A stretch of DNA of 64,000 nt, from positions 25,029,105-25,093,104 of the forward strand of contig OZ020523.1 in the NCBI GenBank assembly GCA_963971425.1, read 5' to 3'. This DNA comes from Bryoerythrophyllum caledonicum. Taxonomy: Eukaryota; Streptophyta; Bryopsida; Pottiales; Pottiaceae. Both the position numbers and the translations under genes were made by a program. The notes beneath the pieces are model-generated. The model ran no database searches. It saw only the letters and a list, made by a program, of their open reading frames with translations, and was not told the origin of the DNA. Positions 1 to 64,000 of this stretch are shown here, one piece after another (within the stretch, counting starts at the first letter, position 1; every line of letters begins with the position of its first letter).

Positions 1-1466
1 CCAAATGGGTTTAGACAAATTGAGCAAGTCGTACCGTCGGATACGAAGCTCGAAGGTTGTGGCCACAATAACATGGATTTGCCCCGATGATCGAGGGTGG
101 ATGAAACCTCTTTTTTGAAATCCCATTTATAACGGGACCAATCGATGGTTGTTTGCCCACCAGCGGTTTTCACCATCGCCATTTCATCCATCTTGAAAAG
201 ACCATCTACGAGGGCCCACGATGTCAAACCAAACACCCTCTCCTGGTTGTTTTCGGTATAGTTGTTGTCGATTTTTTGGAATTCCGCCACCAATTGTCTG
301 GACCGATCAGCCGTGAAGACGCATGCCAACTTCCATTGATAGTAATGTTCTACCAACACATCCAAGCGACTTTGTAGTCTTGAATTCTCTTCAAGCGCTT
401 TAGCGAGCTCTTTGCCACCGTCACCCCCCGCACCCTCTTCTTTGTTGACCATAGCTTTGTCTGCGTTGGTAGGGGCCTCATCAAACGACAATGAATGGTC
501 TTGGGTTGACACGTGTACAAGCCCTTATTCCTCCCGTCGTGGATTCCGATCTTTTGTGGTCATTGTACTAGTTTGAAGGACAAGTCGGAGCTCGTCCATA
601 TCACGTCGTTGCTGGTCAATAACAATGTTTTTATCATTGACTTCAACTCTCAACTTGCGAACCTCATCGCGCAATGACAATAGTTCTGTTGTCTTCCCTT
701 CCAATTGGTTCAGCAAGGTTTGGATAGTGGACGCAAAAATAGCACCAGTGGAGGCTTCTAACGTTCGATCAACAATCACGGGGGAATGTAACTGAGCCCC
801 AACTTCATTAACGGTATTGTTAACAACTACGTTAACCGTTTGTTCTGCCCTCCTTCGTTTGGTGCGTGTTTGTGTCCTTGTGATTGGAACGTGGGATCCG
901 TCAGAGTCTGTATCCATGTTTGAGGGATCCGTCTCGTACGTATCGACCGGTTCAGTCTTCGCCATCGATTTGCCCAATCCGCCCTCTGGATACCTCCGTG
1001 TTCTCATTGGAATCAATCCATTCGCCGGAGAAGGAACTCTTATGCTATCTCCCATGGCTTTCAAGGTGCACCAATCCACCCTCTTGCCCAACTTTACCTC
1101 CGCATGGACACCTCGCGCAAGGAAGAGATTTACTTCATTGCATTTGATATAAGGGATGTTGTACAAGATCCGATATACTTCAATGCACCGATTTTTGAAC
1201 GCCTCGCTGGTGCACTTCCATAAATTTGCCTTGTGAAAGCGTCGGTGATAATTGTGTCGCTTCTCCGGGAAAGCCTTGTCGATATGGCACCACTTGATGA
1301 AGTTTGCGCAATCCTCGAAACTCCATGGCTCCGGAACTTCTTCCCAACCTTTAAAAGCCAATTTAACAGGATTCCGAAGCACATGCAACCTCTTCTGCTG
1401 CTTGTTTCCCGATCGTAGTCAACTCTTGTCTCGTTCTTCTTTATTCATTTTTACCGGCGTGGCCAT
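1..1466 (-). pseudogene. RING-H2/coiled-coil protein gene of hAT-1 (copy A, cut by window edge)
   Basis: Translation from ATG at 1464-1466 matches the copy at 51353-53637. A basic N-terminal block is followed by a conserved region (EPWSFEDCANFIKWCHIDK), a KRVDW motif, an acidic stretch, a basic patch and a heptad-like coiled coil around 560-760. The coding strand continues toward the RING domain, whose first Cys pair is cut by the window start. Breaks relative to the sister copy: codon 16 is TGA where the sister has CGA, and a TAA at 525-527 separates the coiled coil from the RING part, as it also does in the sister. A RING-H2 protein would be expected to act as an E3 ubiquitin ligase; that is family knowledge, not shown here. 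The gene is divergent from the kinase gene. Confidence 0.75.
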
Positions 1467-1583
1467 GGATGGGGAAATCTGAATGATATATGTGATGCGA
1501 ATGGATGAAGTCCTCACACGACGCCCACAACCAACTCAATTAAGAGGTGGATGAAGAGGGAGTATGTGAGGCGGGGACAATTA

Positions 1584-1593
1584 GGGGTGTGCA
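1584..1593. other. Empty target site of the MULE (pre-insertion sequence)
   Basis: GGGGTGTGCA occurs once here, between the RING and kinase genes. In copy B its reverse complement TGCACACCCC occurs on both sides of the 13.3-kb MULE (37952-37961 and 51225-51234). Copy A therefore preserves the unoccupied site. Confidence 0.9.
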
Positions 1594-1597
1594 CGAT

Positions 1598-1605
1598 ATT
1601 ATATA
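1598..1605 (-). promoter_or_regulatory. Probable TATA box of the RING gene
   Basis: On the minus strand this reads TATATAAT, about 130 bases upstream of the RING start codon at 1466. The same string is present in copy B at about 37941-37948, but there the MULE lies between it and the RING gene. Confidence 0.45.
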
Positions 1606-1639
1606 GACGATAGACAAAGCACTGGTCTAGGGTCTCCGC

Positions 1640-1760
1640 GGCATGGGCGGGGACGTCTCCGCCCTTGCCCGTATGGGGCGGGGACGTCTCCGCCCCTTAC
1701 CGGGCAGGGGCGGAGACGTCCCCGCCCTGCCCAGGTAGGGCGGGGACGTCTTCGCAAAAA
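1640..1760. repeat. Palindromic GACGTC minisatellite, kinase-RING intergenic cluster
   Basis: Four copies of a GC-rich near-palindrome of the form GGCGGGGACGTCTCCGCC lie between the two divergent genes. Each is centred on GACGTC, an ACGT core of the type that plant bZIP factors bind (family knowledge). The same unit recurs in every intergenic stretch of hAT-1. Confidence 0.8.
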
Positions 1761-1773
1761 GAACCCTACACCA

Positions 1774-1781
1774 TATAAATA
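1774..1781 (+). promoter_or_regulatory. TATA box of kinase gene, copy A
   Basis: TATAAATA follows directly after the GACGTC cluster and lies about 190 bases before the ATG at 1971. The identical box is present before the copy-B kinase gene at 37696-37703. Confidence 0.55.
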
Positions 1782-1970
1782 GGAGAGATTTTGTCCTTAT
1801 TCTCTGCCAAGTCCAAACCCTAGGCCTCACATGTCAGTTCGCTTTGCGGCCTGAAAGTGAGCTTGGTGGGTGATCAAGCTTGGCCCATTTATTGTACCCT
1901 GACTCTTTGCGGTTTTTTTTAAAACCATCAACTTGGAATTTCGACCACGGTAGGGAGTTGACTATCACAT

Positions 1971-3491
1971 ATGGCGGGAGAAGGAAGTAGATCGATGGAG
2001 AAGTGCCCAATATTTATGGACTTGGATGATGTTGATGAGACGGTTCTTCCGTCCACCAACACGGAGTTGACTTCGGGATCATTGAATCCGTCGTCATCGA
2101 GCGGGAAGAGGCGGAAGAAGTCACCAAATCCGGACATGTCCCCGCACGAATACATGGTTAAGTGTAGAGGGATTGTCGTCAAGTTTTACAACCGCCGGAC
2201 GAGAGGGGCGTTGACGAAGAGCTATTTGGCGCACAACGAAGAGGGATACCACAAGTTGACGGTTGACATGCGACACGAATTAATGTCAAACCTTGATAAA
2301 TCTGAGAAATTTAATAATTTCTCAGATTATTGGTTGCATTCGGAGTGGTTGGACACACAAGTGACCGCACTGACCACCAATATCGTTGCGAACTGGTGTT
2401 ACGTCACATGGAAGAAGGAGGATGAGAGCATCTCGAACCTGGAGGAGCGCGCACTAGTGGCGAAGATGAGGATGATCCAGGGCTTCGTTCAACAGTACTC
2501 TTCTTCCCGAAAGAAGAAACTAGCATCTTGGAAAGCGACCATTGAGGAGCAAATTTTGGCTCACTGCGTTGGAGGAACTTTCAAGTGGCTTGAAAGTTGC
2601 GCTAAAGTGATTCCAATGCCAGGGCAGAGCGCGGTGGGTGGCTATGGGGCTGTACGGAAGGTGATGATAACCAAATTGGAAAACATTCCAAGTTGGATTT
2701 ACTTCGCCGGAAAGACTCTGGCCAACACCAACGAGAGGGAGAAGCGCCGAGACATCATCAACGAGGCTGGAGGGTGTCCGGTAGTGCATTCAGGGATCAT
2801 TAGACTTGCGTACATCCACCCGAAAACTATGGAAGGGTACACGCTCTGGTGGAATGGGGGATCTCTCCAGAGTTTTTGGTCCAAGTTTGACTCGAAAGTG
2901 GACGAAGCATTTCCGTTTGAACGGATTGAGATGCATCCGAATACCGGATTGTCGATCCAAGAGCTTCGGTGGGTAAAAACTTACCGCCAAAATCGAGTGA
3001 ACCTCGCGCTATCGTTGCTTGTCATTGTGGGGAAATGCCACGACGCGAATTATATACACAATGACATCTCTCCATCGAATGTTTTGCTCCACTTTGATGA
3101 GTGGAAACCCGATACGGTGTACATCGGAATTTGCGATTGGGGGCTTTCTAGTCGGGTTGTGGAGAATGAGCCATCAAAGTATGGTTATCAATTCAAGGAG
3201 GAGCTTCAACTAGAGAGAGAGCGGCGACGGTTTGTGGCACCAGAACTGTTCTATAATTTTGGACCGCAGGACTCCACCAACTCGCTTGAAGTCATGCAAC
3301 GCTCACACCTCTACTCCAAGGCAGCAGATGCATTTGCGGTGGGTTGGATTTGTGAAAAAAATTGGAAAGAATATTGGGACACTTCGTATTTCACCAGCAA
3401 TAATACGGAGCAATATGTAAACCTGAAGCTAAAATTTGCAGCGTTGCAAAACAACTGCTCGAAGAACGGTCTTCTGTGCCAGATGTTTTAG
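1971..3491 (+). CDS. Protein-kinase-like protein of hAT-1, copy A (506 aa, intact)
   Basis: This is a full-length open frame with no introns visible. Residues 1-60 are low complexity with a basic GKRRKK patch that could be a nuclear localisation signal. Residues 60-215 match nothing I recognise. Residues 220-430 carry the kinase core: a glycine loop (VGGYGAV, 222-228), the ATP-binding lysine (FAGKTL, Lys248), a catalytic loop HNDISPSN (363-370, in place of HRDxKxxN), a metal-binding DWG (389-391, in place of DFG) and APE (423-425). The key Asp, Asn and Lys are all present, so activity is plausible. It differs from copy B (35987-37507) at seven residues. The HND/DWG variants make subfamily placement uncertain. 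It is divergent from the RING gene and is treated as element cargo. Confidence 0.85.
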   Translation: MAGEGSRSMEKCPIFMDLDDVDETVLPSTNTELTSGSLNPSSSSGKRRKKSPNPDMSPHEYMVKCRGIVVKFYNRRTRGALTKSYLAHNEEGYHKLTVDMRHELMSNLDKSEKFNNFSDYWLHSEWLDTQVTALTTNIVANWCYVTWKKEDESISNLEERALVAKMRMIQGFVQQYSSSRKKKLASWKATIEEQILAHCVGGTFKWLESCAKVIPMPGQSAVGGYGAVRKVMITKLENIPSWIYFAGKTLANTNEREKRRDIINEAGGCPVVHSGIIRLAYIHPKTMEGYTLWWNGGSLQSFWSKFDSKVDEAFPFERIEMHPNTGLSIQELRWVKTYRQNRVNLALSLLVIVGKCHDANYIHNDISPSNVLLHFDEWKPDTVYIGICDWGLSSRVVENEPSKYGYQFKEELQLERERRRFVAPELFYNFGPQDSTNSLEVMQRSHLYSKAADAFAVGWICEKNWKEYWDTSYFTSNNTEQYVNLKLKFAALQNNCSKNGLLCQMF

Positions 3492-3960
3492 ATACATTAA
3501 TGAAACCCCCCCACAACTGGACTATGCCTGTATGTTGTTACCGACAATAGTTTTTTGTTAATTAGCTGCATTAGTTTCGCATGTGGTGGTTAAATAGGCA
3601 ATACGGCATCTTCGTAGAAGAATATGTGTACTTGGCAATTGCCATATGTTATATTTTAATCAATATTGGATACGTCCAAATCTTAAATTCTAGATCCGAG
3701 ATTTTCATTTGTTCAAGCACAAATAATTATTGATACACTATTGATACACTAAATGTGCACAAGTGAAAGAAATAAATTTATTATTTCTACAAAAATTGAT
3801 ACATAGTGTAGTAAATGGCATTTAGTGTCCGGTTATGTCACTACACTAAGTGCCTCATTTGCAATTGGTATATGGGTTCACATTTAGTGTATACTATAGT
3901 AAACATAAATTTTAGTTTACCAACATAGTGTCAATAGTTAAACACTATTAACTAACTCAC
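3492..3960. other. AT-rich 3' flank of kinase gene; no gene seen
   Basis: The region has no supported coding sequence. It contains several short repeats of a 'cacta/tagtg' kind around 3735-3930 (for example TACACTAAATGTG). It is matched in inverted order at 35516-35985. Confidence 0.6.
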
Positions 3961-4110
3961 GAAGGGGCGGAGACGTCCCTGCCTCTGCACTTGTAGAGGC
4001 GGAGACGTCCCTGCTCGATACGGGCAGGGTCCGAGACGTCCCCGCCCCCACATGGGCAGGGGCGGAGACGTCTCTGTCCTGCCTGTATGGGGCGGGGACG
4101 TCTCCGCCCC
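3961..4110. repeat. Palindromic GACGTC minisatellite, 3' cluster
   Basis: There are five copies of the GCGGAGACGTCCCCGC-type unit between the kinase 3' flank and the element end. It is the counterpart of 35390-35515 in copy B. Confidence 0.8.
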
Positions 4111-4204
4111 ACCTCCCTCTTGCCATTAGTCCCCGATCCTACTCAAACATGACCCTCTCCTACGTGGCAGCTATGTGGTGCCAACATGGCTGCCACGTCG
4201 CCTG

Positions 4205-4306
4205 TTTTTTACCTAGCGGGTAAGTACACCCTCAGTTGACTTACCCGGACGGGCGAGAGCTCTACCGGACGGGCGTACCAGACGTCCGTCGAGTATGACA
4301 ACCCTG
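4205..4306. repeat. hAT-1 right terminus with subterminal repeats
   Basis: The terminal inverted repeat TATGACAACCCTG (4294-4306) is preceded by repeated GGACGGGCG and GACGTCCG blocks. Short subterminal repeats of this kind are where hAT transposases usually bind (family knowledge). Confidence 0.75.
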
Positions 4307-4311
4307 CATTA

Positions 4312-5521
4312 GGAGCTGTGCTTTCGCAGATGGGCGTAGACGAGAAGCTTCACCCAGTCGCGTTCTATTCGAGGAAGTTATCTACTGCTGAGATCAACTA
4401 TGAGATCCACGACAAAGAACTCCTTGCTATAGTGGATTCCTTCCAAGTTTGGCGTCACTTTCTCGAGGGCGCAGCATATCCAGTGACTGTATATACGGAT
4501 CCTAAGAATTTGGAGTACTTCATGTCAGCCCGAATTTTGAATCGTCGTCAGGCTCGATGGAATATGTCGCTATCACGATTCGACTTTATTATCACTTACC
4601 AGCCTGGGAAGCAGCAAGGAGTTCCTGATGCAATATCAAGGAGATCGTACCTCGCGCAAAAGGCTGGAGAAGCAGCGTTTGATAAACAGTGTATGACATT
4701 GTTGTAATCCGAACAATTTAGAATTTGCGCTGCTATCGTACCTATCGATGCCGACTTCCTCAACCAGGTACGAGCTGCGACCATTGAAGATTCTATAGCA
4801 CTTGACATCAAGAAGCGTGACAATAATGACAAGTTCAAGGAGGAGGGAGATCTTTTGTATTTTGAAGAGCGGTTGTATATACCAGAAGGACCAACACGAC
4901 TTCGAGTGCTGCAATCTTGTCATGATTTTCCAGCTGCGGGACATTTTGGATTCAATAAGACCTTGGAGCTCATTTCGCGAGATTTTTGGTGGCCCCAAAT
5001 GTGGAAGGATGTGGAGGAGTTTGTCCTCTCTTGTGATGTTTGTTCAAGATCCAAGACCCCTCGGCATCGCCCGTATGGACTTCTGCAGCCATTGCTTATT
5101 CCGCGCCAACCATGGTCTTCAATTTCTATGGACTTCATCACGGACCTACCGCTATCGAATTCATTTGACAGCATCTTTGTTGTGGTGGATCGCCTTACAA
5201 AGATGGCGCATTTTGTTCCTTGCAAGAAGACATTGTCAAGTGAAGACACAACAAGGCTCTTTCTTGATAACGTATATCGTTATCATGGCTTACCAGATGA
5301 TATCATGTCAGATCGAAGAACTCAGTTCGTATCCAAGTTTGGAGATCTCTCTTTGAGATATTGAAGGTGGATATCAAGCTTTCTTCAGCTTTTCATCCCC
5401 AAACAGACGGTCAGACGGAACGGGTGAATCAAGTCTTGGAGCAAAATTTACGATGCAGCATCAACTATCAACAAATGATTGGACTGAATATCTACCGCTT
5501 GCCGAGTTAGCGTACAACAAC
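4312..5521 (+). pseudogene. gypsy-1 RNase H and integrase (fragment)
   Basis: Residues translated from 4312 give the end of RT and RNase H (LGAVLSQMG, then [10 protein letters not shown] and [14 protein letters not shown]). They continue through one TAA near 4706 into the integrase HHCC zinc region (H..H about 4920-4950, CDVC about 5035) and the DDE core (SMDFITDLP, VVVDRLTKMAHF). A frameshift near 5338 moves the frame, after which the core continues (HPQTDGQTERVNQ) up to LAELAYNN, where the next element is inserted. The product would have been the retrotransposon polyprotein, with reverse transcription and integration roles. Confidence 0.9.
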
Positions 5522-8500
5522 TGTCGTAGTTTCTAGAGTCAGTATTCCTCGGGAATGCACTCAATCATCACTAAGTACTTCCAAAGTAAACCACTCCGGT
5601 TTCGTTCCCACAGAGATCTTTTAATCCTTTCAGACTATCAAAAGAAAACAACTACCCTTTCAATCCTTTAGGCTAGACATTCTATTCCGTAACATATCCG
5701 GATCCTTGTGGATTCCGGAATTCATAGAGAGCTTGCCGGAACTAGTTTCCGGAAGATATATATACAGTAGTTTTGGAAATGATTTCCGGTAATCTGGAAG
5801 GTAGTTTGATATAACTCTGTTCCTCCTCAGAGCGTCTTCCAGAAGGCTTAAACGAGTGACTAAAAGGCCACTGATCCTATTTTGTATAAGTGGCCGGATT
5901 TTCCACTGCCTTGTGACCTAAAGTGGCTAGACACCCTGGCACTGCCCCGGAGTTTATAGTGACCGGACAATCACTCTCTCTACTCTACTAACCGGTGATT
6001 GGGTGTTGCAACTGGACTTAAACTCTCACGACATCCGGAAGGCCTTCCGGACACGGTCACACAGAGATAAGTCCGGACTTACAACGGCGTTCCGGTAGCA
6101 CTTTCGTAGCCCTCCGGAGAAAGTGATATAGTTTACTAGGGAGGACTCCTTCTAGACTCACATAGCAGGCTTTTGTCCTATCGTGGGGGTAAACTCCGGC
6201 TTTTGATCGGAGTCTGGGTTCACAAGGATTCCTCCGTGCCCTAGAGACTACCAGGAACACCTCTGCAATATATCTCCTCCCCTCCTAGCTTCTTCCGAAC
6301 CCTAAAGGTGACCATGATCACCTCTGCAATCCCCTCCAGCTCTTCCGGGCGCTCCCCTGCTAGAAATCCCAACTAGCTCACTCCTAAGTACAAACAAATA
6401 TCCCTCTCTTCAAAGTAACTTTCACAACAAGTACTACAACAACGGACCTTATACCTTACAAAGAAAACAACTCTCGTTACAAGAACTAGGTAGCAAATCT
6501 AGTAATAGCTTCGAAATATATACAACGTGAAGGGAAAACAAGGCCACGAGTTTTCCAAAACTTATCTACTAAGTACTACAACTATTCTCAATCTTAGGCT
6601 AATCTGATCTACAAAAAATCCGGAGGATCTTATCCCTGAAGGCAAGGATCTTATCCCTAAAAATCCGGAAAAGAGAATCTCAGATCCTATTTTCCCGGGT
6701 CCAGATTCCGGACATCCGAAAAATACGCTAAAGTCCGGAGGTTTACAAAAAGGTCTTAGCTTCCAGATTAAGTAGCCGGGTGCAACTGTGAGCTCCAACG
6801 TTAATTGCTACCTAATTTTGATCACTAAGTTGCTCCTACTTCTAAATCTAAACCTATCTAAAGGGGTGATCCAACGCTCTTGAATCGAGGACTGGTACGC
6901 CTCGTGGAAGCCTCCGCCTTGGACTTGCCGGCCCTCCTCCGCTGGGACGTAGTAGCTGCCGGAATCTCCTGTGATCCGGCTCCGGAAGCTGGCACTGGTG
7001 GTGCCGCCGGTGGAATTGGATCGGTGGTGGTATCCACCACAATGGTCTCTGGAGCTTCAGAGAAGCCCTGGAACTAGGCTCTGGAACTAGGAGGATCCGT
7101 CGCTAAGCGCTTAGCAAGCGGGGGAGTTGACTTCCGGTGGCTTGATGAAGGAGGAGTAGGTGCAGGCTGGATGGGAGAAGGGGTTTCGTCCGGACTCACC
7201 TCCGGTAGTAAATCCGTCCAGTGCTTTTTGGTAACGGCGTTCGGATTACTGGGAGGGCTGCAACTTACGTGTGTAGTAGGCTCCGGCTGAGTCATGATCC
7301 CCTTCTGCTTTCCAACAGCCTTCGGATGCACGCTCGATGGTCCGGCTTCATTCGGGGATGTCCGGATTCGGACCGGAAGCGCGAGGTCCTCCGGTGTTTG
7401 AGTGCTCCGGTTCTCCGGTCCTTCGTGGTCATGTTGGCCACCAGCTCTTGCATCCGGCTCCATGTCTTCTCCATCTTCCTGCCGTGGTCGTGGAGAAATC
7501 ATATAATTTGGACCCGGTTTATCTTGTCCTCTTTCTCCAGTTGACCTATGAAGAGGAGACTCCAGTTGACCGTGACAACCGGAAATGCAAGTGCTACTCT
7601 TACCTTTGTCAAGGCGTGGGCGGAAGCGTTTGCTCAGTCTTCGGCTTCCTTCAATTTCTTCCGTGATTCTGTCAGCGCCGTAAACGATTCGTCGCACTTG
7701 GCAGCAAACTGATCGCGACACCGGATGGTAGCAGCCTGCTGATCCTCCAAGGCTCAAAGTCGGAGCCTGTTCTTCTGCAGTTCATGGATTGCTGTCGGTA
7801 TGTCCACGAACTTCTTCACCTCCAGCTCCTGCTGAATGCCGTCAAGAATCTGACTGTATCGTGCCTCGGATTGGCATACGATGGCCGCTCGCCAACCCGC
7901 ATGTTGGATGAGCTCTAGCACGTCGGGTCCGACGAGTTTCGGTGGCTCCGCCGGAGGAATGCGACCTTCACGTGGAGCTTGTCTAGGGTCTTCCTGAGGT
8001 TGACCACCTGTGGGTTGAATCGACAAAGAGGGTCCGGGCGTTGCCTCCCTCTATAGAGATCGGCTCCTCTTCCGGTATTGGAGAACCGCCTCGGGTACTG
8101 AAACTTCATCGACCTCCATACCTTTGTTGTTGGACGCTGGTTCTGGACCGCCGTAGTTCTGGATGCTCAGCAGCAACTCGTACGCGTCTTGTTCGTCCGG
8201 TATAAGCACGTCGTGTTGTGCGTAGAGATGGGTAAGGTAGGGTGCCGGCCCTCTTCAACTTTTGGAGCCCTCTTACCATCGAGTTTATCATCTCGCTCAT
8301 AAGCAAGGCCCAATCTACACTGAACTTTTCCCTCATCAACCCTAGAATGGTGGTGGCCCATTTAAACACCACCCGTTTAGGTTTTTCCTAGTGGAAGATG
8401 GGATTCAGGAACCTTACCACAATCTGCGCGTCTTGATGCCGGAGATCATCGGTGCTGTAGCCTTCCTTGGGGTCGGCTTGCTTTGTGAACTTGTCTCCGA

Positions 8501-9368
8501 GGATGTCGTCGTTTTGGTCCGCTGTCTTCACGGTTCCGTTGCCGAAGGAGTAGGTACGTTGCCATTTCGGTACACCCCAAGTTTCGGGGTGAGCTCGGAT
8601 GGTGCCGTCGTACTGGTTGTCCGGTGCACCGAGTAGCTCCACCACAAGTTTCACTTCCTTCGTGCCCCATGCAACGTCGAGCAACCCGCGGCAGTCCATG
8701 TTGGTGAGATAATGTTCGAGGACGGCCCGCTCCTCCGGCTCAGTCGGTATGATCGTAACCACCCGTTGTACCGCCGGCTGGGTAGTCGTACCTCGAGTAG
8801 CCCGAGTTGTTTCTCCTTCCGCCATATCTATAGTAATCCCTCACAATCTCTCCGGTACCACCTGCACGCACTGACCTCACAAAACACCCTCACTACCGGA
8901 AACACTTCCGGTCTAACGAATCAGGAAGGTAAGAAGCAAGGGAGAAAGAAAGAAAGCAAGCCAAGAAGTGTGGGAAGCCAAAATTAGCTTCTTGCTCTTA
9001 TACTTTCGGCGGTGTACGGATGGCCGTTACGATCATGATGGCAGTTCCGGATCCAGACCGTTTCCGGTTCCGGGTGTCTTCCGGCTCCGATTTCTTCCGG
9101 TTCCGAAGATTTCAAGAAGGTTCCGTCTGGTTCCAGGTATTTCCGGAAGGTTCCGGTTGTGAAGACTACTACCGGATCCGGGCCTTTCGGATTTATAGCA
9201 TTCCATAAGAGCATTTAAGAATCTTGTGTACCCCTTATTTGTTTTATTTGTTATTTCTCTTTGCTATGGTTTAAACCTACCTTTCTAACATTCTAATACT
9301 AAATTTTATTTTATTTTTGCCGGATTTTTACGTTAACTTCCGGATCCTTGTGGGAACGGATTTCCACA
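5522..9368 (-). mobile_element. gag-only TG...CA element inserted in gypsy-1
   Basis: It starts TGTCGTAG and ends TTCCACA, flanked by ACAAC at 5517-5521 and 9369-9373. Removing it restores the gypsy-1 integrase frame (AYNN joined to TLHAS). The TG...CA ends and 5-bp duplication fit an LTR-type integration, but I could not match two LTRs. The only shared string I found is CGGATCCTTGTGG at about 5700 and 9343. Base composition is distinctive, with very many CCGGA/TCCGG strings. The coding content is gag-like only, so it is probably non-autonomous. 5522-6857 holds no gene I can support. Confidence 0.7.
6858..8825 (-). pseudogene. gag-like 'plant transposon protein', broken
   Basis: The start is ATG at 8823-8825 (MAEGETTRATRG). 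The first ~150 residues, then a helix-rich block (FKWATTILGLMREKFSVDW), resemble the gag-like protein of plant non-autonomous retroelements; I recognise the style but cannot name a family. A coiled, Gln/Glu-rich middle and a long Pro/Ser/Thr-rich tail ending in a basic patch follow. In-frame stops near 8388 (TAG), 8050 (TAG) and 7754 (TGA), and a frameshift near 7540, break it. No protease, RT or integrase is present in this element. Confidence 0.5.
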
Positions 9369-9373
9369 ACAAC

Positions 9374-9641
9374 ACCCTTCATGCTTCGACTCAAAAAACG
9401 CCATGCTTCTCCAACTATGGGTATCATCCAAAGCTCGATTTATTCAGTCCGTCAACAAATAACAATCCAACAGTTGAAGGATTTGTGAAGCAATTGTCTG
9501 ATCTCCAGGCAACACTGAAGCTTCAATTTCAAACCGCCCAAGAAGCTTACAAGACGTCCGCGGATAAATTTCAGAATCAAGCGCCTACTTTCAAGATTGG
9601 AGATAAAGTATGGCTTCTTTGACGGAATATCAAGACCAAAC
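9374..9641 (+). pseudogene. gypsy-1 integrase C-terminal fragment
   Basis: The frame resumes with TLHASTQKTPCFSNYGYHPK, the conserved end of the chromovirus integrase core. It runs to GDKVWLL and a TGA, then is cut by the DNMT-bearing element. The frame picks up again at 19107 with the GPF/Y-like region. Confidence 0.85.
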
Positions 9642-9750
9642 TATCGTGTAATGAAAGATCGATAACCACAACAAATCGAGAGTCCTAACCAACATCAAAT
9701 AAACGAAAAACATACACTAAAACAAGTATACCTGTATACGTAATACATCC

Positions 9751-10114
9751 TCAAGGAATGTGTTGCATGTCACAAGAGTAGTCAAGCATCACGCACACCA
9801 CAATGGGTGAATCAACGAGTGTGAAGTACAAATAGAAAGCATGAGACTTTACTAATGGCTTAAACCGCCACTTACAAGCAACTCTCAAACACTACTCTCC
9901 ACTCTCACTCACAAAGCTTGACTTGACAAAGACGTCAAGTCAAGGACAAGTGCAGCACTATACGCACACACGCGGAACCCTAAATGGATGAAAATCATCC
10001 ACGGATGAAAGCGGTGCGCCTCCATTCGTCCCTAAACACACGTAGATTAATAACAAACTAATCTACGCTAAAATCTACGATACAGAGAGGCCCTCGATGC
10101 CATGTCCCGTGACA
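9751..10114 (-). repeat. DNMT-gypsy 3' LTR
   Basis: It is matched almost base for base by 18738-19102. A ~110-base sequence beginning CTATCGTGTAA occurs on both sides of it (9641-9755 and 10114-10225) but not beside the other LTR, so the exact LTR outer edge on this side is unclear. Confidence 0.75.
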
Positions 10115-10257
10115 GCTATCGTGTAAAGAAAGATCGATAACCACAACAAATCGAGAGTCCTAACCAACATCAAATAAACGAAAAACACACACCTAAAAAA
10201 GTATACGAAATACACCCTCAAGTGCCCCCCCCTAGCGGATAAAGAGACCCTCTATTT

Positions 10258-10308
10258 GTTGTTTGATCCTAGCGGATAAAGAGACCCTATTAGCTAGGAT
10301 CAAACAAC
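10258..10308. repeat. Perfect 16-bp hairpin downstream of the polyprotein stop
   Basis: GTTGTTTGATCCTAGC (10258-10273) is the exact reverse complement of 10293-10308, with a 19-base loop. It lies just after the end of the PHD-containing frame, between it and the 3' LTR. AGCGGATAAAGAGACCCT occurs twice here (about 10234 and 10272). Confidence 0.7.
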
Positions 10309-10318
10309 ACTAATAAGA

Positions 10319-11032
10319 CTAAACGCCACGGTTATGTCGCTGCAACAACTGTACGCATCCAGACAAAGGGCAAGTCCAATCCCCGGACGGTAGAGTAGAA
10401 AGAGGTGGTGTCAGGCAAGCTATATGCCAACCACGCTGGCAATGGTCACAAAGCAACATGGTAGCCGCACCATTCTTCTCACCACACACAAAACACAGAA
10501 GACCCTGTGGCACAACGGCCAACTCAGGATGCACGGAACCATCAATGGGCAAATGGCAGGGCGCGTAGTTCTTGGAGTGCTCCCGACACTCCCGGCCATC
10601 TTTGCCTTCCAGCAACAAGATGCCACTAGGCAACCCATCCTTCACACGAAGAATGGTGCGCCCGGCCTTGACGTCCAACGTCGTTGGCGCCTCACGCTGC
10701 AAATAAACATAATCTCCAGTGGAGAAACGCCACAAGTGAGGTCAGTAAGCGCCGCTGCGAATGCGAGCGTACCGTAACGTGTCGCCATGCTGAGCAATGG
10801 ATAGATTCTCCATGGCCATTGGCATGGCCTGCTTGAAGAACTCCGCTCGGTCACGCAGACACTGGATCCAGACCTCTGGATTGTCCAAATCCACCACTGG
10901 AGCTAACTTCTCCCGTACAGAACTGGGTCGAATTGGCTCCCGTCCGTACAACAATTGATATGGACTGAAAGCGGCTAAAGAGGCCTACCGGCTAAACCGA
11001 TATCCTATGGCGATCCATGGTATCATCAAATC
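10319..11032 (-). pseudogene. DNMT-gypsy integrase C-terminal region with PHD finger
   Basis: After the integrase core the frame continues through TGA and TAG changes into a linker (SLAAFSPYQLLYGREP), a beta-rich region (GDYVYLQREAP) and a C-terminal zinc finger. The finger is CFVCGE..., LLCDHCQRGWHIACL, LSTLPSGDWTCPLSGC: the C4HC3 spacing of a PHD finger, including the Trp two residues before the penultimate Cys. PHD fingers commonly bind histone H3 tails (family knowledge). Chromoviruses usually have a chromodomain here, so this may be a substituted targeting module. Two stops (TGA near 10736, TAG near 10987) disrupt the frame in this copy. Confidence 0.8.
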
Positions 11033-11704
11033 TCAATCACGGTAGCCTCCCTGAAGTAATCCATACTTCTGTAGTTCACGCTTGATGGTCTGAACCACAC
11101 GCTCCGCCAAACCGTCCGCTTCCGGATGATCCCGAGAAGTGGTACGGTGGTCAATGAAAGCCTTGGTGCACAAAGCCTCGAAAGCCCCCAAGAACTCCCG
11201 TCCCTGGTCAGTCAACACCTCAGCTGGGGCTCCAAAACGAGCTTGCTCCCGATCAAGGAATGCCATGGCCGCCAACTCCAAGGAGTTCTGTGGTAGTGCC
11301 ACAAGCTCAATCCACTTGCTGAAGTGCTCCACCATCACCAACACGTACTTGGCTCCACGTGGGATGACAACAAGCGGCCCGACAAAATCCAGAGACCAAC
11401 GGTAGCCCAAACCCATGATGAGCAAAGGTTGCAACTGTGGTGACAAGGTGTTGAAGCTGGATCTGACCCGATCACAGACTTCACACCGTAAAACGTACAT
11501 GGCGACCTGCTGATACATGCCGGTCCACCAATATTGGCTGCGCAACATCGAATGAGTCCGCCGCATGCCAAAATGACCACGGTCTTTGTGTACCTGCCGT
11601 ACCAACGAATCCCTCTGATCCGGTCTGGGAACTATGCGCCTAGTTCCATCCGGCCACAACCGAAATAGAAGGCCGTTCTCCCAACGGAACCTCGCTGTCC
11701 GGTG
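11033..11704 (-). pseudogene. DNMT-gypsy integrase
   Basis: It includes the HHCC zinc-binding region (VHKDRGHFG, then CEVCDRV) and the DDE core: first Asp in RWSLDFVGPL, second Asp in EVLTDQGREF, Glu in HPEADGLAERVVQ. It is in frame with the RNase H region upstream except for a TGA near 11705 where CGA is expected. The product would join the retroelement cDNA to host DNA. Confidence 0.9.
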
Positions 11705-13449
11705 TCAAACTCGATCGCGCTCCATGGCCGAAAGAACGGGCGGAAGTGTGCCATGTTGCAGCTTGTGCAAGACTGGCACGTCTTCCCACACGTTGCTGAC
11801 AACGTGGGCCTTGTCCGGTTTCTCATCGGCTGCCATATCAGGCAACGTCAATGTGGATCCGGACATCAATGTGAGATACGCTGCTGCATGCCACCCCGGG
11901 ACTGACTCCCTGTCACAATCCCCATGCCACCTGGCACCGTTCAAATCTTCCTCCGATGGACTTGGATTGCGAGAAAGACCATCTCCATCTAAGTTCGTGA
12001 TGCCTGCCCGGTGTACTACCTCAAAATCATACTCCTGGAGCAACAAAGCCCACTTGGCAAGCTTGCCAGTAAGCTTGTCAGACTCCATGAGCCACTTTAA
12101 AGGCTGGTGGTCGGTTACCAAAGTAAAACGCTGCCCATACAAGTAGGGCCTATAATGAGCTATGGCCCAAACCGCAGCCAAGGCCTCCCCCTCATAGGAC
12201 GAATAGTTGGACTCCGCGTTGCTGTTGCTCTTAGAAGCAAACGCCACAACGTACTCCCGTCCCTCATCATCCTTTTAAATCAACACGGCTCCCAATCCTA
12301 CCGCACTCCAATCCGTGTGCAAGTGGAAAGGCCGTGTAGCATCTGGACGCCGCAGTACAGGCGCTGAACCGAGCTTCAATTTCAAAGTAGCAAACGCCTG
12401 CTGCTGCTCCCGTCCCAAGTCCGTGGCTGATCCTTCCCCGTGAGAATAGTCAACGGCTTGGCAATCAAGCTGAAGTTCTTGACAAACCGACGATAGTAAT
12501 TCGCCAAGCCAAGAAAAGTTCAAAGCCGTGACACGTCGATTGGGGCAGAAATCTTCTGCAACGCTTCCACCATGGCCTGCTACACGCCAAGACCCCCTGG
12601 AACAATCATATGTCTCAAATATGGTAACCAGTCGTGAAAGAACTAGCACTTGCCATGGTGCAAGCGCAATCCTCACTATCGTAACCTCTCAAATACCGCC
12701 TGAAGATGCTTCACATGCTCCTGTGGGCTGCTACTAAAAATGATAACATCATCAATGTAGCATCGGGCAAACGGTAGACCGGTCAACACCCGGTCCATCA
12801 CCCTCTGAAACTCAGCGGGTGCGTCCTTGAGGCCAAATGGAAGAAACTTCCTATGGTAGAGCTGATCACTCCCATCCAGATCAACTCCCCACAACGCGGT
12901 CTTCACCCGGTCGTCCACCATCAATGGTAACTGGTGGTAACCAAACCGCAAATCCAGAATACTAAATACTCTGGCGTGTCCCACCGCATCAAACAACTCC
13001 TCTGGCGTGGGCATGGGATACCGATCTGACTTGGTCTTACGATTGACCGGCCTATAATCCCCACACATCCGCTTCTATGTCCAGTTGCCAAAGATGTCCT
13101 TCTTCGATGGCATCACCGTGGCACAAGCGTACTCGCCGTTGGAGAGCTCAATGAAGCTGGCGTCCAACAACTCCTGACAACGAGTCTGAACCCCAACTTT
13201 CTCAGAGAGGTTGAGCTAGTGCGGTCGTCGGAAGATCAGGTGGTCGTCCTCCAATTGAATGTGGATCGGTTGGCCTCTGTAGCCCTCCAAATCATGGAGA
13301 CTTAAGGCAAAATAACTACGATACGAACGTATAAACGCTTGTATCCTTCGTGCCTGGGCACCGGTAAGATGTGGCCCTAAATCCAAAGGCCAATCATCAA
13401 ACTCCGTGGTCTCCTTCTCCACCGTAGAAGACTCACCGCGTACCGGCAC
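11705..13449 (-). pseudogene. DNMT-gypsy reverse transcriptase and RNase H
   Basis: The RT motifs are present: CGDYRPVNRKT, FSILDLRFGYHQL, FLPFGLKDAPAEFQR and the catalytic YIDDVIIF. The connection [19 protein letters not shown] and the RNase H region (HTDWSAVGLGAVL, YEGEALAAVWA, TDHQPLKWL, DGDGLSRNPS) follow. Breaks are TAG codons near 13210, 13064, 12655 and 12580, a frameshift near 12500 and a TAA near 12272. The order and motifs are typical of Ty3/gypsy. Confidence 0.9.
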
Positions 13450-13698
13450 GGCCGGTGATTGCTACTTGGTAGCAGAGAGGGCATTAATGCCCCCAGATCC
13501 CTCACTCACAAGATCTACAGAAAATCCCGTGTCGTGATGATAAAACTGGGAAAAGATATCCCGAGCATCCTCACGGCCAAAGTCCTCTGCCAAGGCTGCA
13601 AAGACACGCTGAGCACGAAACTCCTCAGCTGCATGCCTCTTCAAACGAAAAATCAACTCCGCTTCCTCGATCTCTGTGAGATGTGGCACCGCTGCCCC

Positions 13699-14803
13699 CT
13701 AACCATCAGAGTCTTCCCCCAACACGCGTGGATGGTCACTCGAACGACGTTGAGCGGCGAAACAGAGGCCACATAGCCAAACGAGGGTGTTGAGGTCAAT
13801 GGCTTGACCCAACAAATAACGGCGTTGGCCCTCTGAGATATCTGGTGCGGCGGTGGTGCCTGTCAAAATGCCCATCGCCTGCTCCCTCTCATCGGCAAAA
13901 GGCTCCTCGTAAGTTTGGGAAGAAGAATCCCAAACCATTCCCGGACCACGTGCCCTGAAGGCAAAAGAGCCCGGATAGCACATCAAGGTGGGAAATGCAC
14001 CCCGAGTGAAACCTACGCGGTTGACCACCGCCAATGGTGGCTCATCCTCCTTGGTAACCTCCGTGGATACACGGTGGTCATCCAAAATGTCATCGACCTC
14101 ACGGCGCACGGGCCGTTGCACTTGAGCAAGTGCAGAAGTGAGCGTCGTGGATGATGCCATGTTGGTCCAAATCCAACGTGGCCGATGGGCGTAAGATCCC
14201 AACGCCGCGGCATCAACAAACGTAGGGGGACCAAGAAGGTGATGGATGTACGCCCCATCCTCACGCACTCTCGTCCGTGTATTCCCCAATGGGGGGTACA
14301 TTCTCAAAAATGTACCCCGGTGGTGTCGATTGGTGGGTAATCCACCACTGGACGAGCCTGAGCAAATCCGCAAAGAGACCCGACCATGGATCATCCAAGA
14401 CACGTCCACTGCCTCCTCGTGAATGGCCTTGGCAAGGCCATCCGGCAATCACCAAGTCCACGTGACCTAACCGGCGAAGATCATCCTCACTGATTAACGT
14501 CACATCACGTGGCAACTTGCCAAAACACCGTCGAATCGCAGAAGGTGGTAACTGCTTTGGATACAACGCTAGAAGACGCTGAATGTGATGGTGAGCGGCA
14601 CGATTGGCTGCAAAGCCACTATCCACGTGGATATACCGTCGTACCTTGAGCCTGGCCTCTAACACAGCCGCGAGCCCCATACCAATACCGGCAAATAACT
14701 CCACAATGGTAATACCCTCATCAGGTGGTTGCCATTGAATAGTGCGAGCCAACAACGGGGTGGAAGAGTCTACTGACAAGGGTGGAGCATCAAGAGCGTC
14801 CAT
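13699..14803 (-). pseudogene. C5 cytosine DNA methyltransferase domain inside the gypsy polyprotein
   Basis: Motif I is VELFAGIGMG, which binds S-adenosylmethionine. Motif II is YIHVDS. Motif IV is AGWPCQGHSRGG, with the catalytic Cys in PCQ. Motif VI is FENVPP, with the catalytic Glu in ENV. Then DAAALGSYAHRPRWIWTN resembles the post-motif VI region of DNMT3/DRM-type enzymes, and LLGQAIDLNTLVWL fits motif X. A frameshift near 14290, just after motif VI, splits it. It shares the frame of the upstream protease apart from one TAA near 14829 and joins the RT frame downstream, so it is an internal polyprotein domain, not a neighbouring host gene. The expected activity is 5-methylation of cytosine. 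Every catalytic residue I could check is retained. Confidence 0.92.
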
Positions 14804-14830
14804 AATCTCCCGACTCCGACGAGTGAGCTC

Positions 14831-15538
14831 TTACGGCGTCCCCCACGGCGGAAGCGGGTCCTTGCAATGACGGGCAAGGATCGCCAATGGTGGGTGCTCG
14901 CGTAAATCCTCCACCCTAGATATAAATGCATATATCTCCTCCAAAAGGAAAGGACCACACGGCAAGTCCGATGCCAGAGCACTGCACCCAAACATAGCGT
15001 CCGTTGTCGAAGTCACCGCGCTAGCTGCGAAGACCAGAGGGATGAGCTCTTTCCTGCCATCACTGGCAGACCACCCTGGTCTAATCCAGGCTTCCTCCGT
15101 CCAGTTATCCACCCCAAATCCAAGAGGATATAGTGCCTGCTGGCCCACTAAAATATCGTAGTTGGTGGCGCCAGCCACAGCACACTGGAGAGATACGTGA
15201 GAGAATAAAGGACCAGATCCGACGCCAAACATCAACTGCAATGGATGTCGGGTGTAGCCCATGGCCTTTTCCGTGCCCCCAACCGATGTAAGAATTGTGA
15301 ATGGACAAGGCTCGAGGTCCGAAGCACCTAGACCCAAATCTTGGGCTAGCTGTTTGCCAATCATCACTGGCTGAGCTCCGGAGTCCAACATAACACAAAC
15401 GGGAGTAGCTCGAGTTGGGTTGCCGTCCGTACGACCAACCACCATGACTCTGTCATCGTTTACCAAGCGTACCACCCCTGGATGCACACTACGTCCCTCC
15501 CGTGCCGATCGGGCTGCAACGTCAGACAAATAAGCCAC
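14831..15538 (-). pseudogene. DNMT-gypsy aspartic protease
   Basis: The catalytic motif is VCVMLDSGAQPVMIG (DSG, as in retropepsins). It is followed by the flap-like region and NYDILVGQQALYPLG, the conserved hydrophobic-hydrophobic-Gly end of the fold. It runs in frame into the methyltransferase domain. The protein would self-cleave the polyprotein and release that domain. Confidence 0.85.
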
Positions 15539-15547
15539 TTCAAAGAT

Positions 15548-17308
15548 CTAGGACTGATCTCCGGAGGGCTGCTTCATAAGAGTGGAAGTCGCATTGGCCT
15601 CAAACGTGGAAATAGCCTCCGCCGCCAATTTGGCTCGCATTGCCACCAAATCCTCCTCGGTGGGTGGAGCCGTCACTGCCTCTACTACCTCCAATGATGG
15701 CATGGGCACCTTGCCCTCCAACATACTACCCGCCAAGTGGAATATACCGGATGTTTGAAAATCCAGTGTCAAAAAGTCTACACCGGCAAACATTGGCAAC
15801 CGCAATACCTTGTACGCCAAGGAATGAGCAACATCCACATGAGTGGAAGAAACTGGTGGTACGGTAGTCAAAGGGGGAGCGGCACCAGTAGCAGCTCCAT
15901 CCGCAATGCCAAACGACAGTGGTAGCCGTGACTAACTAATGTGGTCCGGTAACCCCACGTGACGTAGGCGACCACTCGTACCCGATACACTGGATGAAGG
16001 TGGCACTGCCTGAGCAGTGGTCTGAGCACGAGTCGCAACTGCAACCACAACCTCCCCGGAAGCACCATAGAAATAGGCATCCATGGCTGAGGACGAACCA
16101 CGACTCTTCACTGGAGCCCGTGCATTCACCACTTGTCCCAAAGAAGCATTCGCACTCAACTTCTTCACCTTCGCCTTCTCTGCCCCTTTTTCTTGGAACA
16201 GTTTAGGTCCCCTTTGGTGTGACCGGGTTCTCCACAAGCCCAACAATGCACAACCTTTTCAGATTGTGCCTCCGCCAAGCTACTCGTCGCAGTAGCAAGC
16301 TTCTTGGTCTTGGGAGCATCCATCAATGACGTGACCAAGTCTGTGACCTCGGACACGCCCAACGCTCTATCAAGCGCTTCCACCTCAGCTAACGCTTGAG
16401 CCAAACTAGCGTTGCCGTGATAATAAAAAAAAAGACGGGAGGTGATCAAGTCCACCATCCTCTTGACCAACTTGGACATAAAAATCTTCACAAGTTGGCG
16501 CTCCGTGAAGACATCACCTGCCTCTGCCGCCAACCGCGCCAATCGAGTATACATGGTGCGCGGCGTGTCCTCCTTTTCACGGCGGAAATCCTGGATGCGT
16601 TGCATCTGATCACGCCGGAATCCCCCATACTCCACCTCCAAGTGCGCCATGAACCGCACAAGAGGATCAAAGGCTAGTGGCAGACCGACGGCCATCAATG
16701 CCGCCCGCATGGCCTGGCCAAACGCGACATGGCCCCATGCCGGACGCCTCATCTACAAGGGCAATGCCCTTCTGTCTGGAATCCTCACTGGAAGAGCCTC
16801 CTTCCTCCTTGGGTTGATCGGTAAAGGCCGGGACACGAGCAACGGCACTCTCCTTGAGCGTAGTCACCAATTCCACCCGGTCGCGCCAATAGTCCTCAAC
16901 CGGACGCAACTCCTCCGCATGCAGTACCGACCACCTCCCATAGGTCTGGAGCGCCTCCAACTCCAAATGCTGAGGCAAAAGCTCAAAAGCGTACCAGTCG
17001 TTGAACGACGGTAAACGTTGGCGCTTCTCCTTCATCTATGTCTAGAAACGGAGCCGCCAATCGGGTAGGGAGATGCCCCCAGGCCGACTTGAGAAACGAT
17101 CACGCACAACGTGGCGGTGATTGTCCTCCATGTCGTCAAACGTGCCTACACTCCAAACTCGAAGCCTACGGTCGGTATCCAACGCCGAAATAGGCTCAAA
17201 AGCCTCGTCGGTATCCGACCCTGGCCCAAAGTCTGAAGCCGGTGCACTCTTCGGAGAATTTGATGAGGGAGAACGGTAATACCGACTTCTCGTACTCACT
17301 ATAAACAA
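15548..17308 (-). pseudogene. DNMT-gypsy gag with CCHC-like knuckle
   Basis: The frame starts at 17308 after a leader. A helix-rich capsid-like region (residues from 17035 downward, GFRRDQMQRIQDF) is followed by a zinc knuckle CWACGEPGHTKGDLNC, whose His-to-last-Cys spacing is longer than the usual four. A basic linker and a Ser/Ala-rich spacer then run to the protease. Two TAG codons near 17040, a frameshift near 16750, a frameshift at the A-run near 16190 and a TAG near 15930 break it. It would form the particle coat around the element RNA. Confidence 0.8.
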
Positions 17309-18737
17309 AAATCCCCTGGGTAACTATCTACGGGTGCTATCTAAAGGGTAAGGGTACGGACGGACAACCTGTACCTGCAAAATCACCAAGCTATGTGCTT
17401 TGCCGGTCATCACCTCCGGCTAACACAGGTCCAACCACATCCCCCCACATGAAAAGGTCTTTCCGGTCATTACTCCGACTTCACCCCTACGGTACCCTAT
17501 CACAAGCTAGTACAACAATAAATGGGGCCACTAGAAAACACCGGCAATAAGCCCGCAACACGGGGGAGGTACCGCACAAGAATCCAGAAATCAAAACCGG
17601 ATCCTCTCCCCCAACAACATAGAAGCAAGAAAATGAAAGAGACAGCACCACTGGCACACGTCTGCAGTGGATGCCTCAAAGTCGCAAAACCTGCAAATCA
17701 AATAGAAACTCTAAAAGTGTTCTCCCCTAATGTCTAAAACTAAGGGAGTAGTGGAGATTGACCGTGGTGTTTAAAAACACTATCCATCCAATGAAATCAC
17801 ATACATTGGTGGATAATCATGACAAACGCCAAACTAATGCTAAAATTAGGTCAAATGGCGGAAACCCTAACTATAAGCATAAATGTCACTCACATCCGAG
17901 AAACAATGCCTTTGAAATCTACTCCTCAAGTTTAACACTATTTTTTTAAATTTTTTTTTTTTATAGATCACAAAACAGGCCCTCACGAAAAAACTAGCAA
18001 AATATTATTTTTTTTTATAAACTAATTTTTTTGTATCACTAGACTTATAATTCCTTCACGAATCCAAATCCGTCATCGGAATCGCAAAATACTCAAAATT
18101 GCAAAATCTAAAATTCTAACATCCAACTCTAGGGACTTTCTAAAATTTGGTGCAAAAACTAGCGCAATTAGGGGTCCGCGGCACGTGTTTTGGTACCTGG
18201 AAGCTGACGCATTAATGTCTTGCTGCCTTTGGGTCCCTCCCGTCCGAGGCCTGATGACGCCCAATGACGTCACCTTGGTACAGCTCGTGTCCCGAGGTAC
18301 ATCCAATAGAGTTCACGACCCAGCCTTTCCTCCTGCGGGTCCCATGCTCCACGCGTCCCGACTTAACGAGCTGTCCATCTTTGTCCTCGTTATCGCCTCT
18401 CTTGTACGCCACGCGTCCTTGCAGCCTGAAATCAAACCCTGATTCCTTCGCGAATTTCATAACATCGGCTCCCCTGTCCAGCAACCAGCGGTCGCATGTA
18501 TCTTCCCGCTTCGACCAGCGGTCGTCCACGGGGGCGACTTAGAAGACCCTCCAGGTCCAGAGAGTCTCAAATTCCAAGAAATCAAACCCTAACTTCAAGA
18601 CACTAATTTTTGCATAACCTCGCAAAATATCATTAGTGCTAGAAATACCCACTCTTCCTCTACTCTTCTCTCCTTCCTTCACAAACTCCCTGAATGTGAA
18701 AATGATAAGATAATTAGGAATTATGAGAGGTCTTTAT
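17309..18737 (-). other. DNMT-gypsy leader; no gene seen
   Basis: This lies between the 5' LTR and gag on the minus strand. It contains T/A-rich stretches (about 17940-18040) and no reading frame I can support. Confidence 0.55.
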
Positions 18738-19102
18738 CAAGTGAATGTATTGCATGTCACAAGAGTAGTCAAGCGTCACACACACCATAATGGGTGAATC
18801 AACGAGTGTGAAGTACAAATGGAAAGCATGAGACTTTACTAATGGCTTAAACCGCCACTTACAAGCAACTCTCAAACACTACTCCACTCTCACTCACAAA
18901 GCTTGTCAACTTGACAAAGACTTCAAGTCAAAGACAAGTGCAGCGCTATACGCACACACACGGAACCCTAAGTGGATGAAAATCATCCACGGATGAAAGC
19001 GGTGCGCCGCCGTTCATCCCTAAACACACGTAGATTAGTAACAAACTAATCTTCGCTAAAATCTACGATACGGAGAGGCCCTCGATGCCACGTCCCGTGA
19101 CA
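18738..19102 (-). repeat. DNMT-gypsy 5' LTR
   Basis: It pairs with 9751-10114, sharing for instance TTGCATGTCACAAGAGTAGT and the CCCGTGACA end. Differences are scattered single bases, so the insertion is not brand new. Confidence 0.75.
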
Positions 19103-19106
19103 AAAC

Positions 19107-19500
19107 GACCGTGTGATAAGTTGGACTACCGGAGATTAGGACCATTTGTCGTCCAGAAGCAAATCAATCCCATGGCTTACCGTATGGAGTTGCCGGCTGC
19201 TATGAAGGTACATCCAGTCTTTCATGTCTCTTTGTTGGAGCATTATCGAGAATCGTCTTTTCCTGAAGAGTGCAAAGTCAGCCACCTAGTATTAAAATTG
19301 AGAACCACAAGGAATAGGAGGTGGATAAGATATTGGATTCATGGCAAAGATGGGATAAATTAGAGTACTTTGTGCATTGGAGCGGCTACGACATTAATGA
19401 ATGAACATGGGAATCGGCTGAAAATCTCGCCAATGCGCCGGAAAAGGTATAGGAATTTCATCAACGATATCCTCATAAACCTAAACCGTTTCGACGATAA
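19107..19500 (+). pseudogene. gypsy-1 GPF/Y region and chromodomain
   Basis: The resumed frame reads RRLGPFVVQKQINPMAY and HPVFHVSLLEHYRES, the GPF/Y module of gypsy integrases. After a frameshift near 19290 it continues into a chromodomain (ILDSWQRWDKLEYFVHWSGY, then TWES). A TGA in the DINE-TWES junction and a TAG (PEKV-EF) break it. Chromodomains target chromoviruses to marked chromatin (family knowledge). Confidence 0.85.
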
Positions 19501-19631
19501 CTTCTTTCTGAAGTTTGTTCATCGAGGAACATAAAAGGGAGGGAGGACACCACCAAAATTCATAGTTGATGTAGTTATTTTTCCCAAGCTGGAGTAGAAC
19601 TCTTCCAATAGCCATAGTTTGGCCTTCCGAT

Positions 19632-19985
19632 ATGGATAGTCAGGAGATAGATAGTATGCCAGTCGTATCATCTCAACCGACTAACTCACGAAGGCGACCC
19701 TGGGATGAAGAACCGCCGGTACCACGAAGACGACGGAGGATACCAAGTAACCGATCGCTGGTGATTGTATTCGAGGTCGAGACTGCTTTCAATCGTCTGC
19801 CAGAAGGCATGTTTGGAGGACAATTTCACAATGAAGATACTAAGGTCCATGCTTGGTCAGAAGTGGAAGGCGTAGGCCACTACCGTTGGCTTCAAGGACC
19901 GATAAATCACTTACCTTGTGAACAACAATTGGAGTTTATCGCAGAAGCAATGCGGCAGATCTTCATTTTTCTCCATTGGTACTAA
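19632..19985 (+). CDS. Extra ORF of gypsy-1 between chromodomain and 3' LTR (117 aa)
   Basis: It is a short open frame with an arginine-rich block (RRRPWDEEPPVPRRRRR) followed by a compact, possibly folded part. I do not recognise it. Its position downstream of pol and just before the polypurine tract is where some retroelements place an additional gene, but nothing suggests an envelope (no signal peptide or membrane segment). It could be chance. Confidence 0.35.
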   Translation: MDSQEIDSMPVVSSQPTNSRRRPWDEEPPVPRRRRRIPSNRSLVIVFEVETAFNRLPEGMFGGQFHNEDTKVHAWSEVEGVGHYRWLQGPINHLPCEQQLEFIAEAMRQIFIFLHWY

Positions 19986-20035
19986 CTAACGGCAACAGTG
20001 CTTCTCAGAGACCTCGAAGCTAAAGGAGGGGGTGA

Positions 20036-20458
20036 TGTCACGGACAAACACTAGAGACTCGTAGGAAACTTCTAGAAGATGCTAGAAGGTCCTAGGATTC
20101 TTGAGGACATTATTTGAGAAGCGTCTAGTTGATAGAAGTTGGTGGAAGTTGCTAGAGAAGCTTCCTATGTTGGCGGAAGCCTCTCGAGAAGCTTCTAGTT
20201 GATAGCGGTTGGTAGAAGTTGCTCGAGAAGCTTCCTATGTTGGCGGAAGCCCCTCAAGAAGCTTCCTAGACTAGCGTATATATTGGAGTCGAGGCTGAAG
20301 AGTTCTTCAGTCTCGACAACGCATCTCTTAGAGCTCTAGCTCACCCTTCTTGGTGTTGTTCGTGTTCTCATCTTGTTAATCTGAGTTCTTATTAGTTTCT
20401 GCCTTGCACAATTCTTCTAGCTTCGGTCTATTTGTCCGGTCTTTTGGTGTCCTGGACA
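20036..20458 (+). repeat. gypsy-1 3' LTR
   Basis: It follows a polypurine tract (AAAGGAGGGGG, about 20022-20032), starts TGTCACGG and ends CCTGGACA. It contains a ~70-base direct repeat (GAGAAGC.TCTAGTTGATAG at about 20116 and 20186) and a TATA-like TATATATT near 20277. After it the gypsy-2 gag frame begins, so gypsy-1 appears inserted in gypsy-2. Confidence 0.75.
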
Positions 20459-22109
20459 CAAGAGCCAGCGTTGGTGGCAAACTTGACTTGGGTCGGCTTC
20501 AAAGACATGCTGAGTGAATGTTTCACGCCAGAATATCAGGAGTTGAGGAAAGGCATGAACTTGGTGCAAATGAGGCACACTGGGTCTCTCAAGGCCTATG
20601 TGCGTGACTTCAATGCCCAAATAAATGCCACGCTCAAGATGGATGAGTTCTCTAAGAAATGCATCTTCTTGGGTGGGCTTCAAAAGTGGGTGGTGGATGC
20701 TTTGTACAAGTTTCCAAAACTTCTTGAAGACATGGCAGGCATCATCGAGATTGAATAGAGAATTGAGGCTGATGGACCCGAGAGAAAGTCAAGTGGCCCC
20801 TCTCACCAAAGTGGATCAAGTAAGAATGCGACTCGAGGCAAAGAGCGCAAGAAGTTTGGCTTTGGCAACAAATACAAGGGACAAGTGGAAGGTGGAGTCT
20901 CCAACAAAGGGGATCATCAAGGGGGAAAGCCATCTAAAGGGGAAAACAAAGGTGGTGAAGCCAAGTCCAAGGGGTGCCATGGTTGTGGCAAAATTGGCCA
21001 CTTCATTGCGGATTCCCTCGATAAGAAGGTGAGCACCAATATTGCTTGTGTTGAGGACCGCAAGCTAGAAGGGGGTTTTGTAGGCAAGGCAAGTAGCCTC
21101 AAGCCAAGGTCAGGCCTCTTGTTTCTTGAGGCCCAAGTGAAGGACAAAAGTGTCTCATGTTTGGTTGACACAGGGGCAACGCATTCCTTTATGAGCCCCA
21201 AGTTAGCAAGGGAATTGGGCTTGGCACTGCAAAAGGCAAGCAAGCCCATCAATGTGCGTTTTGCAAAGGGCGAACTGCACTAGACGAAGGAGGTGGTGTT
21301 GCAAGTGACCTTGGAATGTAGGACATTGGAGTTTGTTGAGAATTTCAAATTATGTGAGATAGATGAGGTGGACCTCATCCTTGGTGATATATTCTTTGAA
21401 GCTTACACAGTCGATGTGAGGCGCAAGCCAATACGGCTAGTGGTGCGTTGTGATGGCAAGGAGTTAGTATTGAAGCTAACTCGTGGTCCTTCAGTGGCGG
21501 GGGACAAACTAAACTTGGTCTCTTTAAACCAAATGTTGGAGCAACAATTTGTGGTGATTGCTCGTGAAGAGCAAGTGGGGCATAAGGGGAAGGTGGTGCA
21601 ACAACCACTTCTCAAGGAAATTCAAGAGGTGTTGGCCAAGTACAAGGATGTACTTATCAATAAATTACACAAGGAGCTACCACCAAGAAGAGAAGTGGAT
21701 CACAAGATCGAGGTGCTACTTGGAGCTGACTCAGCTGAGCCACCTTCTAAGGCACCTTACCGGCTAAACCAAAAAGAGTTGGTGGAGCTAAAAAAGCAAC
21801 CAAATGACTTGTTGGAAAGGGGATATGTGAGACCAAGCAAGTCTCCATATGGTGCGCCGGTGCTCTTTGTGGACAAGAAGGATGGCAAGCTTCGGATGTG
21901 CATTGATTATAGGACCTGGAATAAGGTGACCATCATAAACAAATATCCATTGCCTCGGATTGATGATCTGTTTGATAGATTGGCGGGAGCTTAGTACTTC
22001 AGTCGCATAGACTTGAAGTCGGGGTACTACCAAATCTGCATTGCGGATGCGGATGTGGAAAAGACCGCGTGCCACACAAAGTATGGGTCTTATGAGTTCC
22101 TTGTGATGC
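20459..22109 (+). pseudogene. gypsy-2 gag, protease and first half of RT
   Basis: The gag segment (FKDMLSECFTPEYQELRKG) is followed by a degraded CCHC knuckle (CHGCGKIGHFIADS, last Cys lost), protease (CLVDTGATHSFMS) and RT ([43 protein letters not shown]). In-frame stops at 20756-20758, 21281-21283 and 21992-21994 are all TAG, and the last falls exactly where family members have Gln (GA-YFSRIDL). The frame stops at VMPS, where the next element is inserted and about seven RT residues are missing. Confidence 0.9.
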
Positions 22110-22114
22110 CCTCT

Positions 22115-25100
22115 TGTTAAGCGGAGAACCAAGATTAGCAGATCCCGGTTGGTCATTTTCATTTTTGGACTCCGGATGAGTTTTTAAGCTCTCCAGTGGA
22201 TGAACCTGACCAGGCGGATGATTTCCTTCTTGGACAGTTTTTCATCCACTACATTGGCCGGATGAAACCTAGATAGGCGGATGATTTCCGTCCTGACCAA
22301 TTTCATCCACCAGTTGGATGAACCTGGACATCATGATGACTTTCATCCCGTCCAATGTTCATCTACCGGATGAAATCTGTTAGGGTTTGGTGCACATGGA
22401 GGGAGAGCTTGGAAGCTCTCTCTCTCTCTCTCACTTGGAACTTGGAGTTAGAGCTTAGACACATTAGGGTTTGAGGGTTTTTGGAAGGTTTTTGGAGGGT
22501 TTTTGGAGGGTTTTGTAGTGTGTCTTGAGGTCACATTGAGTTGGAGAAACTTTGCCATGTAAAAACTATGAGCTAGCTGTAAGCCCAAAATTTCACATTC
22601 TAAGAGGATTAATCTTAAACTCACAAGGTCCTATTGTTGCATGTCTTTAACTACGCCATGTACTGATCTGTAACTTCTATTTTTTTATTTTTTATTTTTT
22701 TTAATTTTTTGGATTCAGATTATATATATTTATATATTTTACTATTATTAATTTTTCTTAGACAAGTTGACTCGGTTGACTTTTGAATCTATTATTTAAC
22801 TCCGATAACTCTAATAGCCATAAGTATTTTATTTATTTTTATTCTTTCTTATTACTTACTAATATTATTATCAACTTTTTTTGTTTTTTTTTTTGTTTTT
22901 TTGTTTTTTTTTTTGTTTTTTTGTTTTTTTTTAATATTAAAAAATAAAATAATTATTATTATTTAATTCTATTTTCCTAAACCATGTATTCCCCACCGTA
23001 ATTAAGTGTTAAATTAATCCAACCGATTGAGCAAGTGATTTTCACCTTCCAATTCTTAAAAAGCCCTAAAAGTAGTTACTGTTTATTCTATTGTTTTAAA
23101 TTGCTACTAATTTTTATCCAAGAGTCACTAACTCTTAACTTCCACACCCCACGTCCGCTTTCCAAATTTTTTGGGCCTAATCTTATCTAATTTTCTATTC
23201 AACTATGATGTTGCATGCATCAAACTTACGCTTCAGTCATTAGAAATCTACTGCAGTAAGGAATTAGGCAAAGTCAAGTTCAACCATCCATAACTTCTGC
23301 ATACAATGACCAAATTCAAAGTTGTTTGATCCTAACCTGACTAAAATCTCAAGCTCTATATAGTGGCGTATTCAAAAATACCCCCCCTAACATCTACCTC
23401 AAGCTGGAGTGACCAGCCATTGGAAATTCGCAGCCCTGGCCAACCAGTGCAAATCCAAGGAAAAAAAAAACAAAAGAACAAAACATGGAGCTTGAAGGAA
23501 CGACCATCAGCAAGACTTGATGCACAACAGACAAGGAAATAAGAACCAACCAAAAAGAAAACAAATAGAACCCACGCACTCCGCCACAACACTCTCTTGG
23601 AGTTGAAGTTGCCGCGACTCCGCAGCTGCGGACTCAAGTACAGAGATTCTGTCTATTCCTTTCTCGCGAAGTAAGCCCTCGAAGCCGTCTTCTCACCTCT
23701 GTTGGTTGCGGCGTTGCGTTGGAAGTGACTGCTGGAGCTCGAACCAACTGACAGCTGGCCTGCTCCTACACATCCCCAGCACCAACACACCATCGCCTTC
23801 CGCACTCGCTCCAAACAACAATCGAAGGCGACATTGCAACCGACCGAGTTTGGTTGCAATCCGAACACAAACCGATCTCTGTCTTCGCTCAACCCTCACC
23901 AACTCCTCAGCGCTTCACTCATAGTCTCGCAAATGCTACCCTCACACACCACTCCGCTGCCGGCTGCACACGTAGTGCCGTTCTCTCCTGCACGAGCTTC
24001 ACACCCAGCCCGAGCTTCTTCCTCCACAGTCGACGTCTCCTCACTGCGGTCAACCCACCGCACGGGCACATAGAGCGGCTCAAGCCTCCACAGCCCACAC
24101 CGACCCCACGTCTCTCGCTCAACAACCCTAAGCCCACGACGATCGCCATAGCTCTCCACAGAACAAGCACTGCGAAAAACTCCAGGAGCATGCAACCACC
24201 AGCTCCTCTGAAGACACAACGTCCTCCGAACAGGTCAACGGCCGGCAGCACACTGTAGATGGCAACACTCCACCGAAGAAGCAATTCGCCGGCTGAACCG
24301 ATCTTGGTGCGGAGACCCTCCCTCCAAACCTTCCTCAACAAAACCCTTCGCAGACACAACAATCCTTGCACTCGCCTTCCGAACAGAATTCCACTCGTCA
24401 CACATTCAGCGCCCACACCGAACTCCAACACAACTTCAGACCCTCTCTCCAGACATTCCTATCACCGCTCGCCTTCACCTGCGCGCGGACAGACTCTCGG
24501 CTCCTCTCGCCGAGACTCTCCCTTCACCCGATTCCCAGCTCCTAGCACACACACCACACCAACCTGAGACGAACACACACTCGTCGCGCAAAACTCACAG
24601 AACACCTCAGCTGCCCAGAAGTTGCTCCTCCTTTGCTTTTGTTGCTTCCGCGCTTCCTAATTACATTCGCCCACAGGAAAACCGAGATAGAGGGAACACT
24701 GGCCTCGAGATCAAAATCACGGCCTCCACATCGCCTCTAGCAACCGAACTCTCGCAGCACTCTGACGTCCTTCCACCCGATCGCCACTCTCCCAAAAGTG
24801 CCTCACTCCCAGCTCACACCCTCGCGGCACAACTCGTGCACACCCCAAAAACCAGCCCTCTTCCCGAACAAGAGACTCCCAGCTCAGTCTCGCCAGAGAT
24901 TCGGTCCTGGCCGATTTTTTTCTTTTTTCTTTTTTCTCTGTTTTTTTTCTTTTCTTTTCCCCAACAAGACTGGATTTCTTTTATGAGGCAACCCACGAAC
25001 TCTTACAGTAGTGCAAGATTGGTTGCTTACAGCCGTTTTTGAATTTTTTTAGTTTATTACGAGCATTCAACTCGCCGCTTTGCACCTGACATGCCACCCT

Positions 25101-25870
25101 AAAATTAAATTCATGGTGGCTAGATTTGTCATGTGGCATGTGCATGGAGAAGTACCTCCAACCATTTTCTTTTTCTTTTTCCTTAAAGACTATTTACACT
25201 AGATCCAATACTATCTACTGATGATTTGCAATTTACTTATAAATTCAAAAACTAACCACCCAGCTGGACTCCCAGCACCCTAATTAGTCTACCTTAAAAT
25301 TTTCTAAGCATTTTTGAAGTTTCCTAAGTATTTTTCCCCAACGGTCAACCCGTTAATCAACTAGTCAAACCCTAGAATAAAATAGCAATTCAACTCGGAA
25401 AATTCTAGAAATTTTACCACTACTTCTACCTGCTAGGAGACACTCTTCCAAATTTTTCCATATTTTTTGGCCCATTTCTCAATTTTAGTCATTTTTCAAG
25501 GTCTTTTCTTTTCATTTTTTATTTTTTCTCTCACTTCAATTCCACTTCCACTATGCTTCTGAGCATGTTAGTAGGGAGGAGGAAGAATAGGAAATTTGGT
25601 GTCACATCATAGCACTAGGCCTATTAATTAGGAATTTGACTCTAATTAATGGATTGTCCACCGTTTTAACTAAAATTTGGCTAATTCTATCCAAAAAACT
25701 AGGAAAATGAAGAAAAACAATGATGGGCCCATTTTGGCCACTCACACTAGCCAATAAAATCCGACGTGATTTGAGGTTTTACAAGGAGTTTTGAACAAAT
25801 CAGGGTTTCTTAGGGTTTCTAGGATCTAGTTTATGTGAAAGTGAGTTTGTAGACCAACCTCCCTTTAACA
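22115..25870. mobile_element. TG...CA element inserted in gypsy-2 RT, no recognisable genes
   Basis: It starts TGTTAAGCGG and ends CCTTTAACA, flanked by CCTCT at 22110-22114 and 25871-25875. The ends TGTTA/TAACA are inverted repeats typical of LTR termini, but I could not find paired LTRs. The interior has a GGATGAA-rich stretch (22170-22380), T-tracts with regular G (22875-22930) and a C-rich block (23700-24800) whose open frames are proline/serine/threonine-rich and unconvincing. It is most likely a large non-autonomous retroelement. Confidence 0.6.
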
Positions 25871-25875
25871 CCTCT

Positions 25876-26714
25876 TGACATTCACAACCCTTATGAAAAC
25901 CATCTTTCGAGAGGAAATGGATGATTTTGTGATCATCTACATTGATGACATCTTGGTATTTTCCAAGACGGCGGAGGAACATGCATGGCACCTTGAGGCG
26001 GTGCTCAGAAATCTTAGGGACAACAAACTTTATGCTACTGGGAGTAAGAGTGAGTTTGCACAACTTGAGATGGAGTTCTTGGGCCATGTGGCTACCAAGC
26101 CGAACATGAAGAAGGTGAAGGCAATTCAAGAGTGGAAGTGGCCTTCTATACAAAAGGGGCTTAGGTCATTTCTTGGCCTAGCAAACTACTATCGCCGCTT
26201 CATATGCAACTTCTGCAAGATTGCTAAGCCTTTGTCCGACTTGTTGAAAATGGGAGTGAACCAAGTATGGGATGAGTTTTGCTACCAGGCCTTTGAAGAA
26301 TCCAAGAACAAGTTGTCATCTCCACCAGTGTTGAAGTTCCATGAGTTTGACAAGCTCTTTGAAGTGCACACGGATGCAAGTGACTTTGCCATTGGAGGCG
26401 TCGTGATGCAAGATGGTAGGCCGATTGCTTATGAGAGCAAGAAGTTGGATGGGTGCCAAAGGAGATGGCCAACCCACGAGAAGGAGCTCTTTGCAGTGGT
26501 GCATTGCCTAAAGACATGGCAACATTACTTGGAGTTGTACAAGACTAAGGTCTACATAGACAAGGTGTCCTTGAAGTATTTCGAGACACAAGCGCAAATG
26601 AGTGCTAAGCAATTGAGATGGCATGATACCTTGGCGCTCATGAATGTGGATTTGATCCACAAACCGGGTCGTGACAATGTGGTGCCGAATGCGCTAAGTA
26701 GGAACGGTATATAA
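25876..26714 (+). pseudogene. gypsy-2 RT second half and RNase H
   Basis: The frame resumes with FTTLMKTIF and the catalytic YIDDILVF, then [14 protein letters not shown] and RNase H (VHTDASDFAIGGVVMQ, EKELFAVVHCL). It ends with KPGRDNVVPNALSR and a TAA. The frame is open from the insertion point to its end. Confidence 0.9.
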
Positions 26715-27838
26715 GGGAGGGATACATGAAGGGCCCCGAGCTACCCATGCTAGCACACCTTAGCTTATGCTCACCAATTCCCAACTCTAGCAATTTTTAC
26801 GAGTGCTAACCCTGCACAACCCCCACATGCACATGGTTAGCTCCCCCTACCAACCTCCAAGCTCGTTGCTTGGTTACCAAACCCTCCTACTCATGCATTC
26901 GGGACTCAACCCTGTGGTAGGTAGTCAATGGTTAGATGCGGACTTCCACTAATGTCCAAGGCCCAACTTGGTGGCACTCCCTTATCACGCGGCCGAACCG
27001 CACTTAGTAGTGTCTCCTTACCACCACCCATGACCCCAATGGTGGCCCCCAACGCCACCTAGTGATCACGGCGCCGGCGGTAAGACACCACCCCACATTG
27101 GTAACACTCATGGTCCTCATTTTGCCCCATGAGTCACCGTGGTGAAGCCCAACACTAGCACCACCCACCGTGACTCATCTTGCACTTTGAGTCCCCATGG
27201 TGGAGCCCCAACACTAGCCCCAACACTAGCTCCACTAGGTGAAGGGCTGGTCCCTTACACCTCTTAGTATTGGAAGACCACCCAACCTCATGCCTTAGCG
27301 GCTGGAGCCTTCCGGAAGTTTCCTCGACCTCTGATCCTACCTAGCTTCCACGTCCGGGCTCCAAATGGATCGAGCGACCACTTTATAGACATCTACTCTT
27401 CGCGTAGATGACGATAGACACCTGACTTGCCCCATTTGGACAAGTATCGAGGGAGTTATGGCCCTCCAAAGGTTCGGGACTCCTGGGACTGACTTTCTGG
27501 CCAGACCAGCCCTGTCCCTGGAGAGCACTGTCCCCCTTCTAACTCTCATAACTTCTAGCTCACATCTCCGATTGAGGTGTTCTTTAGCATTTCGGAATCG
27601 TGGCAACATGAGCCTCCTTTTTTCATGTCCATCCCCTAGTGGCTCCAAGTCCCCGTGGGTGAGAGGCAGCTCCAACGCCCGGGGTCCTCACCCACATTTG
27701 GCCCACTTGGGTTTTTTCACCAATGGTGCCACATGGCCCGGGCGTCACTCCGGTGTCCCCCTTGGGCGCGTGGTGTTGCGGGCACTCCTCAATGAGAGGT
27801 GCGCGATGTAATCCGTAAAAAAGGCCCACACCGCCAAT
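26715..27838. other. C-rich stretch after gypsy-2 pol; no gene seen
   Basis: No integrase motif is found in any frame. There are short CACC/CCAACACTAGC repeats around 27030-27240. It may be retroelement 3' sequence or unrelated DNA between gypsy-2 and hAT-2. Confidence 0.4.
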
Positions 27839-28094
27839 CAGGGTTGTCTATCGCGACATTGTGACAGTGATGCGTCGTCATGATGCGTCGTGTCGTGACA
27901 GACCCTCTCGTCACGACACAATAGGGTCAACGTAGGGTCAAAGACAGGCTTTACCCACACAAGAGGTAACTTAGTTACTCCAGGGTCGACGTGGCCGTCC
28001 TAGGTGGCAATGACATCCTACGTGTATATCATCTCGTTTACCTTTAGGGATGTAATATTAACCCTTGAGTGAAAATTTTGTGAGCTTGCATTTT

Positions 28095-28780
28095 TTGGCG
28101 GACAGGCGCGGATGGGGCGCGGATAGGGACTGCTGATGGAACTGCGGTTTACGGTGCGCGAATGGGACGCGGATGGCACGTAGATGGGCCGCGGATGGGG
28201 AGCTATTGGGGGCGGGTGGGGGCTGCGGATGGGGACGGATGGGGCCTAGGAGGGTGCGGATAGGGTGCGAACGGGGAGCGGACAAGTACTGCGGGTGCAA
28301 GTGTTGCGGATGGTGTGCGGGTTGGGAGCGGATGGGGAGTGGGTATCGACTGCGGATGAGGAGCGGGTGGGGAGCGAATGGGGGCGGGTGGGGACTGCGG
28401 ATGACGAGCGGGTGGGGAGCGGATGGGGGCGGGAAGGGACTGCGGATGGGGGCGGATGGGGCCCAGAAGAGTGCGGATAGGATGCGGGCGGGGAGCGGAC
28501 AAGAACTGCGAACCCAAGTGTTGCGGATGGTGTGCGGGTTGGGAGCGGATGGGGAGCGGGTATCAACTGCGGATGAGGAGCGGGTGGGGAGCGAATGGGG
28601 GCGGGTGGGGACTGCTGATGGGAAGCGGGTGGGAAGTGGATGGAGCAGATAGGGAGTGCGGATGGGAGCTGCGAATGGTGTGCCGATGGAGGCAGGTTGG
28701 AATTCGGATGGGTGCGGATAGGATGCGGATGGGGAGCGGATGGAGGTGCGGACTGCTGTCGATGGGCCGCAAAGTGGTTG
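28095..28780. repeat. hAT-2 minisatellite, terminal cluster
   Basis: G-rich units of the form GCGGATGGGGAGCGGGTGGG repeat many times with small variations between the left end and the kinase gene. Apparent long open frames here on both strands are artefacts of the repeat. Confidence 0.85.
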
Positions 28781-29024
28781 CGGTTTAGGCGGTTGTGTGA
28801 TTGTGGATTGAGTTATTCTGTCTTTATTTGAGAGGTTTTGAAGGGCAGGACGGGAAGACGAAAACATCGTTTCATAAACACTTTGCCTTTATTCAAAACA
28901 TCAGGGAAGTCCACGTAGGATTTCTCTTGTTACAAAAAGGGATTACAAAAGAAGTATACACTTCACACCATTAACAACATCCGACATATCGAGCAAAATA
29001 TAAGGTCTATGAAATCACAATATA

Positions 29025-30974
29025 CTACTCATTGCAGAAGAAGTCCCATGGGGTTTCCAGGTTGTAAGGCGGTCTTTTCAACATGTCTACCACATGCGTG
29101 ACGGTGGATTGCTCTAGTGGATCAGGTTTCAACAATTCATCCATACTTTGCTCAAACCAACGCGACAATGAACTTGGATTTTTGTTCTTCTGGAACAAGC
29201 TTGAAGAGCAATCGCGGTTGTAAATCCTCCTTGCCAAGTACCCCACTGCATACGCCTCAGATCTATGGTTGTGCTTATGCTTTATTCCCATTCTTCTCGG
29301 TGATGTTGGCATTCCGGGCTTGCCATACACATGGAATAGCTCGGGGGCCGCATGTTGGTATTTACCTCTGTAAACTTGCACCTCCTTGCTAGATGGTCGA
29401 CCATAGTTCGATATCTTATCTTCGCCGTCCCAGGATGCCATTCCCCAATCATACACCCCAATGTATATGGCGTCGGTTTTGTCTTTTGGGAAATGAAGCA
29501 TAACATTGTTGGGACTCAAATCATTGTGCAATAGCCGTTGAGAATGTATCACGTCTATGATGCACATGAGTGCCCATGCTAAATATGCCCAGTTTTGCGA
29601 TAAATGCACAATTCTAGACGGGCATTGAGGTCGATTCCAACACTTCTTAGAATGTCATCCTCATGTTCCTCTTCGTATTTTGAGTCAATTCTCCAAACGG
29701 ACGCGAGTGAGCCTCCGTTCCACCATAGAGTATATGACTCGTACGTTCTACTATTGAGAAATTGAATCTTGATTACCCCCGCATGGTCCACCAGACACGC
29801 TAGCGCCTCGATTGATCGTTTCTCCCGGTTCTTCGTCTTCGAATCCTCCTTCATTGTCTTCCCTACGAACTCTATACTTGGTGGAATGCAGTTCACACCT
29901 TCGATGCTCACACATCGCACAATTCCAAAGCCACCTTCATAGTTCCTCCCATCGAGTCCCTTTATCTCCGCCTCTAATGGGAGCCACACCACCCCTTCGT
30001 GACTTCTCATTGCAATTCGTGCGGACAAATCACGTTCAATAGAAGGGACATTCGGGCTCACTCTCCCTCGAGGCTTGACTTTCATTACCCCCTCCTTGAA
30101 TTTATCTAACTTCACTTTCAATTCTTCCCACCCAGATATCACACGACCTTCTTTTGTTAATATCTTGGCTTGTACCTCCCAAAGCGTTACCACGGGGTTA
30201 AAAATGGCATTCTGAGTGTATTCCTTTATCCACTCTTTGTAAGAAAAACGGCGTTTGTCTTCGGCAAATGTTTCTTCGTTAGCAACGCCCTCGACAATTG
30301 TTTTCAATCTCTCCCCCAACAATTCCAATCGGACAGCCCTCGATTCAAGTAGCGTCTCTCCAGCTGACCTAGGTCATGGTCTTTATACCATGATAATAAC
30401 TCGGCCACAACCTTGGTCCTGAAAGGCTTGCTCATCTAATCCTTTGCCTTTTCTTCCCACGTCCCGAGTCCTCCGAATCTGTTGGTCGTTTGCCCCGTCC
30501 ACGTCTTGTTGCGTTTGAAGGTTCGCTGGGAACTAAGGACTCTGATGGCGTTGGTACCACATTATGTGAAAGTGGTCGTACCGATGAGGCTCCACGCTCA
30601 GGATCAACAGTGGAGCCACCTGAACTACGACCTCCAAGGTTTCGATCCCCAACCAAGCTTTCTGATCCTCGAGACCGCCTAGCTCTACGTCCTCCCCCCA
30701 CAGATCCCTCGTGACCCCCCCAGAGATCCTCGTGTACCTCGTGAATGTGATTGTGATCCACGAGAATTACTTTGTCCGAGAGCAAAAAATTCTTGGTTCA
30801 TTCCGACGCCTCGTCTGCCACCTCTCTCGCTTGGTCCACCTCAGCTACCTTAGCCTCTTGCTAAGTTACCACCGCTGACATTGTCAGCAGTTGCAATAGC
30901 AGATGCAATTTCCACATGATAAGATTCATGGAGTTGCATATCTGCATCTTGGAAATGCACCCTGTTGTTAGCCA
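29025..30974 (-). pseudogene. Protein-kinase-like gene of hAT-2, broken
   Basis: The start is ATG at 30972-30974 (MANNRVHFQDADMQ). A glycine/serine/arginine-rich N-terminus with a basic GKKRQR patch parallels the GKRRKK patch of hAT-1. The core keeps the glycine loop (YEGGFGIVR), the lysine (FVGKTM), the WWNGGSL motif shared with hAT-1, the catalytic loop HNDLSPNN, DWG and APE. Frameshifts near 30750 and 30340 and one near 29595 break it, plus TAA/TGA codons in the N-terminal part. The homology, the shared unusual HND and DWG variants and the same minus-strand placement next to the left end identify it as the orthologue of the hAT-1 kinase. Confidence 0.8.
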
Positions 30975-31194
30975 TTGTGTGAAAAAATGTTAACCGGTTA
31001 TCCGGTGTGCAACGTTTATGTGAGTGAGTCTGGAAAAAAACTGCAAGGGTTTCCCTGCAATTCGTCGCTCCAAACTCCTGGACCGTCGAAACCCGTGCAA
31101 CGCTGCTCACGCAACAAGGTCTCGGGTTCCCATTGGACAAGGAGTGGAGGGCAAAAAGTGAAATTGTCAATGGCCTCGTTGCCTTTACATAGGC

Positions 31195-31940
31195 CCTGAC
31201 GGGTCGCGAACATTGGGAACCGCACGGTCGGGGAGCGGACGGGCCGCGGATGGGCGCGGATGGGGAGCGGATGGGGATCGGTGAGAGCGGATGGGGCGCG
31301 GATGAAGAGCGTACAGGGACTGCGGATGGAGGTTGCGGATGGTAATTGCTGATGGGGAGCGCGTATGGAACGGATGGGTGCGAATAGGGCGTGGATGAAG
31401 AGTAGACAGGGGGTGCGGATGGGAGCTGCGGGTGGGGAGCAGATGGGGGCGGGTGGGGAGTGGATGGTTGCGGGTGGGGAGCGGATGGATGCAGATAGGC
31501 GCGGATGGGCATTGGACAGGGACTGCGGATGGGAGTTGCAAACGGGGAGCGTGTTGGGGGCGGAAGGAGGCGGGTGGGGAGCGGATGGAGGCGGGTGGGG
31601 AGCGGATGGGAGCGGGTGGGGAGCGGATGGGAGCGGGTGGGGAGCGGATGGGAGCGGGTGGGGAGCGGATGGGGCGGATGGGGGCGGACATGGACTGCGG
31701 ATGGGAGCTTCGGATGGGGAGCGGGTGGGGAGCGGATGGATGCGGATAGGCGCGGATGGGCATCGGATAGGGACTGCGGATGGGAGCTGCGGATGGGGAG
31801 CGGATGGGGAGCGGATTTAAGCGGGAGAAGAGCAGATGGGTGCAGATAGGCGCGGATGAGGAGCGAACAGGGACTGCGGATGGGAGCTGCGAATGGGGAG
31901 CGGGTGTAAAGCAGATGGGGCGGATGGGGGCGGACATGGC
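31195..31940. repeat. hAT-2 minisatellite, kinase-RING intergenic cluster
   Basis: The same GCGGATGGGGAGCGGGTGGG-type unit as at 28095-28780 appears here in the intergenic space between the divergent genes. In hAT-1 this position holds the GACGTC palindrome cluster. Confidence 0.85.
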
Positions 31941-32387
31941 CAACGTGTTTAAAAAGGAAGAGGAGTTCAATGTGGCCTCACTCTTTCTTACTCATCAGGA
32001 CGCCCTGACGCACTTGCCTCTACGTTGACGGCGGGTGTGCGGGGTTTTCAGATGGGGAAGTGGTCCTTTTGAGGTCCAAGATTCTTCCAAGGGGGGGAAT
32101 TTTTGTCCTCAAATGCAACTGATCAGGTACAAAAGACATCAGATATTCCAAGAAGGATTTAGGGTCTTAATACTCCTAGGTAGCACTATTATGAAATGCA
32201 TGATTTGGACTTTATTTTAGCACTACTTTGAAGTGCAAGTACTTGTGGTAGTTGTTATAGTTGTTTTAGTTGAGCAATCATTTGGAACTCTCATATCACA
32301 ATAGATAATATCGTTAAGATAATAGGTTCAAACATAATATTGTTTTGTATTGCGGAAGCCCATAGAGGTTTCCAATAATTTTCCACC

Positions 32388-34777
32388 ATGCATAGTGGAG
32401 GTCGAGTTGTTAGTTCAGCGAAGAAGCCGAAGAGGAACCCTGCGGATTTGGAGCTTGAAGTATATCAAAATCGTGATGTTCTAGGGGAACCAGGATGAGA
32501 AAGTGTTTGCGAGCCATGGACTGCCACAAATGCTATGGACTATATTAAGTTTGCGCATCTTGATAGATGGTGGCTGGAAGAGCTCCACAAGAAACATTGT
32601 TCAGCAAAGGCTGTTACGTACCGCGACATCAAAGACGTGGATGTGAAGTGGAGGTTCCTCGAGATTCTACATGCAACTTCCAACTTGGAGCGATGGCCCA
32701 AAAATAATATCCCTAGAAGTATCGTGGCATTGATGTATGCGGAACATCAATTGGGGAAGAGGGTGGATTGGTCAACGCTACACAAACCTTATTGTGGTGG
32801 GAAGATTCTTGGACGCCCCCTTTCTGCAAAAAAACCGGTAGAGATTCCAAGAAAATCTGTTCTTCAATGGTTCCGCAATAACCCAAGCTTGTTTGACGAC
32901 CCTGATGAATCATTGCCAGTGGACCGAGAAGCACCTCCTAAACAAAAGAGGAAAGTAGTTAAGAGGACAAAAGTAGTGGATGCCCTTGAACAATCATTGC
33001 GCGAGTCCGAAGTCACAGATGTGAGGCAGTTGGGCATCCATGTGAGTAATGAGATTAACGTGGAGTCAATGCCATCCCCATTATCTATGGAGGTGACCAA
33101 TGCGGATAAAAACGAAGCCATTCAAATATCAACAACATGCATGCCGCATGGTACTGTAAGTGACCATGGGGGGGTTGTTGGAAAAACATGAAGTGATCAT
33201 GAATACGAACGACTCGGCGATGCAATTGAAGGAACAAGGGCAATGGTCAATATTGGTGATTTGCAAGCTCATACACACCCCAATATTCAAGATACGTGTG
33301 TTCAGTTGAAGGCGCAATTACAAGTGCTCCGCGTGGAAATTACAAGGTTGCAATGCGATAGGGACGTTGTCGTAGAAGTTGCATTCAAAGCGTGTGTGCT
33401 AGAGTCAGAGAAGGACACCATGCTTGCCGAAATGGCCCTGTTACGCGATGAGCTCGACCATTCCAAGAATGATAATGGAAATTATCAAGTTGAAATCGCA
33501 AGCTTGAAAAAGGAACTAGAAGAAGTCAAAGCACAACATATTACAAACGAGGCGACATGTGCAAATTTCCAACGTGAGGTGGATGAATTAAAGGCAATTA
33601 GTGCAAACGACGAATCAAAGATAAATAAATTGACAGCCTTAGTTTTAGTAACCATTGCCAAGCGGGAAGAGATGATGCTTATAACGGTGTTTGCAGTGGC
33701 ACGAGCACGGCAGTATGAGGCGGAATTCAAGAGCATTGTTGCCGAATGGACGTTGGAAAATAAATTGAAGACCCTCTTGCTCACATCGTGGCCTCTAGAG
33801 GAAACTATATATTTGAAAAGTTGGGACAACAAGGAACCATCGATACAGACGAACAACAATAGTATTGATTGGAAGCACGTCACAGAAGACGATCATCATT
33901 GGAACATCGAGGATGTGCATGACTATCTGCTAGATATGATGGGGAAGCCGTTGTGGCTAAAACCACATCCAATGACATCCGACGGATCGTCATGTCCTAT
34001 TTGCGGAAATGCTTGGGGCCCAGAAGGGTGTTTTACGATTGGATCATGTGGCCATTCGTTCCATCCACAATGTCTAATCAAGAGTATGATTCGCTCACGT
34101 ATGTGCAGTATCTGTAGAGCGCCATTACATCCACGTTTGTATCTACAATTTGGCATCCGGGATTTCATGCCTAACCATTGGGTGTATCGCCAAGATGATT
34201 ATGATTTTGAACTTGACGACTTCAATGGGCACCCTGTTGAGTGGAGCTGGAGGCACAGTATGTCAAAGGCAGAGGTGTGGCATAAGTTTGGGGGGGGGGG
34301 AAGTTGGAAGATGATGTAGAGAAACTAATTCAAGCTACGAACGAGATGTATCCTGACAACCCGCTTGAGTACGGCATGAAGATGTTTTTTCATCAAACTA
34401 TGGGATGGCATTGGAATCCTTAGAGGAGTGAATTGGTGCACGGTTTAGGACCAAAACCATATTACAACTCATCTGGTGAGCGAGCGGTAGACACCTTGGA
34501 ACTACGCAGAGCCAATCGTGGAACTCCTCTAGCTGAGAACACCGATGTAGAGGACTTCTTTTGGGAAGAACGCTACCATCGCAAACGACTACTGGTGGCG
34601 GCACTCGATGCCATATTGGATGAAGTTGCCCCGGAGGTAAAGGAATGGCTAAATGGTCGGGACATACCTCGATATTCGGAAATGGTAATTCGCCATGAAC
34701 GCCATGGATATGGGACACAGAGTAATGTTCGTGCACAAGGCGGTGACTCCTCCAACCCTTCAAGACTGCAACAATAA
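32388..34777 (+). pseudogene. RING-H2/coiled-coil gene of hAT-2, broken
   Basis: ATG at 32388 opens a frame with an N-terminal basic block, the shared region (GKRVDWSTLHKP), a basic linker, a long coiled coil (about 33290-33700) and a RING-H2 domain (CPIC at about 33994, CGHSFHPQC, CSIC). A C-terminal helical region follows (EERYHRKRLLVAALDAIL). Breaks are a TGA near 32498, a TGA at 33189-33191, a frameshift in an 11-base G-run (34290-34300) and a TAG at 34421-34423. An intact version would be expected to act as an E3 ubiquitin ligase with a dimerising coiled coil (family inference). The RING residues themselves are complete. Confidence 0.8.
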
Positions 34778-35185
34778 TTTGCCAAGGTTTAGGCAAGGAA
34801 ACCGGGTAATATGATCGGCAACAGATTCCCCCTTTAATTAGTATATTGGAAAATCCTTGTCCATGTTGTTGCCATTATGGACATAGCCATATAGGTACAA
34901 TAATTTATGAAGGGATATTTTTGCCTATTTTGAATTTATTAACCCCTTAAGGACCAAGTGTCAACAATGGGCTTTTTGAAAGTTCGGTTAGGTTCCTCGG
35001 GTGTAAATTTCCAACATTCCACTTTCAAATTTTTATTGTAGAAGGACATTACTAAGACCTTGATAGGAGAACAATTTTTCCCTAAATCCGCCATTTAAAG
35101 AAAAATTTAATAGGGTTTCCAATTTCAAATTGGAGAGCCGGCACTTCGGGCAACGAAAAAAAGTTTTGGGTAGGACACTCTATTG
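34778..35185. other. 3' flank of hAT-2 RING gene; no gene seen
   Basis: This is an AT-rich stretch up to the target duplication of hAT-1 copy B at 35186-35193. Confidence 0.5.
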
Positions 35186-35290
35186 AATGTGAACAGGGTT
35201 GTCATATTGGACGGACGTCCGGTACGCCCGTCCGGTAGAGCTCTCGCCCGCCCGATACAGTCAACTAAGGGTTGACTTACCCGCTAGGTA
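35186..35290. repeat. hAT-1 left end: target duplication, terminal repeat, subterminal repeats
   Basis: The 8-bp duplication is followed by the 13-bp inverted terminal repeat and GGACGG/CCGTCC-type repeats (GACGGACGTCCGGTACG, CGCCCGTCCGG). The right end at 60850-60946 carries the same kind of CCGTCC repeats. Confidence 0.8.
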
Positions 35291-35389
35291 AAAAACAGGC
35301 GACGTGGCAGCCATGTTGGCACCACATCGCTGCCACGTAGGAGAGCGTTATGTTTGAGTAGGATCGGGGACTAATGGCAAGAGGGAGGT

Positions 35390-35515
35390 GGGGCGGAGAC
35401 GTCCCCGCCCCTTTATAGGCAGGGACGGGGACGTCTCCGTCCCTATGCAGGCAAGGGCGGAGACGTCCCCGCCCCTGCTCATAAAGGGGCGGGGACGTCT
35501 CCGCCTCTTCATGAG
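35390..35515. repeat. Palindromic GACGTC minisatellite near left end
   Basis: Four GCGGAGACGTCCCCGC-type units; the counterpart of 3961-4110. Confidence 0.8.
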
Positions 35516-35986
35516 TTAGTTAATAGTGTTTAACTATTGACACTATGTTGGTAAACTAAAATTTATGTTTAGTGTAGTATACACTAAATGTGAACCTATA
35601 CACCAATTGCAAATGAGGCACTTAGTGTAGTGACATAACCGGACACTAAATGCCACTTACTACACTATGTATCAATTTTTGTAAAAATAATAAATTTATT
35701 TCTTTCACTTGTGCACATTTAGTGTATCAATAGTGTATCAATAATTATTTGTGCTTGAACAAATGCAAATCTCGAATTGAAAATTAAAGATTTGGACCGT
35801 GGACGTATCCAATATTGATTAAAATATAACATATGGCAATTGCCAAGTACACATATTCTTCTACGAAGATGCCGTATTGCCTATTTAACCACCACATGCG
35901 AAACTAATGCAGCTAATTAACAAAAAACTATTGTCGGTAACAACATACAGGCATAGTCCAGTTGTGGGGGGGTTTCATTAATGTAT

Positions 35987-37507
35987 CTAAAACATCTGGC
36001 ACAGAAGACCGTTCTTCGAGCAGTTGTTTTGCAACGCTGCAAATTTTAGCTTCAGGTTTATATATTGCTCCGTATTATTGCTGGTGAAATACGAAGTGTC
36101 CCAATATTCTTTCCAATTTTTTTCACAAATCCAACCCACCGCAAATGCATCTGCTGCCTTGGAGTAGAGGTGTGAGCGTTGCATGACTTCAAGCGAGTTG
36201 GTGGAGTCCTGCGGTCCAAAATTATAGAACAGTTCTGGTGCCACAAACCGTCGCCGCTCTCTCTCTAGTTGAAGCTCCTCCTTGAATTGATAACCATACT
36301 TTGATGGCTCATTCTCCACAACCCGACTAGAAAGCCCCCAATCGCAAATTCCGATGTACACCGTATCGGGTTTCCACTCATCAAAGTGGAGCAAAACATT
36401 CGATGGAGAGATGTCATTGTGTATATAATTCGCGTCGTGGCATTTCCCCACAATGACAAGCAACGATAGCGCGAGGTTCACTCGATTTTGGCGGTAAGTT
36501 TTTACCCACCGAAGCTCTTGGATCGACAATCCGGTATTCGGATGCATCTCAATCCGTTCAAACGGAAATGCTTCGTCCACTTTCGAGTCAAACTTGGACC
36601 AAAAACTCTGGAGAGATCCCCCATTCCACCAGAGCGTGTACCCTTCCATAGTTTTCGGGTGGATGTACGCAAGTCTAATGATCCCTGAATGCACTACCGG
36701 ACACCCTCCAGCCTCGTTGATGATGTCTCGGCGCTTCTCCCTCTCGTTGGTGTTGGCCAGAGTCTTTCCGGCGAAGTAAATCCAACTTGGAATGTTTTCC
36801 AATTTGGTTATCATCACCTTCCGTACAGCCCCATAGCCACCCACCGCGCTCTGCCCTGGCATTGGAATCACTTTAGCGCAACTTTCAAGCCACTTGAAAG
36901 TTCCTCCAACGCAGTGAGCCAAAATTTGCTCTTCAATGGTCGCTTTCCAAGATGCTAGATTCTTCTTACGGGAAGAAGAGTACTGTTGAACAAAGCCCTG
37001 GATCATCCTCATCTTTGCCACTAGTGCGCGCTCCTCCAGGTTTGAGATGCTCTCATCCTCCTTCTTCCATGTGACGTAACACCAGTTCGCAACGATATTG
37101 GTGGTCAGTGCGGTCACTTGTGTGTCCAACCACTCCGAATGCAACCAATAATCTGAGAAATTATTAAATTTCTCATATTTATCAAGGTTTGACATTAATT
37201 CGTGTCGCATGTCAACCGTCAACTTGTGGTATCCCTCTTCGTTGTGCGCCAAATAGCTCTTCGTCAACGCCCCTCTCGTCCGGCGGTTGTAAAACTCGAC
37301 GGCAATCCCTCTACACTCAACCATGTATTCGTGCGGGGGCATGTCCGGATTTGGTGACTTCTTCCGCCTCTTCCCGCTCGATGACGACGGATTCAATGAT
37401 CCCGAAGTCAACTCCGTGTTGGTGGACGGAAGAACCGTCTCATCAACATCATCCAAGTCCATAAATATTGGGCACTTCTCCATCGACCTACTTCCTTCTC
37501 CCGCCAT
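35987..37507 (-). CDS. Protein-kinase-like protein of hAT-1, copy B (506 aa, intact)
   Basis: It is the same length as copy A and differs at seven residues (for example Ser57 to Pro, Lys64 to Glu, Val69 to Ala, Ser111 to Tyr). All kinase motifs are unchanged: the VGGYGAV loop, FAGKTL lysine, HNDISPSN, DWG and APE. The open frame is intact in both copies while the RING and transposase genes of the same element are broken, so the kinase frame has either been lucky or lost function last. The start ATG at 37505-37507 is preceded by a TATA box about 190 bases upstream. The MULE insertion lies a further ~260 bases upstream and leaves this promoter complete. Confidence 0.85.
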   Translation of the reverse strand: MAGEGSRSMEKCPIFMDLDDVDETVLPSTNTELTSGSLNPSSSSGKRRKKSPNPDMPPHEYMVECRGIAVEFYNRRTRGALTKSYLAHNEEGYHKLTVDMRHELMSNLDKYEKFNNFSDYWLHSEWLDTQVTALTTNIVANWCYVTWKKEDESISNLEERALVAKMRMIQGFVQQYSSSRKKNLASWKATIEEQILAHCVGGTFKWLESCAKVIPMPGQSAVGGYGAVRKVMITKLENIPSWIYFAGKTLANTNEREKRRDIINEAGGCPVVHSGIIRLAYIHPKTMEGYTLWWNGGSLQSFWSKFDSKVDEAFPFERIEMHPNTGLSIQELRWVKTYRQNRVNLALSLLVIVGKCHDANYIHNDISPSNVLLHFDEWKPDTVYIGICDWGLSSRVVENEPSKYGYQFKEELQLERERRRFVAPELFYNFGPQDSTNSLEVMQRSHLYSKAADAFAVGWICEKNWKEYWDTSYFTSNNTEQYINLKLKFAALQNNCSKNGLLCQMF

Positions 37508-37695
37508 ATGTGATAGTCAACTCCCTACCGTGGTCGAAATTCCAAGTTGATGGTTTTAAAAAAACCGCAAAGAGTCAGGGTACAATAAATGGGCCAAGCT
37601 TGATCACCCACCAAGCTCACTTTCAGGCCGCAAAGCGAACTGACACGTGAGGCCTAGGGAGTGGACTTGGCAGAGAATAAGGACAAAATCTCCTC

Positions 37696-37703
37696 TATTT
37701 ATA
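37696..37703 (-). promoter_or_regulatory. TATA box of kinase gene, copy B
   Basis: TATAAATA on the minus strand, at the same distance from the ATG as in copy A. Confidence 0.55.
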
Positions 37704-37724
37704 TGGTGTAGGGTTCTTTTTACG

Positions 37725-37912
37725 AAGACGTCTCCGCCCTTCCTGGGCAGAGAGGAGACGTCCCCGCCCCTGCCCGGGGTGGGGCGGAGACGTCCCCGCC
37801 CCTGCCTGGATAGGACGGAGACGTCCCCGCCCATGCCGCGGAGACGTCCCCGCCCCTGCCGCGGAGACGTCCCCGCCCCTGCCGCGGAGACGTCCCCGCC
37901 CCTGCCTGGGGA
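37725..37912. repeat. Palindromic GACGTC minisatellite, kinase promoter cluster (copy B)
   Basis: Seven GACGTC-centred units, against four at the same place in copy A. The last three are exact tandem repeats of a ~24-base unit (GCCGCGGAGACGTCCCCGCC). The copy-number difference shows the array expands or shrinks between element copies. Confidence 0.85.
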
Positions 37913-37961
37913 CCCTAGACTAGTGCTTCGTCTATCGTCTATATAATATCGTGCACACCCC

Positions 37962-38050
37962 GGGGAATGCTAGTATGCGAGCGTAGAGCGGGAGCGTAGA
38001 GCGTGGAGCATAGAGCGTAGAGCGTGGAGCATAGAGCGTAGAGTGTAGAA
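37962..38050. repeat. MULE left terminal inverted repeat with subterminal AGCGTAGAGCGTGGAGCATAG array
   Basis: About 35 bases match the right end closely. The rest is a short tandem array of GAGCGTAGAGCGTGGAGCAT units, of which the right end has a shorter version (51165-51205). Confidence 0.85.
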
Positions 38051-38493
38051 TCTGAGAAAGTGAGCGAGAAGCAAAGTTTTTTTTGAAAAAAATATGAATT
38101 CTAAAAAGAAGAACGGTTACATATAACCGTGAATTCTAATATAAACCAAAAAGGGAAGGTAAGAAACTTGTCTATCGAAGTTGGACCTATGGCCGTGAAA
38201 GTAAAAAATGACAAAATTGTGAACTGAAGTAAGTCACATAAGCTTCAGATGCATATATATTAATAATAACAATCGCATGTTTTATCACAGAATTTCAATC
38301 AAAAAAATTGTGAGATGAACAAAAAAAAAACATAAACACCATTTAAGGGCTTCATACAAGCCAAACGAAGTACAAATTAAGTGACTGTAAAGCACATAAA
38401 AACAACAACCTATAATAATAAAGAAATCAGAATTCTATATGGAATAGACTAGTACTGTGCATAGTAATAGCTGAACTACCACATGAAAGCACG

Positions 38494-41400
38494 TCAGTGC
38501 GAGTGGGCTGAAGATGAACTACAGTCGGAGTCCGAGGTCTCCACATTAGAGTCCATGGCGTGGTCGTCAATGAACTCCAAAATGCGAGGATCTAGTAAAT
38601 GGACCCTAGAAGTTGGCCTAGACTTCTTAGATACAAAATCTCTAGCAAGGGCCTCAGCGTATACAGGTAGCTGAAATGGTCTGGGAGGGCTTGGAAAAAA
38701 TTCAGGATTCGCAAAGAAAGGAGCACTCGAATTCTTCACTTCATCAACAAGCCTAGACAAACACCCAAAAAACATATTAGAGTAGATTTATATTAACCAA
38801 ATATTTCAAAGAATGGAAAATGAAGGGCAAACTTACTTACTGAATACAGATGTCTTCACGATTCGTTGGACTGGTACGTCATCGTCATCCAAATCAATAG
38901 AAGAAATTGAAGGAAGTGGAATATTTGCTTGGGGAACCACCGGTGAGCGCATGATTGGAGCAATGAGGGCGTCAAAAATAGCCTTGTCTTCTTCAAATGC
39001 CAATATGTGGCGATGAGAAGCACGACAAGCATAAATGCTTGACCCTATAAGAAGACAATGTACAAGATGAGAGCATTGCAAGAGTACATCGAAAAAAATA
39101 TTCATATTGAGAATAGAACTTAGAGGAGAAAAGGTAGACTAACCAGTTGCCGCTGTGCAATCCATGATGATGTCGCCTGGTGCAGAACATACCTCAATTA
39201 GCATCTGCATGAGAGTGTGGGATTTTTCACGAGGACCTCGCCAAGGCACGTTACCATTCATGACTACGTCATCGCGGACACAAAAGTTTTGAATAGCGTC
39301 GTCTTTACCAACATCGACGCCAACCGCTTGATGAGATGGTACGAATTGGAATGAAAATTTTCCAACTGACTCTTTCACCAAGAGAGATATACGAAAGAGC
39401 AAAGTCTGCAAAATTATTCAGATTAGAATCGAATGAAGATTACAGACAACTTTGAAAGATAATGAAAAACATTAGTGAAGCATTACCGTTGCTGTTGGAT
39501 CGGCAGCCGAGGTGAGATGCAAACGATTCATGCCCATCCAAGAGTGAACAATCTTGTATCCGTAGGTCATGCAACAACCAAGTAGGTTAGATTTGTGGTC
39601 ACGGCTCATAGGATACATCACCAAAATTCCACCATGGTCGTGGAGGACTGCTTGAGCGAAGTCAAACACTGGCACCAACCAATCATTGGAGAACTGGTTC
39701 CAAAGAGGGATGGGTGCAGGCGGAGAGGAGATGTTCGGCACATGAAGACCTTCAGGAACATCCACCAGTATGAGGTCCACCGCAGGCTTCTTACTCAAAA
39801 TTCCATTGAAGTACCGGTCCTTGTCACTAGAATGCTACATGGAACAAACGAAAAAAAAGGAGATTAATCACTGGTATTTAGAAATAAACAATCCTATGAA
39901 ATGCCTGCTTAACCATATCAAGCAACACACATACGATACTCAAGCGATGAAAATATTGACGTAGTCTATACCATATTCTAGGTGAAGTAAAATACAATAA
40001 TGGAGAAAAAATAGGATATACCTTGGTCAGGAAGGTGAGGACATCGGTGAAGCTTTTTGAACTAGAGCTGCTCACCGTACTTGCAAGAGCACCAACAGAA
40101 ACATTCAGAATTAATTCATCAATGTCAGGCACAGGGTCCAAGTTACGAGGTGTTGGCGAGGGTCCATGTAGCAATCGCTCTTGAGTGAGGGAGAAATTGG
40201 AGGAGATGTCGACCATCTCTGCCTTCCTCTTTGTCCCTTGCTTCACGCCCTTCACTTGTTCTTTCTCAGTCAACTTGAGAAGCCTCTTCAATTTCTTATC
40301 CTCGGTTTTCTTCTTTGCCTCTTCCCATTTGTCAACCTTCCTCTTATCAGATGCCTCCCGCTTCTGAATTGCTCGAGCTCTGGCGTCTGCATCCAAACCA
40401 GCAAATTCGTCGTAATCGGGCTCCACCACTGCCAAATCCTTCAAGGACTTGAAGAGAGCAGCTTCTTCAGGTGGAGTGAACCCTTGAGTGCATTCGAGGT
40501 ACCAAGGGCAAGCTTGTAGATACCCAGTGGTCCAATTCTTTAGCTGAGTCGGGGAGAACATGCAGTCAGGGGAGGTTCGATCCAACCATGTACTAAGGAA
40601 GGGAGGTAAGTCTGCTTTCTCAATGGCATTCTTGGGCAAAAGTTCGAGCTTGAAATACCTGCACAATGATTGAAAATTATGGAGAATCATAAAATTGTAG
40701 GGAAGTCCAGGGAAATATGGGCAATATGATGTAGAGAATCTGGTGGTTGTATGAATCCAAAACAATAGAGGAAAAGAGTTTAGGACACACCTAAATATCA
40801 ACCTCTTGACAGCAAGAAGGGCGCCTCTGAAATCCTTAAATGAGTCGGACTTTTTGAAGGCATCAGCTCCTTTGAAATTACCCGTATATGCTTGATCCCA
40901 TAGCTTCATTCGCCAACTCTCAATGTATTCCGGAAGGGTGCGCGGCTCAGTTGGAGCAGAATAGTCAATTGGCAAATCATGAGCGCGAGTAATTGACTCA
41001 AACATCTCGACGGCAGCTTCTTCCAACTACGCATTGAATGGAATTTGGCACATTAGAGAATTACACAAGTATAGTAGAAGAGGAACTTGTCAGCGAGAAA
41101 AAAAAGACAAGATTGAATACTGGTGATCATGATATCAATGAATCAAAAGTCACTTACACCGGCATACCAACAGGCCTTGGCGAGGAAGAAAGTTAGCTTA
41201 TCCTCATTAGCAGGGCGCGCTAGAAATCGTCTAGCCTCGCGCGTAGGTCCAGATGCATTGAGCCATTTCAACCACCTTACTTTGAAAATTGGACTTGCAT
41301 TAGCTGTAGCAAGCAGCTGTAGTTTCTCAAGAGTCAACTCCGGTACTGCATATAAGCTCCAGTGCCTCTCAATCTATGAGTTAGCAATTGAATATAGTTA

Positions 41401-42739
41401 GAAGTTAAATATACTAGGTAAAGATGCAAAAGCATTCAATCAGAATAGCAAAGGAGTATTACCTCTTGCATGAACTCTCGACCATGCGCCGGATTTGCTA
41501 CTGACACAATCTTGGATAGTTTTTTGTAGAACTTTTCAGTTGATTCCTTAATGGATCTCCTCATTGTAGATGCCACACCTTCCATAGAAATCTCATCTGT
41601 TGGTGTATCCTCATTGTACTTACGAACTGCCGCATCAGCCGCAGCAGCAATCTCTTGCTGCAAAGACTCACAAGGAAGTTGCCTCACTAATTTATAATTA
41701 TTGATTGATAATTTCATTGGAAACTCATAAATTCATCGATTACATCTATGTGGGGCTATGAAGAATACCTTAAAAATGAAGCTGGTAAATACGTCGAGTG
41801 GCATTGAGTACCAAGTCTTTCGCGCACTCTGTTGGCATACTTTCACATCCTCAACACTCAGAAGCTCATTAAACTTGTCAATGTCCATCACCCCATACTT
41901 TTGCACACGGTACAATGTGTGTACCAAGTTTGTTTTGATGTGAGAGTTCTCAGTATGCCTGCCATAATCAAACCAATAAGAAGTGACGAAGGAGGCCTTC
42001 CGTGATCATTAAATACTTTGAAATTTGAAGGCATTATCATGGAAGAAGACATCAACATTACTTACTTTTTAATGTCGTGCATGACCTGCATGGCCACGCC
42101 AATTCGGTTTCGCGTGTCCAAAAGGATGGAGTCAACCGAAATATGCCACTCCTTTTCCGTAACATGAAGGCGCTCAATGTGATTCATCCAGGCAATACGT
42201 CTATGGTTCCCATCACAGACAAAGAACTTGAAGTCCACAAAGTGCTTAAGTGCTGAGATGGACATGAGCTGTGAATTAAATTGATCATTAACCAAGTTCC
42301 ACAGTGGTCCCCATTTCACCTTCTCATCTGGAGTAAACGTGGCGGTCTGCCCTTGCTCATCTGAAATTGAGACATAAAATACGCGAGCACCCTCTTCGTA
42401 TCCATGAACAAATTGTTGTTCAAGCTTCACCAAATCACAGGCCAAGGTAGGGCGAACCATTGGCATGGGCACTAAGCGGCAGAGCGGAATGCGCATTCGA
42501 GATAGCTCGTTCGATGTCAATCTCAGGCTGGCGATCGTAGAGACAGTATCCATCTTATGCGTCCGCCTAATCTCATCTTCCAAGAGCTCACTCTCACCTG
42601 CATCATCTTGCATCAATACACGTCCATCGATGTCGATATCTGATTCGATATGAGGTTGATTATTGTCTTCCATTGCGGCAGAGGAGCTGGGCTCACTAGA
42701 AGCAAGATCCATGCGTTTATCCTGTGGGGTCTGCAACAT
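38494..42739 (-). CDS. ParB-like/beta-class amino-methyltransferase-like protein, ten exons (1074 aa as modelled)
   Basis: Exons: 42739-42066, 41958-41769, 41657-41463, 41373-41158, 41026-40791, 40658-40022, 39834-39487, 39405-39144, 39044-38837, 38752-38494. All introns are GT-AG, phases match, and the sum is 3225 nt with no internal stop. Residues 84-183 look ParB-like (IPLCRLVPMPMVRP, then VCDGNHRRIAWM). The middle is helical with a Lys/Glu-rich, NLS-like region about 580-645. Residues 735-960 follow a beta-class N4/N6 amino-methyltransferase in circular-permuted order: motif IV-like VDLILVDVPEG, then HTLMQMLIEVC and motif I-like GDIIMDCTAATGSS, then HILAFEED. The DPPY and FxGxG residues are replaced, so catalysis is doubtful. 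An in-frame exon at 43037-42987 (17 codons, phase 0) may precede the first exon listed, in which case the ATG used here is intronic. Confidence 0.8.
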
Positions 42740-43189
42740 GGGATAGAGACAGAACTAGGTAAGAAATATGTTCATGAGCGTCAAGTAATATGTTCATAAA
42801 TATATAAGTTCATAAGTAATATGTTTATGAGCTATTGCCGTTAGACTTGCATTAGCAAATGCATGCAGAAGTAAATGCCCTAAACATCTTGCTACAACAT
42901 ATCCTATAGGTTATCATTAAACTGTGCTGTAGATGTAATCTCATTAGAGGGAGACATGATTATAAAGGTAGCACGTGGAGGCTTACAACAGTTCGAGAAG
43001 AATCTTCCAGCTGGTCTTGGTGGCTCACCTCCTCAACCTGAATGAAATCAAACATAAATAATTTGAATTAGTGGTGGTTGCAAAATCAGCCTGATTGGTA
43101 GCACTATCGTCACCACATTAGTATTGACATAAGTATTGACATGCCGAACAGTCCACCAATTTCTAATTGACTAGTTGTACGTAAATGGC

Positions 43190-44889
43190 GATGCCAAATC
43201 TGTCTCTCGGTACCGAGAGTCCAACTCTCCAGTACTAACTCACGAATGAAGCAGCTGGTACTGGACCTAAACTCCAGCAGCTGGACCTTACGTCCCTGCA
43301 TTAATATCGCCATCCACAAAACTTCACGTGCATTAACATCGCCAATTACGTTAGTGTATAAACATTCACCAGCCACAAAATTCAACGAGTACTCAATCTC
43401 GGTACCGAGAGTTCAAATCTCGACATAGATTGCTGCATGATAATCGTGAGGAGCACTTCATGACAATCCACCAACGACCACGTCGCGATCCCGAGCAGCA
43501 GCGCCACCGAGCCACTGGACCTTACGTCAGGGCATTAACATCGCAATCGAGACTCATGCACCATTCACCAGCCACAAAAATTAATGAGCGATAACTCAAT
43601 CTCGGTACCGAGAGTTCCAATCTCGACATTGACTGCTGCATGATAATCATGTTGACTCCATGATAATCTTGTTGAGTACACCATCGTGTTGAGCACATGA
43701 TCGACTTTGACTACATCATGTCAATCGACCAAAAGACAAGCACCAAGAAAATCGGCCAGACGACACACGTCTCTGCATCACTTACCAGCCGTAGAGTGTA
43801 CTGCTATACTGCTGCTATGATAATTGTTATGAGCACGTCATGACAGTCAACCAGACAACCACACGTCGCGACACCGAGCCACCGAACCATCTCGGTACCG
43901 AGAGGCACTCCATCAACATCGAATCATGCATGCGAAACCACCGAACCACTGGACAACTCGTCAAAGGACTCATGCCAGCTATGAATTAAGTGCCGAGATG
44001 GTTGAAGCGGCAGAGATTGTGGACCGTGAATTTCTATTCGGGGCCGAGATGAGCTGAAGCGGCCAATCATCATGCAGAAACTTAAGAGCAGTAACTTCGT
44101 TGAAGAGCAGAAACTTCGTTGAAGAGACCCATTGACCACTGTTGTTACTATAATCATACAATCTCGGTGATAATTCTGGTTTGGTTAATTTATCTCGTTA
44201 GCAGATTACTTTTTATCACTGTAGCAGATTACTTTGTCCCACTGTATCTGATTACTTTGTATCACTGTAGCAGGTTACACATCTACTTTGTAGCAGATTA
44301 CACTTCAGCACTGTAGCAGATAATTTTGTAGCTTTGTAGTACTAGCGCAGTATCCACTATCATCGTGACTCATGTATCTACTATCGTCGAGACTACCAAC
44401 CATTATCTCGGTACCGAGAGACACTCTACTGACATCGATTCATGCAAAACCACTTACATCTAGGCAAGCGATCGGACGACGACGTTGTGAACCCGAGCAA
44501 CTGCGTTTAATACATCTCTATTACAATCTTGATAGGAAGCATAAGATAGCATCTTGGTAAACACATCTCGGTGTTATTCATGTGGTACAAGAAGTCACCC
44601 ACGAATGTTAAAACTTAGACAGTAGATCTTTTTAGCACTAGCGATTCACAATGAAGAACCTAAACGGTGAAGATCTTATGGTCACGAGTTTGTTTCTTGA
44701 TCTACTGAACAATGAAGATTAAGTAAACACGAATATGTTTCTCGATCAAACATGCACTGCATGCGGTTCATTCACCAACTCGACTACTCCAGCTTTACAT
44801 CTGACTTCGACACGAGCAGCTTCGAGACAGACCCCAAAAACCCCGGAATGCACAACACATACAAAATACGTATCATCTCGGTGCCGAGA
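43190..44889. repeat. Spacer with ~200-bp repeats carrying a 14-bp palindrome TCTCGGTACCGAGA
   Basis: Perfect copies are at 43205, 43397, 43600, 43890 and 44406, and one with a single change is at 44876. Half-sites (CTCGGT or GCCGAGAT) are near 43985, 44038, 44163 and 44566. The first three sit in degenerate direct repeats about 200 bp long (ATTCACCAGCCACAAAA occurs at 43364 and 43563). A seventh copy lies near the right end at 50811-50824. The array lies between the two divergent MULE genes, as a shared promoter or transposase-binding region would. Confidence 0.8.
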
Positions 44890-46756
44890 TGGGTACGTTG
44901 GATCTACGATTTAAGCTGCACAACTCGTACTCAATGCACATCAATAAACTTTGTATGGTCGACATACCTCGTCTTCTATCACGCTCTGCTGCCGGCGTCG
45001 CCCTCTCCCGCCTCTGCCGACTCCCCCGCTGTTGCCCTCCCCTCTGACGTTGCCATCTCCAGCGCCGGATGCCCTCGTTCGCAAGGTGCGCCCTCCCTCC
45101 ATGACGGCCCTTGACCAGAAACTGAGTTGAAGCCGGACGGCACTTCGAAAGGAGATGAACATAGACGAGGTTGCAGCGACCACCCAAGACGAGGTTGCAG
45201 GGACTCTCGTGCTCCCACCCCAAACAAGCGAACCCCGATGAATCACCCCAGCCACGATGCGTCGAGTACGCCGCCAACTGCGCCTCACTTGAAATTGGAA
45301 TACTGTTGCAAGACCACGTCGTGGAAATCACTCGGCGGGATCCTTGAACTGCGGCATGTGACTTCTAATTGCTCCTCCCAAGTTCGCAAGTGCCGCCGAG
45401 GGCTCACCGCTGGATGATTCCAAATAAAGTCGAAACTCAGCCACTGGAAGATTGCTAATTTAGCAAGGGCCGCAAACGTCACAATAAGCTCGTTTGCTCA
45501 TAATCAGAAAATTCAGTTTTATGGTGGACGTTACAGATGCTCTCTCCGGCGTCTCGAGATTCAACCGCTGCTACCTTTTGGTGATTGGACTATTGACCTG
45601 ATTTTCTGTGGTAGGGTATCGGGATTTCAGTGTTTTCCGTCATCACCGTCCAACTGTACCGTGCTTTAGGTGCATGATTGTTGTACATTTATTGCACATA
45701 AGAGATGAAACAGTGTTGTAATACGACGTCACCAAGATTCTCTATGTAAAGAGTCGACCCTGCGCACTACGCAGTGGGACCAGAAATTATCAGAGCTGCA
45801 ACTTCTGTCCCATCTTCTCATCCGATTCCAACTAACTCACCTTATTGGAAGGCGAGTAAATGCTCAGATATCATGCTGATTTAGTTCATAAAGAAAGATG
45901 GAATAGCTCGACAAACACAAGCAGCTGAAGAAGAAGATTATGTAGATACTAAATGGTCATCAGCGTTTCCTGATATTGCTTCTCGAATGGGCAAGTCAGG
46001 AGGAATATGGTGCCAGAGCGTATGAGATGTATAAACGGAAAAAATGAGAGCATGAGGAAATGTCCTATCGCCTTATTCTGCACCAATGAATTATGAGTTG
46101 CTTTGCAATGAATGTTCTTGGGCCCAACCCTATGCAAGCAAAAGCATTCCCATAGTAACCTCAGTTCTAACAGGGTTTACCAATAGTTCCCCCAAAATTA
46201 TAAAATAATCATGGGACGTGTTCGAATTTCACTTTCACTTGGAAGAGCTTGCATGTCAAATGTAATTTAGTACATCAATGTTTAGTGGACAATAATCACG
46301 AGTTTTGCCTCATTGGTGCACCGGAATAGTTGCAACTGTGGCTAAACCAATGTTTCATGTGTCTTAGCCGCCTTTCTCCTCTAATCTTAGCCGACATGAT
46401 TATGGATTGTCACTGTTTGTCAATTGATAATCTAATTTTGAAATTGGATAATACTAATGTATTCAAATTCTTTAGTATATCACTCCATAATAGATCCACC
46501 ACTTCAAATGTCATGTCTATTTTTTTCTGGATCGATGCACATTTGTTGGTTGGAGGAACTGGCCGTTATGGCATATTCACCATGCCCCGATAAATTTAAA
46601 TTTCTTCTGTGTACAAATCAGGGGACTTCCATGCTTTCAATGGTGACATTTTCCTCGTATATTACGTCTTCACGCAACATCCTTCATTCGATAAACTAGT
46701 GCGTTGTCTTGTTGTTGTTCTTGACTGGTATGAGTACAATCATATCGCTAAGTTGA
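44890..46756. other. Spacer upstream of MULE transposase; no gene seen
   Basis: Only short unconvincing frames are found. The C-rich piece around 44990-45120 reads proline/serine-rich in one frame and arginine-rich in another. Confidence 0.5.
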
Positions 46757-49700
46757 ATGGCAGTTGTTCGGGCAGATGGCGTACCGGTCCCTATTTCATT
46801 TGCTATCGGTGACATGGGACACGCGGTTGTCACTGCCTTTCGTCTGAGTGTTCGTTTTCGTTTAGCTGAGACCTCATTGCACATCGATGAAGAGCTTTTT
46901 GATAGTATTACTGGAGAGCTAACGCATACAGTTGGTCAAGAACCTGTACATGGTTCCTCTCCAACGCAGTGGCATTTGCGCCCCGGTCGATACTTAGCTT
47001 ATGGCTTACCCCAATCTGATATTTGGGCTACATCTCACGACGGTCCTCCTAGAGTCTCGACCACTAGCACTCCCCACATGCCTACATCTAGAAAAATAAA
47101 AACAGAGTCAGGTTTTCAGTTCATTGAAATCGGAACAGATGATTCTGATGACTCCTCACCTCCTCGCAAGCTTTTTAGACAGTCTCCTGCTCTTTCATCT
47201 CATTCACGAGGCACATCATCAGTACCTGTTTTCTCAGGGTCAGATCACTGTGTTGGACAATCCATTGTTCCTTGTCTTCGAAAGCTTTGTCTCACAAAGG
47301 GATCTAGGAACCCCTTCAAAAAGATTGATTACGAGTCAATTTCAATCCATGTGGTTGATTATCTTCCACCTGTCTTCAATGGTGACGTGATTTTTGAATT
47401 ACCACCGATCCAAATTTCTGGAGCTCAATGTCAAGCAAAGCTTTTAAGTGGCATGGAGAAGCGCTATGACGGGCACGTCTGGTCAAACACCAATACAACA
47501 AATATCAAGAACGGCGATGGGCTTTCATTTCGATTCTCATCATGCGTGGGACATCTACGTTGTGACAATGCCAACTGCGAATACCTTACTCGAAAACACC
47601 GCGTGGCAGCTATCAATGAAACGGAATGGGATGGATGTTCACCCGTCCCATTTCAAGTTGGCCCAGTACCTCCATCAGGTTCGACCTTAACTTGTAAGAT
47701 ATGTTCTTTCGTTCCAACTTGTGTTGCGAGTTGTGCAGCCAAAATCTACTATATTGTTGGAAAAAAGGAGATGAGGCGTGCCTGTGTTCACTTCGGTGTT
47801 CATGATCACCCTGTAAAGCATGGACTCTGTCGTGATTCTAAGGAAATGACGCGGTCTCTCATTTCGGATCAAGTCCAAAGAACTCCCACTGCAACTAACT
47901 CTTCTATTGTCCTTGAGGCAAGTAAGGAGTTTCTGGGAGGGTTGCTTCTTCGTCCTGAAGGAACACCGCCTCTGGAGTTTGGACTTGACAAACTCATGCC
48001 AGTTCTTGAGAAGTGCAAATACATGAGCTCTCCAAGTATTCGAAACGAGGTGAGCAGCTTCAAGCATTTCCGACGGTTTGGTGTCATGGATAGCATAACA
48101 AAGCTCCGTGGAAGTAGTAATTGGGCTTATGTTCAAGAAAGTAAGTTCCCGGGTCAGGGATCCGATACAGACAAAGTTTTTGTCTTCAAGATGTCAGAAG
48201 TTGGCCCAGGTAGCGGTGTAGATCTGGTTACACGAATGCAACCTGGAGGTGATCTTCAAGATGCTTGGATCATGTTTGATCATGTGAAGCGAGTGAAGGA
48301 GTGGACGACAATTGCATGTCATGTATATGACCCAGGATACTGTCGTGTGATGACAATTGCTGTATGCGACATGCAGTCCGAAGATTCAGTAGCACAAATG
48401 AATTTCTGGAAAAATTTGAATGCAGTGATGAGCAGACATGGTATTGCGTTACCTTATTTCAAGGGATTTATGGCTGATTGCGCACAAGCAAACTGGAATG
48501 CGGTGCGCATCGTCTACGGGAGTGGTGATCCATCGGAGCCGATGCTCAATCGGGAACGCACATGTCTCTTTCATTGGACTCAATCAATGGAAAAACACAC
48601 TAAAGCAGATATTCGCGCTGACCTTCAAGATCAACATCGGAAGTTGTGCAAGCAGTACAAGGATGCGATATCCGTGGCGGAGTCCGAGATTCGATATCAT
48701 GCAATCCGAGCTTGGTGGCACTCGTCCGGGGCAACGACTGAAGAAGGACTTCGACGGCTGGAGCTTTGGTTGGCTTTTTGGCACTTCCGATACAGGCAAT
48801 GGGGCGGATTTATGTACATTGTGAGGTTCTTCAACTCTTGTACTTGGTTTTTCTCAAGAAACTTGTTTAATTCAATTGCATGTTAGTATTCTTTTTAAGA
48901 TTCCATATTTATGCTACCACATGTACCTCTTGTGCATCTGATGACATGATTGAATAGCGTAGTCGTTGTTCTTTAACTTTTCAATTCTTACTGCAGTGAC
49001 TACAATTTCATTGTTCAGGACTTACCAGCCAATGAACTCGCGGAGATGCCATCCTGCAACCTTGCGGAAACAGTGCATAACAAATGGTTGCAGCAGTCCG
49101 GAAACAGAGGGAATGACTTATATGTTGCCACTGTTGATGATTATGTCAGGGCATTCATGCAGATGGTTCGGTATTACCAGTTTTTAAAAGGTGAGAATCC
49201 TGGAACCGGTCCTGGTAAAGCCGAACTCCAAATACGGGTAGCACAGAGGTATGCTCAGCGAACCGGAAATCCGAAAGGACTTAATGAAGCCATGTCTACT
49301 GTACCAGGAGTAGGAGAGTATTGCACAAGGGATCCACATTTCGAAGGTGAGGAAGTTTTTGGCTCTCGGAAGCGGGTGTCGGATTTGCCGCCTGGATCTG
49401 AGCATGATTCACACCGCCCCGACAAGGTGAATTTTTCTCGACCACGTGTACTTACACGGTCTATCCAAGCGGGTCCACCTATGATTCCTCTGAATACAAT
49501 TTCAGAGGATTCCTTACCTCATGCGGTAGAAGAAGAGGCTGAAATCCATATGTCAAGTGGCCCATTTAACGCATCAGCTGCACCTCCAGTCACTCGCATA
49601 GAAGAATCAGCTTGTGTAGAGTCTGAGTGGCACATTGCACGGTTGCCCAAGACGTCGGCTAAAGCATGCTTTGCCTTACAAGCTCTAACGAGGAAGAAAT

Positions 49701-50478
49701 GTGTGGCTAAGATTGTGCAAGGGAACAAAGGAACAGCTGCACCAACTTATACAGGGAATATGGATAATTACCGGAAGGACAAAATTGAAAGGATGCAATT
49801 CTTCTTCTGCAAGGATGACATTGAGCGGTGCGTTAAGGGTTCCAAGCGGAAATGGGTTCTTTCAAAGCCTGAAGTTCCAAGCGTTTGGCCAGTCAAGCTT
49901 GGAACTAATCTTACACCAAAAGAGATATTGGATTTTCAGAATGCAGGGTTCCATCTTCCTCAACGTATTGAGATGTCTCCTCGAAAGCTATTTGGGAATT
50001 GTGACCTACCAACAGATTTATCAGGATTTCAAGTTCGCCTGTTCCTGACGACCATCCGAGTACACGGTCTGGGAAGAAGATTAGGAGAAATCCTAATGCA
50101 CCAACAACAAAACAAGCAAACAATTGCGCTTCTGCACTCACCTTAAAGGCAGATATTCGTCAGGTAACTTTGATTCCCAATCCCGGATTTGGATGCATTG
50201 TATTGCTTGATTCAGGCATCGCACCTTTGATTCAACAATACATCATTACAATAAGCTCGTTTCCCGAGTGCACTTGTCCTAATTTCAAGGAAATGTCAAC
50301 GAAGGCGCTAGGAAAGAGGGGGCAATGGGCAAATTGCAAGCATTTGTATTTCATACTGATTGCCATCTGCCAATTTAGTGCGGAAGTAGATGCATTTATT
50401 CACGCTCCAAGCTTTAGCTTCAATGAGATTAGACGTACTCTTGAGAGCGGCATCTTGAGGCAAAGTTGCAACATATAG
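46757..50478 (+). pseudogene. MULE-like transposase, two exons, one late frameshift
   Basis: Exon 1 is 46757-48820, the GT-AG intron is 48821-49018 (phase 0) and exon 2 starts at 49019. Residues about 250-375 hold a Cys/His cluster (CVGHLRCDNANCEY, CKIC, then CVHFGVHDHPV) of the WRKY-GCM1/FLYWCH kind often found in MULE transposases. The DDE-like core follows: WTTIACHVYDPGYC and VMTIAVCD, then GFMADCAQANWNAV and CLFHWTQSMEKH. The C-terminal end has a SWIM-type CTCPN...NCKH motif (about 50272-50342). A one-base shift near 50010-50040 is needed to reach the SWIM part, so this copy is probably inactive unless the shift is a sequence error. It is divergent from the methyltransferase-like gene. 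Confidence 0.85.
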
Positions 50479-50810
50479 CTAAGTGTTATTTCTCTCTCCA
50501 AGTACTTGGCCAATGCAGAGGTATATCGGGTTGACACTCTAGAATTCCAATTGAAATTTTAAATGTAGTGAGACTAAAGGGCCACTACCCCGTTCATTCT
50601 ACTCTAAGGTTCATCCTGGTTGTTTTTTGATCGTGTCATGCATGAGTGTTATTGACTTTGGGATGGAGTTTCAATAGATTGAATAGAATGATCTTGACTC
50701 AAAATGATTTGGGACACTAATCGTATTTGATTTGGATGGTAACAATTGGTTTTCATCTTGCAGAATTTAAATCTTTGCGTTTTTTTATAAGAATTCAACA
50801 TTCAAAGATG

Positions 50811-50824
50811 TCTCGGTACCGAGA
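50811..50824. repeat. TCTCGGTACCGAGA palindrome near MULE right end
   Basis: It is embedded in a longer near-perfect palindrome of 28 bases (50804-50831, flanks AAAGATG and CGTCTTT), about 400 bases from the element end. Confidence 0.8.
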
Positions 50825-51159
50825 CGTCTTTAGGGAACGGGTAGCCTGTGCATCGCCCAATCTTCGAATATCTTACAGTCACTGAAGTATATTTTTTTTG
50901 AATTTTCAGCATCTCCTCTGCAATCTTGCATGGCCCTTATTGTAATGTTCATTAATCCAGAACCTGATTTCATAGAGTTTAACAACCACGGTTGTAGGGC
51001 CACACCCTAAATCCATGTTCCTAGGATCTAAGTGCTTGATCCACGGTTATAGGTCTTTGCCCGTGAACCTAGGTCCACGATTGTATGTTTCAAATTTTTC
51101 CTTCAAAATTCTCAATAAACTTTTAGAAAATTCCTTACATTTTTTAGAATTTTTAAGTC

Positions 51160-51224
51160 CACGCTTTTGTTTCCATGCTCCACGCTCCATGCTCCCGCTC
51201 TACGCTCGCATACTAGCTTCGCTC
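51160..51224. repeat. MULE right terminal inverted repeat
   Basis: In reverse complement it reads GAGCGAAGCTAGTATGCGAG and then GCGTAGAGCGGGAGCATGG, matching the left end apart from a few bases near the tip. It is followed by the second copy of the 10-bp duplication. Confidence 0.88.
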
Positions 51225-51352
51225 TGCACACCCCTAATTGTCCCCGCCTCACATACTCCCTCTTCATCCACCTCTTAATTGAGTTGGTTGTGGGCGTCGT
51301 GTGAGGACTTCATCCATTCGCATCACATACATCATTCAGATTTTCCCCACCC

Positions 51353-53637
51353 ATGGCCACGCCGGTAAAAATGAATAAAGAAGAACGAGACAAGAGTCGA
51401 CTACGATCGGGAAACAAGCAGCGGAAGAGGTTGCATGTGCTTCGGAATCCTGATAAATTGGCTTTTAAATGTTGGGAAGAAGTTCCGGAGCCATGGAGTT
51501 TCGAGGATTGGGCAAACTTCATCGAGTGGTGCCATATCGACAAGGCTTTCCCGGAGGAGCGACACAATTATCACCGACGCTTTCACAAGGCAAATTTATG
51601 GAAGTGCACCGACGAGGCGTTCAAAAATCGGTGCATTGAAGTATACCAGGTCTAGTACGACATCCCTTATATCAAACGCAATGAAGTAAATCTCTTCCTT
51701 GCGCGAGGTGTCCAGGCAGAGGTAAAGCTGAACAAGAGGGTGGATTGGTCCACCTTGAAAGCCATAGGAGATAGCATAATAGTTCCTTCTCCGGCGAATG
51801 GATTGATTCCAATGGGGACACAGAGGTATCTAGAAGGCGGATTGGGCAAATCGATGGCGAAGACTGAACCGGTCGATACGTACGAGACGGATCCCTCAAA
51901 CACGGATACAGACTCTGATGGATCCCACGTTCCAATCACAAGGAGCCAAAGGACACAAGCACGCACCAAACGAAGGAGGGCAGAACAAACGGTTAACGTA
52001 GTTGTTAACGATACCGTTAATGAAGTTGGGGCTCTTGTACAATCCCCCGCGGTTGTTGATCGAACGTTAGAAGCCTCCACTGGTGCTATTTTTGCGTCCA
52101 CTATCCAAACCTTGGTGAACCAATTGGAAGGAAAGACAACAGAACTATTGTCATTGCGCGATGAGGTTCGCAAGTTGAGAGTTGAAGTCAATGATAAAAA
52201 CATTGTTATTGACCAGCAACAACGTGATATGGACGAGCTCCGACTTGTCCTTCAAACTAGTACAATGACCACAAAAGATCGGAATCCACGACGGGAGGAA
52301 TAAGGGCTTGTACGCGTGTCAACCCAAGACCATTCATTGTCGTTTGATGAGGCCCCTACCAACGCAGACAAAGCTATGGTCAACAAAGAAGAGGGTGCGG
52401 GGGGTGACGGTGGCAAAGAGCTCGCTAAAGCGCTTGAAGAGAATTCAAGACTACAAAGTCGCTTGGATGTGTTGGTAGAACATTACTATCAATGGAAGTT
52501 GGCATGCGTCTTCACGGCTGATCGGTCCAGACAATTGGTGGCGGAATTCCAAAAAATCGACAACAACTATACCGAAAACAACCAGGAGAGGGTGTTTGGT
52601 TTGACATCGTGGGCCCTCGTAGATGGTCTTTTCAAGATGGATGAAATGGCGATGGTGAAAACCGCTGGTGGGCAAACAACCATCGATTGGTCCCGTTATA
52701 AATGGGATTTCAAAAAAGAGGTTTCATCCACCCTCGATCATCGGGGCAAATCCATGTTATTGTGGCCACAACCTTCGAGCTTCGTATCCGACGGTACGAC
52801 TTGCTCAATTTGTCTAAACCCATTTGGTCCAAAAGGTGGGATGCATCTAGGCACTTGTGAGCACTTGTACCATCCATTTTGCTTGATTAGCTTGATGGTT
52901 GTACGCCGGCGGTGCTCATTGTGCAAGGCCCCTTTTCACGAGCGATTGTACGAACTTTTTGGATTAGTTCCATACATGCCCCCGCATTGGGAGTTCAATG
53001 TGACGAACGCTCATGATCAATCACATATGTGGGGGAGGATTTGGTGTGGAGCTGGAAACTGAAGATGCACTCGTTGGATAAGATGCACCTCTCAAACGAG
53101 TGGGGTTGGGAAAGGGACCCGGAGCAGATTGTCCGGGTGTGCAAGAATTTGATCCCGTTAAAGGACAAATACGGTCAAGGAAAACGAAATTTCTTCTACC
53201 AATGCTTTAATGGCCATTGGGACGAGAACGGGGAGCAATTTTGTTTAGGACCTCATCCACGGCAATGGTTGTGGGCTGTTGACGGAGTTCGCATCACAGA
53301 CAACAACGAGGATCGCATTTCTCACGACATTGACCAACCAGACCCGCAAGCACTAAGACAATTATCGGAATCAGAGTAGAAAGAAATTTTCCGAAATGAC
53401 GGAATCGACTTCTTGCTCGATGTGCACAGTCCAGGGACACGGCAAGCGCTCGACCAGCTCATGCAATCCCAAATCCTAAGGGCCGTGTTGGATGAAGATG
53501 GACCAGCGAGGAGAACACGATCGGCATCTCGTAGACTTGTATTGGGCTCAGATGAAGACCTCCCTATGCACGTAGGGGCATACGACAACGAGGCAGGGGC
53601 GAGTGGCACTACTAATAGCCCGATGAATATTGACTAG
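51353..53637 (+). pseudogene. RING-H2/coiled-coil gene of hAT-1 (copy B), broken
   Basis: ATG at 51353 (MATPVKMNKEERDK). Domains in order: conserved N-terminal block with CHIDKAFPEERHNYHRRFHK; KRVDWSTL; acidic DTYETDPSNTDTDSDG; basic TKRRRAEQ; coiled coil (LEGKTTELLSLRDEVRKLR); RING-H2 (CSIC at about 52801, CEHLYHPFC, CSLC); C-terminal tail. Breaks: TAG at 51655-51657 (Leu in the sister copies), TAA at 52301-52303 (shared with copy A), a frameshift near 53035 at a G-run, and TAG at 53377-53379. The shared TAA means either that the common parent was already broken or that coiled coil and RING are translated as two products. The MULE lies 128 bases upstream and separates the gene from its likely TATA box. 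Confidence 0.8.
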
Positions 53638-54712
53638 GTGTATTTTTTGTTTTTGCGGTGCCAAGAGACAATTTTCTTACAATGCTTCATCTTTTAGTGT
53701 TTAATGTATTTTTTTCCACTTTCGTATTACATTATGGATACTAAAAAATATAAATAGTATTGTCTACATTCTACTTGATAATAGTGGTGTTAATCCGTGT
53801 GATTATGGATGTACTTAAGCCTCATAAGGATTTGTGCGTTTGTATAAAAAAATGGTGTGGACCAAGTTTTAAACCTCCAAACATTTTTAATCCCTAAAGG
53901 ACCAAGGCATTTTTGCACCAAAAACACTTCAAAACTGCGAGGCTAGAGTATAATGCCTAAGAATGGAGACAAAACCTTTTTATTTCTACATCTAACCGTA
54001 GGATCACAATAAATACTTCTTTGTTAATGTCCCCACAAAATTTCATAAATTATAACCACACGGATTGAAAGGCTTGCATAGCTCCCATGCTATTCACTGC
54101 TTGGTATCAAATTTTTGCACTAGATAAGGCCTAAATCCATTACTAATGGTAGTTTAGGATGATGTTAGTTCCTTATACACCAATTGTTAGAGGTAGAAAA
54201 AGGGTGTACCTTATTCAAGTCAACTATGCTAGTAGTGGAAGCTAAAAAATGGGCAAGTAACGTTTTAGTTTTTAGATACTTGTATGTTTTAGATTGATGT
54301 ATATTTATGGCCAATATGAAGGTCTACACCACATATTGTTGTGGAAAAAATCAAAAGTTAAAATCTCTAAGTTTTATGTGGTAAGACGTTTTTGTTTTTG
54401 GTACCTTGCCCGTTATATTTTTGGCAATATGTGAAAATCTTTGACTTGAGTTGAAGCATTATTTTCCACTAAAGACAAGGAATTTTTTTTTATATTTGGA
54501 AGGAAATAATTTTCTATACTCTTATGTTTGCTCTAAAACTAACAGGGAGCTAATAAAAGTGTTCCTTATTAGAGAGCATGCCGTCAAAGTACAAAAGTTG
54601 TACTTTCCATTTCACCTTCCTCCCTAGAACTAGGGAAAGACATAATCTGCATGTTATTTTAAGTGCATTAGGATCTTGTCGGAACCAAAAATAAATCACC
54701 CCATATTTAATT
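53638..54712. other. RING gene 3' flank; no gene seen
   Basis: It is AT-rich. A GCATAGCTCCCATGCTATTCAC string at 54075 recurs in the tandem repeat at 55850-56190. The last ~150 bases (GGGAGCTAATAAA onward) recur at 56210-56330, so the RING unit and its flanks were tandemly duplicated. A diverged inverted version lies at about 62570-63100. Confidence 0.6.
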
Positions 54713-55015
54713 GTGCACCCGCCTCATCGAGATGAGGAGTGCCTCGGCCAAGCAAGAGTGGCCTCAAACGCCTCCTTGGAAAGTTTTGTGGGGACGAACC
54801 CTCCCCCCCAATTTACAAGCAAACGTCCCCGCCGTGCCTTGGTGGGGCGGAGACGTCTCCGCCCCCACCGGATTACTATTTTAATGGAGGGGGACCTCAT
54901 TTGTCCCCGCCGCGCATACTCCTATCCACCATCTCATCATTGAGCTGGATGTGGGCGTTGTGCGAGGACTCATTCATCCATCCACGCCAGAATTTTGCAT
55001 TCACACGTGCACACC

Positions 55016-55672
55016 ATGTCTTCATCTGGACAATTGGTCAAGGAGGAGCGTGACAAGATCCGTGCACGAGCGGGGAACGCCCATCGGAAGCAGTTGCACG
55101 TTCTTCGTAATCCCGAGAAGTTGGCTTTTCGAGGTTGGGAGGACGTAGTGGAGCCATGGAGTTTGGATGATTGCGCGAACTACATCGAGTAGTGCCACAT
55201 CGACAAGGCTTTCCCAGAGGCGCGACACAACTATCACCGGCGCTTCCACAAGGCAAACTTGAAACATTGCATCGACGAGGCGTTAAAAAACGGATGCATT
55301 GAAGTTTACCAAGTGTTGTATGACATCCCATTCGTCAAACGCAACGAAGTAAATCTCTTCATTGCGCGGGGTGTTCATGCGGAGGTGAAGTTGGGCAAGA
55401 TAGTGGATTGGTCCACTTTGAAGTCGATGCCGGAGAAGGTAAAAATTCCTCGCCCTGAAAATGGAATAATTCCAATGGGATGGCGCAAGTATCCGGAAGG
55501 TGGATTGGACAAGTTCATGACTGTGATGGACGACACACCTAACTATGATACTGACACGTCAAGTTCAGATGATGACTCCGACGGAACCCATGTCCAAGTC
55601 GCGAGCGAAAAGGCACAAGCACGTCGTAGGCTAAGGAGGACCGAAGGAGCCCTTCACCAACGTTACAACTGA
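55016..55672 (+). pseudogene. Short RING-family paralogue (N-terminal domain only)
   Basis: ATG at 55016 (MSSSGQLVKEERDK). It matches residues 1 to about 200 of the neighbouring RING gene: LHVLRNPEKLAFRGWEDVVEPW, CHIDKAFPEARHNY, KRNEVNLFIARGVHAEV and the acidic stretch. It then ends in an Arg-rich tail (RRRLRRTEGALHQRYN) and TGA, without coiled coil or RING. A TAG at 55190-55192 stands where the sister has Trp (TGG). It could be a truncated duplicate or, before the stop arose, a short dominant-negative-like partner; the second idea is speculation. Confidence 0.7.
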
Positions 55673-55800
55673 GTAGGAGTATTTAAAGGTTTACAACGTT
55701 GGAAATCAATTTTGTGAACAATACTTTTGCTCTAAACATTATATGGTTTTAAATATCCTTTTTGTTTGTAATGGTACAATTTATTTAGAGAACTTGCATG

Positions 55801-56202
55801 TTACATTCTACTTGAGGCTTATACTACCCGTTATGGATGGGGACTTGCATAGCTCCCATGCTATTCACTACTTGGTTTATTTTTTTCTTTAATGGTATGT
55901 GGTACATTCCTAATCTTTTGTGGGGCAATTGTGTTCAAATTATTTATTTAGAGAACTTGCACATTACATTCTACTAGAGGCTTATACTACCCGTTATGGA
56001 TGGGGACTTGCATAGCTCCCATGCTATTCACTACTTGGTTTATTTTTTTCTTTAATGGTATGTGGTACATTCCTAATCTTTTGTGGGGCAATTGTGTTTA
56101 AATTATTTATTTAGAAAACTTACACATTACATTCTACTAGAGGCTTATACTACCCGTTATGGATGGGGACTTGCATAGCTCCCATGCTATTCACTACTTG
56201 AT
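55801..56202. repeat. 163-bp tandem repeat, about 2.5 copies
   Basis: TTACATTCTACT starts at 55801, 55964 and 56127, exactly 163 bases apart. Each unit contains GAGGCTTATACTACCCGTTA and GCATAGCTCCCATGCTATTC. Confidence 0.9.
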
Positions 56203-56439
56203 CTAAAAGGGAGCTAATAAAGGTGTTCATTATTGGAGAGCATGCGATCAAAGGACAAAGTAGTACTTTCCCGAAAGCCTTCCTTCGTAGACATAATCTG
56301 CTTCTTATTTTAAGTGCGTCGCAATCTTGTCGTGTCCAAACATAAGGCACCCTGTATTAAAACCTCCACCGTGTTCATCGAGAGGAGGAGTGCCTACGCA
56401 CCCAAAATGCCCCAAAGGCCTCCTTCTCCTAGGTTAGGG

Positions 56440-56636
56440 AGACGTCCAAGCCCCTGCCAAAGTAAGTGCAGTTACATCTCCGCCCTGTCCTGCTGGGGCG
56501 GGGATGTCCCGGCCCTTATCCGGGCAGGGGAGGAGACGTCTCCCCACAATAGGGCAGGGCGGAGACGTCCCCGCCCCTGCCTGGGTAAGGGCAAGGACGT
56601 CTCCGCCTCCGCACGGAGACGTCCCCGCCCTTGGCA
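56440..56636. repeat. Palindromic GACGTC minisatellite upstream of transposase gene
   Basis: About five GCGGAGACGTCCCCGC-type units. A smaller cluster (54826-54865) precedes the short RING paralogue and another (60700-60765) lies next to the right end, so all hAT-1 genes have the motif in their upstream region. Confidence 0.8.
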
Positions 56637-56863
56637 CTTCAGGTCCCACCCATTGTTGGCTCGTGTATTAAAGGTTCGGGGAGGGCCGATTGTCCTCACG
56701 CTTGTCACCTTGGCCTCTATCCCTTGGACCTCAATTAAGTTTGAGCTCCATGCGAGTCTACTTGGATGGCAGACGGCACTGGTGTGCGGCTGAGGTGATG
56801 TAAAAATTGGTTCAAGCAGTGCACCAGCGCTATTAGACCTCACATTTTCACCTGATTCTATAC

Positions 56864-56871
56864 TATAAATA
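56864..56871 (+). promoter_or_regulatory. TATA box of hAT-1 transposase gene
   Basis: TATAAATA lies 57 bases before ATG 56921. The flanking CTATAAATAG is a classical plant TATA context. Confidence 0.55.
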
Positions 56872-56920
56872 GCCCCGGATTTTGGCTTAGACGGGACTTG
56901 CACATTATTTGGCATAAGCT

Positions 56921-59900
56921 GTGAATGCAATGGGAAGTCGAAGGAAGCAAACAAAAGAATGGGAACCTTGGTACAATTTTGGTGACAACGGGGGCAAAGT
57001 GAGTTGTGTTTTCTGTAACTATACTTTTAGCTACAAACGTGAGCGTGCGTTCGCTCACTTTGGATACGGCGCCAAGTCGGAGAGGTCGATTTGTCATAGC
57101 CTACTTCCCTATGTGCGAAGTCGATTTGCCAATTGTGGAAACATTGTTCCGCAACGAATGACGGGCGGGGACATTTATGGCGGAGATTCAGGCTCGAGTG
57201 GTCCATCAAGGGCACCAACTGTTCACACTTTAAGCCAATCTGACGTTCATAATAATGTGGCGGGTGGGGTAACAAGTGGGCCTCGGGAAGGAGTGCCTAA
57301 TCTCTTTGAAGGAAACGACCACGAACATGTGTCGGGTGGTCTTACCGCCTCGAATTCCACTAGATCTGGGCAACTACATCAACAACGGATGCTTGATGCT
57401 TTTAACATTGCAAAGAGGTAGGAACTTGATGAGAAGTGGGCGACTTTTTTCTATCAAGCGAATGTGCCTTTTAATGTGGCGCGAAATCAAGCGTTCATCG
57501 ATGCAGTGAGGGCGACATCTGTGGCAAAGTTTGAGTACACTCCTCCTACATATCACCAGTTGAGGACTAGATTGATTGAACCTAGGAGGTTGCAAATTGA
57601 GAAAGAGATTGAAGCCAAAGTTGGTTTTGCAATCAAGAATTATGGGGTGTCGATATACACGGATGGTTGGGATGATGTCCATCGGAGGCCCCTCATGAAT
57701 TTAATGATGTTGTGCCCCACTGGTGACGTATTCTTGGGAAGCATAGACACCAGTGGTGAGAAGAAGTCCATGCGGTACATAGCGGACCAAGTGAAAGTTT
57801 ACATTGAGAAGGTGGGTTCCAAGAATGTGACACAAATTTGTACAGACAATGCTCCCAACATGCTTGGAGCGATGGATGATATTATTCTCACATACCCGCA
57901 CATTCACAAGCAGGGGTGCATGGCACATGCATTGGATCTCATGTTGGAAGATTGGGCGAAGGTCCAAGAATTTAAAGATTTAATAGAGAGGGCAAAGAAA
58001 TTGTGCAAATATATTAGAAACCATAATTCGACAATGGGGACACTTCGTGAGTTGAGTCCAAACCTGCATATTGTAGTGCCCACTGAAACCCGCTTTGCTT
58101 GTAATTTCCTTATGTTGGATCGATTGGTGAGACTCAAAGGAGTGTTGGAGCAGTTGAAAGACCACCCCCGTGTTGTAAACTACTTTGCAACCCTACGGAA
58201 TAAACAAAATGGAGAGCAAGCAACAACCGCAGTGCATAATGTGGTGCTCACCATCGAAGATGTGGCCTTTTGGCAACGATGTCAGAATTACGTGCACATG
58301 ACTGGGGATGTTTTGAAGGCATTGCGTGTGTTTGATGGCCGCGAACCAGCCATGGGTCGTGCGTGGCTCATGATGCATAATTTGCGAGAACACGTGTACT
58401 CTTTGAGAGAGTCACCCTTTACTCTACGAGCTGACATAGCATCCACTCTTGAGCAATCTTTTGATGCCCGGTGGCAAATGGTTTTTACCGATGTTCACTA
58501 CGCCGGGGCGCTTTTGAATCTGTACGTCAAGGATAATGTGGCGCTTAGGGCTGACGGAATCGCACAAAGAGCATTGAATCGGGTTGTTCGCAAAATGATG
58601 GAGGTATTGAAAGTCTCATATGAGGACGTTCAATATGAGTTAACACAGTACGAGGAAGGCACAGGACCATATGGCCCTACCGAGGCATCTGACATCCGCC
58701 AGACAAAGCTTCAACTCCACCAATGGTGGGCCAGGATCGCAGACAAGGCATAGTCTAAAATAGTTGTTCGTATTCTAGCCCTTACGTGTTCAGCTAGCTC
58801 TTGCGAACGAAATTGGAGTATGTACTCGTTTGTCCACAACAAGACCCGAAATCGATTAACGGCAGAAAAGGGTGCGTCATTGGTGTATATTTATACCAAT
58901 AGCCGATGCCTTCAACAAAGACCAGGGGCCAATCCCGTTCGATGGTACAATGCGAACATTCACTCGGAGGATTCCGACCCAGATGCCTTCAAGCCGGTCC
59001 TGGTGGGTGAACCTAATCGTGAATTTGATGTGTTGATAGCCGAGGAAGAGGAGGAGCACAATATGGCAGCTCCCCGCTCTCCGCTGGAGTACCGTGGACA
59101 CCCTCATCTTTGGGCGGAAGGCGCCGATCATGTTGAGGAAACGAGAAACTATTACGGAGATGATGACGATGTGGAAGAAGAATTGGCTCAAGGTCGTTGG
59201 GGACCTTGGAATCAAAGTCCTCGTCGTAGTCCTTCGCCTCATCTTCCTTAAAATGAGGGCATTCATGAAGTGCAACCTTTGTCTACTTCCTCAGAGAGCG
59301 ACATCCCAAATGTGACTAACCTTGAAGAGCCTGAAATGGGGGGGGGGCAATGTCGGGAATGTTCGCGACGAGGACAATTCCCCATCAGACTATGGTGGTG
59401 GAAATGGAGATGGCGACAACAATGGAGCGGGAGATAACGCAGTAAATACTGCGACTCGAAACAACCAAGGATCGGTTGAAAACCGGTATGGCCAAGAGAG
59501 CCCTATTGGAATGGGTGCATCATCTCATAGCACTGGAGTCGTTCAAGGAGACTTTAACGCAAATGTTGTAAACACAACAATTGTAGGGACGACTCGAAGA
59601 AATGAAAGGGTTGTTAATCAGCGTCAGCGTTTTGACCCGGAATATGTAGACCCCGATGATGCTTTTGCATTCACAGAGGACCTTGAGCCACAACCATCTC
59701 CGGTTGTGGTGTTGCCTACGGTTATCAATGACCTGAATGTACCAACGCCGCCTTCCCGGAATTCCTCTTCTCCTAGAACGGCGAATGCCATGTATGGACC
59801 TTTCCAACGAAGTGTAGGCATTGAGGGGATGGGTCTAAACACTTCCGCTTCTACTACCAGAAATGGCAGACCCCCTTTGGCCGCTACAAGGACGCCTCTT

Positions 59901-60401
59901 CATCCAATTGGTCAATATATACAACCGAGTGCAAGGACTAATGCTCGTGGAGGGTCTAGAGGCCGTGGAGCGGCTAGAGGCCGTGAAGGAAGAAACAACG
60001 GCGAAACATCCTCCTCAAGGCATCGTAGACGTCCCCTCCTTGGAATAGGGGCACGAGATCCGAACGTGGTTGTACAACCATTTTTGGACACGTATGTTCC
60101 AGGACGCTCTTCAACAACTCCGGCGTTTATTGTTCCGAATCGAGAAATTCGTCCTACCAGTGGCCCAACCATAAATTCCGACGGCGATGATCGTCACGCA
60201 CATCGACAGAAGAGATTCAGACGCTCGCATTGCGATGGTGAAACAGTCGTAGAGCTTCGCAATGACAACTCTGAAATAGAGGGCTTTTGGACTACGGATG
60301 GTAGCAATGGAGAATTCTCAGATGAGAGCGGTGAAGGAGTTGATGATGACAACCGTCCAGATTGCGATGAGGCACCAGATGATGATGATATCGTCCTTTG
60401 A
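56921..60401 (+). pseudogene. hAT transposase with acidic, Gly/Arg-rich C-terminal tail, broken
   Basis: Residues from 56921 include a BED-like zinc finger (WYNFGDNGGKVSCVFC, later His/Cys). From 57464 a DUF659-type core follows (YTDGWDDVHRRPLMNLM, ICTDNAPNMLG, CMAHALDLML), and then the hAT dimerisation region (SSCERNWSMYSFVHNKTRNR). The frame continues, after TAA at 59249-59251 and a slip in a 10-base G-run (59338-59347), into a ~350-residue disordered tail with GGSRGRGAARGREGR and acidic repeats. The two core stops, TAG at 57419-57421 and 58751-58753, are each in frame and could be CAG changed to TAG. The product would cut and join the hAT ends. The gene is the only transposase source in this copy. 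Confidence 0.85.
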
Positions 60402-60699
60402 GATGCGATTATGGGTGGCCCGTCCACCGAAGGAGTGCAGAGATCGGGCCGTTTGAATAATTAAAGGACAAGTAAAGTAACTACATATATGTATGCGAAA
60501 TCAAGAGAGTTGTGATAATTCATAGAAGAAGCTAGGAGAGAAAAAGGTTTTTTAGATAACTATAAGATATCACTTCATTTGGAAGTATGAGATTAGGGAA
60601 TTGTTGTTTTATCGTGAAACTTTTTAATGTAATAAACAGATTTTGCTTCCAGACATTAAGGCCTATCCGCTCAATGATGCAGGGGTGTGGACGCCTACA

Positions 60700-60946
60700 T
60701 GAGGGGCGGGGACGTCCCCGCCCCATGGGAGGCGTCTCCGCCCCTCATGGTGACGTCCCCGCCCTAGTGCCACGGTGGCGTGACACGTCCGTATGTGACA
60801 TGGCGGTCACAGTAAAAATTTCTTACTTGCAAAAAATTACTGGGCGCTCTTTGGGCAATCCGTCCGAACCGTCCATCCGTGCCGTCCGGACCGCCCGTCC
60901 GGTTGTCCCGTCCGATCACCTCAACCCGTGAGTTATGACAACCCTG
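60700..60946. repeat. hAT-1 right end with GACGTC cluster and CCGTCC subterminal repeats
   Basis: The palindromes are at 60705-60765. From 60858 on, CCGTCC or GTCCGG recurs about every ten bases up to the terminal TATGACAACCCTG. Confidence 0.8.
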
Positions 60947-60954
60947 AATGTGAG

Positions 60955-62560
60955 TTTTTCACACATTGTCAGGCAAGGTACCAAAAAAATTCTACTTTTC
61001 TAGAAGAAGAAGAAGAACGCCGATCTTCGAAAGAGGCCGGCGTGAATAAAGTGTATGTTCGATCCACTACTAAGACCATGCCCACTACTAAGACCATGAC
61101 CATTAATTTCTTTAATAGAATTGTATATGCCATAGCCAACTTTTTCTTTGCGCTAGTTTCCCGAACTGACTTGTACAGGTGGTTTGAGAGAGCCATCGAT
61201 ATTATAACTCTATGCCGGGTCAAAATTTGGTGAGGTTGAGGTTTGGTTGTTTGGAAAGGGTGGAGGTGTTACAAGGTAATCTAATGTACTGTTGATGTAG
61301 TTTAGTTTTGCCCATTTTTTGCCTCGGTTTACCGAAGTTTGTATACTTGATTGTAGGGCTATTTTTGTGTATAGGCGGCGTATGTTTAGGGTTGTTGCTA
61401 TGGCGTTGAGTTTGTGAAGTTATCTGGGGTGCCAAGGGTTTTATTTTGGTGGTGGGCACATATTATTTGTAATGTAGATGGTTCAATTTGTGGCTTTTTT
61501 AGCTTGGGTGGGATAGTGGGTTCTTCGTATATAGTAAGTCTGCTTCAAATAATGCAATGATATGGGAGCCTGGAAATGGGCTTGATTTTTGGTTAAAGTT
61601 TTGGTACCAATTTTTGTCCGGTGTGATAATGAGTGTAATGTGTGGTGAGATTCATTTTTGGCGGCAATGCGGGCCCAATGTAGTGCTTGTTGAGTTTCCT
61701 CCTCATTGTGAGGGTGAGCTATACCTTTACCGGCCCATTTGTGGTCAAAGGACTTATCCAAGGACCCAAATATTAATCTCTTTCAAATGGTGAATAAAGC
61801 TTTTTTAATTTGGTGGAACATGTGACGGGGGAAGAGAAGTATGATTGTTCGATGTTGAAGGATGATATTAAGGAGTCTAGAATGAGTGTGGGTATTGTGT
61901 ATTGTGTATTTTTGTGGGGATTATTTTTTTGAATACGATATTTATATCTTTGATATAGCCAAATTAGTTCGATTTCAAATGGTTGAGTTGTTGGTTTGAT
62001 GTCTGTAGGAGTTTGTAGTTTCAAATTATATTGGTTCCATAGCCATTGGACAAAGGTATCTTGTATAGGTATTTTGTATATTGTTGGTATCTATAAAATA
62101 TAAATGTTCATGGTGTATGATGTTATTAATAGGATATATGTTGGGATTTTTGGGGATGTATGTTGAAAGGGGGTGGTATGGGTGTGATGGGTTGGGGGGA
62201 TGGATTGGTGGTAGGGTAGTTCTTGGGAGGATGTTATTGTTGATGGTCACGAATGGGTCTTGGAGTATGTAGGAGTGTGGGTGTATATTGATCGGAGTAG
62301 TGCATGTGGTGAGGCATGTTGGATGACAAAAAAACTTTTAGCAATATGTAAGGCATTTTTGATTAGATTGGATGGGGTGAAGTGGAAGGTTTTGAAGTCC
62401 TCATTATTCATGATGTGTGTGCCGTTTGGTTAAGTAATTTGTTTTAGTTTGAAAATAAGAAATGAGAGGATTTTTTGTAAGAGTTTTTGGGAGAGTTGGG
62501 CGTTGAGTGTGTTATGGTTTAGTGTTTCTTGATGCCATATTATTTCTAATGATGTTTGAT
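60955..62560. other. Strongly C-poor, G/T-rich stretch; no gene assigned
   Basis: From about 61225 to 62560 the plus strand has very few C bases, giving His/Thr/Pro/Asn-rich frames on the minus strand that I cannot tie to a family. It could be a decayed retroelement on the minus strand. The first ~45 bases (CACACATTGTCAGGCAAGG) resemble 63098-63140. Confidence 0.4.
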
Positions 62561-62569
62561 CAAGGATCT

Positions 62570-63741
62570 ACTTTTCTACATAAATCTTAGAGATCTTTTC
62601 ATATTCAAATTTTCATTTTTTCCACAACAATATGTGGTGTAAGCCTTCCTATTTAACATTCGGATTATCTATTTACAACATATTTACTTCACAAAAAAAT
62701 TAAAGCATGAATTGGCAAATTTTGAACCTCAATCCTTGCACAACTGTTTTGAATATGCTACACTCCTCTGCCTCTAAAAATTGGTGAATAAGGAACTAAT
62801 ATCATGCTTAATATGATGGTAATGGATTTGGACCTTGAATAGTGAAAAAAGTTGACACCAAGTGAAGTCATCTGCATTGATCCACTAAACGTAGGGAAGA
62901 AAATGAACCATTTGCTTGACTTCAAACACTATAATCTTTCAATCCATGCGGTCAAAGTTTATGAAATTTTGAGAGTATGTTGCTTAATAAGTCTTAATTG
63001 AGATCCTAAGGTCAAAACTAGTAATATTATTTCTTTTCACATCGTTACAAACTATTTGTCTTTAGTGGAAAATTGCATTTCATTCCTAGTCAAAAAATTT
63101 GCACATTGCCACACATTGTCTGGCAAGGAATCCCAAAAAACTCTTCTTTCCACCCATCCTCAATTCTTGTTCCAATGACAAGGACATGGAATCCCAGTGA
63201 CATGGACAATGAATTCCAATGACGAGGGAGGGGGAGAGGGAGAGTGAGGGAAATTAAATATTATGCTCTTTTAAACAAAAAACACAAATAAAGAAGAAGA
63301 GAAGGACGGATTTATTCTGAATATACAAAAGTACTTTTGCTATGTTGAATCTAATGAAGGTAGTTCTAGTTATGCACATGACAAACATTTCTTTGCAATA
63401 CAAATTAATGCACCTATGATATTAATGCACCAAAAGAAGCCTTTGAATCAATACCTTCTACACACCAAAGGACACATGATTTTACACAGAATATGACAGG
63501 TAGATATATTCATTGCAACGTTGTACACCAAAAAAAAATCAGAAAATATCATTTAACATTTTTTCTAAATATTTAATCGATGTTGAGACTATAGGCGCTC
63601 TATTGTTCGCTATCCGCATTGAGATTCACTTCTACAGCATCTCAAGGCATGTCGTATTATTTATCTTAGTTGTGACGAGGATGCATCAGTACCGCGCGTT
63701 TGGTTTCCATGAGAAGCATGAGGCACTTCCATTCCTCGTCT
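62570..63741 (-). other. 3' flank of another RING-family unit (inverted)
   Basis: 62626-62660 is the reverse complement of 54322-54355 with small changes (CCACAACAATATGTGGTGTA). Similar diverged matches continue to about 63100 against 53940-54500. No coding sequence is seen. Confidence 0.5.
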
Positions 63742-64000
63742 CTATAGGTTTCTCTCACGTTCTAGCCAAGCCTTGACTTCTGGGGAAATATCGTTTAATA
63801 TAACGTCTAGTGCCGCGGCCCTTAGTCGTGCTTGATGGTATGTTCTTTCTTCAAGCAGATTCTCTTCTGCACTTCGAGCTTCTTGGATACCATCCAAACG
63901 CCGATATAATTGGTTGAATCCTGCAGTGGTGAGCGCCTCCTCTCCCGCTGAGTTGTAATGCGGTCCGTTTCCCATTCCCAGCAATAACATCATTCTCTCT
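63742..64000 (-). pseudogene. RING-family gene, C-terminal end (runs off the window)
   Basis: The minus-strand frame includes GNGPHYNSAGEEAL and EERTYHQARLRAAALDVILN. These align with GPKPYYNSSGERAV and EERYHRKRLLVAALDAIL at the C-terminus of the hAT-2 RING gene. A third RING-family copy therefore starts right of the window, in opposite orientation. Confidence 0.7.

Follow-up and report, generated by a model that had tools for sequence, protein, structure and literature searches.

The window analysed here, a stretch of 64,000 nucleotides from contig OZ020523.1 of Bryoerythrophyllum caledonicum, contains a transposon of 13,263 bp with two divergent genes, a transposase on the plus strand and a ten-exon accessory gene on the minus strand, separated by a spacer in which short palindromes are enriched (Table 1). 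As originally predicted, the element is delimited by inverted ends, which share an identical 27-bp core (37969-37995 and 51191-51217), and by a 10-bp target duplication, which is perfect. An empty site had also been proposed in the same window and is confirmed by an inverted paralogue of the element flanks that aligns on both sides of it: window positions 1-1593 correspond to 52827-51225 reversed (96.6% identity) and positions 1632-4306 to 37845-35194 reversed (95.3% identity). The paralogue is uninterrupted at this point and holds one decamer copy (as GGGGTGTGCA), versus the two that flank the element.

Table 1. Features of the element and of its insertion site, in window coordinates.
Feature	Position	Strand	Remark
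Empty site in inverted paralogue of element flanks	1584..1593	-	
Target site duplication, left copy	37952..37961	.	TGCACACCCC
Transposon	37962..51224	.	13,263 bp
Left inverted end	37962..38049	+	GAGCGTA-type tandem repeats, array 37979-38049
Accessory exon 10	38494..38752	-	stop codon
Accessory exon 9	38837..39044	-	
Accessory exon 8	39144..39405	-	PF01555 match begins; motif I = DCTAATG
Accessory exon 7	39487..39834	-	motif IV of methyltransferase-like domain, DVPE replacing DPPY
Accessory exon 6	40022..40658	-	
Accessory exon 5	40791..41026	-	
Accessory exon 4	41158..41373	-	
Accessory exon 3	41463..41657	-	start corrected from related loci
Accessory exon 2	41769..41958	-	
Accessory exon 1	42066..42712	-	DGNHR motif, basis of ParB-like label
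Spacer between divergent genes	42713..46756	.	7 TCGGNNCCGA palindromes, 0.022 expected
Palindrome	43206..43217	.	CTCGGTACCGAG
Palindrome	43398..43409	.	CTCGGTACCGAG
Palindrome	43601..43612	.	CTCGGTACCGAG
Palindrome	43891..43902	.	CTCGGTACCGAG
Palindrome	44407..44418	.	CTCGGTACCGAG
Transposase exon 1	46757..48820	+	invariant Cys/His and acidic residues, 24 aligned sequences
Transposase exon 2, first reading frame	49019..50143	+	acceptor chosen among several in-frame candidates
Transposase continuation, other frame	50005..50475	+	SWIM-like CxC...CxH; Pfam SWIM E 0.51-0.52, below cut-off
Palindrome near right end	50812..50823	.	CTCGGTACCGAG
Right inverted end	51191..51224	-	
Target site duplication, right copy	51225..51234	.	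TGCACACCCC

Copies of the element and its transposase

Among nine copies of the same family (family 1) whose ends were read, the window copy included, a matching 10-bp duplication is present in four and absent from five. The family 2 element has a perfect 10-bp duplication and clear inverted ends, and the family 3 element an 8-bp duplication match and ends that match only loosely; these lengths lie within the range of 8-11 bp given for MULEs (PMC6446971). Five copies of 7-8 kb and one of 1.6 kb show no alignment to accessory exon 1 or transposase exon 1, and therefore look like internally deleted derivatives. Copies with the same ends and without the accessory gene, together with the gene alone at unrelated host loci, had been named as the counter-example to look for; where this could be tested it was not encountered, the short copies that fail to align to accessory exon 1 failing to align to transposase exon 1 as well.

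The transposase ORFs of the window element are real. Its SWIM-like C-terminal piece is out of frame with the preceding ORF, and since a family 2 copy has both pieces in a single ORF, the transposase frame of the window copy looks broken. Exon 1 models of five other copies contain 0 to 3 stops each (one stop in the 98% copy), so that no family 1 element with both genes intact was seen. The assignment to the MULE type is consistent with the duplication length, the inverted ends and the CxC...CxH piece, a SWIM zinc finger being common but not universal in MULEs, and finds no match to a Pfam MULE profile: a Pfam search with exon 1 of the window transposase returned no family at all, Transposase_mut was matched by one of the 24 aligned transposase sequences (E 0.034), PF04434 (SWIM) gave the CxC...CxH piece E 0.22 in family 2 and about 0.51 in the window, both below the cut-off, and a PDB sequence search with the transposase yielded nothing below E 1.

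A recurrent accessory gene

In the window element the accessory gene consists of ten GT-AG exons with a frame of 1065 aa without a stop. The open ten-exon model of the original prediction thus stands, save for intron 2, whose first placement was ruled out by related loci in favour of the exon 3 listed in Table 1. Family 2, 3 and 4 models share all nine intron positions; they contain two, one and one in-frame stops, respectively, and to each the spliced-alignment script added one to three small introns that may not be real. Two family 2 copies in which exons 7-10 were not found (C15 and C2:480500) gave no full models and were used for the dN/dS of exons 1-6, and a copy at 32.71 Mb of C1, with seven stops in its model, was left out of the counts.

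Accessory exon 1 and a methyltransferase exon each have at least 150 matches in the 437-Mb genome. Among the matches listed, accessory gene and transposase are divergent in 43 of the 44 pairs that lie no more than 16 kb apart; for 106 of the 150 listed exon 1 places the 144 listed transposase places include no partner, and 97 transposase places lack a listed accessory partner, two of which were examined and both contain the accessory gene. The accessory gene is not an isolated passenger, and the predicted element of MULE-like build, with a second, divergent gene of several exons, is supported by the recurrence of this gene opposite the transposase in several families. Gene capture is frequent in MULEs (PMC6446971), and a passenger of the Pack-MULE type would be a host gene picked up by chance by one element. 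Such an origin is scarcely credible here, as accessory proteins of other families share 33-58% identity with that of the window and their genes have common intron positions and orientation, and this recurrence across diverged families rules out simple capture. The dN/dS comparison proposed as a check favours the prediction, with values of 0.24-0.29 for accessory exons 1-6 in three family 2 pairs. One close family 1 pair gave 0.53 for the accessory gene, based on no more than 8 synonymous and 15 non-synonymous changes, and a lower value of 0.16 for transposase exon 1, while the family 2 transposases gave 0.49-0.57 from imperfect models.

Domains of the accessory protein

The motif DGNHR is invariant in all seven accessory sequences compared, from six families, and motifs of the type DG(H/N)HR are a feature of the ParB/sulfiredoxin superfamily. 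Of the predicted ParB likeness, this single short motif holds and profile similarity to ParB domains does not. A Pfam search with seven accessory members found no ParB family and one DUF1015 match (E 0.075), and hhalign against known ParB domains (nine reference proteins, eight of them sound and one, H15, in the wrong frame) aligned 12 columns with a score of 19.7, inside the range of shuffled controls (up to 21.0), which leaves ParB membership by profile unsupported. Protein-database searches with the whole accessory protein and with its alignment found no match among 7995 and 7998 scored candidates, respectively; a ten-exon protein might escape such searches if the database consists mainly of contiguous ORFs. 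In viral contigs, none of 60 and none of 89 pattern matches was confirmed.

For the C-terminal domain, all four members searched match PF01555 (best E 5.1e-7), the window protein scoring 19.8 bits, under the cut-off of 26.7. A four-member profile aligns CcrM across the domain (profile positions 732-945, E 0.0068), with DvpeNL opposite DPPYNL. By these profiles the domain is related to amino-methyltransferases of the CcrM type, and it shares with the bacterial and phage N6/N4 enzymes of the CcrM/DpnA type (PF01555) the order of motif IV before motif I, whereas their DPPY and glycine-rich motif I are replaced in the accessory protein. The SAM-binding motif I is FxGxG, with DPFxGSG as the usual form, which is seen in essence in the aligned DpnA and CcrM rows (DPFMGSG, DPFFGVG); FxGxG is absent from the five accessory models, which read DC[TN][AS][AS]TG. 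Motif IV is altered from DPPY in all 20 sequences (five models and 15 of 15 further exons) and follows the pattern D[VILMC][PQ][EDNK][GN]L, with the first Asp retained throughout and Glu as fourth residue in 17, so that none has an accepted form of the motif, (D/S/N)PP(Y/F/W), as listed in PMC8885841. Since DPPY is replaced in every sequence, classical catalysis looks lost. The predicted likeness to amino-methyltransferases therefore survives as ancestry and is not supported as a working enzyme.

Were the protein an active amino-methyltransferase despite its unusual motif IV, it would mark the DNA of its own element, with the palindromes described below as targets. This would follow the suggestion of the Ectocarpus Sola1 authors that such proteins may attach to the transposon that encodes them and alter it epigenetically (PMC12477816), and the PF01555 matches and the unchanged first Asp speak for it. 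It is nevertheless unlikely, given that the aromatic fourth residue of DPPY has disappeared from every sequence and that motif I is changed as well; in N4CMT, a change from SPPY to APPA abolished activity, though there the first residue was also removed (PMC8885841).

Palindromes and a proposed role

Family-specific palindromes around a shared TCGGNNCCGA core between the two genes are new here. The core occurs 7, 2, 5 and 4 times in the spacers of families 1, 2, 3 and 6, where 0.015-0.022 are expected in each, and twice in 103 kb outside elements, where 1.2 are expected. The letters around it vary by family (ATCTCGG, CATCAGTCGG, CGTCGG, GCTTCGG), and the candidate palindromes of families 1, 2 and 3 are ATCTCGGTACCGAGA, CATCAGTCGGNNCCGACTGATG and CGTCGGTACCGACG. 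Because the core was chosen after inspection of families 1 to 3, only families 4 to 6 provide an independent test. Here, family 6 contributes its four copies, the family 4 stretch contains two, one in intron 5 and one beyond the gene, and family 5 has no TCGGNNCCGA and a tandem array in which the reversed arrangement CCGANNTCGG occurs 11 times. The low count of two in family 2 also speaks against the pattern. Of 24 family 1 comparisons with flanks less than 90% identical, 11 show intact sites (4.1 expected), these comparisons being non-independent and open to a bias of local alignment towards conserved spots.

A host transcription factor could account for a shared core between two divergent genes, the palindromes then being ordinary promoter elements and the role of the accessory protein unrelated to them. 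This is decidedly unlikely, as an unvarying host factor gives no reason to expect family-specific letters around the core. The palindromes fit the original idea of a gene that reads marks or counters silencing, and they resemble the target motifs of VANC. They could equally concern the transposase or a host factor; their link to the accessory protein is our proposal.

We tentatively propose, as quite possible if short of probable, a MULE-like lineage with two core genes whose accessory protein does not methylate, binds the palindromes of its family and controls the shared promoter against silencing. Such a protein would combine an N-terminal ParB-like DGNHR motif with a C-terminal domain of amino-methyltransferase ancestry, in which methylation would have been lost with the replaced catalytic motif. 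It would bind, probably as a dimer, the family-specific TCGGNNCCGA-based palindromes between the genes, and this binding would control the shared promoter region, most likely by keeping it accessible in the face of host silencing, the part that VANC plays for VANDAL elements. A more specific form of this proposal is doubtful: each family's protein, as a non-catalytic reader derived from a bacterial-type amino-methyltransferase, may recognise its own palindrome, in an address system for kin only that co-evolves with its sites as in VANC, and through the CpG in each half-site (TCGG/CCGA) the protein would be able to detect cytosine methylation. One genome with many families of one accessory protein, most of those read adjoining their own candidate sites, makes protein-DNA co-evolution testable family by family.

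Equally doubtful is a role in transposition itself. The protein would then be either a mudrB-type helper or a nickase resembling ParB, active during synapsis or integration, with the palindromes serving as transposase-binding sites or internal enhancers. In agreement with this, integration reportedly seems to need mudrB (PMC6446971), a ParB-methylase fusion of B. cereus nicks DNA (PMC5512222), and copies without accessory exon 1 and transposase exon 1 retain palindrome sites; most of the palindromes, however, are located in the intergenic spacer rather than at the ends.

To our knowledge, a function has been established for few accessory proteins of transposons. The original prediction knew of no counterpart to the combination of ParB and methyltransferase features, and a precedent does exist in the Ectocarpus transposon Sola1-1_Ec32, where a ParB-like/DNA methyltransferase gene lies on the strand opposite the Sola1 transposase and encodes a protein of 1104 aa with ParB-like and N4C/N6A methyltransferase domains (PMC12477816). 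That element differs in belonging to the Sola1 family and in its length of 21.5 kb, the likeness is by description only, and the excerpted account is silent on a catalytic motif, on palindromes and on whether several families retain the gene (PMC12477816). If the domain of the accessory protein is a reader rather than a writer, the published self-modification suggestion for algal transposon proteins needs an active-site check.

We know of no methyltransferase ancestry for VANC. As in the present lineage, the VANC of Arabidopsis VANDAL MULEs is the product of a second gene and is accompanied by short, family-specific repeated non-coding motifs; VANC21 binds a motif enriched in the non-coding parts of its own element family (PMC5735166). 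Its motifs (YAGTATTAY) form arrays of a single orientation, whereas the candidate sites of the window lineage are palindromes with a shared core. An anti-silencing protein of the VANC type attaches to motifs of its element and removes methylation, and of these traits the window lineage displays repeated family-specific motifs. Maize mudrB and yeast mutB are likewise second ORFs of MULEs (PMC6446971). Retrotransposons of dinoflagellates and Klebsormidium also carry a domain related to DNA methyltransferases (PMC5890265); theirs are C5 enzymes with reported de novo CG methylation, in contrast to the probably inactive amino-methyltransferase relative in the DNA transposon of the window.

The transposon and its copies

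The original prediction of a delimited element with an empty site in the same window is borne out. The target duplication of 10 bp is perfect, 27 bases are identical between the inverted ends, and an unfilled, inverted paralogue of the flanks, also located in the window, is uninterrupted exactly at the insertion point and contains the duplicated decamer once. The assignment to the MULEs is based on anatomy, and none of the Pfam transposase profiles matched the transposase with firm support.

In the searched genome (437 Mb, 894 contigs), a left-end query yielded 41 matches, right ends included. Among the copies fetched, a second member of family 1, the family of the window element, measures 13.1 kb and is 98-99% identical to it. 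A third is 93-96% identical and interrupted, with seven stops in its accessory gene model. A 1.6-kb copy is without the entire middle of the element, and the remaining fetched copies, apart from the 7-8-kb group discussed below, are truncated or rearranged. A large inverted duplication frames the window, and the transposon adjoins one of the short arrays found in the duplicated flanks.

Positions of the transposon and of other features of the window
Feature	Position	Strand	Remarks
MULE-like transposon	37962-51224		Family 1
Large inverted duplication	1-4306 versus 35194-37845 plus 51225-52827		95-97% identity
506-aa ORF	1971-3491	+	In inverted duplication; protein-kinase-like by eye
506-aa ORF, near-identical to that at 1971-3491	35987-37507	-	In inverted duplication; protein-kinase-like by eye
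429-aa ORF	57464-58753		Resembles hAT transposase by eye
279-aa ORF	25875-26714		Resembles Ty3-type reverse transcriptase/RNase H by eye
G-rich tandem arrays, mutually related	28098-28752 and 31230-31939		Units like GGGGAGCGGAT
Short arrays	1645-1755, 3963-4076, 35390-35505, 37722-37906		Unit with GACGTCCC(C/T)GCC, 23-32 bp; in duplicated flanks

The accessory gene and its pairing with the transposase

The accessory gene was predicted as a ten-exon open frame, which is confirmed by a 1065-aa model on the minus strand, with intron 2 placed with the help of related loci. Its intron positions are found again in families 2, 3 and 4, whose accessory proteins share 48%, 40% and 33% identity with the window protein, respectively. 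Because of in-frame stops in these models (two, one and one), the modelled copies are not intact. Two more family-2 copies (L029/L030 and L031/L032) are without exons 7-10 and have zero stops across exons 1-6; the alignment between them breaks off at one homologous point immediately after exon 6. Ratios of dN/dS well below 1, anticipated for a function maintained by the element, were obtained for three family-2 pairs (0.29, 0.24 and 0.25; 705-707 codons), with 0.29 between the two shortened copies, but the close family-1 pair gave 0.53, a value based on only 8 synonymous and 15 non-synonymous changes and higher than that of transposase exon 1 (0.16). Comparisons across families show saturated dS, with dN at 0.49-0.73.

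Genome-wide, at least 150 matches each were scored for the first accessory exon (best of 1743 candidates) and for exon 7 (best of 1594), and at least 144 for the transposase (best of 2516). Among the matches listed, exon 7 lies downstream on the same strand at 108 of 150 first-exon places, and a transposase is found within 16 kb at 44, divergently oriented in 43 of them; the other 106 places, with no transposase among the matches listed, are uninformative either way on linkage. Conversely, a divergent accessory exon is among the matches listed at 47 of 144 transposase places and not at 97. Two of these 97 were fetched, and both carry a divergent accessory gene with approximately 25-41% identity per exon. 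Based on the divergent pairing in the listed loci and the gene's presence at both fetched loci, the loci read being a minority, the accessory gene looks like a core gene of the transposon lineage. In five copies of 7-8 kb, neither the first accessory exon nor the first exon of the transposase gives an alignment, and these copies look like internally deleted derivatives. Public ORFs include many transposase relatives: of 4605 candidates, 180 reach E <=0.001, with identity up to 84%.

Domains of the accessory protein

The proposed likeness to amino-methyltransferases is retained for the domain, but not for the usual motif IV. PF01555 matches all four family members (best E 5.1e-7; the window protein scores under the curated cut-off), and a profile of the four aligns with CcrM across the domain (E 0.0068), setting D-x-P-E-N-L opposite DPPYNL of CcrM. 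DPPY is absent at all 15 further loci, chosen across the identity range of exon 7 matches, and an aromatic residue occupies the fourth place at none of them. Counting the five models, which include two near-identical family-1 copies, DPPY is missing from 20 of 20 sequences, 17 of which have Glu in the fourth place. In the five models, motif I has the form DC[TN][AS][AS]TG. Since the motif replacements are conserved across families, they fit a domain that may be kept for a role other than classical amino-methylation, and catalysis has probably been lost. For the bdelloid N4CMT, PMC8885841 reports that activity was abolished by changing SPPY to APPA.

The ParB label is narrowed to a motif. DGNHR is invariant in the N-terminal exon (7/7 sequences, six families), whereas a Pfam search of the accessory proteins returned no ParB family match and profile-profile comparison with ParB aligned only 12 columns, with a score inside the range of shuffled controls; the exon can be termed ParB-like by motif only.

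Palindromes between the two genes

The palindrome CTCGGTACCGAG is present in six copies in the window, all within the element and five between the two genes. Spacers contain the core TCGGNNCCGA seven times in family 1, twice in family 2, five times in family 3 and four times in family 6 (locus L040), with no copy in the family-5 spacer (locus L039); the expected count is 0.015-0.059 (1000 Markov resamplings), and outside the elements two were observed versus 1.2 expected in 103 kb. The core was first noticed in families 1 to 3 and defined on them, so families 4 to 6 represent a fair test, and it is present in two of these three, the family-4 stretch (L041) containing one copy within intron 5 and one past the gene. 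The letters flanking the core within the palindromes vary by family. Across 39 comparisons of sites to their counterparts in other copies of family 1, identity is 93.6% at the sites versus 87.1% in the flanks, and where the flanks are <90% identical, 11 of 24 sites are fully intact (4.1 expected). This lends moderate support to constraint on the family-1 sites, and only moderate because the compared cases share history.

The closest working model for the gene and its palindromes, which would be candidate binding sites, is VANC, a MULE-encoded anti-silencing protein; according to PMC5735166, it binds motifs that are specific to its element family and lie in non-coding stretches. The likeness lies in motifs of this kind. 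A precedent outside the MULEs is a gene with ParB-like and DNA methyltransferase domains on the strand opposite the transposase of a Sola1 element in Ectocarpus (PMC12477816). In literature titles and abstract openings, a scope that leaves subscription papers mostly outside, no description of an accessory gene of this kind in a MULE was found. The family-5 locus L039 has 11 copies of CCGANNTCGG in a tandem array; a tandem-like array of GCTGCCGACATCGGCAGC-type units, with the half-sites in reversed order, lies in the spacer at 2873-8700 of this locus.
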